Positions 1-64,000 of a stretch of DNA of 64,000 nucleotides are shown piece by piece. The stretch lies in contig JASSKH010000026.1 of the NCBI GenBank assembly GCA_031763025.1, forward strand, positions 3,671,240 to 3,735,239, read 5' to 3'. The notes under the pieces are model-generated. The model saw nothing but the letters and a program-made list of their open reading frames with translations, had not been told where the DNA came from and searched no databases. Made by a program: the position numbers and the translations under genes. Numbering within the stretch: position 1 is the first letter of the stretch; each line of letters opens with the position of its first letter. Source of the stretch: Macrocystis pyrifera (taxonomy: Eukaryota > Sar > Phaeophyceae > Laminariales > Laminariaceae).

Positions 1-689
1 CCACCTCTATCCCGTCATTGCACGCACTGCACCGCACCTCTCTATCCCCTGCCACGGTGCAACGAATTCATACGAAGTATCAGACCCTGGGCGCATTGCT
101 CCTACAGTATTTGCCGCGTCGGTTTCTGTGGAGTCACTCTATTCGTTTTTCTGCACGTAAGGGTTGACGTCTTGCCAACTTCATCAAGGACCACCGAACG
201 ACAGCCTCTTGCTCCCTTACATACTCCACGGCGTGTAAGAGATGGCCGATACCGGCCAGTGCGTCTCGAACCCGGGCCCAGGGCTGGTCCCAGGAAGACA
301 AATAGTGGACTACGCAGTGCCGAAGCCCAGAGAACAGCCCGACCACCATATTTTCTCCTGATATATCTAGGACATGTCGTGAACCATTTCACAGTTCTCC
401 CTCCCCCACTCCGCCCAGGGCCGGTATTGCCGAACCTCCAACCATGATTTTTATGTGACCATGGACACGATGTCGACGACATCAACCGTCTGCAAGTTGG
501 GACCATTGACTGGGACACAGGTATTCGCGGTTGAACGTACCGAGCTCAGCCAACTCTAGGTAGGTGGTGGTCTATCCAACCCCCCATTGATGTAAACAAA
601 GCGAGACCCGCAACGTAGTATATTTATTCGTATACAGCGCGTATACATATATGTTGAGATGACGCCAAAACAAACATTTCGTGAACGCC
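1..689. other. Gene-free stretch, nothing recognised
   Basis: No open frame here has a recognisable domain, and I see no tRNA-like or repeat structure. The open frames on both strands are short and arginine/proline rich, as expected by chance in GC-rich sequence. Confidence 0.5.
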
Positions 690-1640
690 CATGGCTTTCT
701 TGGCACTTCAGGGCCCTCCACGGTAAATCATGGGCTTTCATGGCACTGCCGTGGAACTTCTAGATGGGTAGAACGTTCATGGGCTCGCATGTGACTTGCA
801 TAAAGGCTCAATGGCACGTTCACGGGTCTTCATGGGCTTTCATACGCCTCCATGGAATTCCCATGGCAACACAGAGTCGTAACGTTGTAGGTCTGGATAA
901 TACGTATGTTGTCGTATGTGGTCTGATTCACGTTGTTCATGAAAAATCGGCTTCCATGACAGATTCATGATAGAGCTTTTTTCATGACAGCTTTCAAACA
1001 AACCTACACCATGGAGACTGCTACGAAACTGCCAAGGCATTGCTGCCATCGAGCTACAGGAACTGCAATGAGGCGCCGTGACATTCCGTGAAGAGACTCC
1101 TTGCGGCGCCATGAAAGCGCCACGAAAGCGGAGTGCCATGAAAGAGCCATGACTGGGCCATGAGGTCCCATGGCACTATCATGACAGCCCCTCGATATGC
1201 GCATGGCAATCTCATGGCAGGTATTCCTATGTCAGTCTCATGGTACTGCCATGGCAGGGCTATGCCAGTTCCTATTCCCCATGGCAGTCTCATGGCAGTC
1301 CCATGGCAGTCCCATGGCACCCGGTGTCATCATGCACGCACGCTTAGAGCACAACCGCATGACTGCATGCACCCTCATATTCGGAACTCGGTACGGCTAC
1401 GATGTACGAGCAGCGACCGAACCCGCGAGCGGTGCGATTATCAACTTTCCTGGGAGAACGTGCCGCGGTACAACTAATAACAGCATCATGCTGCTGCTGA
1501 GGACACCGTACATCTCTCACGTGCCGCTTCGCCAAGACTGTCAACGTTTATGAACCCCCATGAACGTTGATGGACACGTTATATAACGTTCATGAACACT
1601 TTGATGAACGTCGTTCCTGAACGTTGATGGGCATGGGGCG
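690..1640. repeat. CATGG-rich cryptic satellite
   Basis: The palindrome-like word CATGG or CATGGC recurs dozens of times at irregular spacing of about 9 to 25 bases. Around 1285-1320 it condenses into tandem 11-base units of the form catggcagtcc. From 1555 to 1640 it gives way to related words (gaacgttgatgg, gttcatgaac). Open frames on both strands are by-products of the repeat. The tract looks like a decayed minisatellite; no function is visible. Confidence 0.75.
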
Positions 1641-1865
1641 GCTACCACGAATTATATTACTGTTGTGCGATGGTCGAAACCTTTCACCTGCAGAGCCACT
1701 TCAGAACTGTCCGTGGAACGGCCAAAACCCTCTACGCGCTCATCAATATGGCATTGCCTTTGATTTAGGGAAATAAATAACTCGCCTGTTGGACATACTA
1801 CTTGATACTCGTAGCGCAGCTGCTGTTGCCCTGCTTGATACCCTGGTAGGTTGCAGTGAGTGATA

Positions 1866-1934
1866 CCACTCTGTCCCTAAGTATAAGTTTGAATAATACT
1901 GTAAAAAAAATCCTTATATTTAGGGACAGAGCGA
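1866..1934. mobile_element. Short MITE-like element with Stowaway/Tc1-mariner-type ends
   Basis: Two arms, 1869-1887 and 1913-1931, are inverted repeats matching at 18 of 19 positions, separated by a 25-base AT-rich loop. The arm begins ctctgtccctaa and continues tataag, close to the terminal inverted repeats of Stowaway-type Tc1/mariner MITEs as known from plants. The dinucleotide TA flanks both sides (1864-1865 and 1935-1936), as expected for that superfamily. At 69 bases it is very short and has no coding capacity. It could instead be a simple hairpin that resembles these ends by chance. Confidence 0.5.
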
Positions 1935-1936
1935 TA

Positions 1937-2687
1937 TTCGCTTTTGAGTTTTGAATTTGTATTTGTTAGTCACAATGCCGTGGGAAAGTGCGGAACTCCT
2001 TCAACACGCTGCCCCGAACTGCTGACAGCCACTCAAAATTTTCTTCATCCAGCAGCCAGCAACACATCAACGCATGATATCCTACAAGTACACCGTATTT
2101 GCCCACAACAGGCGATGTGCCTCGCGCTGGGTAGGCGACTGCTCGTGCTTCGTGTTACATGGATCTCGGAGCAGCAGGAAAGTCGAGAGTGGCTCAGATC
2201 GACGACTGAATTATTGTAACTTGAAAAACAAATAGAGGTGAGATACCCCAGGAAACCAGCAAAACACAGGAAGGAGCACAAACAACAGCGATTAGTAAGC
2301 GAGCGCACCTCTCAACATTGAGCAGGGATCTATGGAGTTGCTCTGGGAAATTCTTACATCGAGACAAGAGCCACAACGCCAGCAGTTGTCCAAGTTTCAG
2401 GCAGAGCCCACGAAAAACAGCAATCGAACTATTTTGTTTTTGTATTCATCACTTTCACTTTCCAGCTTTACTCGTAGGAGGTTTTTCCCTCTCCGGTCTT
2501 CTTCTGGACAAGTCGTGGTCATAGGTGTCGTCCCTTCTCCCCCCCGGTACGTGCCTTCATTTTTTGTCGCGCATAGGGTTCAGCATTCCCACTGCTCGTC
2601 AATTTTCATCGAATGTAGCTAACTCACGCTTTCGTGCTTTCCGCTAATAATCGTGTTTTTTAAGCAAGAAAAAGTCCTTACGAGTAT
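1937..2687. other. Gene-free stretch, nothing recognised
   Basis: Unique-looking, moderately AT-rich sequence. The open frames are all below 100 codons and none resembles a known family. Confidence 0.4.
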
Positions 2688-2764
2688 GCACTCGGTGAGA
2701 CTCGAATCCACGAAATTGTTCTGAGCAGACACGCGGCCCACCTACTAAGCCACCGGGGACGCCG
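2688..2764 (-). ncRNA. tRNA-like sequence (possible SINE head)
   Basis: Read on the minus strand, this has a good pol III A box (tggcttagtagg, complement of 2741-2752) and a B-box-like word (ggattcgagt, complement of 2700-2709) at tRNA spacing. The B-box word sits in a T-arm with a seven-base loop and a mostly paired stem. The 5' and 3' ends do not pair as an acceptor stem, so this is not a working tRNA gene. A tRNA-derived SINE head or tRNA pseudogene is the best reading. Confidence 0.45.
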
Positions 2765-3705
2765 GCATAGGGAACGTGGAGATGGAGTAGGCCCGCTTGC
2801 CAGGTCAGAGCCGTCAGTGTCGCACTCGTCGAAAATACACCGTACTAAACAAGACCCCTCGACGGATACGTACGCCTGTGGTGCTCTGTCACGGCTAGTT
2901 AAGTTTGTGACCAACGCTAAGGTCTAACGCGCAGGGGTGAGTCTCCGCACCGCCATAGAGGCACACTAGTGTAGATCTGCATGCACGGTAGTACTGTATA
3001 GCTGCATATTTGGTAGGGTTCAAGTTCGAATGATTCGCAGGCGCAACCGCAACGTAGCGCCTGGATATCACTCAAAACCATGTTCCGAACCAAACTCCGA
3101 GCTACGCATCGACATCGTGCTAGAAAGGCATTCGTGAGAATGGGCGTATTCCCAGGAGACACCTCAGCACAGTTTTCAGGCAGTAGTGCGTTAGTGTTTG
3201 GGAGATCCAAACATGAGGAGCTCAAAATCCACTCGAAATTTCACTTCTTAGAAATTCGTTCGCGCTCAGGCCGACCAACACCTCTGTGCGCTAGTTATGA
3301 AACGGGTGTACTCGCTAGTTTAACCGGTAGTTCTTTACTCTTTGGAGGGACTCAACCCAGAACGTGCAAACAAACTCCACTGCGTGTCTGAGCTCCTCAC
3401 ACGACAAGCTCATGTCTCACCCGAAACAGTACTTCGAATATCTTCGCTCGCGCAACACGCCAAACAAGTACATGTGCGCAAGGGTCCTACAACGAATATT
3501 CACTAAAGTAGTAAATATTTTTCGTATCAATATATAGGAACTACTTCCTTACTTGAGAAACTCAACCGGTCGGAAACGTTTAGCATACATGAACCAACCC
3601 CTACTACGGTGAGAGTGACTCGTTACCTCACTTTCACAGGAGCTCAACCCCCTTCAACCGTGGGATGACTTCGTTTCACTTGAGAACGACAGGAGGTTCC
3701 TGTTC
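2765..3705. other. Gene-free stretch, nothing recognised
   Basis: No domain, RNA gene or clear repeat is visible. Short motifs such as ctcaaccc recur loosely, but I cannot define a unit. Confidence 0.4.
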
Positions 3706-4124
3706 CGGGAAGCGACCCTATGCACATCACGATTTTGTACACCTGTGTATTGTCCTATTAATGCCTGAGACATCCTATTAATACAATGCGTATAAGCGCA
3801 TATTTCTACCTTCTACGGTCTGACCTGTTGGATGCTCCCGGGGATCAAGCAAAGCGTGGGGGTAGGTCAGGCGGGTGACTCAGGAGCGTGCAGATGAGGT
3901 TCTGAGCGTTGAGGCAAGTATTTCGTGCGTTCAGAGCGAGCGTTTCGTGCCAGGGGTTCACAAGTTCTCAGATTGGGTTCAAGTCCATGCTTTCCAGTGA
4001 TCGACGTACCCAGCCCCCCCAGAGCCCCACGCACGTTTAGTCGATCCCCTTCTATGCTATCCTTCCGAGGTACTACAACTCCGGGTTCACAAATAAAATG
4101 GTGGAATATCCCCTGCTCGCCGTG
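3706..4124 (+). repeat. Headless copy of the tRNA-Glu SINE-like repeat
   Basis: This 419-base segment matches 39166-39584 (also 419 bases) along its whole length with only scattered substitutions. The other copy is preceded by a tRNA-Glu-like head; this one is not, so it appears 5' truncated or recombined. The open frame inside it is shared by both copies only because they are duplicates. No protein family is recognised. Confidence 0.8.
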
Positions 4125-4393
4125 GCATCTCCCCACGTTCGATGTCTTCAGACCGAGACAACGAATCGTTAAAAGTAAAACCCGACGAGCAGAAAATTAC
4201 TCTTCAAGATAGCAAGAGAAGAAAATAAAATTCCCAAGGCATCCCGGGAAGGTAAAATTAGGAATCCGAATAACTCAAAATTCCGCCCTAACGTTTGTCT
4301 AGCTGTCTCTGTGCGGATATCACATTTAGATTCATGGTGTGCTTTGTTTCTGGCGATGATATCAACTTCCCTACATTGGTTGTGGATGTGCTT

Positions 4394-4955
4394 TATGAAT
4401 GTGGAGGTGGTTTCGTAGATGGGTTTACCGCTGGCTGCAACACGTTCATGACGAGTCATCGTTATATTCTGGTCTCCTCCAATGATATGAAGTTCTATTT
4501 CGTATACTTCGCGTGCTTCAACTTATTGGCACTACTCGTAGCGAATGTGGGGGTGGATTTGCATATGACTTTGCCACGGGCTGTCAGAAATTCATAATAG
4601 GTCCTCTTTGTACTTTCGCCTCCTCCTATTGTATAAAGTTCTGCTTCGCATGCTTCGCGTGCTGAAAATATGCTGGCACTACCCAAGGTTATTGTCTCAA
4701 TCCGAGTAAGTAAGTCGTTTGAAGGTATTGACGTTTACTTAACTCACTGGCACTAGCGAATGTGGAGGTGGACTTGTATACGGGTTTGCCACGGCGGTAG
4801 GAGATTCATGATGGGTCCGCTTTCTACTTTCGTCTCTTCCTATGGTATAGAGTCGTATTTCGCATACTTCGCGTGCTTCAATTTACTGGCGCTACCCGAG
4901 GTTATTATCTGATTCCTAGTAAGTAAGTCGTTTGAAGGTACTGACGTTTACTGCA
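4394..4955. repeat. Three degenerate tandem units
   Basis: The words gaatgtgg(a/g)ggtgg, tt(t/c)gccacgg, cttcgcgtgctt and agtaagtaagtcgtttgaaggta recur in order at about 4394, 4540 and 4755. Units are 150 to 220 bases and clearly diverged from one another. Short frames across it are not conserved between units. Confidence 0.65.
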
Positions 4956-5014
4956 TCCCCCCTGCATGAACACTGTCCACTGGAGCGACTCTTTCGCGCT
5001 AAATTCAATCATGA

Positions 5015-5019
5015 GTGCT
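5015..5019. repeat. Target-site duplication (left) of the copia element
   Basis: The bases gtgct directly before the left LTR recur directly after the right LTR at 11597-11601. Confidence 0.85.
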
Positions 5020-5297
5020 TGTTGATTGATCTGTAAAGGTATAGGCGCAGCTGGCACGGGAACGCGTGGTTGACTCCAGACAGTAACACGGAACTCCTCT
5101 TATATTATATCCGAGCTGTCGAGTGACAGCTCATGCATCGTATGCAGGTTATTATCCAACATGACGCGGGAATAAACCTCCCGTTTATCCCCCCGAATAT
5201 CCGACTAAATATCCCTCTCCTATAATCCTATGTCAATATATGGAACTCCCTAATATTAGATGTAACGTCTCCGTCGTGTTTCTGAGCACAATCAATA
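5020..5297 (-). repeat. 3' LTR of the copia element
   Basis: 278 bases, starting tgttgattg and ending caatcaata on the plus strand, with imperfect inverted termini. In element orientation the ends are TA...CA, a known non-canonical terminus that appears on both LTRs and so is not a single-copy mutation. Confidence 0.93.
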
Positions 5298-5312
5298 TCC
5301 CCCCTGCTCATT
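5298..5312 (-). promoter_or_regulatory. Polypurine tract of the copia element
   Basis: On the minus strand this reads as a purine run (agcaggggggat) directly abutting the 3' LTR, the expected primer site for plus-strand DNA synthesis. A second similar run lies 30 to 40 bases further inside (about 5331-5342). Confidence 0.75.
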
Positions 5313-5955
5313 ATACACGACCATACTTTAATATCCCCCCAGCTCTGTATACTACAATGTACGACTCCGCTGGGTGGAAACATCTCAATATTATGACCAA
5401 CTCATACGAAATTCAGAAACATAATTCCACTCAGAACCAAAAATCAAACTCTCAATTTCCAAAATACTATCCAAACTCTCCAACTCAGAAAACATCTTCC
5501 ATGGACCGCACACGCCCCCAGGCGCTTCATAGTCTCTCTTCAACCTTATCCAAAAAAATCTCCCTCTATTTCATGAGGAATTAGTGTAAATCATATAAAG
5601 TATCACAGTAGTCATACTCATCAAAATAAAAATTTAGCCCAGAAAATAAATGCCAGAGATCGCAAGGAACCCCGTTCCCCCGGACAAGGGTCTCCCCTTG
5701 TCCCCTACTCCCGCCATAGATACACAGATCGCGACGGTAATGCGAGATAACATACATTCCTTCACTTGAATTTTATTTGTCGTGGGGACTACTCGAAAAC
5801 ACCAAAAACTCTCGAAATCCATCACCAGGAACGAAATGGTATCATCCTCGGAATTAGCCAGGGAAAAAAAACGCAGCATCTTCGGATTTATAGGTAGTTC
5901 AGACAAATCCTTCACTCAAAAATGACATAAAACCTTCCACCTCGGAAAAACCGCG
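5313..5955 (-). other. Untranslated 3' region of the copia element
   Basis: This lies between the RNase H stop and the polypurine tract. Open frames exist on the minus strand (for example 5634-5915) but show no recognised domain and start without support. Confidence 0.55.
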
Positions 5956-6942
5956 TCAAATATTCATCAGAAAATCCCGGTGGTAACGAAACACCGTGTT
6001 GTTGAGCGGCTTTGTCAAGAAGTCTGCATGCTGTTTCTCCGACTCTACATGGGTAATAACAAACTCCCCCTTAAAAATAAGCTCGCGCAAAAAGTGGTGT
6101 CGTACATCGATGTACTTCGAATTCGACGTGCACACTGGATTTTGTGCCAGGTGCCTTGCCCCCTCGTTATCCTCGAAAACCGTAATGCATCTGTCCCCAA
6201 ACCCCGGAAAAATAAAACTCCATACATAGCGCATGAACATTGCCTCCTTGATAGTGTCTGCCAGTGCTACATATTCGGCCTCAGTGGTTGAGAGTGTGAC
6301 GCATTTCTGCGTCCTAGAAAACCAGCACACACACGCCCCAGCACACATGATGGCCCCACCGGAAACTGACCTCCTGTCAGTGGCTTTGTTGGCATAGTCT
6401 GCATCTGCAAACGCTACCAGCTCAAGCCCGCTACCCTTCTGGAACGTAATGCCGAAATCACTCGTAGAAAATACATACTCTAAAATACCGACTGCTGTCT
6501 TCCAGTGTACTCCCCTCGGCCTATTCGTGTACCTCGCTACCGCCCTCACCGCGTTCGCAATATCCGGTCGTGTTTGGTTCGCAAGCCACATCAAGCACCC
6601 CACCAACTCGCGGAAAGGCCAATCACCCTCGGGTTCATTCTCGTCAAACTCCTCGAGCTTCACACCAGTCGAAAGCGGGTTATTCCTCCCAGAACTAACA
6701 CCAAACCCCGTCGCGGTATTTTCAGCGAACGCCTGCTGCGAAATCGTCAAAGTACCAGCATCCCAATCCCTCGAAAAACAACAACCAGCATACCACCGCA
6801 ACTCGCCCAGATTGTTGATCGGAACAAGGTTGTTCAGGCCGTCACAGAACTGATCGCATCTAGCCTTGAGTCCTACAGAAAAAATATCATCCACATGAAC
6901 AAAATGGAGACAGAGCCCGACTCGACCAACCTCATGACACAC
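5956..6942 (-). pseudogene. Copia reverse transcriptase (C-terminal part) and RNase H
   Basis: This is the downstream end of copia Pol. It carries the reverse-transcriptase active site in the copia form HVDDI near its start, then a connection region and a complete copia-type RNase H. The RNase H shows AFADADYA, the STTEAEYVAL signature, FEDNEGA and the final HADFLTKPL motif, which are the conserved blocks of the family. This section is fully open for 328 codons. It is separated from the upstream RT section by a one-base frame change near 6900, where the same bases are read in two frames by the two pieces. In an intact element RT and RNase H copy the RNA into DNA and remove the template. Confidence 0.93.
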
Positions 6943-7316
6943 GCGTCAGCGGGGCTCTGCTCAAATCCTAGACTCTTCATGTGAGTGAGAAGGTGGTTGT
7001 GCCACGACCTCGACGCTTGCTTCAAGCCGTAGAGACTGCGATTCAACTTGACCACCTTACCAGACATTTCGCCGCAGCCGGGAGGTAGTCGCATGAATAC
7101 ATCCTCATCCAAACCCAACTCGCACGCAATAGCACCCAACAAACGGAAACAAGACGCTGCAGGCGTCGAAGCAAAAGTCTCAAAGAAATCAATACCCTCA
7201 CGCTGCTTGAAACCTCGTGCCACCAGCCTTGCTTTCGCCCGCACCACGTCACCATGCTCGTTGGACTTCCAGGCGAACACCCACTTCGCCGAGATGACGT
7301 TGAGCCCCTCTGGTTG
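6873..7316 (-). pseudogene. Copia reverse transcriptase (N-terminal part)
   Basis: The frame holds the classic copia RT opening: ISAKWVFAWK, KARLVARGFKQ, the segment with PPGCGEM, LNRSLYGLKQASRSWH, and then the approach to the active site. It is in the same frame as the proline-rich piece upstream (7317-8390), separated only by the TAG at 7317-7319. Downstream it is broken just before the VDD active-site motif, so this copy could not make a working polymerase. Confidence 0.92.
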
Positions 7317-8390
7317 CTACGTCGCTCCAAACGTCCCCGCGTCCGCCAGCCCATGGTACTCCTTGTCCATCGCCTGTCTCCAGATGGCCGAATACTCGTC
7401 CGCACACGCTTCAGCATACGAGTTCGGCGTCGAAAGCTCGCTCGCCGGGCGTGTGGGAAGGGGAGGGTTCTCGCGCGGTGGGGCTTGGTGGAAAAGTACA
7501 TGGCCTATACCTTCCCGCGCTGCCATCAACGACAGCAGCCTATGCCCCATAGCCTCGCGGTTCCGCGCAGTCTCCCCTCTTGTCCGCCCCCTCAGCACAT
7601 CTCCACCTTCCGGGTGTCGCCCAGCTTCCCCCCTGGCCCGATCACCCTGCACACCGCCACCACCCTCGTGGTGTCGTGCGGTCTCCCCCCTAGTCCGCCC
7701 TCTCTGCACAGCGCCATCCTCCGGGTCCGGGATATAATAACCCAGTGCCCGGGCAGCACGCTGCGAAAGCTGTGGCTGCGGTGACTGCTGCGGCGGCGAC
7801 GGCGGTGATAACGGCGGCGACGGCGGCGGCGGCGGTGGCGGCGGTGGCGACGGCGCCGGCGGTGACGGTGGCTGTAGCGGCGGCGGTGACGATGACGGCG
7901 GCAGCGACGGCGACGGTGACGGCGGCGGCGGTAGCGACGTTGATGACGGCGGTTGCGGCGGCAGCAGTGGAGATGGGGACGGTGGCTCGGGCCATACGTC
8001 GGGGCCCCTCAGAGGCTCCGGCGCACCCGGCGGCGGTGGCGACGGCGACGGCGGCGGCGGGGAGCTCTCCTCCTCCGAAGGCAGTAACCCCACAAACGGT
8101 TTCCTCGGGTGTTCTCCAGTGACGTCACGGGAGAACGACCTTCGGCCAGACATCAGCAGGATCTTGCTGCAGTCAGCTGCGTGGTGGTTGCCGCCGTTGA
8201 GGTTGAAGCAAGCCTCCGCCTTCGGCTCGGTCTTCAGGGCCCTCCTGACGTGGTGGAAGCCCGGCTTCAGAAACGGGAGCAGCCGCGCAAACGGTGGTCT
8301 CCCGTAGAAAGTTTCGGTAAGGACGAGTGCATTTCCGGCTTGTCCCTTACCCTCGCCGTCATGTTGATCACATCGCTCGCGTACACGCAT
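7317..8390 (-). pseudogene. Copia integrase C-terminus, Pro/Ser linker and RT start
   Basis: The first part continues the integrase core after a frame change near 8325: FYGRPPF, then the EPKAEACFNLNGGNHHAADC segment typical of the copia integrase C-terminus. A linker of about 150 residues follows, dominated by Ser-Pro and poly-Pro runs (DNA 7780-8070), then arginine/glycine-rich charged repeats. It ends at SYAEA...WRQAMDKEY, the conserved lead-in to copia RT. The stop is an in-frame TAG, after which the frame continues into RT. The 5' end overlaps the integrase piece and the first residues are frame-shadow. Confidence 0.88.
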
Positions 8391-9154
8391 GACTCAGCCC
8401 AGAGGGGCTGCGTCGCGGGCATCCTTGCATCGCCGAACAGGCGGGTGGCCTCCAGGCGGGACGCCATTGCAAGCTCCAGCGTCATGGCGATCCGTCGCTC
8501 GACCACCCCGTCATGCTTCGGAGAATCGACGGGCGTGTACTCGCGGCGGATGCCGTGGTGGTTGAGCAACTCCACGAACTCCGCCTTGGTGAACTCGGTG
8601 CCGTTGTCCGAGCGAAGGCACTCCACGATGGACGGCACACCCTTCGCGTTGATGTCGGCCAGGAAACCAGCGAAGACCTTCGGGACGTCGGACTTCCGCT
8701 TCAAGAAATACGGCCACCCCAGTCGCGAGTAGTCGTCGACGATCATCATCAAGTACTGCGCACCGCCAGCAGACGTAGGCTGTTGTCCCGACAGATCCAC
8801 GAACAGACGCTCCAGAGGCCTGGTAGAACGGCACTCGGTCGTCCACGGCACCGCCATCCTCCTCCCTTTCGCCTCAGAACACCCAGCACACGGAACCAGC
8901 TCCCCAAAAACCTTAATGTCCATCTGGCGTGCCGTCTCACGGAGAGTGTCAGCATGGGAGTGGGCAAGGGCAACGTGAAGGTCGTTAATATCGATCCTCC
9001 TCATTTTTCCAGGAGCTAAAACAGCGGAAGCAATCGGGGTCTCTACTATCCGCGTGGCGTCTACGTATGAACCCGCGTCCCTACGCACGAAAGACAGCTG
9101 TCCATTCAATGTGTGGGCTCCCTGAGCATCAAGTGTCACCGGGCATTTCAACAT
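8267..9154 (-). pseudogene. Copia integrase (GAG-pre-integrase and catalytic core)
   Basis: The pre-integrase zinc region has an H...H pair (LHVALAHSHADTL) and a CAGC pair, as in the HHCC domain. The DDE core is complete: the first Asp in FVDLSG, the second in LRSDNGTEF and the Glu in GVVERRI. Integrase inserts the cDNA into the host genome. The frame follows the protease piece after a one-base change near 9185 and shifts again near 8325 into the next piece. The last 20 or so residues are therefore out of frame and not native. Confidence 0.92.
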
Positions 9155-9924
9155 TACTGCATGAAGCGAAAATAAGTTGAAGCGAGAACACCGGGTACGT
9201 ATGCTACGTCCACCAGCCTAACTTGAACGTCACCCTGAGAGCTGTGCATCACAATTGGAATCTGGCCGAAGTACTCTATCTTCAGTGACCTCATGTCACC
9301 GACCACCAAACGGCTCTTACCAGGGGGAGGGGGAGTACAGTTTACCATACCAAAAGGGTTGCCAGTCACATGAAAAGTTGCTCCCGAATCCGCTACCCAC
9401 TCTTCTCTCCCATTAACCCAAAACAAATAATCATTCGCCTTGCCCTGGTGCGCAAACTGCGCGGTGAGGAGGTGCGGATCGAACGTAGGCGTAGGGTTGC
9501 CGTTGTTCGCTGGGCCAGGGGAGGGGGAAGTGCTGAAGGAGGGTTGTTGTGGCGGGGAAGCTCCGGTCGAGGTATACCCACCACTGCCGTAGGGCGTCTC
9601 CTGCAGCCAGCCACCTCCGTAGTATGGTTGTTGGGCGGGTTGAGGAGAAGCGGCACCCGGGAAAGCGACATTCATTTGCGCGGGAGCTGCCTGGCATTCC
9701 GCGGCGTGGTGGCCCCGTCTGCCGCAACGGAAGCAGGGCCCCTTGCGCCTCCATGTGTTATTCGGTGGGGGACCCCAGCCTGCCGGAGTCGCTGCGGGCG
9801 GCGGGGGCATCGGCGGCAACGTCCCTGGCGGTGGGTCGGTAGGTACCCAACCCATGGGGGGGACTACTCCACCCGTACCGAAGGGGTCTGGGGCTGAGTC
9901 ATCCCAACGGTACCTGCAGGCCAC
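9154..9924 (-). pseudogene. Copia Gag zinc knuckle and aspartic protease
   Basis: The piece starts in a Pro/Gly-rich stretch and contains one CCHC zinc knuckle, CFRCGRRGHHAAEC (CX2CX4HX4C), which binds the genomic RNA. The copia protease follows with its active site in VADSGATFHVTG. The start listed is a frame boundary, not an ATG. A frame change near 9950 separates it from the Gag tail upstream. Around 9895-9940 the short unit RWDD...RYRWDD is duplicated. Confidence 0.9.
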
Positions 9925-9925
9925 G

Positions 9926-10097
9926 TCATCCCAACGCCATTTGGGGCCGGTTATCCCCCCCGACGAAGCTCCTCCCCGGTTGCCACGTTGCTGATGGGGA
10001 CGGTGCTGCTGCTGCTGTTGCTGGGGCTGCTACTGCTGCCGTTGGTGCTGCTGCTGCTGATATTGCTGCTGCTGCTGCTGCTGATACTGTCGCTGGA

Positions 10098-10129
<32 letters not shown>

Positions 10130-10465
10130 GGGCTGCTGCTGCTGCTGCTGTCGCTGGAGCTGCTGCTGCTGCTGCTGTTGCCCATCCTTGAGCCTCCCGC
10201 CTCTCCTGTTCCTCCTTCCCCCTCCTGGACCCGCACCTCCGCCACCGGCAGCCTGCGCACCTCCGGCGTACAAGGCATGCTGATCTACCACTCCCTGCAC
10301 GCCCAACGCCCTAGAAACCATCTCCTTCTCTACCTTGTTGTTAGCATACGCGTCACGGATGATCTCATCGATCTCGGAACGGGGGATGGAAGGGCGGGAA
10401 AGAATGGACTTGCTTTGAATAGTATACAAAGATGAGAGGTTGGTAATAATGTGGCGGTTTACTTC
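9926..10465 (-). pseudogene. Copia Gag C-terminal part with poly-Gln/poly-Ala tract
   Basis: This continues the Gag frame directly after the in-frame TAG at 10466-10468. It includes a helical stretch (IPRSEIDEIIRDAY) of the copia Gag type, then a Gly/Arg-rich region, then poly-Gln and poly-Ala encoded by the CTG/CAG repeat at about 10002-10185. The alternation of Gln- and Ala-rich stretches suggests repeat slippage changed the frame within the tract. It ends by frameshift before the zinc knuckle. Confidence 0.8.
10002..10185. repeat. CTG/CAG trinucleotide repeat inside copia gag
   Basis: Interrupted ctg runs (up to about eleven units) are mixed with ttg, cta and tcg triplets. On the coding (minus) strand they read as CAG or GCA, giving Gln or Ala depending on frame. 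Confidence 0.92.
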
Positions 10466-11318
10466 CTATGTACTCTTACCACATCCTAGCATCGCCAGCT
10501 CATCTGCTGCCTTGTCCACCCTTCCTAGGAACAGCAAGGGGTTTTCATCCTCGGCCATTCGGATTGTATCAAATTCCCTCCTCAATCTATGAGTTGCGGC
10601 TATCGTCTTCGGCATGTAATAGTCTTCCAACTCCTTCCAAGCACCACTCGGAGACATTGCCTTTTGCATTGTAAACTCAGCCACATCGTATCCTGTCACG
10701 GCCTCCATCATCAATCCATACACCAATCTCGCGTCCCTAATCTCCTGGGGGGAATGTCTGGAGGCTAATTCCTCCGGCGAAACCCTCATGTCACCCACCA
10801 TAACTGGGTTTGCTGTGCTACTGAGTACATGCAAGCACCCAAGCGATGATAGGTATGCCAAAAACTTACTACGCCACATGCTAAAGTGGGCCTCTACGTT
10901 ATCGAACTTCGGGGGTCTCGACTGGGACAAACTTGGGCGGTACAAAGAAGGTAATGACATGCCTGATCGGGCCTCCAGCCCAGGTGTCGGCACCGTCGAC
11001 GCTGCTTGTTGTCTTCCAGGAGTTCCTTCTCCTCTCGTCCCCCCACCGGCCCCCCTTCCTTTCCTGCTCCCTGCGCGTCCCTCTCGGCGCGCAGTCTCTG
11101 CTCCTCCATTGTCCTTTCCAGGACCTCTATTTTCTTCCTCATCTCCTCTATGGTCTTTTCTTATTTTCTTCCTCATCTCCTCTATGGTCTCTTTCACTCT
11201 CCACGCTGGCTTCTTGACTGGGCATGTCCTCGAAACTAGGCATGTCGAAGCAGGTTCCCACCTCTCTAGGTTGGCCTTGGCTACGCTTGCCAATAGAAGA
11301 TCGCCGGACTCATTAGTG
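10466..11318 (-). pseudogene. Copia Gag N-terminal and core part
   Basis: The core matches copia/UBN2-type Gag: PPKFDNVEAHFSMWRSKFLAYL, a central helical region, WKELEDYYMPK and LFLGRVDKAADEL. A possible start is the ATG at complement 10958-10960 (MSLPSLY). Upstream, a 34-base tandem duplication (copies at about 11132 and 11166) throws a charged, coiled-coil-like segment (EEMRKKIEVLERTMEE in another frame) out of register. The piece ends at an in-frame TAG, beyond which the same frame remains open into the Gag tail. Confidence 0.82.
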
Positions 11319-11596
11319 TGTTGATTGAGCTCTAAAGGTATAGGCGCAGCTGGCACGGGAACGCGTGGTTGATTCCAGACAGTAACACGGAACTCCTCTT
11401 ACATTATATCCGAGCTGTCGAGTGACAGCTCATGCATCGTATGCAGGTTATTATCCAACATGACGCGGGAATAAACCTCCCGTTTATCCCCCCGAATATC
11501 CGACTAAATATCCCTCTCCTATATTCCTATGTCAATATATGGAACTCCCTAATATTAGATGTAACGTCTCCGTCGTGTTTCTGAGCACAATCAATA
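11319..11596 (-). repeat. 5' LTR of the copia element
   Basis: 278 bases, about 98% identical to 5020-5297, followed on the plus strand by the target duplication gtgct. The sequence next to it inside the element does not begin with TGG, so the primer-binding site is not a standard tRNA 3' end. Some copia elements use an internal tRNA fragment, and I cannot identify the primer here. Confidence 0.93.
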
Positions 11597-12034
11597 GTGC
11601 TAAACGGCGTTCGTCTACAACCACTTTCGAACCGTACCCCTCGGATACCGGTTGTGGTGGAAATATTTGCAGAAACGTAGTGACACCCCCCCAGCACGGG
11701 AACTGTCAAACGGTACTCCAATCGGTGCGGATAAGATGACTATTAATAGTCGACATTGGGAACCGCGTCAAGTGACAACATCAACACGGTGCGACTCTCT
11801 CAGACTAGATCAGTCATGAGTCCTGAACGGCGTTCGTCCACAACCGCTTTCAAATCGTACCCCTCGAATACCAGTTTTGGTCGAAGTAGGTGCAGAAACA
11901 CCCACCGGCCCGCCTTTGCTATGAACACGGCATACAATCTCTAAAAGGTGGCACGGTGCTCTAGTATCCTTTACCCAACATGTACCAAAGGTGAGTGCAT
12001 CTAAATTAATGTGGTACGATGCTATAGTATGCAT
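11597..12034. repeat. Tandem pair of host repeat units (copia target)
   Basis: The words gaacggcgttcgtc(t/c)acaacc, cgtacccctcg(g/a)atacc and gcagaaac occur at about 11605 and again at about 11825. The left flank of the copia element (about 4985-5019) carries the matching upstream part of the first unit, so this unit was split by the insertion. Confidence 0.75.
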
Positions 12035-12088
12035 TGCCGATTATGTAACAGAGTAAACACAAACCGAACCCCCCTAATCCGACAGAAC

Positions 12089-13145
12089 ACACGTCTCAGG
12101 GGAGAGTTCACCATCATCTGCCCCTGCAATGACAAGTGCTCACCTTCACTGTCAAGGTGCTATGCCCTCAGTGCTTACCTGCACTGAACTCAACCCACGG
12201 GGGCGCTCACCTCGCCACAAACCCAGACCCCTGCGCACTCAGCAGCACACAAGCCTACCAAACCCCTGAAAAACCCACAGCATGCAAACCTGAGGGAGGG
12301 GCTCACCTTCACCTCCCCTCTTGGCGATATCATAATAATAGCAAGTGCTTACGTCCACTGTCAAAGGTGCTATTCTCATCAGTGCTCACCTTCACTAAGG
12401 TCCAATTTCGGGGGCGCTCACCTCGCCAGGCCGCCTGCTAGGAATGACAACGTGCTCACCCCCCATCATGCTAGCATACAAAGAGTACCAAGTTATCTAT
12501 AAACCCAACCCAAACCACACGTCTCAGGGGAGAGCTCACCATCATCTGCCCCCGCAATGACAAGTGCTCACCTTCACTGTCAAGGTGTTGTCTCATCAGT
12601 GCTCACCTTCACTGAGGTCCAATTTCGGGGGCGCTCACCTCGCCAGGCCGCCTGCTAGGAATGACAACGTGCTCACCCCCCATCATGCTAGCATACAAAG
12701 AGTACCAAGTTATCTATAAACCCAACCCAAACCACACGTCTCAGGGGAGAGCTCACCATCATCTGCCCCCGCAATGACAAGTGCTCACCTTCACTGTCAA
12801 GGTGTTGTGCCCTCAGTGCTTACCTGCACCGAACTCAACCTACGGGGGTGCTCACCTCGCCACGAACCCAGATCCTAGGACACTCAGCAGCATACAAGCC
12901 CACCAAACCTCTGGAAAACCCGCAGCATGCAAACCTGAGGGAGGGGCTCACCTTCACCTCCCCTCTTGGCGATAGCATAATGACAAGTACTTTCGTCCAC
13001 TGTTAAGGTGCTACGCTCACCAGTGCTCACCTCCACTGAGGTCAAGTTTCGGGGGCGCTCACCTCGCCATGCCGCCTGCTAGTAATGACAACGTGCTCAC
13101 TCCCCGGCATGCTACCATACTGAGAGTACCAAGTAATCTATGAAC
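12089..13145. repeat. Higher-order tandem array of GCTCACC-rich units
   Basis: Anchors such as cacgtctcaggggagag recur at about 12089, 12516 and 12733. The full unit is about 427 bases. The middle copy is a 217-base version lacking the segment with gcatgcaaacctgaggg, which is present at about 12275 and 12920. Each unit is itself made of shorter blocks around gctcacct(t/c). Short open frames recur only because the unit does. Confidence 0.85.
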
Positions 13146-13161
13146 CCACCCCCCCCCCCCC
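13145..13161. repeat. Poly-C run
   Basis: About 14 consecutive C bases at the edge of the tandem array. Confidence 0.9.
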
Positions 13162-14399
13162 TTGTTTTGTGTGTTATGACATAGCATAGACAAGACAAGT
13201 CCGTTTGAAGGCTGGCCCAGCTCTTAGTGGCAGTATGTAAATTAAATATTATCATGGTATTTTTGCAGAGTCCGTCCAGGACAACATGTCCGCTCATACT
13301 CGTGTAGCTTTCTAGGTTTTAGTGTGGCGCTCGAAGTGGGTTCTCTTATTCGTAAGTTTATTCTGGGTACTATTGTAATTCATACATACGGATACTTGAC
13401 AACTATTGGTACTGTATATACCGCTATAGAAGGACTTGACGTTTTCAAGAATCGTTGTTCCGGGATCACGACTATGTTGGTGATTTCAGATTGTATAATA
13501 AACTTTAGTGACATGTTGGCAATCGTAGGAATAACTGCTGTCGTTTATATACTGCTACAGGACAACCGCTGTGTGGTTGATTGAAGGTTATGTTGATCCC
13601 CATTTAGGTAAAATAATGGTCGTCCGGACCGACCAGGTCAAAGCACTACTTAATAAAACGAATCTATTTCGTACGCATTTGGAAATACATACCAGATACA
13701 AGTATAATACATGTACCGTTGGTGCGAAACAAATGTTGTGCCCCCTAGAAAATGTGGCAGACAACACAAGAATCAGCAAAATAGACAATACTACAACGCT
13801 TACTATATCCAGAGAGAAGGCAAAGGAGGAAGAAGGCAAGAACAAGCGAATCATTGGCCTTTCAAGATTATCCAGCATCGACATTCAAGAACACGCCCTA
13901 CCAACTCGCACTCCCGGCGTGCGTTATTGTCCCCCCACACTTCGTATATATTGCGAAAATCACAGCCTCACCAATCGTTAGGTTTGAGCTCCAGGACCCG
14001 CGCTAATAACAACAGCGAGAAATTTCAGCGGTACTTTGTAGACCATAGGGGGCCTTGGATTAAATAAAAGAACCAAAGACAGCCATGATCAAAACCAACG
14101 CGACTATTTCATATTAATAGCACGACCCAGATCCGGGGTAAACACATCGAGGCCGGAAAGGTAATCGAATCTTTGTGGGCCTGTGCTCTTGACATTTTTA
14201 GCAGATTTGAAAGGTTCATCGAGTCTTTGGCCGTAGCATAAACTCTGAAGTACAGTAGTAGTGTCGTAGCCCATTCACGGCGGTAGCAATCTCATCGATT
14301 TCCTCGGTAGCATAGTGTACAGAAGTATGTGGCGTATCTGCCAAGACTCAACTGAGCCAGTGTGAGGCAGCTCGGTATAGTGATTATACTGAATATACT
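13162..14399. other. Unrecognised sequence with two open frames
   Basis: Two plus-strand frames stand out, 13324-13584 (hydrophobic, 86 codons) and 13571-13981 (charged, 136 codons). Neither begins with ATG, they lie in different frames, and neither resembles a family I know. They could be remnants of a spliced gene or an element, or chance. I assign no function. Confidence 0.25.
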
Positions 14400-15060
14400 T
14401 CGCATATGAATAATGTAGAGAAAACATACTTTGCAGTAAGCCTGAATAATATAGCGGTCGTATCTATACGCTTGTGGTACTTTCTCTGTATTGCGACCCC
14501 TCGAATATGGTTTGTAACTACGGTAATATGTGGGTGTGTTGTCTTCACATACGGTCCTTTCAGCCCAGCTGCATCAGTACAACCCAGTGTCCGTTCTGAT
14601 TTCTTACATTAGATAGGTACTATTATTAATTATGTGCAGACTGAGATCAACCAGAAATAGTCGCCGATTAATAAGTAAAACAAGTTCAATGCCCACGCAC
14701 CGGGTACGAGAACACCACAACACGAGCTATATGATAGCATATATATTTAATACTTGCCGCTACTTCTGGTAGATATCAGTTTTAACGTGGCTTTCATAGG
14801 GTGCATTCACCCAAACGATGGCCTGCTTGCTGTACTCCGCAGCGCAACAGCTTTATAGCGGTACCTCCTGCAGGGAGGCAGCGGTGTAATGCTCTGCTGC
14901 GGTAGTAAGATCCACACTGCTGTACATATGTGGGAAGAAAAGTATATATCTCCACCCTAGTAGAAGCAAAAAGGATGGTAGACCCGAGGGTCCAGAGAGA
15001 TCTTGCCATACGTCCTACGAGGTGAAGTTCTAGTAGTATGAGTACCATGTGTACATACAT
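14400..15060. repeat. Dispersed repeat family, copy 1
   Basis: This shares a string of blocks in the same order with 19600-20230, including the 24-base block ending at about 14602 (word cccagtgtccgttctgattt), accgggtacgagaa.accacaacac, and gggaggcag.ggtgt.atg(c/t)t(c/t)tgctgcgg. It encodes nothing recognisable and may be a non-autonomous element. Confidence 0.6.
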
Positions 15061-15198
15061 CCTCCGGGTATGTGTTTTTACGACGAGTTAAGATAATAAC
15101 TTGTTCAAATGGATATTTTCTGTACAGATATATGTGTATCGGGACAAAGGAAAATAGCCCCACCCGTATTGGAGCGAGAGAGATAGGCCCAAGGTCCC

Positions 15199-15366
15199 AG
15201 ATAAATCTTGCTTGTGGTGTGGTCATAACCCGCTCCGTGACTGAATAGCTGCAACCCGTGCGACACAACCTCCCCCCCAGGTCCAGAGAAATCTTGCTTG
15301 TGCTGTGGTAATGACCCACTCCGTGACTGAATAACTGCAACCCGTGCGACACAACCCCCCCCCCCC
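15199..15366. repeat. Direct duplication of about 83 bases ending in poly-C
   Basis: The unit runs from agaaatcttgcttgtg through gcaacccgtgcgacacaacc and appears twice in succession with few differences. Each copy ends in a C run. Confidence 0.8.
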
Positions 15367-16538
15367 GATTTTTTCGCTTAAGGTACACCTTACAGTAAGA
15401 AAAATATCAGCATTTTCAACTCGGATATTGTACCAGCACAACATCAGAACAATGAGAAAAAACAACCCTTCGGTTGAGTTACACCCGCTACATACCTGTT
15501 AGCTTGGTAGTGGTCAGGCTTGGCTGCATTGTATATATATCATACAGCCCGAACCCTCCGGACACAGCAAACCATCCCTCCCTCTGTTGTGTGCAAGCTC
15601 ATCATCACGCCCAGCTGAAACTATATCACCACGTGTGACCCGTGTCCCACAAGGGCTTGCGTACCTGTTCTCCATCTGCTCCAGTTCTCCTTCTGCGTTC
15701 TGTGTACTGCTCGGTGTTCAGTCCTTCAAGTGTTGTACCTGGTCCCGAGCACAACGCTCGGTTGGTATGCAAAACAAACAACGGTGGAACCTTGGGCACC
15801 GAAGAAGGTCAAACGTGCCTCGTACTTTTCATTGGGTGTGCATACTGTATTGTCGTTCCGCCGTCTCGGTGTCGTGCTAGAGATGTGCACAACCTATGTG
15901 CGACGATCGGTCTATTACCTCCGATGTAGTCGGATCATCGCGGCAAGAATACTGGTTGCCAACAACAAAACGGGTGTACGCACGTACCTGGAATGCGATA
16001 AAATAGTATCCAAGATTGAATGTGAGATGGTACAAAACCATGAACATCATTTCACAGTTTTTCAAACATTCCGATCTCCCGAAATGCACTTCGATCATCC
16101 TGAGTTCGCCATGAAACCCAAGGGCTGGGGGTCGACAGGATGGGTATCGCAGAGCACGTAGCTTAGACTTTATTTGGTTCACTTGGTGTTTGCATTCAAC
16201 TCGCGTTGCACTGCATCAGTCTCCGTACAGACGTGAGCGTAATGCGACCTTTCCCTTCTGTTGGATATTGTATTTTGGTCCACGGTTGTGAGGAGTGCTA
16301 CCCACGTGTTTGTTGGCGATGCTGGAGGTTCCTTGGTTGGTTTCCATATTGATGTTGCTTCCGTCTACTCTAGAAACTAAACGTTTTTTCAGAGCAGTGC
16401 AGTCAGGGGGCAGCAGCACTACGATTGGAGATTGTTAATACTTCGGCCGTCTTCCAACCTCGTTCAGCGCGTGATGCCGCTCAAGAGAACTATTAACTCC
16501 TTGCGAATGAATATATATATATATATATATACTGAAAA
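15367..16538. other. Gene-free stretch, nothing recognised
   Basis: Several frames of 90 to 145 codons occur on both strands, but none carries a known motif. A TA microsatellite follows at 16509-16532. A word at about 16320-16345 resembles 17988-18015, linking this area to the charged minus-strand ORF at 17888-18226. Confidence 0.35.
16509..16532. repeat. (AT)n microsatellite
   Basis: About 11 tandem AT dinucleotides. Confidence 0.9.
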
Positions 16539-16539
16539 G

Positions 16540-16855
16540 GGACCAGGTTGTTCCGGCTGATTCGATGAGAAACGTGGGTTCGGGAGAGGTGGGGTCTCCG
16601 AGGTTCCTTTCATTACATTCTGCTCGTGTGTGAATTCGAGAATACGTTTGGTCGTTGAAAGGCATGCATGCATTCGTCGGTGAACGAGCATTCATGTAAT
16701 ATGCGATGTGGCATGCATACAAGCACAGCGAGCGATAGACGTATAGAAGAGCGACGAGTGTCCTTGCTTGCAATTCAAGACCAATTATAATCTGAATTCG
16801 TCTACGGACTGACTATAACGTCGAGTTCCAATGGCGATCCGATCCCAGCGGTTGC
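16540..16855. repeat. Dispersed repeat with gcatgcatgcattcgt core, copy 1
   Basis: This shares gaaacgtgggttcgg, ggggtctccgaggttcc, aaaggcatg.atgcattcgt and gaattcgtctac with the copies at 18575 and 18935. The copies keep order and spacing over about 290 bases. Confidence 0.8.
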
Positions 16856-17084
16856 TGTGCAAGAGAGCAATTCCTTGCGTGAATGCTACTCGGGTACGTA
16901 TCTTAATTTATCTTGATTTCACAAGGTTGGTGTGGGACGTTTGTATGGCGGATAGCGTTGAGGATGCGGCACGTGATATAGTGGTCCTGGTCTTCCTTGG
17001 AGACTTTTACGCGGTGTTCGTGAGTTGCTGGTGGTGTTGCAATTGTGTGGCGAGGCCCATAGCGATTCTGTTGTCCATTGGTAT

Positions 17085-17800
17085 TATTTAACGCTCCCTT
17101 CTTTCGCAGCGACGACTCGTTCTTGCTAAAGTGAAGTTCATTCAAAGGATAGACCCCGTGTCCAGCGTCCTCTCTCGCTCCCGTCCACAGTACAGCCTGT
17201 TGCAGGAGCCGGCTCCCCTTGACCCGTATCGGTTCTGTTATTCCTTAGAACTATTTAACGCTCCCCTCTTCCGCACCGACGACCCTTTCTTGCTGAAGTG
17301 AAGTCCATTCATGGGATAGACACCGTGTCCTGCGTCCTCTGTCTCTCGTCCACAATACAATCTTTTAGGGTAGTTGACTCCCTTTTCCCTGTAGCGGTTC
17401 TGTTATGCCCTGGTACTATCCCGAATACAACATATCCTGTTACAGGAACCGATTCCCCTTGCCACGTAGCGGTTCTTTTATTCCTTGGTACTATTTTACG
17501 CTTCCTTCTTTCGCAGCGACGGCCCGTCCCTGTTAAAGTGTGCCATTAAAGGGATATACCCGTACCCAACGTCCTCTCCGACTCCAATCCTCGATCGAGC
17601 ATGTTACAGCCGATGGCTCCTCTTTACTTGCTTTCTTGTGTTATTCCTTGGTACTATTTTACGCTTCATTCTTTCGCAGCGACGGCCCGTTTCTGTTAAA
17701 GTGTGTCATTATAGGGATATACCCGTACCCAACGTCCTCTCCGGCTCCAATCCTCGATCGAGCATGTTACAGTCGATGGCTCCTCTTTACTTGCTTTCTT
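17085..17800. repeat. Tandem array, four degenerate units
   Basis: The block ttccttggtactattttacgc then cttt(c/t)gcagcgacg occurs at about 17090, 17245, 17480 and 17645. The last two units are nearly identical at a period of 165 bases (for example ggatatacccgtacccaacg at 17551 and 17716). Confidence 0.82.
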
Positions 17801-17887
17801 ATGCCCCATCCCCCCCCCGGCTGATATGCATCAAAACCGTGTCAACGGTGGGCATGTACAGAAGCTGAACCTGGTAGTTGACCGAGG

Positions 17888-18226
17888 TTAGTGGTTCCTC
17901 CTGCGTTTTGTCTTCCGTGTCCCCCCCTCGCTACGTGTGCTGCCCCCCACGGTGATTGTGAATTGAACTTGCTGTCTACCCCGGTTGGTGATGTTGCTGG
18001 ATCCTTGGTTGGTTTCCTTCTTACTGGGGGCTCCTTGGGAGGCGGGGGTTCCTTGGTTGGCTTTCTCCTTAGAGTTTGCTTCGTCTTCCCAAGTGACTCT
18101 ACGTTTCGTGGGTTGGCATAGCGGAGGTTTCTCGTTCTTTGGCGCTCCGCGTTCCATACCTGGGTCCGGGGAACTATGCCCGTCTCCGTCCGGTGCGTGG
18201 TCTGCGGGGGCAACCGACTTAGCCAT
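17888..18226 (-). CDS. Unrecognised charged, low-complexity ORF
   Basis: 112 codons from an ATG, rich in Lys, Arg, Glu, Gln, Pro and Gly, with a loose internal repeat (KEKANQG / KKETNQG) and a basic C-terminus (KTKRRRNH). A diverged fragment of the same text appears on the minus strand at 16216-16419 (NMETNQG...), so it belongs to a repeated sequence. The composition resembles the N-terminal or linker regions of retroelement Gag proteins, but no core domain is present. It may be a Gag remnant or noncoding. Confidence 0.25.
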   Translation of the reverse strand: MAKSVAPADHAPDGDGHSSPDPGMERGAPKNEKPPLCQPTKRRVTWEDEANSKEKANQGTPASQGAPSKKETNQGSSNITNRGRQQVQFTITVGGSTRSEGGTRKTKRRRNH

Positions 18227-18574
18227 TACAACTTTGTCCGAGTGGCGGATTACTGGGTCGAGGATGGAGGCCTCTCGCAGGGACGGTAGGCCCGGGCACC
18301 AAAACTTGGGGGTCTGTGCCGTAAACTTGTGTGTTTTGCGGGTTTAGTTGGTGTTGGAGTTGTTGGAGCTCATGACGTGTAGTAGTGCCTAAACATATGA
18401 TTTACAGTAGTGTTGTTGGGGTGGTGGCGTCGCATGGGCAGCGGAAATGTTTCAAAGTCTGGTAGTAGCTAGAAGTCAGATTTCAAATCGGTGTGATAAC
18501 GGTTGAGGTAGTTCTTGCATACTGGTCGAGGGTACCATCGTTGGGGTTGATTGTTCTATGTTGACGGGTAGTCT

Positions 18575-18930
18575 GGCTGTTCCCATCGATTCAATAAGAA
18601 ACGTGGGTTCGGCAAGGGTGGGGTCTCCGAGGTTCCTTTCAGTACAATCCGCTGGCGTTTCAATTCGAGAATATGTTTGGTCGTCGAAAGGCATGCATGC
18701 ATTCGTTGGTGAACGAGCATTTGCATGATAAGCGATGAGGTATGCATACAAGCACATCGAGCGATAGACGAACAGACCAGCGACGAGTGTGCTTGCATGC
18801 TGATCGAGACCAAATATAACCCGAATTCGTCTACGGGCGGGCCAAAACATCTAGTTCCATTGGCGCCCCTACCCAGCACCCAGAGCGGTGGTGTGGTCAG
18901 GGAGCAACAGCGCTGCAAATACTGAATTAT
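18575..18930. repeat. Dispersed repeat with gcatgcatgcattcgt core, copy 2
   Basis: Matches 16540-16855 and forms a tandem pair, period about 327 bases, with the following copy. Confidence 0.82.
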
Positions 18931-18934
18931 ACTC

Positions 18935-19270
18935 TAGGTTGAGGGTGGGGTCTCCGAGGTTCCTTTCGTTACAATTCGCTGGCGTTTGAATTCGAGAATA
19001 TGTTTGGTCGTCGAAAGGCATGTATGCATTCGTTGGTGAATGAGCATTCATGTGATAATGCGGTGAGGCATGCATACAAGCACAGCGGGCGATAGGCGAA
19101 CAGACGGGCAACGAGTGTGCTTGCATGCGGGTCGACACCAAATGTAGCCTGAATTCGTCTACCAGTGGGCCCTAACGTCTAGTTCCATTGGTGACCTGAC
19201 CCAGCGCCCAGAGCGGTGGTGTAGTCAGAGGGAGCAGCTTTGCGATTACTGCGTTATTCTCTAGGTTAAG
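18935..19270. repeat. Dispersed repeat with gcatgcatgcattcgt core, copy 3
   Basis: Starts part-way through the unit (ggttgagggtggggtctcc) and ends, like copy 2, at ctctaggtt(a/g)a(g)g, here running into an AT microsatellite. Confidence 0.82.
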
Positions 19271-19294
19271 GATATATATATATATATATATATA
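19271..19294. repeat. (AT)n microsatellite
   Basis: About 12 tandem AT dinucleotides. Confidence 0.9.
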
Positions 19295-19599
19295 TGTGAG
19301 TCTCAGCCATGGTCACGCCCCCCCCCCCATGCATATCGTTAACCTGTCATATGTGTGTATAATCTGTGGTAAAGGGGAAAAAGCAGCATGATCCCAACAT
19401 GTTTCTCGGCATTCGGTCCCATGCAATTTAGCGTCTCTTCAAGCATTCCTGTTTCATCAGGCCGATCATACCCTACTCGGATACGGACAAATTAAACAGG
19501 GATGCGTGGTACGCTCAACACCTACACTCTCGCGTTCGATTGTAGTAAACTGAGGCTGTGTGATACCGCTCGGTATGCTGAAGATACTGCTGTATATCA

Positions 19600-20385
19600 T
19601 AGAATATGAATGAGACAACATACTTTACAGTCAGCATGAATAATGTGCGATCGTACGGATGTAAAAACCTTTTTATAATACTACTGGATGTAGAATGTAT
19701 AGAGACCCCACGGATATGAGTCGTAGGAGTCCGTAACTCCCCTATGTGTGTGCCATACCGTTCTTTATACCCAACTACATCAGTACAACCCAGTGTCCGT
19801 TCTGATTTTTTATTATTTGCAGACAAAGCAATGAGTAAAGCAAGAAAGCAAGGGAAATGCCAGCTTACCGGTGAATACCGGGTAAACCAAGTGAATTGCC
19901 AACGTACCGGGTACGAGAATACCGTAACGGGTAGAACAAGTGAAATGCCAACGTACCGGGTACGAGAAGACCACAACACCAGCTATGTTATGAACATATG
20001 AGTCGTTGTGTAGTTCTCAGTTTCAACGTGTAGCTTTCATGCGGTGCTTTCCACCCGAATAAAAACCTGATTGCTGTACTGGACAGCTGACCGGTTTCAC
20101 TGCGGTACTTCATGCCGGGAGGCAGCAGTGTTGATACTTTGCTGCGGCAGTATGGGACACTATTTTAGGGCCCAAGGATCGAGGGAGATCTTGCCGTACG
20201 ACCTATAGTATCATGAACAGTTATTATATTGATAGTAGTATGAATAACATATAGAACGGCTTCACAACAGTACTTTATGCCGGGAGGCAGTGGTGTTGAT
20301 GCTTTGCTGCGGTAGTAATGGACAACTATCGTAAGGCCCAAGGATCGAGGGATCTTGCCGTACGACCAGTAGTATTACCCATACT
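19600..20385. repeat. Dispersed repeat family, copy 2, with internal duplication
   Basis: Matches 14400-15060 in block order. The part with gccgggaggcag.ggtgttgat and gatcttgccgtacgacc is duplicated (about 20100-20205 and 20271-20365). A related block with the same gatcttgccgtac word is at 38165-38390. Confidence 0.65.
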
Positions 20386-20682
20386 TATAGATACATCCTC
20401 CAGGTTGTTGTCTTGAGTTTTTAGACCAACGTCTTTTCTACCCAGCAGCTTCACTCTGTTCATCCAGCTTCATCAAGTATGCCCCGTGTGAATATCATAT
20501 ATACATACGGGTGTTGTGTAGTGCATCCAGCAGATACTGCTGCAGCTGTGTAGGTGCTGTTTCAACGAGTCAACATGATAACTCGTCAAGATGGGAAGAG
20601 AGATAGGCTCAAGGGTCCCTCGAGATCTTGCCAAACAGTGCTCAGTTTGTAAAACTGAGTATCAGCTGCGGTAATTGCAATC

Positions 20683-20708
20683 TTGTCTGTCTGTCTGTCT
20701 GTCTGTCC
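20683..20708. repeat. (CTGT)n microsatellite
   Basis: Six tandem tgtc/ctgt units. Confidence 0.9.
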
Positions 20709-20807
20709 GCAAGCTTATATTTTCGAACACTTTCCAATGGCCGATATATAAGCTCGTTACAATTGATATTCATACGACGTTTTCGACCCTTACGGACCTT
20801 ATATACT

Positions 20808-21050
20808 GAAACATACCATACCACAAGGCAAATTTAGCCATATAATACATCCACGACATCGTACCATGGTACCATACCACAAACGTACCATACCATATAC
20901 TGTGTTTTTCCCGTACCATACCGTCAACACGTACCATACCACATACGGTGGTTTTCCCATATATATCCCCATATACCATACCACCAATATCCCATATTCC
21001 CATATACCATATTCCCACATACCATACCAACATATCCCATGTGCCATACC
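20808..21050. repeat. ACCATACC-type simple satellite
   Basis: The words taccatacca, cgtaccata and cccatat(t/a) fill the segment at short irregular spacing. Open frames on both strands (rich in Tyr/His or Trp/Gly) are a by-product. Confidence 0.85.
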
Positions 21051-21272
21051 GAGTTGGGGAGACGGCTATACACCAGACCAGGTGCCTGCTACTGCTGTAG
21101 TGCCGTCTTGTTGTGCAAGGGTGGGGATGAATACAAGAGTTGGCTCAGACGCCCATACCGAGTTGGGGAGACGTCTATACACCAGACCAGGTGCATGCTA
21201 CTGTTGTAGTGCTGTCTTGTTGTGGAAGGTGGCGATGAATACAAGAGTAAGAGTTGGCTCAGACGCTTGGGT
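21041..21272. repeat. Tandem duplication of about 110 bases
   Basis: The segment from gccataccgagttgggg to agttggctcagacgc occurs twice in direct succession with a few substitutions and one small insertion. Confidence 0.85.
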
Positions 21273-21356
21273 CCCACGTTCAGTGCAGCGGATTGGCCGC
21301 TGGTGTGCACGAAATAGATAAAAAACATTAGCTACGAGTACTACTACTGCTGCATC

Positions 21357-22300
21357 CGTCTCGAATGGCAAAAAATGGGCTTTTTTTCAGGTTTGGGAGG
21401 ATGCCGTAGGACGCCGCCGGCAAGCTCTTGCCCCCTAGAGCATGCATCCACCTCATTTGTTCGAGCCCGTCATCTATACTAGTTGGTCTTGCCCGCCACC
21501 GCGCGGGTTGCCCATGGGCTGAGTCTCTGTCGAGATCGAGCGTCGATCGTGTATCGTCGCAACAGCTGAAATAATACTTTATTGGTGAACTTCGCGTTTC
21601 CATTCGCATACTACAGCAGGTTTTTTAGAGTACAACAGGAGTGGGTTACTTTTTGTGTCAGAGCAAAAATATGGACGAGTACTGCTGTACTGCAGAGTGC
21701 TGTATCAAAGCAATATCATAGCAGAATGGCAAAAAAATGCGTTGTGTCTATCAGTACATCAGTACAACAAACGTCTCGAATGGCAAAAAATGGGCTTTTC
21801 TCAGTTTTGGGAGGATACCGTTGGACGCCGCCGGCAAGCTCCTGCCCCCTAGAGCATGCATCCACCTCATTTCTTCGAGCCCGTCATCTATACTAGTTGA
21901 TCTTGTTGCCCGCCACCTCGCGGGTTGTCGGTGGCTGAGTCCCTCATTTCTTCGAGCCCGTCATCTATACTAGTTGATCTTGCACGCCACCGCGCGGGTT
22001 GTCCGTGAGCTGAGTCTCTGTCGAGATCGAGCGTCTATCGTGTATCGGGGCACGAGCTGAAATAATACTTTATTGGTGTACTTCGCGTTTACATTCGCAT
22101 ACTATAGGAGGTATTTACAGTACAACAGGAGTGGGTTACTTTTTGTGCCAGAGCAAAATTATCTACGCAGTACGAGTACTACTGCGTCTCGAATGGCAAA
22201 AAAATTGCATACTATCGCAAGTCTTTACAGCAGCGAAAGGCAAAAAATGGGCTTTTCTTCAGGTTTGGGGGGATACCGTAGGACGCTGCCGGCAGCAGTG
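21357..22300. repeat. Array of a cgaatggcaaaaaatgggc repeat
   Basis: Units begin at about 21357, 21774 and 22188 with tctcgaatggcaaaaaa and continue through gaggat.ccgt.ggacgccgccggc, agagcatgcatccacctca and gtcgagatcgagcgtc. A partial unit also lies at 37588-37680, right of the NADAR gypsy element, so that element sits within the range of this family. Confidence 0.82.
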
Positions 22301-22939
22301 GATTCTTTTTCTTTTTACTTTTCGCCTTTATTTGTTTGCGATCGTCATCGTATGTTTCCGTACTCGCATACCAGGTATAATACAATGAATGACCTGCCAG
22401 CGCACAGCGCTCATCCATCGTGTATATACGAGAGATTGGTACAGCATACCACGTACGTACTTGCAAATTATTGCACATCGACACCCATCTGATCGTTTTG
22501 CGAGAAGATCTATATTTAGAAATTGATAAAGCGCATGCCGGAGAGACATCATTTTTGGATAATAATAAAAAGTGTACCGACGAAAACACCCTATTCAATT
22601 TTCGTTCTGCGCTAATACTCCTGAAGAGTACTATTGAAAAATTGCATAACTACTAAAAAAATGCATACCTACCTGGTACGAACTATCGTCGGTCTTTTAC
22701 AACAACAATAGTTTGTTGATTACTTTCTACTTTTCGCCTTATTTGTATTTTTTTGCGATCCTCGTCGTATGTATGTTTCGGTACTCGCAAAAAGAATGAC
22801 CCAAGATTGAATAATACTATTATCGTAGGTATTTTACAACAACAGCACAGAGTAGTTAGTTGATCACTTTCTACTTTTCGCCTTTATTTATATTTTGCGA
22901 TCCTCTCGTCGTATGTTTCGGTACTCGCAAAAGTAATAG
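22301..22939. repeat. Three degenerate units with tacttttcgcctt and ttgcgatcctcgtcgtatg
   Basis: The unit ends tttcggtactcgca and recurs at about 22311, 22727 and 22870. The interval 22380-22660 between the first two has no recognisable feature. Confidence 0.65.
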
Positions 22940-22943
22940 CCGG

Positions 22944-23205
22944 TGTTAAGTGTAATGCAGTATGGACCTAGCGACCGACTACTGCTAGCAGGTTGATGCC
23001 TTTGGCTCTGCTCTGGTCACTCACACGAGGTGCTTGAGGATGGGTTAAGCTCTTGTATTAGTTGCGGTTTGCCTCGCCAGATGTCTTCTGAACGAAGGGG
23101 CGAGGCGCTCATCAGAAAAGCAGGCGACAACGCCTGCCATCCATGATGAGGGGACGATTGCTACAAACCAGAACGCCGCAACAGGGGAGAGGGGATACCA
23201 TAACA
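22944..23205 (-). repeat. 3' LTR of the NADAR gypsy element
   Basis: 262 bases, about 98% identical to 37276-37537, starting tgttaagtg and ending ataaca. The 4 bases before it, ccgg, match the 4 bases after the other LTR. Confidence 0.9.
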
Positions 23206-23220
23206 CTAGCCCACCCTGAC
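23206..23220 (-). promoter_or_regulatory. Possible polypurine tract of the NADAR gypsy element
   Basis: On the minus strand the sequence cagggtgggctag directly precedes the 3' LTR. It is purine-rich but imperfect. Confidence 0.4.
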
Positions 23221-24458
23221 GGGTCGTATATGCAGATTCATGGAAACTCAGGAAAGAACTAAAACAATCCGGAGAATTCGGAAAATGGATCGAAGATGCG
23301 ACACTTCACAACCCACTACTCCCACACCTCTAACCTGTAAGGCGGTAGCCGATTACACGTGACATTGCAAATCCGACAGCAAGTCCGCAAGTACGGTTAC
23401 GCGGAAGCTGGCAAATTAAGCTAGAACTACCCGGAAGCTAAATCGAGGACTTAAACTCGAGAAAGCGGTATAACTCGCGTAGCCAGGAGCGGCATAAGCT
23501 AGCCTGAGAGCGAAAAAAAAAAACGAACACAAAAAATAAGAAGGATCGTTACAGGACCCACTGCAAAGGCACGGGGTGCTTCGAGAAGTAAAACGAACGT
23601 GGGGGTAACGCAAGAGAAACAAGTGCTGGCGCGAAGGGGCTCACTCGAATAGTGGGCACAGTGTCAGAAAACAGGAAATCACGCTATGGTAGAACCCAAG
23701 ACAGTCAAGACCCGATCCCATAGAAGAGGGCAGAACAGGACGCGTGCGAGATTTCGCCTACACTGAGCGCGCTAGAACACGAAACATACAATGAGCAGAC
23801 ATCGTTACGGCCTACTGTTTAAAGTCTGGGTCCGTTGGATTATCCGTGAAAGGTTAACCAATCGTCTACTACCCAATCTAAACCTGATAACACTCTGCAA
23901 TATCGCGCGGGAGGGGGCAGAATGCAAACGGTCGCGAAGAAGAACGAAATCTATCACCTCGGCCTGCTCGGGGATATTAAGAAGGCGGAGGGGGAACGCA
24001 TGAACGACAAATGGGGTCAGACCTAAACCTAGGGTAACCTGTACGATGCGTATAAAAAGGCTCACGAATATGGCCTCGGGAAAATCAAAGAGGGGCCAAG
24101 AGATACAAGAAAAACAACAAAAAACAAGAAAAACTGGTACGACTGAAGGAATCGAAACGCGAACGAACGCTTCCGCCGCTCTCGAGGAGGGGGCGAAAAC
24201 AATCGTAGATACGGAACGCAAGAGACGCATGACCGAACGGCAAGGAGGCTGAAGTGGATCCAACCGTTAGCCCAATCGGTGCACGAACTCGGCAGTCAGC
24301 TGCAATGAAAGCAGGGAAACGGCTAGAGAGTTCGCAGGAAGTCAAACAGACAGTACACCTACAGCACAGCAAAACAAAGAAACCACACAGTGATACGATA
24401 CCAAACCCGGCCCCGGCGACTACAGAAGACACGCATGCGAAAAAAAAAAAAAAATTGG
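23221..24458 (-). other. 3' untranslated region of the NADAR gypsy element
   Basis: About 1.2 kb between the Pol stop (TAG) and the 3' LTR, notably A-rich on the plus strand. Frames on both strands (for example complement 23805-24263) carry no motif I recognise. Confidence 0.5.
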
Positions 24459-27400
24459 CTACGGGGACGTATTCAAGTCGGCAGAGCCTGCTAACTCGGC
24501 TCCGCGGGACTCGTCAACGTTACGCACAATACCACGCATGAGGGAGCTTCCTTGGTGCACTTGTAGACACCACGAGCCGCGAACGGCTCTATCAGCCGTA
24601 GTATACCCAGCAGAAGATAGCGCGAGCTTGACCGGTCCGGGGTCGTCCAAGACGCGAACGACGTACTGTCCAGGGGTTGAAGTGTGGGCAGAATTTGTTC
24701 CGAGCCACCAAAGATGATCTTGACCCTTGTACCGAAAGTGAGCGCCGATAGGCAAGGTGGTGCCGCTGAACCGGCGAGTCCACGTTTGCTGGTCGACGTA
24801 GCTGTATCCAGGAGGCAGAAAACGGGCGCCCTTGTTGCGGGCGAGCTCGCGTTGAGCGGCACCCACGCGCATACGGCGGTACGCCCTATTTGTCTGTCGA
24901 AGTTGTAGGGGCGCGCCGGCCCAGTAGTTGAGGATGTGTTGTCGAGAGTGAAGGAGGTCCGATTCGCGTTCCCAAGACGGCCGGAGGAGACCTTTCCAGT
25001 GCGTTTCGTAGAGAACGGCGATGACTCCGCCCCGACCTCGTACGGACCGGTGGCTGGAAATCTTGTCGACCTCCAAACGCTCAATGGGCACGGAGACGTC
25101 GTCGGCGGTGACATGGAAGGGGGGGGACTTAGTGGCATGGTTGTTGAGGACGTATTGCGTTAGTCCAGCGGGGAGATATCGGGGGAGGTCGGTTGGGTCA
25201 TGTGGGTTGGTGCAAGGTTTGCAGCGGGCTACCGACACACGGCCGTGGGCGTCGGCGCTCGGCATGTCGTTAGGGAGGTCCAAATATAGCAACTTGGCGG
25301 CCAGGGGGCGGCCGTCCGGCGTTGAGTCGGAAGGCGCAGGGCCGACAGCTAATATCTTGAATGGACCTGTCCAGTTGAGCGAGAGTTTCGCCTTGAGAAC
25401 CTTGGCGTCGGTGCTAGATTTCGCCCCTTGGCGAATGGTGGCAGCAGTGTTGTAGATCCATACCCAGTTACCGATGGTGTAGATAGGGCGTTGTTCGAGG
25501 GCGTCTGAGAGAGCTGAGTTACGGCGCTCAGTGCGAGAGACCGTTATAGCGTGTTGTTCCCGCACCAGCGCATACGCACGCCGTTGGCGGTCGGCGGCGA
25601 GGTCGCAGTACTCCAGTTGGTCGCGGGCGAGGCTTTGGTGGCTTCGGGCGTAGTGTTGTTCGAAGATGGTGAGGGGAAGGCGGGGGAGGCGGTTCATCTG
25701 CACCTCATTGGGGGCCAACCATGTGGCGGCGTTGACGGAATTGTTGTAAGCGAATTCCACGTGCGGCAAATGGATGTCCCAGTCGTCCTGTCGTTCGTTG
25801 CAGACCATCGCTAGCATTTGGGCCATGGTGTGGTTAACACGCTCGACGCCGCCGTTGCCGTTGGGATGGTAGGCGCTTGTGGCAATTTTGCGCATTCCCA
25901 GACGTTTGTACACGGCATGGGACAGCTTGGAGCAGCAGTGAAGTCCATTGTCGGAGAGAAGGCTGACCGGACATCCCCAAAGAGGTATGTACTTATTCAC
26001 TAAGATGTCGGCCGTTCCTTCAGCCGTGAACTCCGCAGCCGAGACGGCGTACATATCTGCGTGCCGACTGAACCTATCCGTGAAGAGTAGAATGTAGCAG
26101 TTGCCCCGAGGTGTGACGGGAAGGGGACCGAAGTAGTCAACGCTCACCGCGACACCAGGGCCGGATGGCAACGGAAGGGAGAGGATGGGCCAACGTACCG
26201 TTTGTCTGGAAGTCTTGCGCGCCTGGCATTTGAGGCAACGACGGATCCACCATCGCGTGCAGATGCTCATGCCAATCCACCAATAGAAACGTTCGAGCAT
26301 TGAGAGCGTTCGAGCGACACCAAGGTGGCAGGAGGCGCTAGCATGGCAGGCTTGCATAATCCACGGGCCCATAAGCAGCGGGACGTAGATTCTCGTGGGC
26401 TCGTCGTCTAAGAGACGGGCGGCACGTCCGCCAGGCTTGTCGGGACGAGCCAGAGCGGGGGGCGTCAACTTCCGCACGAGCAGGAGAACACCGTCGTCGT
26501 CTGTGTAAAGTCGTCCGTTTTCGGCTAAGGAGCGCACTTCGGACAACGGGGGGCGTTTGTGAGGCGCGAAGTGTAGAAAGAAATCGTCGGGGAGGACGGA
26601 GGGGCTGCCTAGGAGAAGATACCGAATGGCGGCGTCACAAACCGGCTCAGCGCGTTGCTCACGCGCCCAATCGGAATGTGTGTATTGCTCGACAGAATCG
26701 ATGAACTCGGCCTCTGCCGGTGAGGGTATCTCGGGAAGGGCGGCTGTGGCGCTGGCACGCCCGGGAGGTTCCGGAGGGAGGGTGCCAAGCAAGGGCGGGG
26801 CAGGTGTGACCGCATCGGTGGTGGGTCGAATCGGCACTGTCGGGACAGGGTCGATGACGGGCCGGGGAGAATCCTCTGAAGGGGGCGTAGTCCGAGGCGG
26901 GCGCGGCTTGCGCGCCGTGGGGGCTGGTCGTGGGACGGTGGGCCGAGTGGAATGCGAGCGAGTGAAACCATAGTCCACGGTGGTCGCAGGCTTGCCAGCA
27001 GCGGCTGCTTGGCGACGGCGGGTCCGAGACGAAATGAGCCCCGACGGGGGAAGGGACGGCAGGGCCGTCTGTGAAGATGAAGGCAGCAGAGGCAGAGCCA
27101 CGGGCACAACCGAGACTTGATCACGGTTGGTCCGGGCGACACGCGAGGCTGGATGAGACACAGCAGAGGGCTCCTGAGGACCTGAATCCGTTGGGTGCTC
27201 GGCTGAGTCGTGCTGGACAGGCCGAGCAGGAGAGAGGGTGTCCCACGCTGCTTTGTCGTCGGCGACCGTGGATGAAACGGGGACCGCTGTAGGGCTAGAG
27301 TGCGGTGTGTCATCATCGGTGGGTGATGGGGAAGGCTCGGAGGAAGTGGCGCGTCGGCCGGGGTCCGTGCCTTCGGTTGAAGCGGGCAGAGGTGCAACAG

Positions 27401-28190
27401 GGACTGCGAAGACAGAACCGGCGAGAAAATCGCTGGTACCTGTGTTCGTAGGAGGGGCCCAGTTGGGACCTCGCGAAGTGACGTAGGAGGGGGCACGAGC
27501 AACGGATTCTCCAGTTGGAGCATTTAGGTCGTCAACCCTCATTCGGGGCCCGTGTTGGCGAAAATCGCGGAAATCGTGTGGGGAGAGCGGGAGCCCACCC
27601 AAGCCTAAGCTCGGGTCGGAGGGCGCCAGCCCACCCAAACCGACACGCACGGCGGAGGGTCCACCCTGGAGTATGCCATGAGGGCGGATGAGAAAAACGC
27701 GTTCTTCGTCGGACGGAGTGAGACTGCTGGGGCCGTCGCGGTCGCGCTCCGTCGCAGGTAGGGGCAGGCGGGACAGGAAGTCGGCGTTCCCGTTGGCACT
27801 GCCTTTGCGGCACTCCAGAGTGTAGTTGTATGCGGTGAGAAATTCCAGCCATCGCTGTACCCGCGGGTTATGTTCTGCGATCTTGTCGAGGCTTTCGAGC
27901 GCCTTGTGGTCCGAAAAAATCCCGAATTTTGTGCCCCAAAGGTAGCCGCGAAGGCTCTTGATAGCCCAGACGATGCTGCCTGCTTCCAGATCGAGTGGAG
28001 TCCAGTGGCGTTCAGACTCGATGGTAGCACGGCTGATGAACACGATGGGACGAATGGTGTGATCGTCCTGTTCTTGTTCGAGGGTGGCACCGAAGCCGTC
28101 CACACTAGCATCGCAGTAGAGGAGGAAAGGGCGGGGGTTATCCGTGACGGCGTCCCAGTTGGGATAGACAAGGACCGGAGGCGTGGTCAA
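24459..28190 (-). pseudogene. Gypsy Pol: RNase H, integrase, chromodomain-like module
   Basis: 1243 codons open. RNase H comes first (LLYCDASVDG near residue 25, then FSDHKAL and NADFLSRLPL). A Pro/Ser/Thr-rich linker of about 270 residues follows, then the integrase zinc domain (CHASASCHLG with CLKC) and a complete catalytic triad: Asp685 in VSVDYFG, Asp747 in LSDNGLH, Glu783 in GGVERVN, the D35E spacing. After the GPF-type segment (WTGPFKIL) comes a chromodomain-like module (residues about 1041-1095: EVDKISSHR, YETHWKGL, SWERESDL, ILNYW) that in chromoviruses directs integration to chromatin. About 100 further residues (WWLGTN...YVVRVLDDPG) form a domain I do not recognise. The listed start is not native: RNase H continues from RT, with the frame lost by one base near 28310. 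Confidence 0.93.
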
Positions 28191-28254
28191 CTCGGCAGGA
28201 GCTTCCGCACGATGACTTCCATTTCTGGGGTAAAGACGAACTTGACGCCTTGTT

Positions 28255-31200
28255 TCAGAAGGGAAGTGATGGGCCGTATGCGCTCGGCCATATCGCGCAG
28301 GAATTTCCTGTGTAGGAAAGTGCGCCCAAAAGGGAGCGTAGCTGTTTCAGGTCTTTCGGCATGGGCATTTTCGTCAGTGCTTCCACTTTCTGCGCGTTTG
28401 GCATAACGCCGGCTGGAGAGATGGTGTGACCGAGGAAATCTGCATCCGTGGCTCCGATGGTAGCCTTCGAAGGGGACAGCTTGAGGTTGTGCTGTCGTAA
28501 TCGCAAGAACAATTCCTTCATGTTAGCGACGTGGAGGGAGGGGTCGGCGTCGAAAACGATGACATCGTCAAGGTAGGCGGCAACGCGGTCCAAGCCCTTG
28601 ATGACCTCGTTGATGACTTTGACGAACCACCCTGGAGCGGCGCTGCTTCCCTGGGGCATAACCAGCCACTCGAAAAGGCGCGTGGGAGTACAGAAAGCAG
28701 TGAGAGGGATCGTGTCCTTATGCACCGTTATCTGATGGAAAGAAGAGACGAGGTCGAAGAGTGAGAAGATTCGACCGGTGCCAAGCTTGTCGAGAACCTC
28801 GTCAACGCGCGGGATGGGGAGCTGGCCAAGGATGCTGAGTTTGTTCAGCTTCTTGTAGTTCACCGTGATGCGGATGCCACCGGATTTCTTCGGGATGACA
28901 ACCACGGGGATCGCCCAGGGAGATGTAGAGTGTTGGATTAGGCCGGCGGCGAGGAATTTATCCAGAACCGCGTCCACTTGCTTTGCGGTCGGGGGATTGA
29001 TGCGGTAGGGCCGAGACGTCACAGGAGAGCTGTTCGGGGGAACAGTTATCTTGAAGGGGAGCAGAGAGCAGGAGCCGAAATCGGTTGGGGACTTCGAGAA
29101 TACGTCGGAGAACTCAGCAAGAACATCGCCCAACTGGGTGATGACGGTAGGTGTCCAACCGAGGCCGCGCAAGTCAAATGCGATTTCGCGCATGTGCAAC
29201 GGCAAGTGGTCCCATACTTGTAGGAAGCTCGTGCGTTGGTCTGTGCTCAGCCGTTCGAGCAAGGCAGGTGAAGGGAGCTGGTCGACGGGAGGAGCCGAAG
29301 GGGTCTCGAGTTCTTCGCGTGTCGGGGCTGTCTCGTCGCGTAGATGGTGCACGAAGGGATCCGGGCACTCTGGTTGTGAAGGCTGGTCCGTGCCCCTGGA
29401 ATGGGGGGGGGCTGGCCCTGGGACTGTGAAGCCGGAGTCGCGTGGGTGCAAAGAAGGAGCCGGAGCGTCGAACAGGACAGTATCCAGGGGGACGCGTAAT
29501 AGCGGGCTAGAGGAGGTGCCAAGCAAGGCACCTGGGTCTAGATCCGCGATGCCGGTTAATGAGATGAGCTGGCGGCCATTTTCTACAATTTGTTCGTTCG
29601 CAGAAAAATCGGCGGCCGCGTGCAGCATATCGACCAGATAACAACCGGCTAGGGCAGGGGCACCATTACTGCGAACCAAATCGACATCGACAAGACGATG
29701 GTCGCGGGACAAAGTGATGCTTGTGTCGCCCGCATACAGTAGGTGGAAGCTTTCAGCAGGAGCCGAAGAGTCGGGCACAAACGCTGTTGCGCCCTGAAGC
29801 CCTGGGAGGGACAGCGAAAGCTCGCCGGGAACTCGATTAGTCATCGAACAGGGAGCCAATGTACGGTAAGAGCGGTCCTGGAACCGCATCCAGCTGTCAC
29901 GTCCAAGTAGCACGTCGTGTTGCATCGCTTCAGATGGGACCACGTATGCCCATACGGCGAGTGATGCAGTTGGTGTATCGCCGTGGAAGAATTGTACGCT
30001 TAAGCGTACTGTAACCATGGTCTCAAGAGGCGGAGACTTACCAAAGCCGCCCCATGATCTGGGAGGGGTGTGTCGTTCGCAAGTGGCAGAGGCAGCACCC
30101 ACGCGTTTCATGCTATCGAACGCGCGGGTGTTAAGGAAAGTCTGCGGCGAGCCCGTATCCAAAAGGGCGACACATCCAAGCTGCAGAGCAGCTAGGCCAC
30201 TGTGGATCTTGATTTTGGTGGTAAAGGAAGAGTCGTCCATGGTTACGACACCAGCAACAAGACAAGGCCCTTGCTCCGCGAGCAAGGAGGGGTGCTGACC
30301 GGATCGGGCGGCGGACATTACTTCGAGAACGTCGCCGTCGTGGTCTGATGGCACGGTGGTGGGGGAGTCGGGATGTCCCGACGGGGAGGCGGCTGCAGGT
30401 GTGCCACTTGGGCACAGTTGCTGCCGCGTCGAAGGGTCGACTTCGAAGATGCGGTCTCTACTCGAGGGCGAGATATCCTGAGGAGACCATTGTTGGGGGC
30501 GCGTCGGTGGCGGCGCGCGGTCGCGGAAGAGACGTCGCACGGTTTGCAGGGTTTTGCCCAGCAAATTTAAGCCGCGCCACAGGGGCGGCTGGCGTGCAGG
30601 AGTAGCGTCAGCCCTGTATCCGATGCCCCATATGAGGTCGTAAGGGCTAGCTTCCGCGAGAAGTTTGTCGCCTGTGTCCAAGAGGTGGGTTCGCATGGCT
30701 GGGTTTTGGGCGAACTTGGCGTAAGAGCCGACAAGCACGATATTTTCTCGCTCGCGTCCCCACACGGCGAGATCGAAGTTACGGACTTCGCGTCCGTATT
30801 GCTTGTGCAGGCGGGGGTCAGACACGCGCATGATGTGTTGTAGGGTCTGGTGGTCTCCGAAGAGGCGGCTCTTTTCGGCGGCGAAGAACTGTTCGCCGCA
30901 GGAATAAGAGATGCCTTCGACCGTAAAACGGGAAGGCGTCCATTGCGAGAAGCATGAGGGGGGCTGCCAGAAGAACACGATGTCGCGCGTGCAGTACTCT
31001 TGGGTAGAATCGAACGCGGCGGTATTCACCGTCGCGCGAGAAGGAGCGGGGGGTGTGTCAGACACATCCCCTGCAAAGCAGTTGGGGGTCTCTCTCTCTT
31101 TGGGGGACGGGTCCCATCCTGCTTCTTGCCTAGCCAGGGCCTCGTTATCGAGGCCGGGGTGGGAGGCGCATTCGCCTGGACCGGTCGTGTCTGCCGCCCC

Positions 31201-32316
31201 CGAGACACTTCGGGGAGGGGCAGGGGGCTCCCGACCGGTCCACCTTGACCGGGTGGGCGAGACATCCGCCATGTAGGCGGGAGGCATTTGGAGTGCGTCC
31301 ACAGCAAATGGTGTTGTCAGCACGGCCCGGGCGGTACGCGGGGTCTGTTCTCTCAGATCACCTCGTCGTATCTCGTCTGGGTAAGAAGGGGCGCATTTTG
31401 GCGCCGAGGGCGTAGCTGCGTTTAAGCCCAGTGGGGGACATGTGTCGTCCTGTCGGGGACACGTTTTCTCCACCAGCTCAGTGGCCACCGGCGAAACGCC
31501 GTGGCTCAAAGAAGAATATTCCGTTGCGCTCTGGTCAGGATGAAAATCAAAGCTGACTACACTCCGATCGTCTTTGATAATAGTGCGCAGAGGGAGATTC
31601 CGACTGGTCTTGCGTGAGGACCTCGAGCGGAGCGCCCGTGTTGTTCTCGAGGGGCCTGGGTTCCCGTACCCACACCTTAAGGCGACCCTCACATCCTGGG
31701 AGTCACTCCTGGACATGGTGGTTGCCTCAAAAGATGAAGTCGGGGAAGATGCACGCGAAAAATGACGACTAGTGTCGTTCACGCGGGGACCAGGAGTGCC
31801 GAACACTCCTGGTGCTCGCGGTGGGGAGGCTACGGCGGCAATCATACCGTCGTCTTCGCCAGAACCAGGAGCGGCAAGCATGCCTGGTGCCGGCGGGGAA
31901 GAGCCTACGGCAGCTGGAAGGCGGCCGTCTTCGCAGACACCAGGGGCGGTACGCATACCTGGTGCCGGCGGTGAACATGTAGTACCTACGGTCTCAACCA
32001 AAGGATCGTCTTCGCGTGGACCAGGAGCGGTACGCATACCTGGTGCCGGCGGTGAAGAATATGTAGTACCTACGAGTACTCCTGGTGCTCGCGGTGGGGA
32101 GGCTACGGCGGCAATCATACCGTCGTCGTCGCCAGAACCAGGAGCGACAAGCATTCCTGGTGCTGGCGGGGAAGAGCCTACGGCAGCTGGGAGGCGGCCG
32201 TCTTCGCAGAGACCAGGGGTGGTGAGAATACCTGGTGCCGGCGGTGAAGGGGCAACGCTGTCGCCGGGGGGGCGATGGTCGATGTCTGGGTCAGACGTGC
32301 TTCCCGTGAGTGCCAT
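28255..32316 (-). CDS. Gypsy polyprotein: NADAR domain, protease, reverse transcriptase
   Basis: 1353 codons open. Residues 1-110 are Pro/Ala repeats (SPPAPGM...). Residues about 446-597 form a complete NADAR/YbiA-like domain: FFWQPPSCFSQW, YSCGEQFFAAEKSRLFGD, HKQYGREVRNFD, KFAQNPAMR, LLDTGDKLLAEASPYDLIWG and LNLLGKTLQTVRRL match the family's conserved blocks in order and length. Retropepsin follows (LLDTGS, Asp720; second block VLLGRDSW), then gypsy RT with VIPKKSGGIRITVNYKKLN, FDLVSSFHQI, MPQGSSAAPGWF and active site YLDD at 1248-1251. The last 20 residues are out of frame because of a one-base loss near 28310. NADAR enzymes split N-glycosidic bonds (ADP-ribose or riboflavin-pathway substrates). 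Its role in this element is unknown. The same frame is open into Gag apart from the UGA at 32356. Confidence 0.93.
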   Translation of the reverse strand: MALTGSTSDPDIDHRPPGDSVAPSPPAPGILTTPGLCEDGRLPAAVGSSPPAPGMLVAPGSGDDDGMIAAVASPPRAPGVLVGTTYSSPPAPGMRTAPGPREDDPLVETVGTTCSPPAPGMRTAPGVCEDGRLPAAVGSSPPAPGMLAAPGSGEDDGMIAAVASPPRAPGVFGTPGPRVNDTSRHFSRASSPTSSFEATTMSRSDSQDVRVALRCGYGNPGPSRTTRALRSRSSRKTSRNLPLRTIIKDDRSVVSFDFHPDQSATEYSSLSHGVSPVATELVEKTCPRQDDTCPPLGLNAATPSAPKCAPSYPDEIRRGDLREQTPRTARAVLTTPFAVDALQMPPAYMADVSPTRSRWTGREPPAPPRSVSGAADTTGPGECASHPGLDNEALARQEAGWDPSPKERETPNCFAGDVSDTPPAPSRATVNTAAFDSTQEYCTRDIVFFWQPPSCFSQWTPSRFTVEGISYSCGEQFFAAEKSRLFGDHQTLQHIMRVSDPRLHKQYGREVRNFDLAVWGRERENIVLVGSYAKFAQNPAMRTHLLDTGDKLLAEASPYDLIWGIGYRADATPARQPPLWRGLNLLGKTLQTVRRLFRDRAPPPTRPQQWSPQDISPSSRDRIFEVDPSTRQQLCPSGTPAAASPSGHPDSPTTVPSDHDGDVLEVMSAARSGQHPSLLAEQGPCLVAGVVTMDDSSFTTKIKIHSGLAALQLGCVALLDTGSPQTFLNTRAFDSMKRVGAASATCERHTPPRSWGGFGKSPPLETMVTVRLSVQFFHGDTPTASLAVWAYVVPSEAMQHDVLLGRDSWMRFQDRSYRTLAPCSMTNRVPGELSLSLPGLQGATAFVPDSSAPAESFHLLYAGDTSITLSRDHRLVDVDLVRSNGAPALAGCYLVDMLHAAADFSANEQIVENGRQLISLTGIADLDPGALLGTSSSPLLRVPLDTVLFDAPAPSLHPRDSGFTVPGPAPPHSRGTDQPSQPECPDPFVHHLRDETAPTREELETPSAPPVDQLPSPALLERLSTDQRTSFLQVWDHLPLHMREIAFDLRGLGWTPTVITQLGDVLAEFSDVFSKSPTDFGSCSLLPFKITVPPNSSPVTSRPYRINPPTAKQVDAVLDKFLAAGLIQHSTSPWAIPVVVIPKKSGGIRITVNYKKLNKLSILGQLPIPRVDEVLDKLGTGRIFSLFDLVSSFHQITVHKDTIPLTAFCTPTRLFEWLVMPQGSSAAPGWFVKVINEVIKGLDRVAAYLDDVIVFDADPSLHVANMKELFLRLRQHNLKLSPSKATIGATDADFLGHTISPAGVMPNAQKVEALTKMPMPKDLKQLRSLLGALSYTGNSCAIWPSAYGPSLPF
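30526..30984 (-). other. NADAR (YbiA-like) domain within the gypsy polyprotein
   Basis: This is the DNA encoding residues about 446-597 of the polyprotein. The order of conserved blocks (aromatic FW start, G-E-Q-x-F-x-A-E-K helix, D-P...K-x-x-GR, KF-x-QNP, L-x-TGD...EASPxDxIWG, W-x-G-x-NLLG, R) agrees with the family, and no block is missing. The domain lies in frame between the Pro-rich region and the protease, with no stop or shift, so it appears maintained as part of the polyprotein. Confidence 0.9.
31780..32290. repeat. Coding minisatellite in the NADAR gypsy polyprotein
   Basis: Units built on cctggtgc(c/t)(c/g)gcgg and gcc.gagcggtacgcata recur, with a higher-order period of about 274 bases (ctcctggtgctcgcggtgggg at about 31806 and 32080). 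They encode repeats of the form SPPAPGM(L/R)xAPGxxEDD. Both strands are open across the array. Confidence 0.85.
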
Positions 32317-32326
32317 CGGCGGGATG

Positions 32327-32358
32327 GGAAGGTCAAACGCGCCGCCGTTGGGCAGTCA
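32327..32358 (-). promoter_or_regulatory. Gag-Pol UGA with possible downstream stem-loop
   Basis: The Gag stop (complement 32356-32358) is UGA followed by CUG. Nine bases later comes ggcgg, which can pair with ccgcc about 19 bases further on. Gag and Pol share the frame. UGA followed by C is a leaky context, and readthrough would yield Gag-Pol. Reinitiation at the nearby ATG is the alternative. Confidence 0.45.
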
Positions 32359-33273
32359 ATTGGAGCGGAAGGTCCCTGGTTGACGTCCATTGGGGTTAGA
32401 GTCACCAGCAGATCCGTAGCGCATACTCGGGGTCTGGGGGCCAGAGGAAGGCCCCGGGGGGACGCCGTGTTGGGGTTGGAAAACCGTCAGCGAAGTAGCC
32501 GATTGGCCACCGCTTTGGGAGCCCCTAACATTACCTTGTTGTGCGTCGCCGTGACGAGACTGGCCAGAGTTGGGGTGCCCGTGGTCGTTACGGCGGTTGT
32601 TGCCGTAGCGACGAGACGAGGTTTTGTTGCGAAGCGACGAAGGCGACGAGCGTGTGTTTTCGCCGCCAACGTGGGTAGGACGGCGGTAAGACCGCATGCG
32701 GTGCTGCCAACGGCGGTAGGTTTCGCCGTTATCACCAAGTCGGCCTAGCTCAGGGTTAAGACAGTGGCTAGAGTTGGTGAAGGGGGCAGTGCAGGTTTTA
32801 AAAGAATGATCCGTGCCATGGCAGTTGAGACAGTGGCCCTTGATCTCCCGGAAGACTTGGCGTCTTTCTTCGGGAGTGGTAAAGGGCGTCCATAATGGAA
32901 TGTCATTTGTTGAGAACGATTCGGATACTTGAAGTACCTCGTCCCAAACAGTCGAATTAGCAGGCCATTCGGCCGCGGAAGACAAAAATGGATCAGGCGA
33001 ACGAGCTGACGCCGCGACATTCATCACGATTGGGTTGCGGGACGACCCCGATGAGCCTCTAAAAGGCTGCGGTGCGGCCGATCGGCCTTGGGTGCGACCG
33101 CTTGCATGCGAGTGCAAAGAAAGACCCGCGAGGGGTGGAAGCGTGAAATGTTTTTCGCCGTTGATGGCGGGAGTCTTATTAGTAGAAAGTCCACTAAACA
33201 CCAACCACATGTCGTCGATAGACCCAAAAGGCTTCGACGCAGTCGCTAAATCTCCCGGGTACAAAACCGGCAT
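32356..33273 (-). CDS. Gypsy Gag C-terminal part with CCHC zinc knuckle
   Basis: 305 codons, with one zinc knuckle CLNCHGTDHSFKTC (CX2CX4HX4C) and then an Arg/Ser/Asn-rich basic tail, as in nucleocapsid regions that bind genomic RNA. The first residues overlap the preceding Gag piece in another frame; a one-base change near 33255 separates them. The stop is a UGA. The next stop in the same frame is not reached until 28255, so Gag and Pol are in register and only this UGA separates them. The first in-frame ATG after it is at complement 32314-32316. Confidence 0.85.
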   Translation of the reverse strand: MPVLYPGDLATASKPFGSIDDMWLVFSGLSTNKTPAINGEKHFTLPPLAGLSLHSHASGRTQGRSAAPQPFRGSSGSSRNPIVMNVAASARSPDPFLSSAAEWPANSTVWDEVLQVSESFSTNDIPLWTPFTTPEERRQVFREIKGHCLNCHGTDHSFKTCTAPFTNSSHCLNPELGRLGDNGETYRRWQHRMRSYRRPTHVGGENTRSSPSSLRNKTSSRRYGNNRRNDHGHPNSGQSRHGDAQQGNVRGSQSGGQSATSLTVFQPQHGVPPGPSSGPQTPSMRYGSAGDSNPNGRQPGTFRSN

Positions 33274-33770
33274 GAGGCTCTCGGGTACTGCTCGCTAACG
33301 CTGTTACGAACAACCTCTAGCACAACCTCAACGCCTGGGGCCAAGACTTGGTCACTGTCCGAAATGGACGCTATCAACAAGCGAAAAGCCCGAGAATAGT
33401 CCGCGAAAGGCGTCTTGGTGGCTACCCCAAACGAATGGATCTTAGCCATGGCGGCACTGCGGTCGCCATGATCGAAGTAGGAGCTGATGAGGCGGAGTAG
33501 TAGCAGCTGAAGGCGTCCGGGCCGCTGGCTCCTTTCAGGAAACTCCGTTTCACCTGCCGAGAAATCGTGGAAGGTGCTCGTAGTGAGGTCGAAGGTTCCG
33601 TTCAAAACAAAACTTTTCGCATCGCGAGAAAAAAAATCGGTGAGTAAAGGGGGTGTCTTATCCCTAACTGGGGAATCACTTACTGGAAAATCATTCCCCA
33701 AAAAAATCGCCCAGTATGAGATTGTATAGTGGAAAGTCATCCACGAAAAAGTCATCGACGGAGAAGACAC
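33246..33770 (-). pseudogene. Gypsy Gag core fragment
   Basis: 174 codons. The second half (LQLLLLRLISSYF..., FADYSRAFRLLIASI, EVVRNSVSEQYP) has the helical character of the retrotransposon Gag core and leads, after a one-base frame change near 33255, into the zinc-knuckle piece. The first third is rich in Phe, Ser and Pro and continues the repeat region upstream. The listed start is probably not native. Confidence 0.6.
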
Positions 33771-34129
33771 CCAGTGGGAGATTACTCAGTGGAAAATCAC
33801 CCAGTGGAATATCATCCACGGAAAAATCACCCAGTGACAAATCCGTGGATGGGAGGGAATCGACGTCTCGCTCGAAAAAAACGGGGAGGGTCAGATTCCG
33901 CTGCAGAAAGGAAGTACCATGCCCAACTAGGGGGGGTATATTCATATCCCAAACAAAGGGTGGCCGCAGGAAGGAAGTACTGTGCCCTACTGGAGGGGGC
34001 ATAGGCGAATCGCCAACAATGGTTGACGGCAAAATGGACATACCAGGCCCTAGGGGGGGTATAATCCAAGTGCAAACCGGGGATTGCCGCACAAGGGAAT
34101 CACCCGTCTCTTCCGAAAGAGGCAGATTC

Positions 34130-34900
34130 CAGGCGTAATCCGTGGTTGGGGAATCGGCGTCTCTCTCGAGGAGTGACGGATTCCGGCGCAGAAGAGAATG
34201 TCCAAGCTCTCCCGAGCGGCGCAGATTCACTTCGGAAGCCGTGGTTCGTGGCCGAAAAGAATCGCAAGGCTCTTTCGAGTGGGGCAGATTCAAATCGCAA
34301 ACCGTGGTTGGGGAATCGGCGTCTCTCTCGAGGAGTGACGGATTCCGGCGCAGAAGAGAATGTCGAAGCTCTTCCGAGCGGCGCAGATTCACTTCGAAAA
34401 CCGTGGTTGGGGAATCGGCGTCCCTCTCTAGGAGTGACGGATTCCGGCGCAGAAGATTCAATTCGGAAGCCGTGATTCGTCGCCGAAAATAATCGCAAGG
34501 CTCTTTCGAGCGGGGCAGATTCAAATCGCAAACCGTGGTTGGGGAATCGGCGTCTCTCTCGAGGAGTGACGGATTCCGGCGCAGAAGAGAATGTCGAAGC
34601 TCTCCCGAGCGGCGCAGATTCAAATCGCAAACCGTGGTTGGGGAATCGGCGTCTCTCTCTCGAAGTGACGGATTCCGGCGCAGAAGATGGGAATGTCCAA
34701 GGCTCTCTCGAGCGGCGCAGATTCACTTCGGAAACCGTGGTTCGTGGCCGAAAAGAATCGCAAGGCTCTTTCGAGCGAGGCAGATTCAATTCGCAAACCG
34801 TGGTTGGTGGGTCGACGTCTCTCTCGAATAATACGAGAAGTGACGGGTTTCGTTGCCGAAGAGAATTTCCAAGCACTTGCGAGCGAGGCATATTCAAGTC
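34130..34900. repeat. 99-base coding minisatellite with 33-base modules
   Basis: The anchor cgtggttggggaatcggcg recurs at 34141, 34303, 34402, 34534 and 34633, and as a variant at 34799. Intervals are 162, 99, 132, 99 and 166 bases, all close to multiples of 33. Because the period is a multiple of three and the unit lacks stops, two minus-strand frames and two plus-strand frames stay open across it. Confidence 0.92.
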
Positions 34901-35111
34901 GTAAACAGTGGGTGTTAGACCGAAAACGGATATACCGTCGTCGGAATAATCGCACGCCAGTACTGTGGTCGTAAATACCCGGTGAGCAGGGAATATACGA
35001 ACGACAGTTGGGGGGGCCGGCCCCCCGGCGTGAAAAAGGGGAATACGTGTAGGTGAAACCAACCAATCAACCGTAGGAAAATCGCCGCGCGTCGAAATAT
35101 AACCCATGTCA

Positions 35112-35249
35112 CTTGATAAATATATTGTCGCAATGGATGACGAAGCCACTTGTGCGGGTGGAAATAATATGGTCGGCACACTTGATAAATATATTGTCGC
35201 AATGGATGACGAAGCCACTTGTGCGGGTGGAAATAATATGGTCGGCACA
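35112..35249. repeat. Perfect 69-base tandem duplication
   Basis: The segments 35112-35180 and 35181-35249 are identical as read. The length equals 23 codons, so the Gag frame is kept (SVPTILFPPAQVASSS is repeated). Confidence 0.95.
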
Positions 35250-35569
35250 CTGGAATTCCCCAGATTGTCGTGCTCCCGGTCGAGCAGGGGCACGTATAGC
35301 AGATCCCAAACGTCACGGATAGAACGCAGGGGGATAAAATGCGCGCGTACGTCAGCGAGGGATATCAAGAGGCCGTGCTCGCTGGTCACTGGCAAAAACT
35401 CGGAAGGCGAAAAACGAGGGTCTACAGACTCGTACGTAGTTGCTATCACGAATCGGACGTTCTCGCTGTTCGCTGCTATCGACACGTAAGGCCCGGGCCC
35501 GGCGCTAGGCACAAACAAGGAGCCTGACCAGTTGCTACGCTCTCTCTGACCGCCGGTAGTAACAAAAAA

Positions 35570-36160
35570 AATCGGCAGCAAAAACATCGGTACTCAGTGC
35601 AACAAAAAAAATCGGTGCTCTGTACAACATGAAAATGACTGCGCGGCGGGTCAGGAATAAAAACTGAGAGTCCCGCTGCCGTACCAAAAATGTCGCTGTC
35701 TGCTGTGGTATGAAAATAATCACTGCTGTAGGGCGTCATGTCTGCGATTTGATTGACGTGCAATGCGGGTGGAACTACACTAAAAAAATCGACATCCGGT
35801 GCAACAGGAAAATGGCTGAACGGTGGGTCAGGAGGAAAAGCTGAGCGTTCTGCTGCCGTATCAAAATTATCCCGATTCGCTGTGGCGCTAAAAAAATCAC
35901 TGCTGTACAACGGCACGTCTGCGGTTTGATGGGACGTGTGATGCAGGGAAAACTGCGCTAAAAAAGTCGATATCCGGTGCAACACGAAAGTGGATGGACG
36001 GTGGGTCAGGGGTAAAAGCTGAAAGTCCTGCTGCCGTATCAAAAGTATCGCTGTCCGCTGTGGAATGAAAAAAATTACTGCTGCACGACGGCACGTCTGC
36101 GGTTTGGTGGGCGTGTCGTGCAGGGGAAACATGAAAAAAATCACTGCTATACGGCGGGAC
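35570..36160. repeat. Degenerate tandem units in the Gag region
   Basis: Units of about 180 bases carry gtacggcgggac/cgtctgcggtttg, gaaaaaaatc and gtgcaacacgaaa(a/g)tgg. They translate to repeats with YSSDFF, DTAA, FxPDPP and HxxxxxDFF. Confidence 0.8.
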
Positions 36161-36654
36161 AACGGTTGCTGGTTGAACGTCTAGGACGTCTAGAGCAGGA
36201 TCAACAACTCCACTATTATTACTGCTAATAGGCGCAACCGAAAGGTCGCGATACGCGGGCATAGTGAAATCAAGTTGTTCTTCCGGCACAACAAAAAAAC
36301 ATTCGTTAGTAGACGGAGCTGGTGCTGACGCACGAGCTGCGCGTCGGGCACGTCGTACATCTCGCGCGGACGAAGGTTCAGGAAACTCGCATCGGCCTCA
36401 CAACGAACGGAACGGTCGATGTGAGACGAGTCAGGCGGCAAGCAGTCGCCTGGGGGATGCGTGTTGTGTGACTGCAAAAGCGCGGCAGCGCGTCTTGTCT
36501 GTGAGCGGGTACGAGGGCCAAGCGTGGGTACAGGGGGAACAACTGTGCCAGGCTCGGGTGCCATGAGCAGAGGGAGAGGCGAGCACGAGGACCGAATGTC
36601 CTCGGGTCCCACCTCACTAACGTATAAACGCGTATCGAAACTATCCGTGTTCAT

Positions 36655-37257
36655 ATTGAAAATAAAAGGCGCTGTATGCAGGGCATGCAAAGAAGGGGGG
36701 GGGGGTGAGCCGATCACGAAAAAAATTACTCGGATTTTTGGCGTGACGGATATCATACACCCGAGAGAGGCTTGGCCGACTATCCTGCTGCGCCCAGAAC
36801 GGAACCGGCTGCCCGGAGTGCCGTTCTGGGGCCAGCGCGCTTGTCGTTGCGTCTGGCCTGGCAAGGGTCGAATCAGCGACAAGCATGGGCGAAAGGAACG
36901 AGGGTCTACCTGTTGCAAGCAGTGACAAAGGGGCTGTGGCACGGAAAAAAAAAAAAAGTAGCAGTGACACAGGTGCTCGAGTTGTCAACAAGCATGAAAA
37001 TAGGCAGGCCGGGAGAATACGAAAAATCCCCTGCGTCGCGCGGACCAACAGCGCGCGAACCTATAGCGGCTGTTGCATCAGTCTCATCGCGCGACGCGCT
37101 GGGCAAGCGGCGGATATCATACTCTCGAACGCAATCGCCAAAAGGAGAAGACATCAAATAAACAGCAAGAAGCCAAAAAAAAACAGACTACAAGAGCGAA
37201 AAGCCAGATTGTCCGCGGGGAAAAAAAAAATCACACCTCGAACAGATACCAAAAGCG
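36655..37257 (-). other. 5' leader of the NADAR gypsy element
   Basis: This lies between the primer-binding site and the likely Gag ATG. It has several runs of 9 to 13 A bases on the plus strand. A minus-strand frame is open through part of it without an ATG. Confidence 0.5.
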
Positions 37258-37274
37258 TCTAGTCGACGACGCCA
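37258..37274 (-). promoter_or_regulatory. Primer-binding site of the NADAR gypsy element
   Basis: On the minus strand, one base after the 5' LTR, the sequence starts TGGCGTCGTCGACTAGA. TGG complements a tRNA CCA end. I cannot name the tRNA. Confidence 0.7.
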
Positions 37275-37275
37275 G

Positions 37276-37537
37276 TGTTAAGTGTAAAGCACTATGTACC
37301 TAGGGACCGACTACTGCTAGCAGGTTGATGCCTTTGGCTCTGCTCTGGTCACTCACACGAGGTGCTTGAGGATGGGTTAAGCTCTTGTATTAGTTGCGGT
37401 TTGCCTCGCCAGATGTCTTCTGAACGAAGGGGCGAGGCGCTCATCAGAAAAGCAGGCGACAACGCCTGCCATCCATGATGAGGGGACGATTGCTACAAAT
37501 CAGAACGCCGCAACAGGGGAGAGGGGATACCATACCA
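37276..37537 (-). repeat. 5' LTR of the NADAR gypsy element
   Basis: 262 bases, the partner of 22944-23205. The final base triplet differs (atacca versus ataaca), leaving TG...CA ends. The target duplication ccgg follows. Confidence 0.9.
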
Positions 37538-37541
37538 CCGG

Positions 37542-39086
37542 GCAGTTGAAAAGACGTCAATCTGTCAAATGTGTAACAACACACAACAAAATATGGGCTT
37601 TTTTCAGGTTTGGGAGGATTCCGTAGGACGCCGGCGGCAAGCTCTTGCCCCCCAGAGCATGCATCCACCTCAGATCAGTTCTCATTTCGCCAACAACTAT
37701 TTCGCGGTACAGAGATCTCTAAGATCTTGTCAATCTGTGGTTTACTTGTTGTAATAAACAACCGACACGTTTTGTTTTGGCCAAGAGAGCGTCGTCAGCT
37801 TTCTGAATGATTGTTGGAGATCTCTCCCCGTTCATGTTTCGTTTTTCATTGGCCAACAGTCTTGTATTCAGCCCTGCAGCCCCAATTACATCTCAATTAT
37901 ATCGATCCCATTGCTGTGGTACTGGTGCGGGTGCTCGTGCCGTCTTCGTGTGCTGCTGCTGGATATATGTCCCCGCCGAGTACTATAATAAGTGGTACCG
38001 ATAGTCAACAAGTAGACCCTCAGCCTGAGCCAGACACAGCACTCTGGGTTTCCGTCTGTGCTGGTCCCGACTGGCCTCTCCCGTCACTCTCAACAACAAC
38101 TCACCTGCGACTTCACAAAAAAAGAGACAAGCAAACTGAGAACAGCGCTCGAATGCATTTTATCGAGGGCAATAACAGTTTTAGTATTATGGATATATAT
38201 ATTGTATATGTCCTCTATGTACATATGTGTACAAAGCATGCTGCGAGCCGAAGGGTTCCTCGGGATCTTGCCGTACAGCAGTTTTAGTATTATGGATATA
38301 TTTTATACGTCCTCTATGTACGTATGTGTAAAACTCATGCTGCGAGCCACCTGCGAGCCAAAGGGTCCCTATTTTTTTCCAAATTACATGCACGAAGACT
38401 AATATTAATATTAATAGTGTATGGCAGTGCAGGTCGTCAGCACTCTTCTTTTTATCTTTTTGAGCATCGTGCGTAGTGTGTTTAGACTACTGATAGCACT
38501 GTAGAGACGGAGATACGGCTCTTCTGTGTAATTCCGAGTTGAGGCGCCTTTGCTCCGGGCGGCGGTAGACAAGTGTTCGTGGCATGGTAGGCTCATCAGT
38601 AGCTCCATCCAGCTTCACACTTAGCACCATCTACTAGAGGCGCTCATCCCGCAACAAGATTCAAAAGTACTCCCTACTATTGCTGTTTCGATACCAGCAG
38701 CGAGATATTCTTCAATGACACCAGTACATGTGACATGTGACAACGAAAATATTGACAGCTGACAAATAGAGTCGTACATACATTGACAGCCCACCGCAAC
38801 ACTTTCCATGGTAGTCTCAACGAATAAAACACATCAACCAATTTACTACTCAGATTCCACATGCCTTTCCGAACACACTGGGCAGTTCGTCAGTGGTATG
38901 CGCCATGTCATGCTTGCTACCGATATCTCGTTGGGTCCATGTCCCTGGTCTTACATGGTGGCCCAGCATATTACAGCATGCGCTGGGCAAGTTTTCTAGC
39001 TTTGGTGTATAACTTGAAGTTTAAGTCAATCAGGGCGACACAGCCTACCCCCCCCGATTTTTTCTTGCGCGCATAGCAAGCGGCAG
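37542..39086. other. Gene-free stretch with repeat fragments
   Basis: It contains a partial unit of the 21357-22300 family at 37588-37680 and a short duplicated block (gttttagtattatggatata..., ctgcgagcc) at 38165-38390. Otherwise it has only short frames without recognisable motifs. Confidence 0.45.
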
Positions 39087-39584
39087 TCCGTTGTAGTCCA
39101 GTGGTTAGGGTATTTGATTTTCACTGATCGGACCCGGGTTCGATTCTGGCGGGGGAGCCATGTTACGGGAAGCGACCCTATGCGCATCACGATTTTGTAC
39201 ACCTGTGTATTGTCCTATTATTGCCTGAGACATCCTATTAATACAATGCGTATAAGCGCGTATATCTACCTTCTACGGTCTGACCTGTTGGATGCTCCCT
39301 GGGATCAAGCAAAGCGTGGGGGTAGGTCAGGCGGGTGACTCAGGAGCGTGCAGATGAGGTTCCGAGCGTTGAGGCAAGTATTTCGTGCGTTCAGAGCGAG
39401 CGTTTCGTGCCAGGGGTTCACAAGTTCTCAGATTGGGTTCAAGTCCGTGCTTTCCAGTGATCGACATACCCAGCTCCCCAAGAGCCCCACGCACGTTTAG
39501 TCGATCCCCTTCTATGCTATCCTGGCGAGGTACTACAACTCCGGATTCACAAATAAAATGGTGGGATGTCCCCTGCTCGCCGTG
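39087..39584 (+). mobile_element. tRNA-Glu-derived SINE-like element
   Basis: The head 39087-39160 resembles tRNA-Glu(UUC): it starts tccgttgtagtccagtgg (A box tagtccagtgg, 39094-39104), has ttttcac in the anticodon-loop position, and a T-arm with B box gggttcgattc (39137-39147). The anticodon stem is degenerate and the 3' acceptor strand does not pair, so it is not a functional tRNA. The 419-base body (39166-39584) also occurs without a head at 3706-4124. Head plus shared dispersed body is the structure of a SINE. I see no clear poly-A or microsatellite tail or target duplication. Confidence 0.7.
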
Positions 39585-40099
39585 ACATTCCTCAATTGAG
39601 GAGTTCTTATCTCACCCTCCCCAACCATGCTTGAGTCAACTGGATAGGTGAGAATGAGTTTTTTTCCTCGCCCGCAAGGGCATGCGTTTCATATATATAT
39701 TCGGAAAACACATAATTATTCAGGTCGCGCATAAGCACACACCCCACTCTAGCAGTTCCGGCAACACCGCGAAAAATGAAATCGTTGTTCAAACCTTAAC
39801 CCCCAGAAGAAACCAGCTCTTATTACGTGTACCGAATATTCGATGCATGTACCCCACGAACAAATTCGTCCGCCACGAAACCTTTCCGGTTGTTAACACA
39901 TTGATGAGAGCATGTAGCTTTCCCCAACGTACGTGTACCCCAGGTAACACGTATTAACTACGCGCGCAGTGTTAAACCCAAGCAGCTCTGTAAATATTGG
40001 TTACTCACTCGAGTAGCCCAGCTAGACAGAAAAAACTGGCCCCGAGAAGTGCTCTCATATATACCGTACGACAGTAGTTGACTTGTATCTCTACATAAT
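39585..40099. other. Gene-free stretch, nothing recognised
   Basis: No domain is visible. The minus-strand frame at its right end (from about 39958) continues beyond the recognisable end of the gypsy relic and is probably not native. Confidence 0.4.
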
Positions 40100-41483
40100 A
40101 ACGGCATCCAATCATATACTATCAGACAGGAGCCGTCGGCTACGGCATCCCAGCCAGGCAAGACCAAAATCGGTGGGGCAGCGAGCTCGGCGAGGATCTG
40201 GCATACGACAACTTCCATAGCCGGTGTGAAGACGTACTTGACCCCTTTCCGGAGAAGGGCGGTGAGAAGACGTATCCGATTAGACAGGTCGGGCAGGAAT
40301 TTGCGATAAACTCCTACGCCGCCCATCAGGGCGCGGACCTGCTTGAGGTTCTTGGGCATAGGCATTTTCATCAAAGCCGAACCTTTTTCCGCGTTGGGGC
40401 TGATACCCGCGGGCTAAATGAAGTGGCCCAGAAAATTGGCGTCCGTGGCGCCGAGGCGAGCCTTCGAGGGGGAGAGTTCGAGGTTGTGTCTGCGCAGGCG
40501 TTCGCAGAGGGCTCGTATCGTCTTGACGTGGGGCGTCGGGTCAGAGTCGAAAACGATCACATCATCAAGGTAGGCCGCCACTTGTGCCAGGCCTTTGATG
40601 ACTTCGTTAATCACTTTGACGAACCAGCCGGGCGAAGCGCTGCTGCCTTGGGGCATGACGAGCCACTCGTAGAGGCCCGTGGGAGAGCAAAACGCCGCGA
40701 GAGGGACGGTGTCCTTGTGCGCGGTAATCTGGTGGAACGAGGAGACCAAATCGAAGAGGGAAAACATCCGACCCTTCCCCAGGGAGTCGAGGACTTGGTC
40801 CACGCGAGGAATAGGCAGCTGGCTGAGGTTGCTGATCTGGTTGAGTTTCTTGTAGTTCACGGTGATCCGAACGCCTCCAGACTTCTTCGGGATGACCACC
40901 AGCAGGCTCGAGTACGGAGAAGTCGAGTGCTGGATCAGACCTGCAGCTAGGTACTGATCCAAGGTGGCCTCCACTTCCTTGGCCAGGATGGGATTGGTGC
41001 GGTGTGGCCTGGACGTGACAGGAGCGCTTCCTTCCGGGACCGAGATCACGAAAGGCGTCAACGAGCAGGAACAAAAAACAGACCTAGACTTCGAGAAAAC
41101 GTCAGGAAATTCGCAGAGAACGTCACCCAGCTGTTCGATGACCCCAGGGGTCCAGCCCGGGCCGTGGAAGCCAAAAGCCACCTCCCGCAGATGTGACGGC
41201 AAGCGTGCCCAGACGCGCAGGAACGAAGCGCGCCGTTCTGTGGTCAAACACTCAAGCAGTACAGGCGAGGGCGAGGCTGGAGGTGCGAGGGGGGGAAGCA
41301 GTAACTGCTGAGACCGGACACACCTCAGATTTTCCGGAAGGAGGGCTGGAGGCTCGGTTGTCCTGCTGCAAAACGTCCAGCGAGACGTTCAGCACTGGGG
41401 CATGGACGACTCCGAGGATATCCCCCGGCTCGAGAGCCGCCACTCCAAAGAGGGGAAGAACCTGTCGTCCGGAGGAGACGAAG
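40100..41483 (-). pseudogene. Gypsy relic: reverse transcriptase part
   Basis: This is a relative of the NADAR gypsy element, read on the minus strand and clearly similar throughout RT: VIPKKSGGVRITVNYKKLN, FDLVSSFHQITAHKD, MPQGSSASPGWF and active site YLDD. It has an in-frame TAG at 40414-40416 where the relative has Ser, after which the frame continues (YRKFLPDL) and fades near 40110 at the start of RNase H. At 41483 it is interrupted by the plus-strand gypsy insertion and resumes at 52671. Peptide text reads continuously across the join when one copy of the gaag duplication is removed. It is a dead fragment without LTRs. Confidence 0.93.
41480..41483. repeat. Target-site duplication (left) of the plus-strand gypsy
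   Basis: gaag before the 5' LTR recurs after the 3' LTR at 52667-52670. Confidence 0.85.
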
Positions 41484-42046
41484 TGTTACAGCGGTTCGGT
41501 GCAACAGGGCATTGCTAAGGTAGCCGTCGAGAGGCCCGATAGACAATGGATTGATGCCGAACGAGGAGGGTTGCCTTCAAGAGGATTGCCAGGGAGGCTG
41601 ACATGCGGAGCAAAGACAGGTTCCATGCCGAGCTGTCAGTCGACCTAACAAAAAGGGGACGATGATGAGAAATGCCCAGGGAAACACGCCTCCAGGAAGT
41701 CAAACCTCAGACAGAAAGGAGCGCGGATGGACACACAAGTTTTTCCCTGGCCAAGAGCAATCCAAATACTCTGAGACCCACCTAACGTCCTCAACACCGG
41801 GCCTGTCAATCAACGAGAGCGAGCGAAGGAGCTAGCATGGATCAGCAGCACTACAACCAGCACGTGGGGCCAACATGCCCGCAGGTCAGAACAGTTCCGT
41901 AGAGGTGCGATTTGTGGTGAACGCAAGCGAAGAGTGGACCCCAGGAGGTCGCTAGTGGCTATAAGACAGGTTACCACCACGAGGGGTATCGAGCTGCCTC
42001 CTAGCCGGCAAGAGAGGACCCCTGCGCAGAGAACGCATTTGAAACA
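41484..42046 (+). repeat. 5' LTR of the plus-strand gypsy
   Basis: Starts tgttacag and ends gaaaca. A TATA-like word (ctataag) at about 41959 could serve the element promoter. Confidence 0.95.
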
Positions 42047-42065
42047 TGGTGTCTAGTCCGGGATC
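42047..42065 (+). promoter_or_regulatory. Primer-binding site of the plus-strand gypsy
   Basis: TGGTGTCTAGTCCGGGAT directly abuts the 5' LTR. It complements a tRNA 3' end in which ATCCCGG would lie in the T-arm. I cannot name the tRNA. Confidence 0.85.
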
Positions 42066-42515
42066 TGCGCGCCGCTTGTAGCGGTCGATAGGGCACTCTC
42101 CTCGCAGGATAGTGATGCAGGGTCCTCAAAGACCAACCTGCTCAACACTCGGCTTCACTTATTTTTATCTTTGTTCTTCTCTTGCTTTGACCGTTCACAA
42201 AACAAAACAAAACAAAACAAAAAAAAAAACACAAGAAAACCAAAAAGCCGTTCACACACAGGGTCCCTATGCATCACAACCTCAATCGTCCGACACCCAC
42301 AAGCCGGCAGGCGCCAAAGCCCCCACACATTTTACAGCAGCAGGGTTACCAAGCCTTCGGGTCGCCATCAGCAGCCCCTTGTTCTCAGTTGGTAGAGGAG
42401 CCCAGAGCTTCCTCGCGTCGAGGTCGCCCGATTACTGAGCACACAAGCAAGTATTGCCCCTATTAATAATATGATATAAGACTACACCATAGAACGAAAT
42501 ACCACAAAAACAGAC
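42066..42515 (+). other. Proximal leader of the plus-strand gypsy
   Basis: It contains a short ATG-initiated frame, 42269-42466, encoding a Pro/Gln-rich 65-residue peptide (TPTSRQAPKPPHILQQQGYQ). Since the main Gag frame has no ATG upstream of its core, this could be a first coding exon or an upstream ORF. There is no direct evidence for splicing. Confidence 0.35.
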
Positions 42516-43350
42516 GTCTTGAGTACGCAACGCGTAGCTGAGCCCTTGCCTTGTCAAGGTAAGCGCCACTTCTAGCGTTGAGCCCACTGCCGTTGACAGG
42601 TTACGTGGTAGATGCATGAGGTTTGCCGAGCCCGTCGCCACATGAAGTAGTGCTGTACGGTACGCATGGTCTCAATTTGGCGGGAAACTACATTCAAAGT
42701 CACAGCAGTAAAAACAACATAAAAAAGAACACACCTTCTTCGAACAAAGCTACATTCAAAGCCACAGCAGTAACAACAACAAAGCACAGGACCACATAAT
42801 CAATCACACCATACCGCGCGATCAATTTCTTGAGTACGCAACGCGTAGCTGAGCCCTTGCTTTGTCAAGGTAGGCGCCACTTCTAGCGTCGTGCCGACTG
42901 CCGTGGACAGGTTAGGTGGTAGACGTTTGCCGAGCCCGTCGCCACATGAAGTAGTGCTGTACGGTACGCATGGTCTCAATTTGGCGGTAAATCACGCTCA
43001 AGCCACAGCAGTAACCACAAAATGAAATAATACCACACGACAGATCACACCGTACCGCAAGATCGACGTCTTGAGTACGCAATGCGTAGCTGAGCCCTGG
43101 CGTTGTCCAGGTAAGCGCCACGTCGAACGTCGAGCCCACCGCCGTTGATAGGTTGCGTGGTAGACGAACGAATACCGCCACGCGTAGCTGAGCCCTGGCG
43201 TTGTCCAGGTAAGCGCCACTTCAAACGTCGAGCCCACTGCCGTTGACAGGTTACGTGGTAGACGAACGAATTTCGCCGAGTCCGTCGCCGTTTAATTTCG
43301 TGCGGTACGGTACGCGTGGCCTCAATTCTGCGGTAAATCACACTCAAGTC
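42516..43350 (+). repeat. Leader minisatellite 1 of the plus-strand gypsy
   Basis: The block gtacgcaa.gcgtagctgagccc, then ttgtc(a/c)aggta.gcgccac and gacaggtta(c/g)gtggtaga, recurs at about 42523, 42832, 43074 and 43181. Spacing is 309, 242 and 107 bases. Within each, short self-complementary words (ccttgccttgtcaagg, ccctggcgttgtccagg) could form hairpins. Confidence 0.85.
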
Positions 43351-43795
43351 CATACCAAAACGGAATATAAAACAACCAACCAATGGTCAGCAATAAAATA
43401 ACACACACATCCAATATATTATATATTTATTATATGTGGCAAGAGCCGTGGCTACGCGAAGGTAACTCAACGAATTGTGATGAACACAAAGACTACCTCG
43501 TAGACCACACCACAGCGCAGGATGGAAGGAGGTCAGGGACGCCGCGTTGGGACCTCCGGCGGTAAGAGGAGACAGAGCGATGACATGGAGTAAGACGGTG
43601 CTCCCGCAGCACACCCCCAACCTGCTGTCTCGTATGCCATCGCGCTCACACATCCGTCCTAACCAACCCCGCGCCCCCTCGATCAACCCCTTGTACGAGA
43701 TAAAGGGCGCCCGCAGCACACCCCCGACCTGCTGTCTTGTACGCCTCCACGCTCACCCGCTCAGGCCGCCAGTTGTCTTCCAGGTTACATACGAT

Positions 43796-44790
43796 ATAAA
43801 TCAACTCGCACTTTGAAATTGATAATACATGGACGGAAAATAACACCCCCAGTAGTCCCCCCAGGCGTGACTCTCGCATTTTTTTTTTCATGCCGCACGA
43901 TAAGAATCAACTCGCATTTTGTAATTCATAATACATGAAGGAAATTAACACCCCCAGTAGCCCCCCCAGGCGGGACTCTCGCATTTTGTTTTTCATACCA
44001 CACGATAAAAATAAACCCGCATTTTGCAATTCATCATACATGAAGGAAATTAACACCCCCAGTAGTCCCCCCAGGCGTGACTCTCGCGTTTTTTTTTCCC
44101 ATGCTACACGATAAGAATCAACTCACATTTTTGAAACTCATAATACATGACGGAAATTAACACCCCCAGCAGTCCCCCCAGGCGTGACTCTCGCATTTTT
44201 TTTTTTTTTTTTTTTTTTTTCATGATACACGATAAGAATCAACTCGCACTTTGAGATTGATAATACATGAAGGAAATTAACACCCCCAGTAGTCCCCCCA
44301 GGCGTGACTCTCGCGTTTTTTTTTTCCTTTTTTTGTTTTTTGTTTTGTTTTTGTTTTTGTTTTTGTTTTTTTTTTTTTTCTTTTTCATCCATGCTACACG
44401 ATAAGAATCAACTCATATTTTTTTAAACTCATAATACATGACGGAAATTAACACCCCCAGCAGTCCCCCAGGCGTGACTCTCGCATTTTTTTTTTCATGA
44501 TACACGATAAGAATCAACTCGCACTTTGAAATTGATAATACATGAAGGAAATTAACACCCCCAGTAGTCCCCCCAGGCGTGACTCTCGCAATTTGTTTTT
44601 TCATACCACACCATACAAATCAACCCGCATTTTGAAATTCATAATACATGAAGGAAATTAACACCCCCAGTAGTCCCCCCAGGCGTGACTCTCGCGTTTT
44701 TTTTTTTTTCGTGCTACACGATAGGAATCAACTCACATTTTGACATTCACGATAAATTAACACCCCCAGGAGCACCCCCAGGCGGCCCGA
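43796..44790 (+). repeat. Leader minisatellite 2 of the plus-strand gypsy, nine units
   Basis: The phrase taacacccccag recurs at 43841, 43946, 44051, 44158, 44278, 44449, 44553, 44659 and 44758, a basic period of about 105 bases. Each unit has atacatgaagg, a C-rich block, ctctcgc and a T run of variable length (up to about 24, with TTTG variants around 44310-44380). Most of the length variation lies in the T runs. The last unit runs into the open Gag frame. Confidence 0.94.
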
Positions 44791-46799
44791 CGTTAACCAG
44801 TATCACACCCCCCTTCTCCCATATACCGTCCGCCGTATACACTCCCATAGCGCCGGCGCAATGGCCTCCCGAATACCATCAGGGGCTTCATCTGCCCCTG
44901 CAGCAGCCGCCCCAACAGGCGGTGCTAGCCCCGCTGCCGCAGGGCCAGCCACCCCTACCCCCCGGGCCGCTTCCGGGCCCTCAGGCGGGCCAGGTCTGGC
45001 CCCCCCTCCCCCCGGGGCCGCCTCCAGCCCCACCCGCCGTAGGGCCGGGAGCAAACCCCCCGGGGCCGCCTCCAGCCCAACCCGCAGTAGCCCTGGGACA
45101 ACCGCAACAGTACTTCGCATACGCTCCGCCGGGCCAGTACCAGGGGCAATACAACTACGGACCCGCTCCGGGACACCTGCGGGCGACAGCCCCGGCGGGG
45201 GTAGGTGAGTACCGCCTGTCTCGCGCTACTATCGACCCAACTAAAACAATCAAGCGGATCAGAGACAAAGTGTTTGGTCCTAAGCAGGGCGTGTACTCTG
45301 GGACAGCAGGAGGTCCCCTCTCAATCCTAAACAGCGGGGTCCTTTTCCAAGACAAGGTAGCTAGGGTGCTTAGCGCTACGGATGGGGGAATCTTAGCACT
45401 GCCGGGTGACACACTCAATCCGTGGGGCACCTCCCATGAACGACCGACCCTAGACCGCATGTCACCGATCCGCCGCGAAGTGCTGCAAGACCTTATTAGC
45501 GACTCCTTGTCCACATACGACGAACTCACCTCCCACGGAGCCGTCTCTGTGCCACAAATCGATGGTACCTTCCGCCTAATCCCAGCCCAACAAGTCACGA
45601 TGACCGAATGGCTGCGCATACTAACACGTGAAGGGCTGTTGCAGTCGGGCAGCGTCGAAACCGCAGAAGCAGCAATCGCGTCCATAACAGTACACGGTTC
45701 GGAGGCGTGGAGAGCCGCAGCTAGGCGCTTAGTGCTGACATTTCGAGCGCTCACCGCAGACCCGGAACGCCCCCACCAGTCAGAAGCAATTTATTTCTGG
45801 CGGTACGTGTCCGAGAAGAACCTCATTGGACTGTTGGAGAGAGTCGTTCGCCTGTTCCTGCCTAGCGCATTTGACCAGTCCGGCATGCAAAGTGCGTTGC
45901 ACGCTCAGGCTGTGAGGGTTCGGACAGAGGTCCGGCCCCTAAGGGTAGACTATGCGAACCCTCAAAGCGCAGACATGGTGAGCCGGGGGGGAACTACGGA
46001 GGGAATTTTCGTAGATTGGGTGGATTTCATCTCGGAGCGCCGCACGTCCTACGACACGCCGGTGAACAACCCGCGTGTCGGGGCGGGCCCTAAGTCAGCC
46101 CAGCACCTGGCCTCCGTAGGTGGGGAGTCCATGACCCAGCTCCGCCAGATGTTCAGCCAGACACGTAACCCCATGGCCGCCCTAGCAGACCGGCCCGCGA
46201 CTACTGGTAGAGTCAAGATGGACGACACACTCGCTAGCCGCCTCCTCGAAGCTGCATTCCAATGGTCGGCCGGTGCATCGTTGTCGCTTCCAGACGGGGC
46301 TAGAACCAAGGAAGAGCCCTCGGTAGCCGCCTTCAAACACCAGCCGGCCTCCACCCCAGGTGGACATGGAGTGCCGTTTGGCGCTTCGCAGACGGAAGAC
46401 CCGAGGACGCGCCAGGGCGGTAAGCGAGCCCTGCCACAGGGCAGGGAGCGCGAACAGGTAGGAGAGGACAAGTGGACTTTGGAGAGGCCAGATGTAGACG
46501 CGCCGCGACAAGAAAAGGTGGACTTTCTGCTGCGACACCAATTCTGCTTCCGCCTGGCGTTCAATGGCAACTGCCCCAAAGCCTCCTGCCCGTTCAGCCA
46601 CGACCAGAACATCGTCCCGGCAGGACACTTCAAGTCCCCTGAGGCGAAGAGACGGCGGACCGGGACAGCTAGCGTAGACTCAACTGAAACGCGACCCCGC
46701 AATAAGCTTTACGCGTTGTCTGACGAGATGGCAGGGATGTTAGCAGCGGTGATGGGAGAGGACTGCGAACCAGTAGAGAACACTGGGGTGGACGCTTGA
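44685..46799 (+). CDS. Gypsy Gag with CCCH-type zinc finger
   Basis: 704 codons open, but the frame begins inside the minisatellite without an ATG. The first in-frame ATG (DRMSPIRREVL) lies within the conserved-looking part, so the true start is unresolved (splicing, a non-ATG start, or slippage in the 13-T run at 44697-44709). Residues about 40-170 are Pro/Gly/Gln rich. Residues 200-520 are mixed helical, as in Gag capsid. The nucleocapsid part does not have a CCHC knuckle. Instead it has C621, C630, C635, H639 in FCFRLAFNGNCPKASCPFSH, the CX8CX4CX3H pattern of CCCH RNA-binding fingers. The stop is UGA, beyond which the same frame is open into protease. Confidence 0.85.
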   Translation: MTLAFFFFSCYTIGINSHFDIHDKLTPPGAPPGGPTLTSITPPFSHIPSAVYTPIAPAQWPPEYHQGLHLPLQQPPQQAVLAPLPQGQPPLPPGPLPGPQAGQVWPPLPPGPPPAPPAVGPGANPPGPPPAQPAVALGQPQQYFAYAPPGQYQGQYNYGPAPGHLRATAPAGVGEYRLSRATIDPTKTIKRIRDKVFGPKQGVYSGTAGGPLSILNSGVLFQDKVARVLSATDGGILALPGDTLNPWGTSHERPTLDRMSPIRREVLQDLISDSLSTYDELTSHGAVSVPQIDGTFRLIPAQQVTMTEWLRILTREGLLQSGSVETAEAAIASITVHGSEAWRAAARRLVLTFRALTADPERPHQSEAIYFWRYVSEKNLIGLLERVVRLFLPSAFDQSGMQSALHAQAVRVRTEVRPLRVDYANPQSADMVSRGGTTEGIFVDWVDFISERRTSYDTPVNNPRVGAGPKSAQHLASVGGESMTQLRQMFSQTRNPMAALADRPATTGRVKMDDTLASRLLEAAFQWSAGASLSLPDGARTKEEPSVAAFKHQPASTPGGHGVPFGASQTEDPRTRQGGKRALPQGREREQVGEDKWTLERPDVDAPRQEKVDFLLRHQFCFRLAFNGNCPKASCPFSHDQNIVPAGHFKSPEAKRRRTGTASVDSTETRPRNKLYALSDEMAGMLAAVMGEDCEPVENTGVDA

Positions 46800-46832
46800 A
46801 GGCACGCCCCGGGGGCCGCAGCCCTTCCGGGG
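46797..46832 (+). promoter_or_regulatory. Candidate UGA readthrough signal between Gag and protease
   Basis: UGA (46797-46799) is followed by a 7-base spacer and a GC-only stem-loop. ccccgg (46807-46812) pairs with ccgggg (46827-46832), and gggc (46813-46816) pairs with gccc (46821-46824) around a cgca loop, leaving a 2-base bulge. A stop, a short spacer and a stable structure in a single frame is the layout of retroviral stop-codon readthrough sites. Confidence 0.6.
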
Positions 46833-48107
46833 AACAATTCAGACCTCAAACTCGTCCGACTGGCACCGTGGCCCGTGTCGCCCATTCGCCGTTCACTACA
46901 GGGACTTGGGTTGTCGGAGGCCACCCGCCCAAGCGACCAGGACCTGGGGGCGCTGGAGGAACAGCTAGTCGCCGTAGGGAATAGTCAGCAACTGTGGGTC
47001 CACGGTACAGTTTGGGACCCACGTCGGGTCGTGGGGCGGATCCCAGTAAGCGTTTTAATCGATACAGGAGCAGGCGGAGGTAACTATATATCGTTGGCTT
47101 TTTGGAAGAGCGTCCAGGCGTGGGGGGGAAGCGCCGTCGGCAGGAAGCTTAGTAGCAAGGGTCAAGGGGCCCTTTTAGCAGCGAACCCCGCTAACAGCGA
47201 GGTGCCGGGAATGACCATTCTGGGGTCCACAGTGCTGCCCATCGTGTTTCCCCCCGAGGACTGCGTGCGAAACGTCCCGGTACGGGTAGTGCAAGATCTT
47301 CCGTACGGATTTATATTGGGAGCCAGCTTCTTTCGTGCCAACAGGAGCGTCATCTCCCTCATCAAAAGCAAGGGGTTCCAACCCTCGCCCGGTGCGCCAT
47401 GGGTTCCTTTCCAGTCGCGGAGCGCAGGAGGTAAGCGCGCAAAAGAGGCGTACGGCGCGGTAAGGCCTCGACACACCGCCCGGGCCCCACTGCCCGATGT
47501 TCTTTCGGATCTCCCACCGTTACCGAGCTGCGCTATAGGCCAGGCAGCGTGGGAAGATGACGGCACGTTACAGTGGGAACTCCGCCTGGTGAACCCGGCG
47601 GAAGTAGGAGGCTTCGTAGGAATAGCAGCCGAGGCATACGTACATGGTCCACAGCCTAGTGAAACACAACTGGTGATGATTCAGCCCTCTGAGAAGTACG
47701 ACACAGATAGCGGGGCAGTGATAGGCTTAGCACGAGGGGTGCAATGGTGGGAGCCTGGCACCCCACTGTATTGCAAGGTGGTCAACACGGGTCCCGCTCC
47801 AGGAATCGTCCGGAACGGGCACCCCGTCGCCAAGGTAATCGCCCTCAACGTGCGAGATGTCGACAGGTTTAGAGCGCTTTTCATACACCCTGCCCCCATC
47901 GCCCCGCCCTTGACGCAGCCCGACAAACCCTCGCCGCTAGAAGCCGATCATAACCCATCGGCGCCAAAGGGAGTCGCACTCTCGGATGCTAACATAGGCC
48001 AGCTCAGCGAAAGACAAAAACGACAGCTGTTACACACCCTCGGTCCGAAGAATGTGGCTGGCCTGTTCCCGGAGGACCCGAAGCGCGTGAGGCCTTGCAC
48101 AATATGA
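46800..48107 (+). CDS. Gypsy aspartic protease segment
   Basis: In frame with Gag after the UGA; there is no ATG near the start, so expression as a Gag extension is expected. The retropepsin active site is LIDTGAGGG (Asp at 47061-47063), and the second conserved block is FILGASFF. The remaining roughly 230 residues, including the C-terminal part rich in Val, Pro and Gly (VIGLARGVQWWEPG, VKVVNTGPAPGIV), may be a dUTPase-like fold or linker, but I cannot assign it. The frame ends at UGA 48105-48107, after PCTI, and again continues open into RT. Confidence 0.82.
   Translation, partial: RHAPGAAALPGNNSDLKLVRLAPWPVSPIRRSLQGLGLSEATRPSDQDLGALEEQLVAVGNSQQLWVHGTVWDPRRVVGRIPVSVLIDTGAGGGNYISLAFWKSVQAWGGSAVGRKLSSKGQGALLAANPANSEVPGMTILGSTVLPIVFPPEDCVRNVPVRVVQDLPYGFILGASFFRANRSVISLIKSKGFQPSPGAPWVPFQSRSAGGKRAKEAYGAVRPRHTARAPLPDVLSDLPPLPSCAIGQAAWEDDGTLQWELRLVNPAEVGGFVGIAAEAYVHGPQPSETQLVMIQPSEKYDTDSGAVIGLARGVQWWEPGTPLYCKVVNTGPAPGIVRNGHPVAKVIALNVRDVDRFRALFIHPAPIAPPLTQPDKPSPLEADHNPSAPKGVALSDANIGQLSERQKRQLLHTLGPKNVAGLFPEDPKRVRPCTI
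48105..48107 (+). promoter_or_regulatory. In-frame UGA between protease and RT
   Basis: The frame is open on both sides (CTI, UGA, ELRIPLIDEH). The position lies in the usual lead-in to gypsy RT, where a stop is not expected. It is either a nonsense mutation (for example of CGA) or a second readthrough site. I see no strong hairpin directly after it. Confidence 0.5.
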
Positions 48108-51100
48108 GAATTGCGAATACCTTTGATCGATGAACACACCCCGCCGGTCGCAGTTAAACAGCAACGCTTTTCCCCGGAGCAGGCAGACGCTATACAGAGA
48201 GAGGTAGAACTGTTAGCGAAGAGAGACATCATCCGAAAGTCGACTTCCGCTTGGGCAGCCAGGTGCGTCACCGTGCCTAAGAAAGACGGCACGCTGCGTC
48301 TGTGCCAGGACTATCGCGCACTAAACAACCTCATGAAGACAGATAGCGGGGGGCTCGGGGACATGCAATGTATCTTCCAACGATGTCAGGGTTGCTCATG
48401 GTTCACCTCCATCGACCTAGCCTCCGGATTTTTCCAGCTACCCATTGCAGAAGAAGATCGGCACAAAACCGCTTTTCGCGACGCATACGGTCAACTTTGG
48501 GAATACATGAGATGTGGGTTTGGGCTCAAAATCCTGCCGCCAGCGTTTGCAAGTATGGTAGCGGAGCTGCTTAGCGGGCTAAGGGGCAAAGGAGTGGAAA
48601 ACTACTTGGACGATATCCTTATTTACAGCCAGGACTTTGACCAACACCTCATTCTGATCGACGCAGTCCTCAACCGCCTGCAGTCCGCTGGACTGTCAGT
48701 GAATTTTGCTAAATCAAGATGGTGTTGCCCGAGTCTGGAATTTGTAGGGATGGTAGTGGACAGACAGGGGGTTAGACCGTCGGAGTCGAAAGTGGCGGCC
48801 GAAGCTGAGCTACCTCCGCCGTCAACGGTGGAGGAACTCAGAGCATTTCTAGGTATGACGGGCTACTTGCGGCAGTTCGTAGAGCGGTACAGTATCCTAG
48901 CTGCGCCGCTCACAGATATCCTTCGAGACAAAGCCTTTACGACCAAACGCGCGCGACGCCTCCGTATCCCATGGGCAGAACCACAACAGAATGCGTTCTT
49001 GGCGCTGAAGGCGCCCCTCACATCATTTCCTATTCTAATTTTCCCTGCCTGGGACAGCCCATTCACGTTACATACAGACGCCAGTGAGACAGGGGCAGGT
49101 GCAGCGCTAACGCAAGTGCATGATGGGAAGGAATGTGTGGTCGCATACGCCAGCCATCGGTGGTCTCGTACGGACGCGCGTCGTGGAGCTACCGCAAGGG
49201 AATGCATGGCGGTTTTATGGGCAGTTGTCCACTTTAGACCTTTTTTGGCGGGTAGAAGGTTCACTTTGGTCACAGACTGCTCCGCGTTGCTGTGGCTATT
49301 CCGTAGCCGGGACCTGGACCCCAAGCTCTACAGATGGGCGCTCCGGCTAACGGAATTCGACATAGTCATGAAGTGGAGGGCAGGAACGTCACACCAGCTT
49401 CCTGACGCTCTATCCCGCTTGCTACGCCCGGGGGCAACAAGCGCCTCGATCGACGACTCATTCCCGGACGACGCATCATCGAGCAAACCTACCGATTACG
49501 TAGGGCCCAGGGGACCGGTGCTCGACGGACATCTGCTGAATGACCTAGAATCACTCGAAGAGGGACTGGTAGACCCGGGTGGTAGCAGGGAACGGCATGT
49601 TGTCCGTAGCGCAAGGTCAACTAGTAAACGGTTGCCATCCGCGCTTAGTGCAATCGTTGCTAGCATTCCGCGGACCGTAGCCGTGCTCGAAGAACCACCC
49701 GACGAACCCGTCGACCTAACCTCGGACGCACAGTTTGCCACCTTGCCGTTCCATGACCGGGTTGCCGCGATACATACAGACAGCTCCGGGCTGATAGTAC
49801 GGCGATCCAGCCGCGCTCGTACTCCATCCGTGCGTCTAACTTCGTTTCCGGAAGCCCCCGCCCGCCCCCCTCGCCCTGCGAGCACCGCGCGTACGTCGTC
49901 AAACGCCCGATCACTGACAGGAGGCGAACCGGCCGTTCAGGCGGCAGAGCCCGGCTCCTTACAGGTCCCGAAAGACCCGCTACCACAGACGAAGGGCAAC
50001 CTTCTGGCGCCTGACACCGTCGAGTGCAGTCTCCCAGCGGGGGGGGAGGGGGGGGCACGCCAAAAGGAACCATTGGCGACAACGGCGATAGAGCGTGCCC
50101 TCCAGGCGCTGCAAGACGTGCCCCACCTGGTCAGGAGCCAGGCAGCGGACCCCTTCTTGAGCAAGGTCAGGCGAGCACTATGTAGTCAAGGAGAAGTCGC
50201 CGGGCAGAACGAGTTGACAGATACGGATATCAACAGGTACCTTCTAGACGACCAGAGTCTCCTGTGGCTTGAGTTCGAACAGAGGGGAGCGTTGGTAAAG
50301 CGAACAGCTGTATTGGCCTTGCCGAGTTGCCTTGTAGCGGACATGCTCGCCTTAGTGCACTGCCAACACGGTCACCCCGGAATCGAGAGAACCCTCTCGT
50401 TGCTAAGGGACCGGTTTTACTGGCCAGGCATGTGTAGGGATGCGCGAGAGTATGTTCTATCATGTGGGTGTAGACGCAGGAAGAGGTCGCGTAGTCAACA
50501 GGTGGCGATGCTTCCCGCCAGATTCCTGGAGCCATGGGAAGTGCTAGAGGTAGACCTACAGAAATTCCCCAACACGTCGGACGTAGGGAACGAGTACCTA
50601 CTGCTCGTTGTAGACAGAGCATCTAGGTTCCCCTTCGCTTACCCACTACCGTCAAAAGAAGCACACGGAGTAGCCCGTTTGCTCTTAGACCTTTGCTTGA
50701 CATTTGGAGACGGTGGGGGGGAATTCACAGCGGCAGTGGTGGGACACCTATGTCGATGGTTAAAAGTCCCAATAGAGTTCGGACCAGCAGACCATCCCAG
50801 GGGGCAGGGAGGAGTGGAAAGAGCGGGAGCATGGATGCAAGACGTGCTATCCGAACTGTGTAAGGCCTGGCCAACGAGATGGGACGAGCACGTTGCCGCC
50901 GCTTGTTGGATCAAACGCACTACGCCAGACCCGTCACTACCCTCCGCCATGACTCCCTTCCAGCTTCTGTTCGGTCGCAGCCCTCGCACAACCCTCGATA
51001 TGCTGATCCCACAGATGGATGACACAGAAGCCACAGGCGGCTTCAGCAACTTCATCGAGAACCGCAGGCATAACATGCGGGAGGTAGCGGAGGCACTGCG

Positions 51101-51947
51101 AAAGATCCACGCAGATAAGGAAGCATCCCGTCAGCGCCACAATGCCAGAATATCACGGTCCTCCCCAAGTACAAATGTAGCGGAGGGAGACCTGGTCCTG
51201 GCACGGGAGAGCGACAGCTCGCTTTTCAGACAAGGTATGGGACCGAAGTTGGTACACGAAAAATGGACAGGTCCGTGGACCGTGACCAAGGTCGTGTTTA
51301 AGGGCCTTAGCGCTGTTATAGAGATGGAGGGGAGAAAGAAACGATCCCGTACGGTCTCGGTAGCATCGCTCAAACCCTTCTACAGGCGCTCATCAGACTT
51401 GAGACACCTGATAGGGGACGAATTCGCACAAATAGCTTGGGGCGCGGACCTGGGGCTCAGAGGAGACTCGGTCGCCGCGGCCCCGATGTATACCCTAATA
51501 GACCGCAGGGAGGTGGTGAGTAAAACAGGGACAGCCCGTTGGGAATATCGGGGAAGATACCTAGACGGGGTCTCCTCGGACTGGGTCACGGAGACAGAAT
51601 CCCTAGACAGTTTTACCCCTTTGCAGCTAGACACCTTTCACGCCCTGTGGAACTTGAACCCCCCCGACGCGGAGAAAACTCAGACGACCGCTCGCCCGAA
51701 GAAGCGTACGCCCCTCAGTAGAAGCGAAGCGTTAACCCTATATCCGATAGGAACGACAGTAACCAGATCCCACGCGGCAGATGATAAGCAGACGGACCGA
51801 GTAGGACAGGTTTACGACTTTTGCTCGCCCTACTGGCGCGTCAGGTTCCCGGACAATGACTGGGAGGAACTGACGGTCTCGGAAATGAGGAAGGCGGTAA
51901 AGCGAAGAGTTGAGGCAGACAAGGTGCATTCTATACAGCAGGAATAG
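48108..51947 (+). CDS. Gypsy Pol: RT, RNase H, integrase, chromodomain-like and Tudor-like ends
   Basis: About 1279 codons open with no ATG at the start. Counting from 48111, RT motifs are VPKKDGTLRLCQDYRALN, FTSIDLASGFFQL and YLDD at 165-168; RNase H has HTDASETGAG (Asp323) and TDCSAL. A basic Ser/Pro linker of about 230 residues follows. The integrase zinc domain has HCQHGHPG and a compressed CGC in place of CXXC. The catalytic triad is Asp815, Asp867 and Glu903 with exact D35E spacing, although the loop before Asp867 is about seven residues shorter than usual. Then come a GPF segment (WTGPWTV), a chromodomain-like module (YRGRYLDG, WVTETESL) and a Tudor-like end (YWRVRFPDNDWEEL). It copies and inserts the element. 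Apart from the UGA before it, it is undamaged. Confidence 0.94.
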   Translation, partial: ELRIPLIDEHTPPVAVKQQRFSPEQADAIQREVELLAKRDIIRKSTSAWAARCVTVPKKDGTLRLCQDYRALNNLMKTDSGGLGDMQCIFQRCQGCSWFTSIDLASGFFQLPIAEEDRHKTAFRDAYGQLWEYMRCGFGLKILPPAFASMVAELLSGLRGKGVENYLDDILIYSQDFDQHLILIDAVLNRLQSAGLSVNFAKSRWCCPSLEFVGMVVDRQGVRPSESKVAAEAELPPPSTVEELRAFLGMTGYLRQFVERYSILAAPLTDILRDKAFTTKRARRLRIPWAEPQQNAFLALKAPLTSFPILIFPAWDSPFTLHTDASETGAGAALTQVHDGKECVVAYASHRWSRTDARRGATARECMAVLWAVVHFRPFLAGRRFTLVTDCSALLWLFRSRDLDPKLYRWALRLTEFDIVMKWRAGTSHQLPDALSRLLRPGATSASIDDSFPDDASSSKPTDYVGPRGPVLDGHLLNDLESLEEGLVDPGGSRERHVVRSARSTSKRLPSALSAIVASIPRTVAVLEEPPDEPVDLTSDAQFATLPFHDRVAAIHTDSSGLIVRRSSRARTPSVRLTSFPEAPARPPRPASTARTSSNARSLTGGEPAVQAAEPGSLQVPKDPLPQTKGNLLAPDTVECSLPAGGEGGARQKEPLATTAIERALQALQDVPHLVRSQAADPFLSKVRRALCSQGEVAGQNELTDTDINRYLLDDQSLLWLEFEQRGALVKRTAVLALPSCLVADMLALVHCQHGHPGIERTLSLLRDRFYWPGMCRDAREYVLSCGCRRRKRSRSQQVAMLPARFLEPWEVLEVDLQKFPNTSDVGNEYLLLVVDRASRFPFAYPLPSKEAHGVARLLLDLCLTFGDGGGEFTAAVVGHLCRWLKVPIEFGPADHPRGQGGVERAGAWMQDVLSELCKAWPTRWDEHVAAACWIKRTTPDPSLPSAMTPFQLLFGRSPRTTLDMLIPQMDDTEATGGFSNFIENRRHNMREVAEALRKIHADKEASRQRHNARISRSSPSTNVAEGDLVLARESDSSLFRQGMGPKLVHEKWTGPWTVTKVVFKGLSAVIEMEGRKKRSRTVSVASLKPFYRRSSDLRHLIGDEFAQIAWGADLGLRGDSVAAAPMYTLIDRREVVSKTGTARWEYRGRYLDGVSSDWVTETESLDSFTPLQLDTFHALWNLNPPDAEKTQTTARPKKRTPLSRSEALTLYPIGTTVTRSHAADDKQTDRVGQVYDFCSPYWRVRFPDNDWEELTVSEMRKAVKRRVEADKVHSIQQE

Positions 51948-52085
51948 ATAGTCAGTTTCGGTTAGAAAGTGGAGTATAAAAAAAACCCTGGTTGGTAACT
52001 TAACTCAGTATTTACGGACCAAGGTTTTCCCTATACGAAGCTCTAGCGTACGCACCGCCCGTCTTGCCGCGTTGTTGGCTTGCGC
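51948..52085 (+). other. 3' untranslated region of the plus-strand gypsy
   Basis: Short spacer with an imperfect inverted repeat (aaaaccctggttgg at 51980 and ggaccaaggtttt at about 52017). Confidence 0.5.
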
Positions 52086-52088
52086 CAC

Positions 52089-52102
52089 CAAGCTGGGGGG
52101 GA
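52089..52102 (+). promoter_or_regulatory. Polypurine tract of the plus-strand gypsy
   Basis: The run aagctgggggggat directly precedes the 3' LTR. It resembles the copia tract in its G run. Confidence 0.88.
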
Positions 52103-52666
52103 TGTTACAGCGGTTCGGCGCAACAGGGCATTGCTAAGGTAGCCGTCGAGAGGCCCGATAGACAATGGATTGATGCCGAACGAGGAGGGTTGCCTTCAAG
52201 AGGATTGCCAGGGAGGCTGACATGCGGAGCAAAGACAGGTTCCATGCCGAGCTGTCAGTCGACCTAACAAAAAGGGGACGATGATGAGAAATGCCCAGGG
52301 AAACACGCCTCCAGGAAGTCAAACCTCAGACAGAAAGGAGCGCGGATGGACACACAAGTTTTTCCCTGGCCAAGAGCAATCCAAATACTCTGAGACCCAC
52401 CTAACGTCCTCAACACCGGGCCTGTCAATCAACGAGAGCGAGCGAAGGAGCTAGCATGGATCAGCAGCACTACAACCAGCACGTTGGAGCCAACATGCCC
52501 GCAGGTCAGAACAGTTCCGTAGAGGTGCGATTTGTGGTGAACGCAAGCGAAGAGTGGACCCCAGGAGGTCGCTAGTGGCTATAAGACAGGTTACCACCAC
52601 GAGGGGTATCGAGCTGCCTCCTAGCCGGCAAGAGAGGACCCCTGCGCAGAGAACGCATTTGAAACA
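52103..52666 (+). repeat. 3' LTR of the plus-strand gypsy
   Basis: 564 bases, nearly identical to 41484-42046 (one substitution near the start; one substitution and one inserted base near 52485). Confidence 0.96.
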
Positions 52667-52670
52667 GAAG

Positions 52671-53205
52671 TGCTCCTCGACCGAGGGTAGGTCGAGCTCG
52701 GGCATCATGTCGACCAGGTAGTGTCCAGTGAGGACCGGGGAGTCATTGACGCGAACCAAGCTATAACAGTAAGCAGTTGAGGATCGTCGGACAGGGTGAC
52801 CCCTGTCGCGCCCTCGTAGCGTAGATGGAAGCCTCCACCCGAAGCGGCGGGGTCGATGGCGTACACGGACATGTCTGTCGGGGCGTGGTGACCTAACTCC
52901 AGCTCGCCAAAAACGCGTTGATCAGACGGCCGAGGTGGCAGAGAGCGATAGGAGCGGCTATTAAAACGCATCTAGCTGTCACGTCCCAATAGTACTGCAT
53001 GCTGCATCACTGAGGGGGGAACCACGCTGGCCCAAACTGCGAGGGACCAAGTAGGCTCATTTTCTCGAAAAAATTGGACGCTCAGGCGCACACTCGTCGA
53101 AGTGTTCAGAGGGGCCGATTCGTCAACCCTCCCCCAAGAACGAGGGGCACATTTCTGATGTGCTGCGGACACCGCCGAGCAAAAAATAATGCGTAGACAC
53201 CGCAT
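52671..53205 (-). pseudogene. Gypsy relic: protease part (continuation of 40100-41483)
   Basis: Minus-strand pieces match the NADAR gypsy polyprotein between protease and RT: STSVRLSVQFFREN, SLAVWASVV, MQHAVLLGRDS, then (after a TAG) RFNSRSYRSLPP, FHLRYEG and LTGHYLVDMM. The similarity stops near 53170, before the protease active site, so whether this relative carried a NADAR domain cannot be told. The join EEHF to HFVSSGRQVL across the nested insertion restores a continuous reading. Confidence 0.85.
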
Positions 53206-54876
53206 TTACAGGGTCTGCGAGATATTGATTCAAATTTCATCTGGTCGACACTGGTATCGAGCTGTCGATCCAGTCGCCGTTGATCAAGAGTGTATTGCAA
53301 GGTATCTTGCGATAGCTTAAACTAGCGAGAACACGCCCACGGCTTTGGCTACCTATTCCGTGCGAGGTGTTGAACTCATATCTTCCTGGGGTGTGGGGGT
53401 AGAGGGGTTTGGCTAGGTTTGGGGCATGAGGTGTTTTTTTTCTTCGCCAGGTGTGGTGCACCCCCCAGCACATTGTTTCACGTGACCTGATGTATTACTT
53501 TCCTGGCATCAGTCAAGGCGTCTTTAATGGAGTCGTGCCGACCATGTTGAGCTGCGATTCTGTGGCCATGAAAACGACCAGATACATGTTGGTAGCGGCG
53601 TTGTACGTACACGGAGCGAGGTTCGGGGCCCGTGTTCGGAGCTAAGTGAGGGTGGCGGAGCCGTTGGTTGCTCTTATGGTAGCACTACTGTTATGCCAGG
53701 CAGCCCTACCTGAACACGCGTCGCTTGCCTCATACCGTTCACGGGAGCAAGTAAGAGCGCGGGGATATGATCAGGCGTTGAGATTGCTGAGAGAGGTAGT
53801 TTGAAAGTCGGGCTTAATCCTAAATGCGTACACCCTCCACTCGCTTGAGGATAACAAGTGCCTCGACGCTTGCGGGTGGAGGTGAATTGTCGGAAAGGAA
53901 ATCCGATGAATATAAGATGCACACCTGGGAGAGTGCGGGACATGTGTTTCGTAAACTAGTAACTGGCAAGAGTTCACAAAGACAGCCAGGTCAAGATACT
54001 GTATGGGGTAAACTGTCGAAGTTTCGGAAGAATCTCGGTTGTTGGGGGAGTGCAATGGTGTTGAACCATCGGGTGTGTCGTCCGAGAACCCGAACAGTAT
54101 AACCCAGACAGCGAAGGGAGGGAGATGCATTTATGACCAAGACTTGTGGGCATGACACCGAGTTTTAATACTGCGGTAGACATGTCAGCCAGCTGCTCTC
54201 CCTCCCAAGTCACAGAAAATGAAAATAATCAATGCAATTCGAAAGATATATGCAACAAATACATAAATTCTGGTAAATACAACAACACACCAGAGAGAGG
54301 CGTTCTACGATGGTAGAGGTTCACCCTAAATTTTCTGAGGCTCCTCTCTTGAGGAGCTCCATACCTCACCCAAAAACTGACTTCTTCAGCAAAAAATGAA
54401 ACTGCATCCCGATGAATGATCCCATGGACCAAGTACGTATATACAGAATCGTCATTTTTCGAAACAAGGTTGGCATTGCGACGGTTTTGGGTTCAGGAGC
54501 CCCATCATACAGAAAACATTTTAGCGGAAATGTGCTACCTCCATCGTAGAACGCGTCACCAGGACAGCAGGAGTTTAACCAGGATCAACGTACACTGTAG
54601 GCAGAAGGCATTATAGTAAGAAAACCTGGCCCAGGCCGAATTTCTTACTTGAGAAGGTTGGGGGGGGGGGGGGGGGGTACTCATTTGATGCTTGCCTTAG
54701 TCATTTGACCATTGACCACGCATCCCTTTCGAGACGGAGCACCGTTCCTATTCCTAACAGAGACACCTCCCACATTTGGGCGCTAATTACTTGAGAAGAG
54801 GGGCGCGTTATCCACTAATGCCAGTAAAAAAAACCCGAATTTCCTATTTTCCTATCGATCTCAGCCTTCCTTCCAT
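53206..54876. other. Gene-free stretch, nothing recognised
   Basis: Short frames only. A run of 18 G bases lies at about 54659-54677. Confidence 0.45.
54659..54677. repeat. Poly-G run
   Basis: An uninterrupted run of about 18 G bases after gaaggtt. Confidence 0.9.
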
Positions 54877-56125
54877 AGACTTGGCATAGATGCGTAGTCG
54901 AAGACCTTAGGGAGTTCCGCGCCACCGAAGAGTCAACGGAACTTGCTCCCTTGGTGTTTGGAGTTGAGACCGCACTGTGGCCCACTGCTGCAAAAAAGGC
55001 GGGGAAGTGGTACCGGGGGATCCTGGAAGCAGCCGAACGGTTCATGGTGAGGTGGCACGAGGCTGAGGCTGAGCTGAGCAGGCAGCGCCGCGCATCCGCC
55101 GTGGGTGGTGTCCAAGGGAATGGGGGGAGGAGGGGCAACCAGAGGAGTAGCAGAAAACCCGACCAAGGGAATGCGGAGAGGGGGGGGAAGAGGAGTAGCA
55201 GGGAAACTGCAGTGGACGAAAGTAGGAAGGAGATGGCAGATAGGGTAGCCAGGTACCGGGCAGACTAAGAAGTAGAACATGCCTATACTACTCGTACCAC
55301 CAACGGATACAGCTGGTTCGAACGTGGTCTTCCTTTGTCTTCCTGTCGTTTTTGTTTATTTTTATTTCATTTTATTGTCTTCGTTGCGGTGACCCTATGT
55401 GATTTTCATTTCTCTTCGTTTCTCCGATTGATAAGCCTTATTGAAGGAGTCGTGTGGCGTGGGTGGATGACGAGCCTGCTCTGCTTGTTTCGTACTGTCT
55501 GACGCCGAGGGGCCGGGCATAGTTGACGAACGCTGGACGATGGTGGCAGACAGGGTAGCAAGGTACCAGGCGGGCCAGCAGGGAGACCCTGGCTGTGCTA
55601 CTCGTACCATAAACTGCTGCAGCTACCTGGAGCATGCCTTGTGCTTTGTTTGATTTGACTGTTATTTTTACCTTGGTTCTTAGTCTTACTCTGTTGACGA
55701 CTAGTGGTGTTTTCTTCTTTTTTTTTTTTTTTCCAGCTCGTTCTTTTCAAGTGTCTGCCACGTCCCCTACGTGGGGGTACGATGGTTTGTTGCTATACTG
55801 AAGTATATATATATACCAGGTATATTGTTGTTTCTTTTTTTTGTTTCTTTTCTCTTTCGAATTGTCTTTGTTTTTGTTTTTGTTTTTTCTCTTTGTTTCG
55901 TTTTTGTTTCTCTAGGTCAAGGAATGTGTATGTCGTGCCTGTCGTACGCAGTATGATGACATGGCATTGCATTACATACGTGGCAACGTAGTATCTCTGT
56001 GGCGTAGCTTTGTGACCACAGAACTTGTATCTCTCTAGGTTTGAAGAATCGGCATGGACACTGGTTGTGCTGGATGTCGACGCGTAGAAAGAACGGTTTA
56101 ATGTGAAGAAAACCACAACAACAAC
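54877..56125 (+). mobile_element. LINE copy A, 5' truncated
   Basis: The sequence starts at agacttggcatagatgcg, matching 62203 in LINE copy B, and follows it through the end of the ORF (54879-55268, ending MADRVARYRAD and a TAA) and the whole 3' UTR to an ACA-type microsatellite tail (ccacaacaacaacat). It differs by scattered substitutions and in T-run lengths. 5' truncation is typical of target-primed reverse transcription. I could not fix the target duplication. Confidence 0.92.
54879..55268 (+). pseudogene. LINE ORF C-terminal fragment
   Basis: About 129 codons corresponding to the last 129 of the copy B ORF: TWHRCVVEDLREF, KKAGKWYRGILEAAERFM and a basic Gly/Arg-rich tail. No enzymatic motif remains. 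Confidence 0.88.
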
Positions 56126-56284
56126 ATTATTTTTTCTTGTTACGTATGCACACCTGGGACTGAATATTTCAACCAAGCAATTTTATGGCGTTATACGCAT
56201 GACCTGATATTATACTCGTGTATCAATGGTAGATAGTGCTGTTTGTTGACGTGTCCCCTTTTGCCATGGGAGGCGTTCGGCCTT

Positions 56285-56410
56285 TTATCATTTTATCGTA
56301 TCGTTATCGTTTATCGAATTATCGAAACTGTTATCGAAATACCGAACTTTTTTTCGGTTTGATAATGTATACCTGGTATATTTTATCGAACGATGTATCG
56401 AAAGTTTCGG
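56285..56410. repeat. TTATCG/ATCGAA-rich simple sequence
   Basis: The words ttatcg, atcgaa and cgatac recur every 8 to 20 bases. Confidence 0.7.
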
Positions 56411-56598
56411 TACGATATCCAACACTATTTTTTCCACCAGCGGCGGGTTGATTCACAGAAGTTCGTACGTTTGCACCTTGCTACGACAGGGTACAGGAGC
56501 AATGCATGTACGAGTTGCCTCGTAGAGACAAAGGTCGGGTGCGTATCGAGCAGTTAGGGAAATAGATCGTCGTGGCTTTGCAACAAAGCGATATCACT

Positions 56599-56730
56599 AT
56601 GGCTACATCCGATCACAGCGCAGAAGCAGAAGCAGCAGCAGCAGCGGCAGTTAGAAGAGCCACGGGGCACAACAACGGGGAAGAGCAAAAAGAGGAGGAC
56701 CTCATCGCCTCTCCGCCCGGCCTTTGGTGA
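56599..56730 (+). CDS. Small Ala/Glu-rich ORF, possible first exon
   Basis: 43 codons from an ATG: an acidic start, an alternating Glu-Ala then poly-Ala run (gcagaagcagaagcagcagc), a short basic patch (VRRATGH), then an acidic stretch (EEQKEED). The stop is formed by the word ggtgagc, which would also be a good 5' splice site just before it. It could be the first exon of a host gene or pure chance. No family is recognised. Confidence 0.2.
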   Translation: MATSDHSAEAEAAAAAAVRRATGHNNGEEQKEEDLIASPPGLW

Positions 56731-57856
56731 GCAAAGACAGACTACTTGCTTACGCCGATCCAGTCTTTTGGGACGCGTCAACTTGTCTTTCCGTCGTGTT
56801 ATACTTATTTTAGAGATTAGGGCGGCCAGTCAAGGGGGTCGAACCGCGGTCACTCGGATGCACCGCAATTTTCTTTTGAAGCGGGGATGAAAAGTACTTT
56901 ACATACCTACTGAAATATATGGGCCGTTTGAGTATTGATCTTCGTATGTAAAAGGTCCTCATGCTTCCGAACAAAGTAGTACCAAGTACCCGAATATTAC
57001 GGCAAGGATTGAACTTGCGTTCCGTCGCAGGGTGAGATCATGATGGGCGCCACACGCAATACGATCAAATCTCCACGCTAGCTCCTGCCTAGCATGATAC
57101 GAATGTAGAACTTAGTTCGGAGGCGCGCGCCGCGCATCTGACGCCTCGATTTCTGCGCTCTCGCCACTATTATATTTTTGCTTGTTTAAGTTCGGATTTT
57201 GAACTTTGAAGTGTCTTCGCTCCTCGCTCCTCCTGCTGTGACCGCTGAATGGACTGCACTGCTGTTGCACTGGTGTGGCGACGACTGATAAACTTCATAG
57301 GCTGCCGAGGATGGTGGTGAGGAGACACAGGAAAACGGCGACCATCATATGGACCGCTCTGATGGCAGTTTTTTTTGCATGTGAGTCTCGGCATCCGACG
57401 AACGCGTAGATGCACTACCCCTACGTATTCACACGAACCAGTACTATTAAATAGTGCTTCTACGGGGGAACATAGTAAATAGGACCTACGGTAGTACAGA
57501 CCAAAAACCTATATATTTGCCTATTTTTTCTAACAATATTTAGTCCTTTTTATTATGCCCCCCCGTAATACTAAAGTTATACCGGTATAAACTAGCTGAT
57601 GAGTACACAGCAGTAGTCAGTACGACAGACCGTAGTACTCTGCATCAGATACGAGAGTAGTGCGTACGACAATCGAACACTATCTGTATATACGTACTGT
57701 TGTTTTGGGCAGTAACCAAAAACGGGTATACCCGGTCAGTTTTCAGTCAAAAACGGGCACAACCTGGAACCAGGAAGTGAAAACACACCCCACGGGCCAC
57801 GCGATTGACCAAAAACTAATCGTACCCGCTTTTGAGGGACAATGACCAGGGTACAC

Positions 57857-58470
57857 CTACCTGTAATATATGGTGAATGATGAATTACTGTTTTTTTGCT
57901 TGGCTTTCAGCCGTTTTCGTTTTTTGGTTTTGCTTAACCCGGGCACCAGGAGACGCTCGGGTGCCTGAATTAAAAAGAACAACCTACGAAAGAAACAAAG
58001 AATCAATACCACTACAGAGTACAAACATATAATAGACAGAGTAGGACTAAGAACCGAGGGGAATACCAGGCAAACCGAAGCACAACAAAGACAAAAAGAA
58101 GCTCCCTGCACGTAACCGCAGCAGTTTGTGGTACGATAGCCAGGTTCTACTGTACCACCTACTACTGGTCGCTACCCTGTCTGCCGTCTGGGTCCTGAGC
58201 TCGCCAACTATGCCCCAACCCCGGAGCAGGTGCGTCAGACAATACGAAACTAGCGAAGATCGTCATCCACTTATGCCCCAAGACTCCTTTCATAAGGAAA
58301 GACAAGAAAAAAAAAAAAAGAAACATGAAAGTGCTAATAAGAAAATCGCGGAGGACCACAGAGCAAAAAGAAAAAGAAGACAAGGGAATGGAAGACCACG
58401 TTCGAACCAACGCGTGCCTTTACACATTCAGGTATTAATAGTACAACCCGAGTATCGTGGTAAGGGAACG
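57857..58470 (-). mobile_element. Old inverted fragment of the LINE 3' UTR
   Basis: Read on the minus strand, blocks match the 3' UTR of LINE copies A and B in order: ttggttcgaacgtggtcttcc, a diverged version of the cataagcc..gagtcgtgtgg segment, gggcatagt, gcagacagggtagc, gtaccacaaactgctg and cttagtcctactctgt. Divergence is far greater than between A and B, so this is an older copy, in opposite orientation. Confidence 0.75.
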
Positions 58471-59365
58471 TGATGCAGGTACTATCTGAACTTGCTATAA
58501 ATAAGAAGGTACTATTAATAATAGCTTTTCTCCCGGAGACTTATTTTAGTATAGTTTGATTCAAGGCATCAAGCCCACTCTCTTGTCCCTCAACTTATCT
58601 ATCTACTAGACAATTCTCCGAAGAACTTTCCTCGGGCGCTTGTCTACTCTCCTATCGGTTATCCTAACCATTGTCTGTTGTACTTCAAGGGAAAGTTCAG
58701 AGCCCCGGGGATACTCTTCGATTGTTACAGGGCTTTGATGCTATCAATTCGGCTATCCCATAACCACTATATACCACGATATATCATACTATTATTAATA
58801 TAATATGAATATGTATGTATACGCATATTTGTCAAATTTTCGCACTTTTGCCAACTTTTCTCTTCGCACGACGAGCACTTTTAGGCAAAGCACGAAGTAC
58901 ACGGACACGGGAAGCCCTGCCGGACACATTGGTCTAGGTCTCGGCGCGATCCGTGCACTCTGAAGCGCGTGGCAGGCGCTTACATTTTTTTTTCCGGCGG
59001 GAGTAGATAAGACGAGATTTCCCTGGTTTCGGTAAAGAGGCCTTATTTTGTACGTACGTATATCGGTACATTGTCATGCTCTCTGTTTCCTCCCCGCGGC
59101 TCTCATGAGAGCTGTGAGCACACAGCTCAGGCATATACCAGGAACACAACAGACAACATGCACAGATCCCATTGTTCCAACGCTGCCGCCCACACGCCGT
59201 GCGTGTTCGACACGCCCATATGCGCAGGTTGGTTGTGTCTGTCGGAGCCTGTCGTCCGCATTCCATCGTCTGCCATATTATCAGACGATGGGATATTTTT
59301 TTATCGGTATGTACTCAGGATGACGTATAAAAATATCCCATACATACATTTTTTTTGGGTTGTTG
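58471..59365. other. Gene-free stretch, nothing recognised
   Basis: AT-rich in part (58790-58830). The frames on both strands around 58934-59323 have no recognised motif. Confidence 0.4.
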
Positions 59366-59500
59366 CACGGTTTTCTCTTTCGAATTGTCTTTGTTTTTGT
59401 TTTTGTTTTTTCTCTTTGTTTCGTTTTTGTTTCTCTAAGTCATGGAATGTGTATGTCGTGCCTGTCGTACGCAGTATGATGACATGGCATTGCATTACAT

Positions 59501-62500
59501 ATGTCTATGCGCTTTGAGCTGGCTAGCAAATACGAGGCAGTTAATTTCGTCGTCGCGTATGCTCCAACTGATTGTACCAAAGACGTTGGACTGAAACGTA
59601 GCTTCTGGCAGAAGCTGGAGGACTTGGTGGAAAAGATCCCGACGAAAGAGTGTCTGTTTGTACTGATGGATGCCAACGCGCGAACTGGACAGAGGATGGA
59701 AGGGTGTGGTGATGATGAAAATAGAGTGCTTGGAGCATATGGGCGTGATGCTCGTAATGATAATGGCAGACGACTCCTGTCGTTCGCCACCAATTGCAAG
59801 TTAGCTCTCACCAACACGTTTTTCAGCACGCGCAAGGGTGGGATTTCGCATACACACAACGGCACCAGCCCGAGTGACCGTAAGCGGATCGACTACATCC
59901 TAACCCGTCAAGCCCATCGACCTAGAGTACAAGATGTTAAAGTCGTCCCACAGCCTCCTGCCCCAGCTAAGGCTGACTCAGACCACAACATCTTGTATGT
60001 CAAAGTCCGACTCAGTGGTCACTTTGCGTCCAACAGACAAATACGTAGACCGACAAAACGCCGAGAGTTCGACAGGCAGCTTTTTATGTCCGATGGAAAG
60101 TGTCGTGAACGAGTAGTCGCGAGGGTCGTCTCCACTCTCAACCAGCCTAACCATCCCCGTAATACGTCTGGCATGGTTGAGTTTTTCACTGCGGCTATTA
60201 TTGATGCGGTCGAAAAAGAGGTACCACCCCCTCCACGTCGCCACCGCAGACATGGATGGTGTGAGTCTGCCGAAACCGTGACCGCATTCATGTTAGCATG
60301 GACAGCGAGGGAGGATGCACGGCAATTCTTGCGTGCCCACCCCCAGGATAGAACCGCGTGGAAGACACTGAGATCTGCGTGTGCGAACCTGCAGAAGGTG
60401 ATTGCCGCAGGACTGCATGCGTACTTCGAAGCGTACCTCGCTGAAACCGAACGACTACTAGCGAACAACGACCAGAGAGGCTTTTACAAGCACCTTAAGA
60501 GTACGGTAGGATTGGAAGGGACTAAAGCGAGAAGCGAACAGTTCATTAGGGACGAGGATGGCACGCTGTTGCGGGATAAGGTGCGAATTCGTGAACGGTG
60601 GGGGAGGTTTTACCACAAACTTTTGAACACGAAATCGCTTAAACTCGATCCCACGATCATCGACCTCTTGCCACCACGACCGCTTAAACTGTCGCTCGGA
60701 GATGAACCATCCATGGACGAGATGACGGAAGCACTTAAGGGGATGTCAAACTGGAAAGCTGTCGGGCCAGATGGTCTCCCGGCCGAACTCCTGAAAATCG
60801 ACCACCCCGCATTCGCCCAGTGCTTTCACAACATCCTTGTCAATGTTTGGGTAACAGGAGAAGTCCCCCAGCAATGGAAAGACGCGATCATCAAGGTCCT
60901 TCACAAAAAGAAGGACCGAACTGATTGCAACAACTACAGAGGGATTTCGCTGGTTGCCCACGCAGGCAAAGTCTTGTTGAAAATCGTCGCGTCGCGCCTC
61001 AGCAACTACTGCGAGACCGAGGAATTACTCCCGGAGGAACAGTGCGGCTTCCGCCCCGCACGATCAACGATTGATATGTTGTTCGTCGTGCGCCGGTTGC
61101 AAGAGCTTGGAAGACAGAGGAAAATCCCCCTGTACTTGTGCTTCATCGATCTGCAGAAAGCGTACGACTCTGTCGACCGAGAGCTGTTATGGGAAGTACT
61201 CACACGTTTTGGCGTACCAACCAAGATGCTGAGAATTATCCGTAATTTCCACGATGGCATGCGGGCTCGCGTGCGTACGGATGACGGCGAGCACTCGGAA
61301 TGGTTTGATGTCACGCAGGGGCTGCGGCAAGGCTGTGTGCTGTCACCGTTACTGTTCAACGTATTTTTCGCTGCTGCGTTGCACGTCGTACTAGTACGCT
61401 TTAGCCATGACGAAGCAATCGTAAGGGATTTGGTCCAACTTAGTGATGCTGGAGTAGCCGGGACGGAGGAGCAGGAGCCGTTGACGTACGTGCGAAGGGC
61501 TGTATGGGGCATGTTGTACGCCGATGACGCAGGGATTGTCTCGAAGTCGGCTGAAGGGCTCGCGAAAATGATGACAGTCATCGTGACTGTCTTCGAAGCA
61601 GCAGGCCTTACGGTGTCGGAAAAGAAGACAGAGACTATGCTTCTACAAACGCCAGACCAGAAAACCCTCGCACCACCGCTCGTTATCGAAGCAGCAGGCC
61701 AGAGGTATAAGCAGACGGCCCAGTTTTTGTACCTAGGCGGCGTTATCCACGAAAATGCTGACCTCTCGCTCGAAATCGACCGACGGATCCGTCTCATGCG
61801 AGCATGCCTCAAACGGTTCGGCCCGGAGCTGTATGATAGGACGACCGCCCCCCTTAGCCTGAAAGTCCGAATGCTGAAGGCCGAGGTGATTGAGACCCTG
61901 CTCTACGGGTGTGTGACGTGGACCCTCAGAGCGGAACACTTTGCCAAGCTTCGAACGGCTCACCACCAAGTTCTGTTGCGAGTCATTGGCTTCCAACGCC
62001 GACTTCGTACTGACCATGCCACCCTCTCGTACGCGAAGGCCCTCAAGATGACACGTTGCGAGAGCATCGAAACGACCATCCGCAAACGGCGTCTCTTCTT
62101 CGCGGGGGGGGTGGCACGGCAAAGCAAGGATCGATTACCTAGCCGGGTGATGTTCGGGACGATTGCTGGTGGGGAGAACCCGAGACCTGGCGGACAGGTT
62201 AAGACTTGGCATAGATGCGTAGTCGAAGACCTTAGGGAGTTCCGCGCCACCGAAGGGTCAACGGAACTTGCTCCCTTGGTGTTTGGAGTTGAGACCGCAC
62301 TGTGGCCCATTGCTGCAAAAAAGGCGGGGAAGTGGTACCGGGGGATCCTGGAAGCAGCCGAACGGTTCATGGTGAGGTGGCACGAGGCTGAGGCTGAGCT
62401 GAGCAGGCAGCGCCGCGCATCCGCCGTGGGTGGTGTCCAAGGGAATGGGGGGAGGAGGGGCAACAAGAGGAGTAACAGAAAACCCGACCAAGGGAATGCG

Positions 62501-62593
62501 GAGAGGGGGAGGAAGAGGAGTAGCAGGGAAACTGCAGTGGACGAAAGTAGGAAGGAGATGGCAGATAGGGTAGCCAGGTACCGGGCAGACTAA
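59501..62593 (+). pseudogene. LINE endonuclease-reverse transcriptase, 5' truncated
   Basis: 1030 codons open. Residues 1-175 are the C-terminal half of an APE-type endonuclease: VVAYAPTD, FVLMDANARTG, RIDYIL and catalytic SDH at 160-162. The N-terminal half with the first metal-binding residues is absent. Non-LTR reverse transcriptase follows: AVGPDGLPAELLK, NNYRGISL, EEQCGFRPARSTID, FIDLQKAYDSVDR, GLRQGCVLSPLLFN and active site YADD at 673-676. The last 130 residues are basic and Gly/Arg rich. The enzyme nicks target DNA and primes copying there. The ATG at 59501 is formed at the insertion junction and is not native. I do not assign the LINE clade. Confidence 0.94.
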
Positions 62594-63464
62594 GAAGTAG
62601 AATATGCCTATACTACTCGTACCACCAACTGGTGCAGCTGGTTCGAACGTGGTCTTCCTTTGTCTTCCTGTTGTTTTTGTTTATTTTTATTTCATTTTAT
62701 TGTCTTCTTTGCGGTGACCCTATGTGATTTTCATTTCTTCCTTTCTCCGATTGATAAGCCTTATTGAAGGAGTCGTGTGGCGTGGGTGGATGACGAGCCT
62801 GCTCTGCTTGTTTCGTACTGTCTGACGCCGAGGGGCCGGGCATAGTTGACGAACGCTGGACGATGGTGGCAGACAGGGTAGCAAGGTACCAGGCGGGCCA
62901 GCAGGGATACCCTGGCTGTGCTACTCGTACCATAAACTGCTGCCGCTACCTGGAGCATGCCTTGTGCTTTGTTTGGTTTGACTGTTATTTTACCTTGGTT
63001 CTTAGTCTTACTCTGTTGACGACTAGTGGTGTTTTCTTCTTTTTCTTTTTCTTTTTCCAGCTCGTTCTTTTCAAGTGTCTGCCACGTCCCCTACGTGGGG
63101 GTACGATGGTTTGTTGCTATACTGAAGTATATACATATACCAGGTATATTTTAGTTTCTTTTTTTTTTTTTTTTTTTTTTTGCTTCTTTTCTCTTTCGAA
63201 TTGTCTTTGTTTTTGTTTTTGTTTTTTCTCTTTGTTTCGTTTTTGTTTTTCTAAGTCATGGAATGTGTATGTCGTGCCTGTCGTACGCAGTATGATGACA
63301 TGGCATTGCATTACATACGTGGCAACGTAGTATCTCTGTGGCGTAGCTTTGTGACCACAGAACTTGTATCTCTCTAGGTTTGAAGAATCGGCACGGACAC
63401 TGGTTGTGCTGGATGTCGACGCGTAGAAAGAACGTTTAATGTGAAGAAAACAACAACAACAACA
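59502..63464 (+). mobile_element. LINE copy B, nested in copy C
   Basis: About 4 kb, running from within the endonuclease domain to the ACA microsatellite tail (63450-63464). The host sequence acata is present on both sides (59497-59501 and 63465-63469), the expected target duplication. It is 5' truncated, since the endonuclease N-terminus is missing. The coding part downstream is undamaged. Confidence 0.9.
62594..63464 (+). other. 3' UTR of LINE copy B
   Basis: It contains a second, partial copy of the end of the ORF: gatggtggcagacagggtagcaaggtaccaggcgg (62861-62896) echoes gatggcagatagggtagccaggtaccgggcagac before the stop. T-rich pyrimidine runs (63030-63060, 63158-63182) and (TTTTTG)n follow, then a (CAA)n-type tail. 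Confidence 0.8.
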
Positions 63465-63617
63465 ACATACGTGGCAACGTAGTATCTCTGTGGCGTAGCT
63501 TTGTGACCACAGAACTTGTATCTCTCTAGGTTTGAAGAATCGGCACGGACACTGGTTGTGCTGGATGTCGACGCGTAGAAAGAACGGTTTAATGTGAAGA
63601 AAACAACAACAACACGG

Positions 63618-64000
63618 AGCACGGACACCGCCTAGAGAACAATACCCACAGCAGTGCACAGAGCGTGCTTACCTCCAGCTTCCTACAGCACCACAACCAT
63701 CCCTGCTGCCCAGCAGCAGCAGTGAGCACACCTTGCGCGTATGGATGATCGTACTGCGGCTCATTCGTACAGCAGCGTTCGTAATTACTTACAGCAGCAC
63801 ATACAAACTTACAGCAGTACATACAGTAGTAGTTCTGATTGCAGTGTGTCCTACATTGCTGATCGATAGATCCTAGAGCCAGCTGAAAGGGGATCAATAC
63901 ACGTACGTTCCTCGCGTTGCATTTTACAGCATTACTGCTGAATATGCAGTCGTACCTGTACAAACTACTCTACTGCTGTAGGAGATCGTGTAAATTGTTT
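63618..64000. other. Right-edge stretch, nothing recognised
   Basis: The short word acagcag or acagtag recurs around 63705-63850, a weak simple repeat. No gene is visible. Confidence 0.4.

Follow-up and report, generated by a model that had tools for sequence, protein, structure and literature searches.

Organization of the locus

The window, i.e. the whole 64,000-nucleotide stretch of the Macrocystis pyrifera genome analyzed here (contig JASSKH010000026.1, positions 3,671,240 to 3,735,239), contains a NADAR domain within the coding region of a 14.6 kb insertion. The features of the insertion, in window coordinates, are as follows.

22944..37537, minus strand: whole LTR retrotransposon insertion, 14.6 kb, with an LTR pair, TG..CA ends and CCGG flanking both sides
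22940-22943 and 37538-37541: 4-bp target duplication (CCGG) at the borders of the retrotransposon
37276..37537, minus strand: 5' LTR, 262 bp, identical to the 3' LTR at 256 of 262 positions
32356..33273, minus strand: 3' part of Gag, an ORF of 305 aa with a CCHC zinc knuckle, CLNCHGTDHSFKTC, read from the translation
32356..32358, minus strand: TGA stop of Gag (context AAT-TGA-CTG), in the same frame as the NADAR-Pol frame
28255..32316, minus strand: open Pol frame of 1353 aa, with Pro-rich repeat, NADAR, protease and reverse transcriptase (RT)
31800..32250, minus strand: tandem DNA repeats encoding the Pro-rich N-terminal part of Pol
30526..30975, minus strand: NADAR domain, residues 448-597 of the Pol frame
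30892..30894, minus strand: E475, by alignment the equivalent of E43 in the P. nicotianae NADAR (role per PMC11543638)
30871..30873, minus strand: K482, by alignment the equivalent of K50 (role per PMC11543638)
30652..30654, minus strand: E555, by alignment the counterpart of E125, a glutamate diagnostic of the YbiA subfamily (PMC11543638)
29737..30249, minus strand: aspartic protease (PR) region (LLDTGS), from an AlphaFold model and PDB matches
28420..28896, minus strand: RT (RVT_1), residues 1141-1299, E 1.3e-25, YLDD present
24459..28190, minus strand: second Pol frame of 1243 aa, with RNase H, integrase zinc domain, integrase core and a weak chromodomain
22944..23205, minus strand: 3' LTR, 262 bp, the repeat pairing with the 5' LTR

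The LTRs, which start with TG, end with CA and differ from one another at 6 of 262 positions, the target duplication and the order of domains identify the element as a Ty3/Gypsy LTR retrotransposon. The Ty3/Gypsy order PR-RT-RNase H-integrase is present, with RNase H and integrase in the other frame. The window copy does not have one open Pol; the frame changes between 28255 and 28190, just after RT, so that Pol is broken in this copy between RT and RNase H. In the related proteins P0010, P0012 and P0013, RT, RNase H and integrase lie within one protein.

ORF analysis, Pfam and structure prediction together confirm the first-pass annotation of a Pro-rich repeat, NADAR, retropepsin and RT, in that order, within the 1353-codon frame. 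The protease is not named by Pfam at E 0.1 in this frame; the retropepsin assignment, made from the LLDTGS motif, is borne out by an AlphaFold model (pLDDT 83.9, only 2 of 5 models exceeding 79), the top PDB matches of which are retroviral-type proteases (best E 1.4e-4). The Gag ORF (32356..33273) has no Pfam match. In the second Pol frame, the integrase core scores 29.7 bits, under the Pfam cut-off of 32.6, and the match to the putative C-terminal chromodomain is weak (E 0.013; 15.8 bits versus a cut-off of 25.1).

Other mobile elements are present in the window. Another LTR element at 41484-52666, on the plus strand, has a 1278-aa Pol frame without NADAR, and its LTRs show no difference over 300 bp or more; it has inserted into an older element related to the NADAR-bearing one (RT piece 40315-41262, PR piece 52703-53172), in which no NADAR remnant was found by profile. 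A Copia-like remnant or element (Retrotran_gag_2, CCHC, Pol_BBD and integrase core) lies at 5020-11596, with flanking repeats that are 98% alike. A 1030-aa frame at 59501-62593 has an RVT_1 match (E 5.3e-35) and no further Pfam domain at E 0.01; a repeat within it (62202-62501) has a 99% copy at 54877-55176.

Identity and active site of the NADAR domain

The Pfam scan matches residues 448-597 to PF08719 with E 4.2e-44, over positions 1-162 of the 163 in the profile, i.e. the NADAR domain that had been recognized from the sequence alone is significant at near full length. A 41-sequence NADAR profile (built from 39 NADAR-carrying proteins plus the window and 8bau sequences) gives E 9.7e-74 at 30514-30984, the next best place in the six-frame window having E 1.4, which excludes a chance match.

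The roles of NADAR residues, and their contacts to ADP-ribose, have been defined on the P. nicotianae structure (PDB 8bau; PMC11543638), the pocket contacts described there being to ADP-ribose itself. Residue numbers are given as in that paper; those of the 8bau chain are two higher, and the letters agree at every named position. The P. nicotianae protein is stand-alone and is 32% identical to the window NADAR over aligned residues; E. coli YbiA (PDB 2b3w), likewise stand-alone, is 27% identical in the structural alignment. The window domain and 8bau are identical at E43, K50, K75, G78, R79, V81, W89, R93, E125, D130 and W133, and differ at Y84 and D86, which are F and L in the window. In 37 retroelement relatives the Y84 position is F throughout, D86 is variable and K75 is K in 35; at R93, 12 have R and 25 have C, whereas E125 is replaced in four (K in 2, Q in 2) and kept in the other 33. 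The alignment thus indicates that the catalytic and nearly all of the ADP-ribose-binding residues are retained; neither the window domain nor most of its relatives have lost the catalytic residues.

The YbiA subfamily is defined by a glutamate at the E125 position (PMC11125620, PMC11543638). The window domain has a glutamate there (E555), rather than Asp or His, as well as the equivalents of E43 and K50 (E475 and K482), and its structure model has the YbiA fold. It is a genuine NADAR of the YbiA subfamily, and its enzyme domain looks intact. A NADAR antitoxin of the BC4488 type (DarTG1) was considered and rejected, because it needs an aspartate at the position of E555; a search for a DarT neighbor found no ADP-ribosyltransferase by Pfam among the 16 window ORFs scanned.

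Tested NADARs, including E. coli YbiA, are reported to strip ADP-ribose from guanine in RNA, and not to act on phosphate ends that carry ADP-ribose (PMC11833690). E. coli YbiA also works on riboflavin intermediates (PMC11543638), so that the substrate cannot be read from the active-site residues alone.

Copies in Macrocystis and relatives in other genomes

A first look at the Macrocystis genome for NADAR gave 1264 candidates, of which 150 were scored; all 150 were above the cut-off and 126 were without an internal stop (hand count). Forty of these loci, the best Pfam NADAR scorers, were inspected, so the residue and dN/dS counts derived from them are biased towards conservation. PR lies downstream on the same strand in 39, and RT, within the stretch taken, in 22. 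The 40 copies fall into family A (21 copies, NADAR 56-61% identical to that of the window) and family B (19 copies, 47-49% identical). A Gag homologous to that of the window lies upstream of NADAR in 17 of the 20 copies having upstream DNA. Hence the order Gag-NADAR-PR, together with RT where the stretch reached it, recurs in many copies. In this sample of best scorers all 40 copies retain E475 and E555, and 39 retain K482. In two copies, L201 and L186, RT is approximately 79-81% identical to that of the window (partial in L186) and NADAR/PR approximately 48-53%, a mismatch for which recombination between element families is a possible explanation.

Searching with the NADAR-to-protease stretch yielded 43 proteins, 39 of them with PF08719; the nearest named ones come from Ectocarpus. 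Apart from P0042 and P0043, these 39 are counted as retroelement proteins (37), of which 18 have RVT_1 in the same protein. Four of the 43 do not have a NADAR: P0036, P0037 and P0040 start downstream of its expected position, and the N terminus of P0039 is unrelated. P0043 (1145 aa) has an mRNA capping enzyme domain (PF01331), a cap methyltransferase (PF03291) and a C-terminal NADAR; it perhaps ties NADAR to RNA caps, and is perhaps of viral origin. P0202 (409 aa) and several similar proteins have PF22075 followed by NADAR. The many copies, families and related proteins rule out accidental capture in a single copy.

The Gag-Pol junction

In the window copy Gag terminates with AAT-TGA-CTG; the corresponding sequence is AAC-TGA-CAG for family A and AAC-TGA-CAA for family B. 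AAY-TGA-C occurs at the Gag end in 11 of the 14 copies examined (from the 17 with Gag), being absent in L218, L220 and L224. In 6 of the 12 sequences with the motif (the 11 copies and the window), the TGA is in the NADAR frame, a count not clearly distinct from what decayed copies would give by chance. Stops of the type UGA-C are leaky in other systems, and the recurring one at the Gag end fits readthrough, as far as the sequence context goes.

Selection on the NADAR domain

Between families, NADAR has changed less than the protease and the linker: over 110 divergent pairs the mean identities are 0.53 for NADAR, 0.45 for PR, 0.60 for RT and 0.29 for the linker. The identities of NADAR and RT correlate (0.92 over 190 pairs), as expected if both domains travel together. 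In comparisons of the window with families A and B, NADAR pS is 0.71-0.75, i.e. near saturation, and pN 0.28-0.36.

When copies of the same family are compared at dS <0.1 (their choice as best NADAR scorers leans the figures to conservation), mean dN divided by mean dS is, for NADAR, 0.49 in A (209 pairs) and 0.42 in B (171 pairs); for RT it is 0.40 in A (126 pairs), and for PR 0.52 in A (94 pairs) and 0.93 in B (133 pairs). For changes shared by at least two copies, (N/S)/opportunity is 0.40 (A, 17 changes) and 0.29 (B, 11 changes) for NADAR; in A, PR has 0.23 and RT 0.21, likewise on few changes, and in B PR has 0.96. For single-copy changes the NADAR values are 0.60 and 0.63. The NADAR domain is constrained, less so than RT, and the within-family comparison with PR is mixed. 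The dN/dS analysis proposed with the first-pass annotation therefore supports constraint on the domain, though a constraint weaker than that on RT and measured in a biased sample.

Stand-alone algal NADARs and the origin of the domain

In a 60-row NADAR tree (for which P0176 is partial, and the short proteins P0045, P0047 and P0052 were counted as element rows without an RT of their own), 31 algal rows, comprising elements and stand-alone proteins, lie on one side of a branch with support 95/92. Six stand-alone proteins (from Ectocarpus sp., E. fasciculatus, Pylaiella, Scytosiphon, Hapterophycus and one unnamed source) group with Pylaiella P0188 (98/92), and this group is nested inside the diversity of the element NADARs (93/88). 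A tree that holds the element NADARs together, apart from the stand-alone ones, is still statistically acceptable (p-AU 0.0797; 38 rows, before further rows were added). The nesting suggests that brown algae may have domesticated a retrotransposon NADAR.

The stand-alone proteins are probably host genes, because they have shared ends in several species. A small N-terminal Cys/His motif is present in 5 of the 6; the stand-alone brown-algal proteins P0059, P0062, P0063, P0164 and P0176 have a motif resembling CxLPGCS..C...H.YC..TH, which matched no Pfam family in the three that were scanned (P0059, P0062 and P0063). One Ectocarpus NADAR gene, Esi0017_0056 (391 aa, two introns), has been reported as stress-induced (PMC7922944); the available part of that report does not link it to retrotransposons.

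Among the relatives of the outgroup protein P0072, those of myxobacteria and planctomycetes ranked highest. A bacterial donor was considered; no bacterial group is strongly supported next to the algal clade in the NADAR trees, so no donor is named. Searching viral contigs with the NADAR-to-protease stretch gave 7 stretches that fit the pattern, none a relative. NADAR alignment alone gave at least 509 NADAR relatives there, with a best identity of 49% among the best 80 of these at least 509; nine viral-contig NADARs placed in the tree all lie outside the algal clade.

Discussion

The first-pass annotation knew of no retrotransposon domain set that includes NADAR, a remark which has been overtaken by Dinatale et al. 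2025 (PMC12477816), who described a NADAR of the YbiA family at the Pol N terminus of one Ectocarpus Gypsy lineage. The combination of NADAR and retrotransposon is thus already known; relative to what is available of that paper, new here are another genome and the analyses of active site, selection and stand-alone genes. From its description, and from the Ectocarpus matches P0038 and P0041, the Gypsy-12_Ec32 lineage would be that of the window element: both have the N-terminal Pol NADAR, and both are from brown algae, with genomes of 537 Mb here and 200 Mb in Ectocarpus. The Ectocarpus lineage has a putative C-terminal chromodomain, to which the weak match below the Pfam cut-off in the window element may correspond. 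As reported in the same source, blastp matches to the Ectocarpus NADAR outside that genus are almost solely bacterial, and divergent NADARs occur in oyster Tx1 LINEs. The latter (Crassostrea gigas, ORF1) are like the window element in being retrotransposons with NADAR, and differ in being non-LTR and divergent. Besides PMC12477816, no other report of NADAR in retrotransposons was found among the literature matches listed (titles and abstract beginnings).

Two further systems bear comparison. The NADARs of nidoviruses and other RNA viruses are likewise enzymes inside the polyprotein of an element replicating through RNA, but have 20-25% identity in the named rows and accompany an RNA-dependent RNA polymerase rather than a reverse transcriptase. 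Betaretroviruses carry a dUTPase, a nucleic-acid clean-up enzyme, between Gag and protease; its fold and reaction are unrelated to those of NADAR, and by analogy the NADAR beside the protease would be comparable to it in position.

The best guess from the sequence, to which we give slightly less than an even chance, is that the domain is a guanine-ADP-ribose eraser carried with Pol. An algal Ty3/Gypsy lineage would have gained a YbiA-type NADAR and kept it at the Pol N terminus, between Gag and protease. The domain might be produced within Gag-Pol by leakage through the Gag UGA-C, or from an ATG of its own, and would enter particles together with Gag-Pol. There it could act as an N-glycosidase that strips ADP-ribose from guanine of the element RNA or single-stranded cDNA, so keeping reverse transcription unblocked. 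Several points count against an eraser. We know of no guanine-ADP-ribosyltransferase in brown algae; E. coli YbiA has a second type of substrate in riboflavin intermediates; the Gag UGA shares the NADAR frame in 6 of 12 sequences; the R93 position is a cysteine in 25 of 37 relatives; and the family A shared-change ratios, on few changes, are lower for PR (0.23) and RT (0.21) than for NADAR (0.40). The eraser proposed in the first-pass annotation survives in part: the NADAR is genuine, its catalytic and nearly all its ADP-ribose-binding residues are kept and the NADARs tested act on guanine-ADP-ribose; packaging in particles, a host ADP-ribosylation response in this alga and protection of element RNA or cDNA are its speculative part. 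The inactivity of NADARs on ADP-ribosylated phosphate ends limits the idea to bases.

It is unlikely, though credible, that the domain acts instead on small molecules, i.e. cADPR-like signals or the NAD breakdown products of a host alarm. Such a role has been proposed for phage NADARs (PMC9503650), and ADP-ribose itself is what the pocket residues contact (PMC11543638). PMC9503650, however, argues that the NADARs of eukaryotic RNA viruses mainly target macromolecular ADP-ribosylation; these, being embedded in polyproteins, are the closer analogue. A particle-bound enzyme would also be badly located for diffusible signals. Less probable again is processing of the RNA intermediate of transposition, separate from host defense, as suggested for the Ectocarpus elements (Dinatale et al. 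2025; PMC12477816). The presence of NADARs in RNA-virus polyproteins accords with this suggestion, which, in the available part of the paper, names no specific reaction, and tested NADARs are inactive on ADP-ribosylated RNA phosphate ends (PMC11833690).

A metabolic house-cleaning function on riboflavin-type intermediates, or a host stress tolerance whose benefit the element shares, seems improbable. YbiA does act on riboflavin intermediates (PMC11543638), and the stand-alone Esi0017_0056 makes Arabidopsis more tolerant of salt and heat (PMC7922944), but a Pol fusion beside the protease would be an odd location for a metabolic enzyme and selection for host benefit on a multicopy element is presumably weak. 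A non-catalytic passenger, serving as a structural or RNA-binding spacer, is equally doubtful, since the within-family dN/dS of merely 0.42-0.49 and the missing E125 glutamate in 4 of 37 relatives are set against active-site residues kept across families at approximately 50% identity, where the adjoining linker is at only 0.29.

The retained active site makes the eraser reading directly testable on one purified domain. Should the NADAR prove active and necessary, ADP-ribose erasers would be carried by retrotransposons as well as by phages and RNA viruses, and the element would point to a so far unknown nucleic-acid ADP-ribosylation in brown algae. The stand-alone algal NADARs nested among those of the elements are a test case for domestication. 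The wider proposal, that a particle-borne guanine-ADP-ribose eraser counters a host ADP-ribosylation response and that the stand-alone NADARs of Ectocarpus and its kin, one of them stress-induced, descend from retrotransposon NADARs, is a long shot. Were both the eraser and the domestication true, there would be an arms race over ADP-ribosylation between a eukaryotic genome and its retrotransposons.
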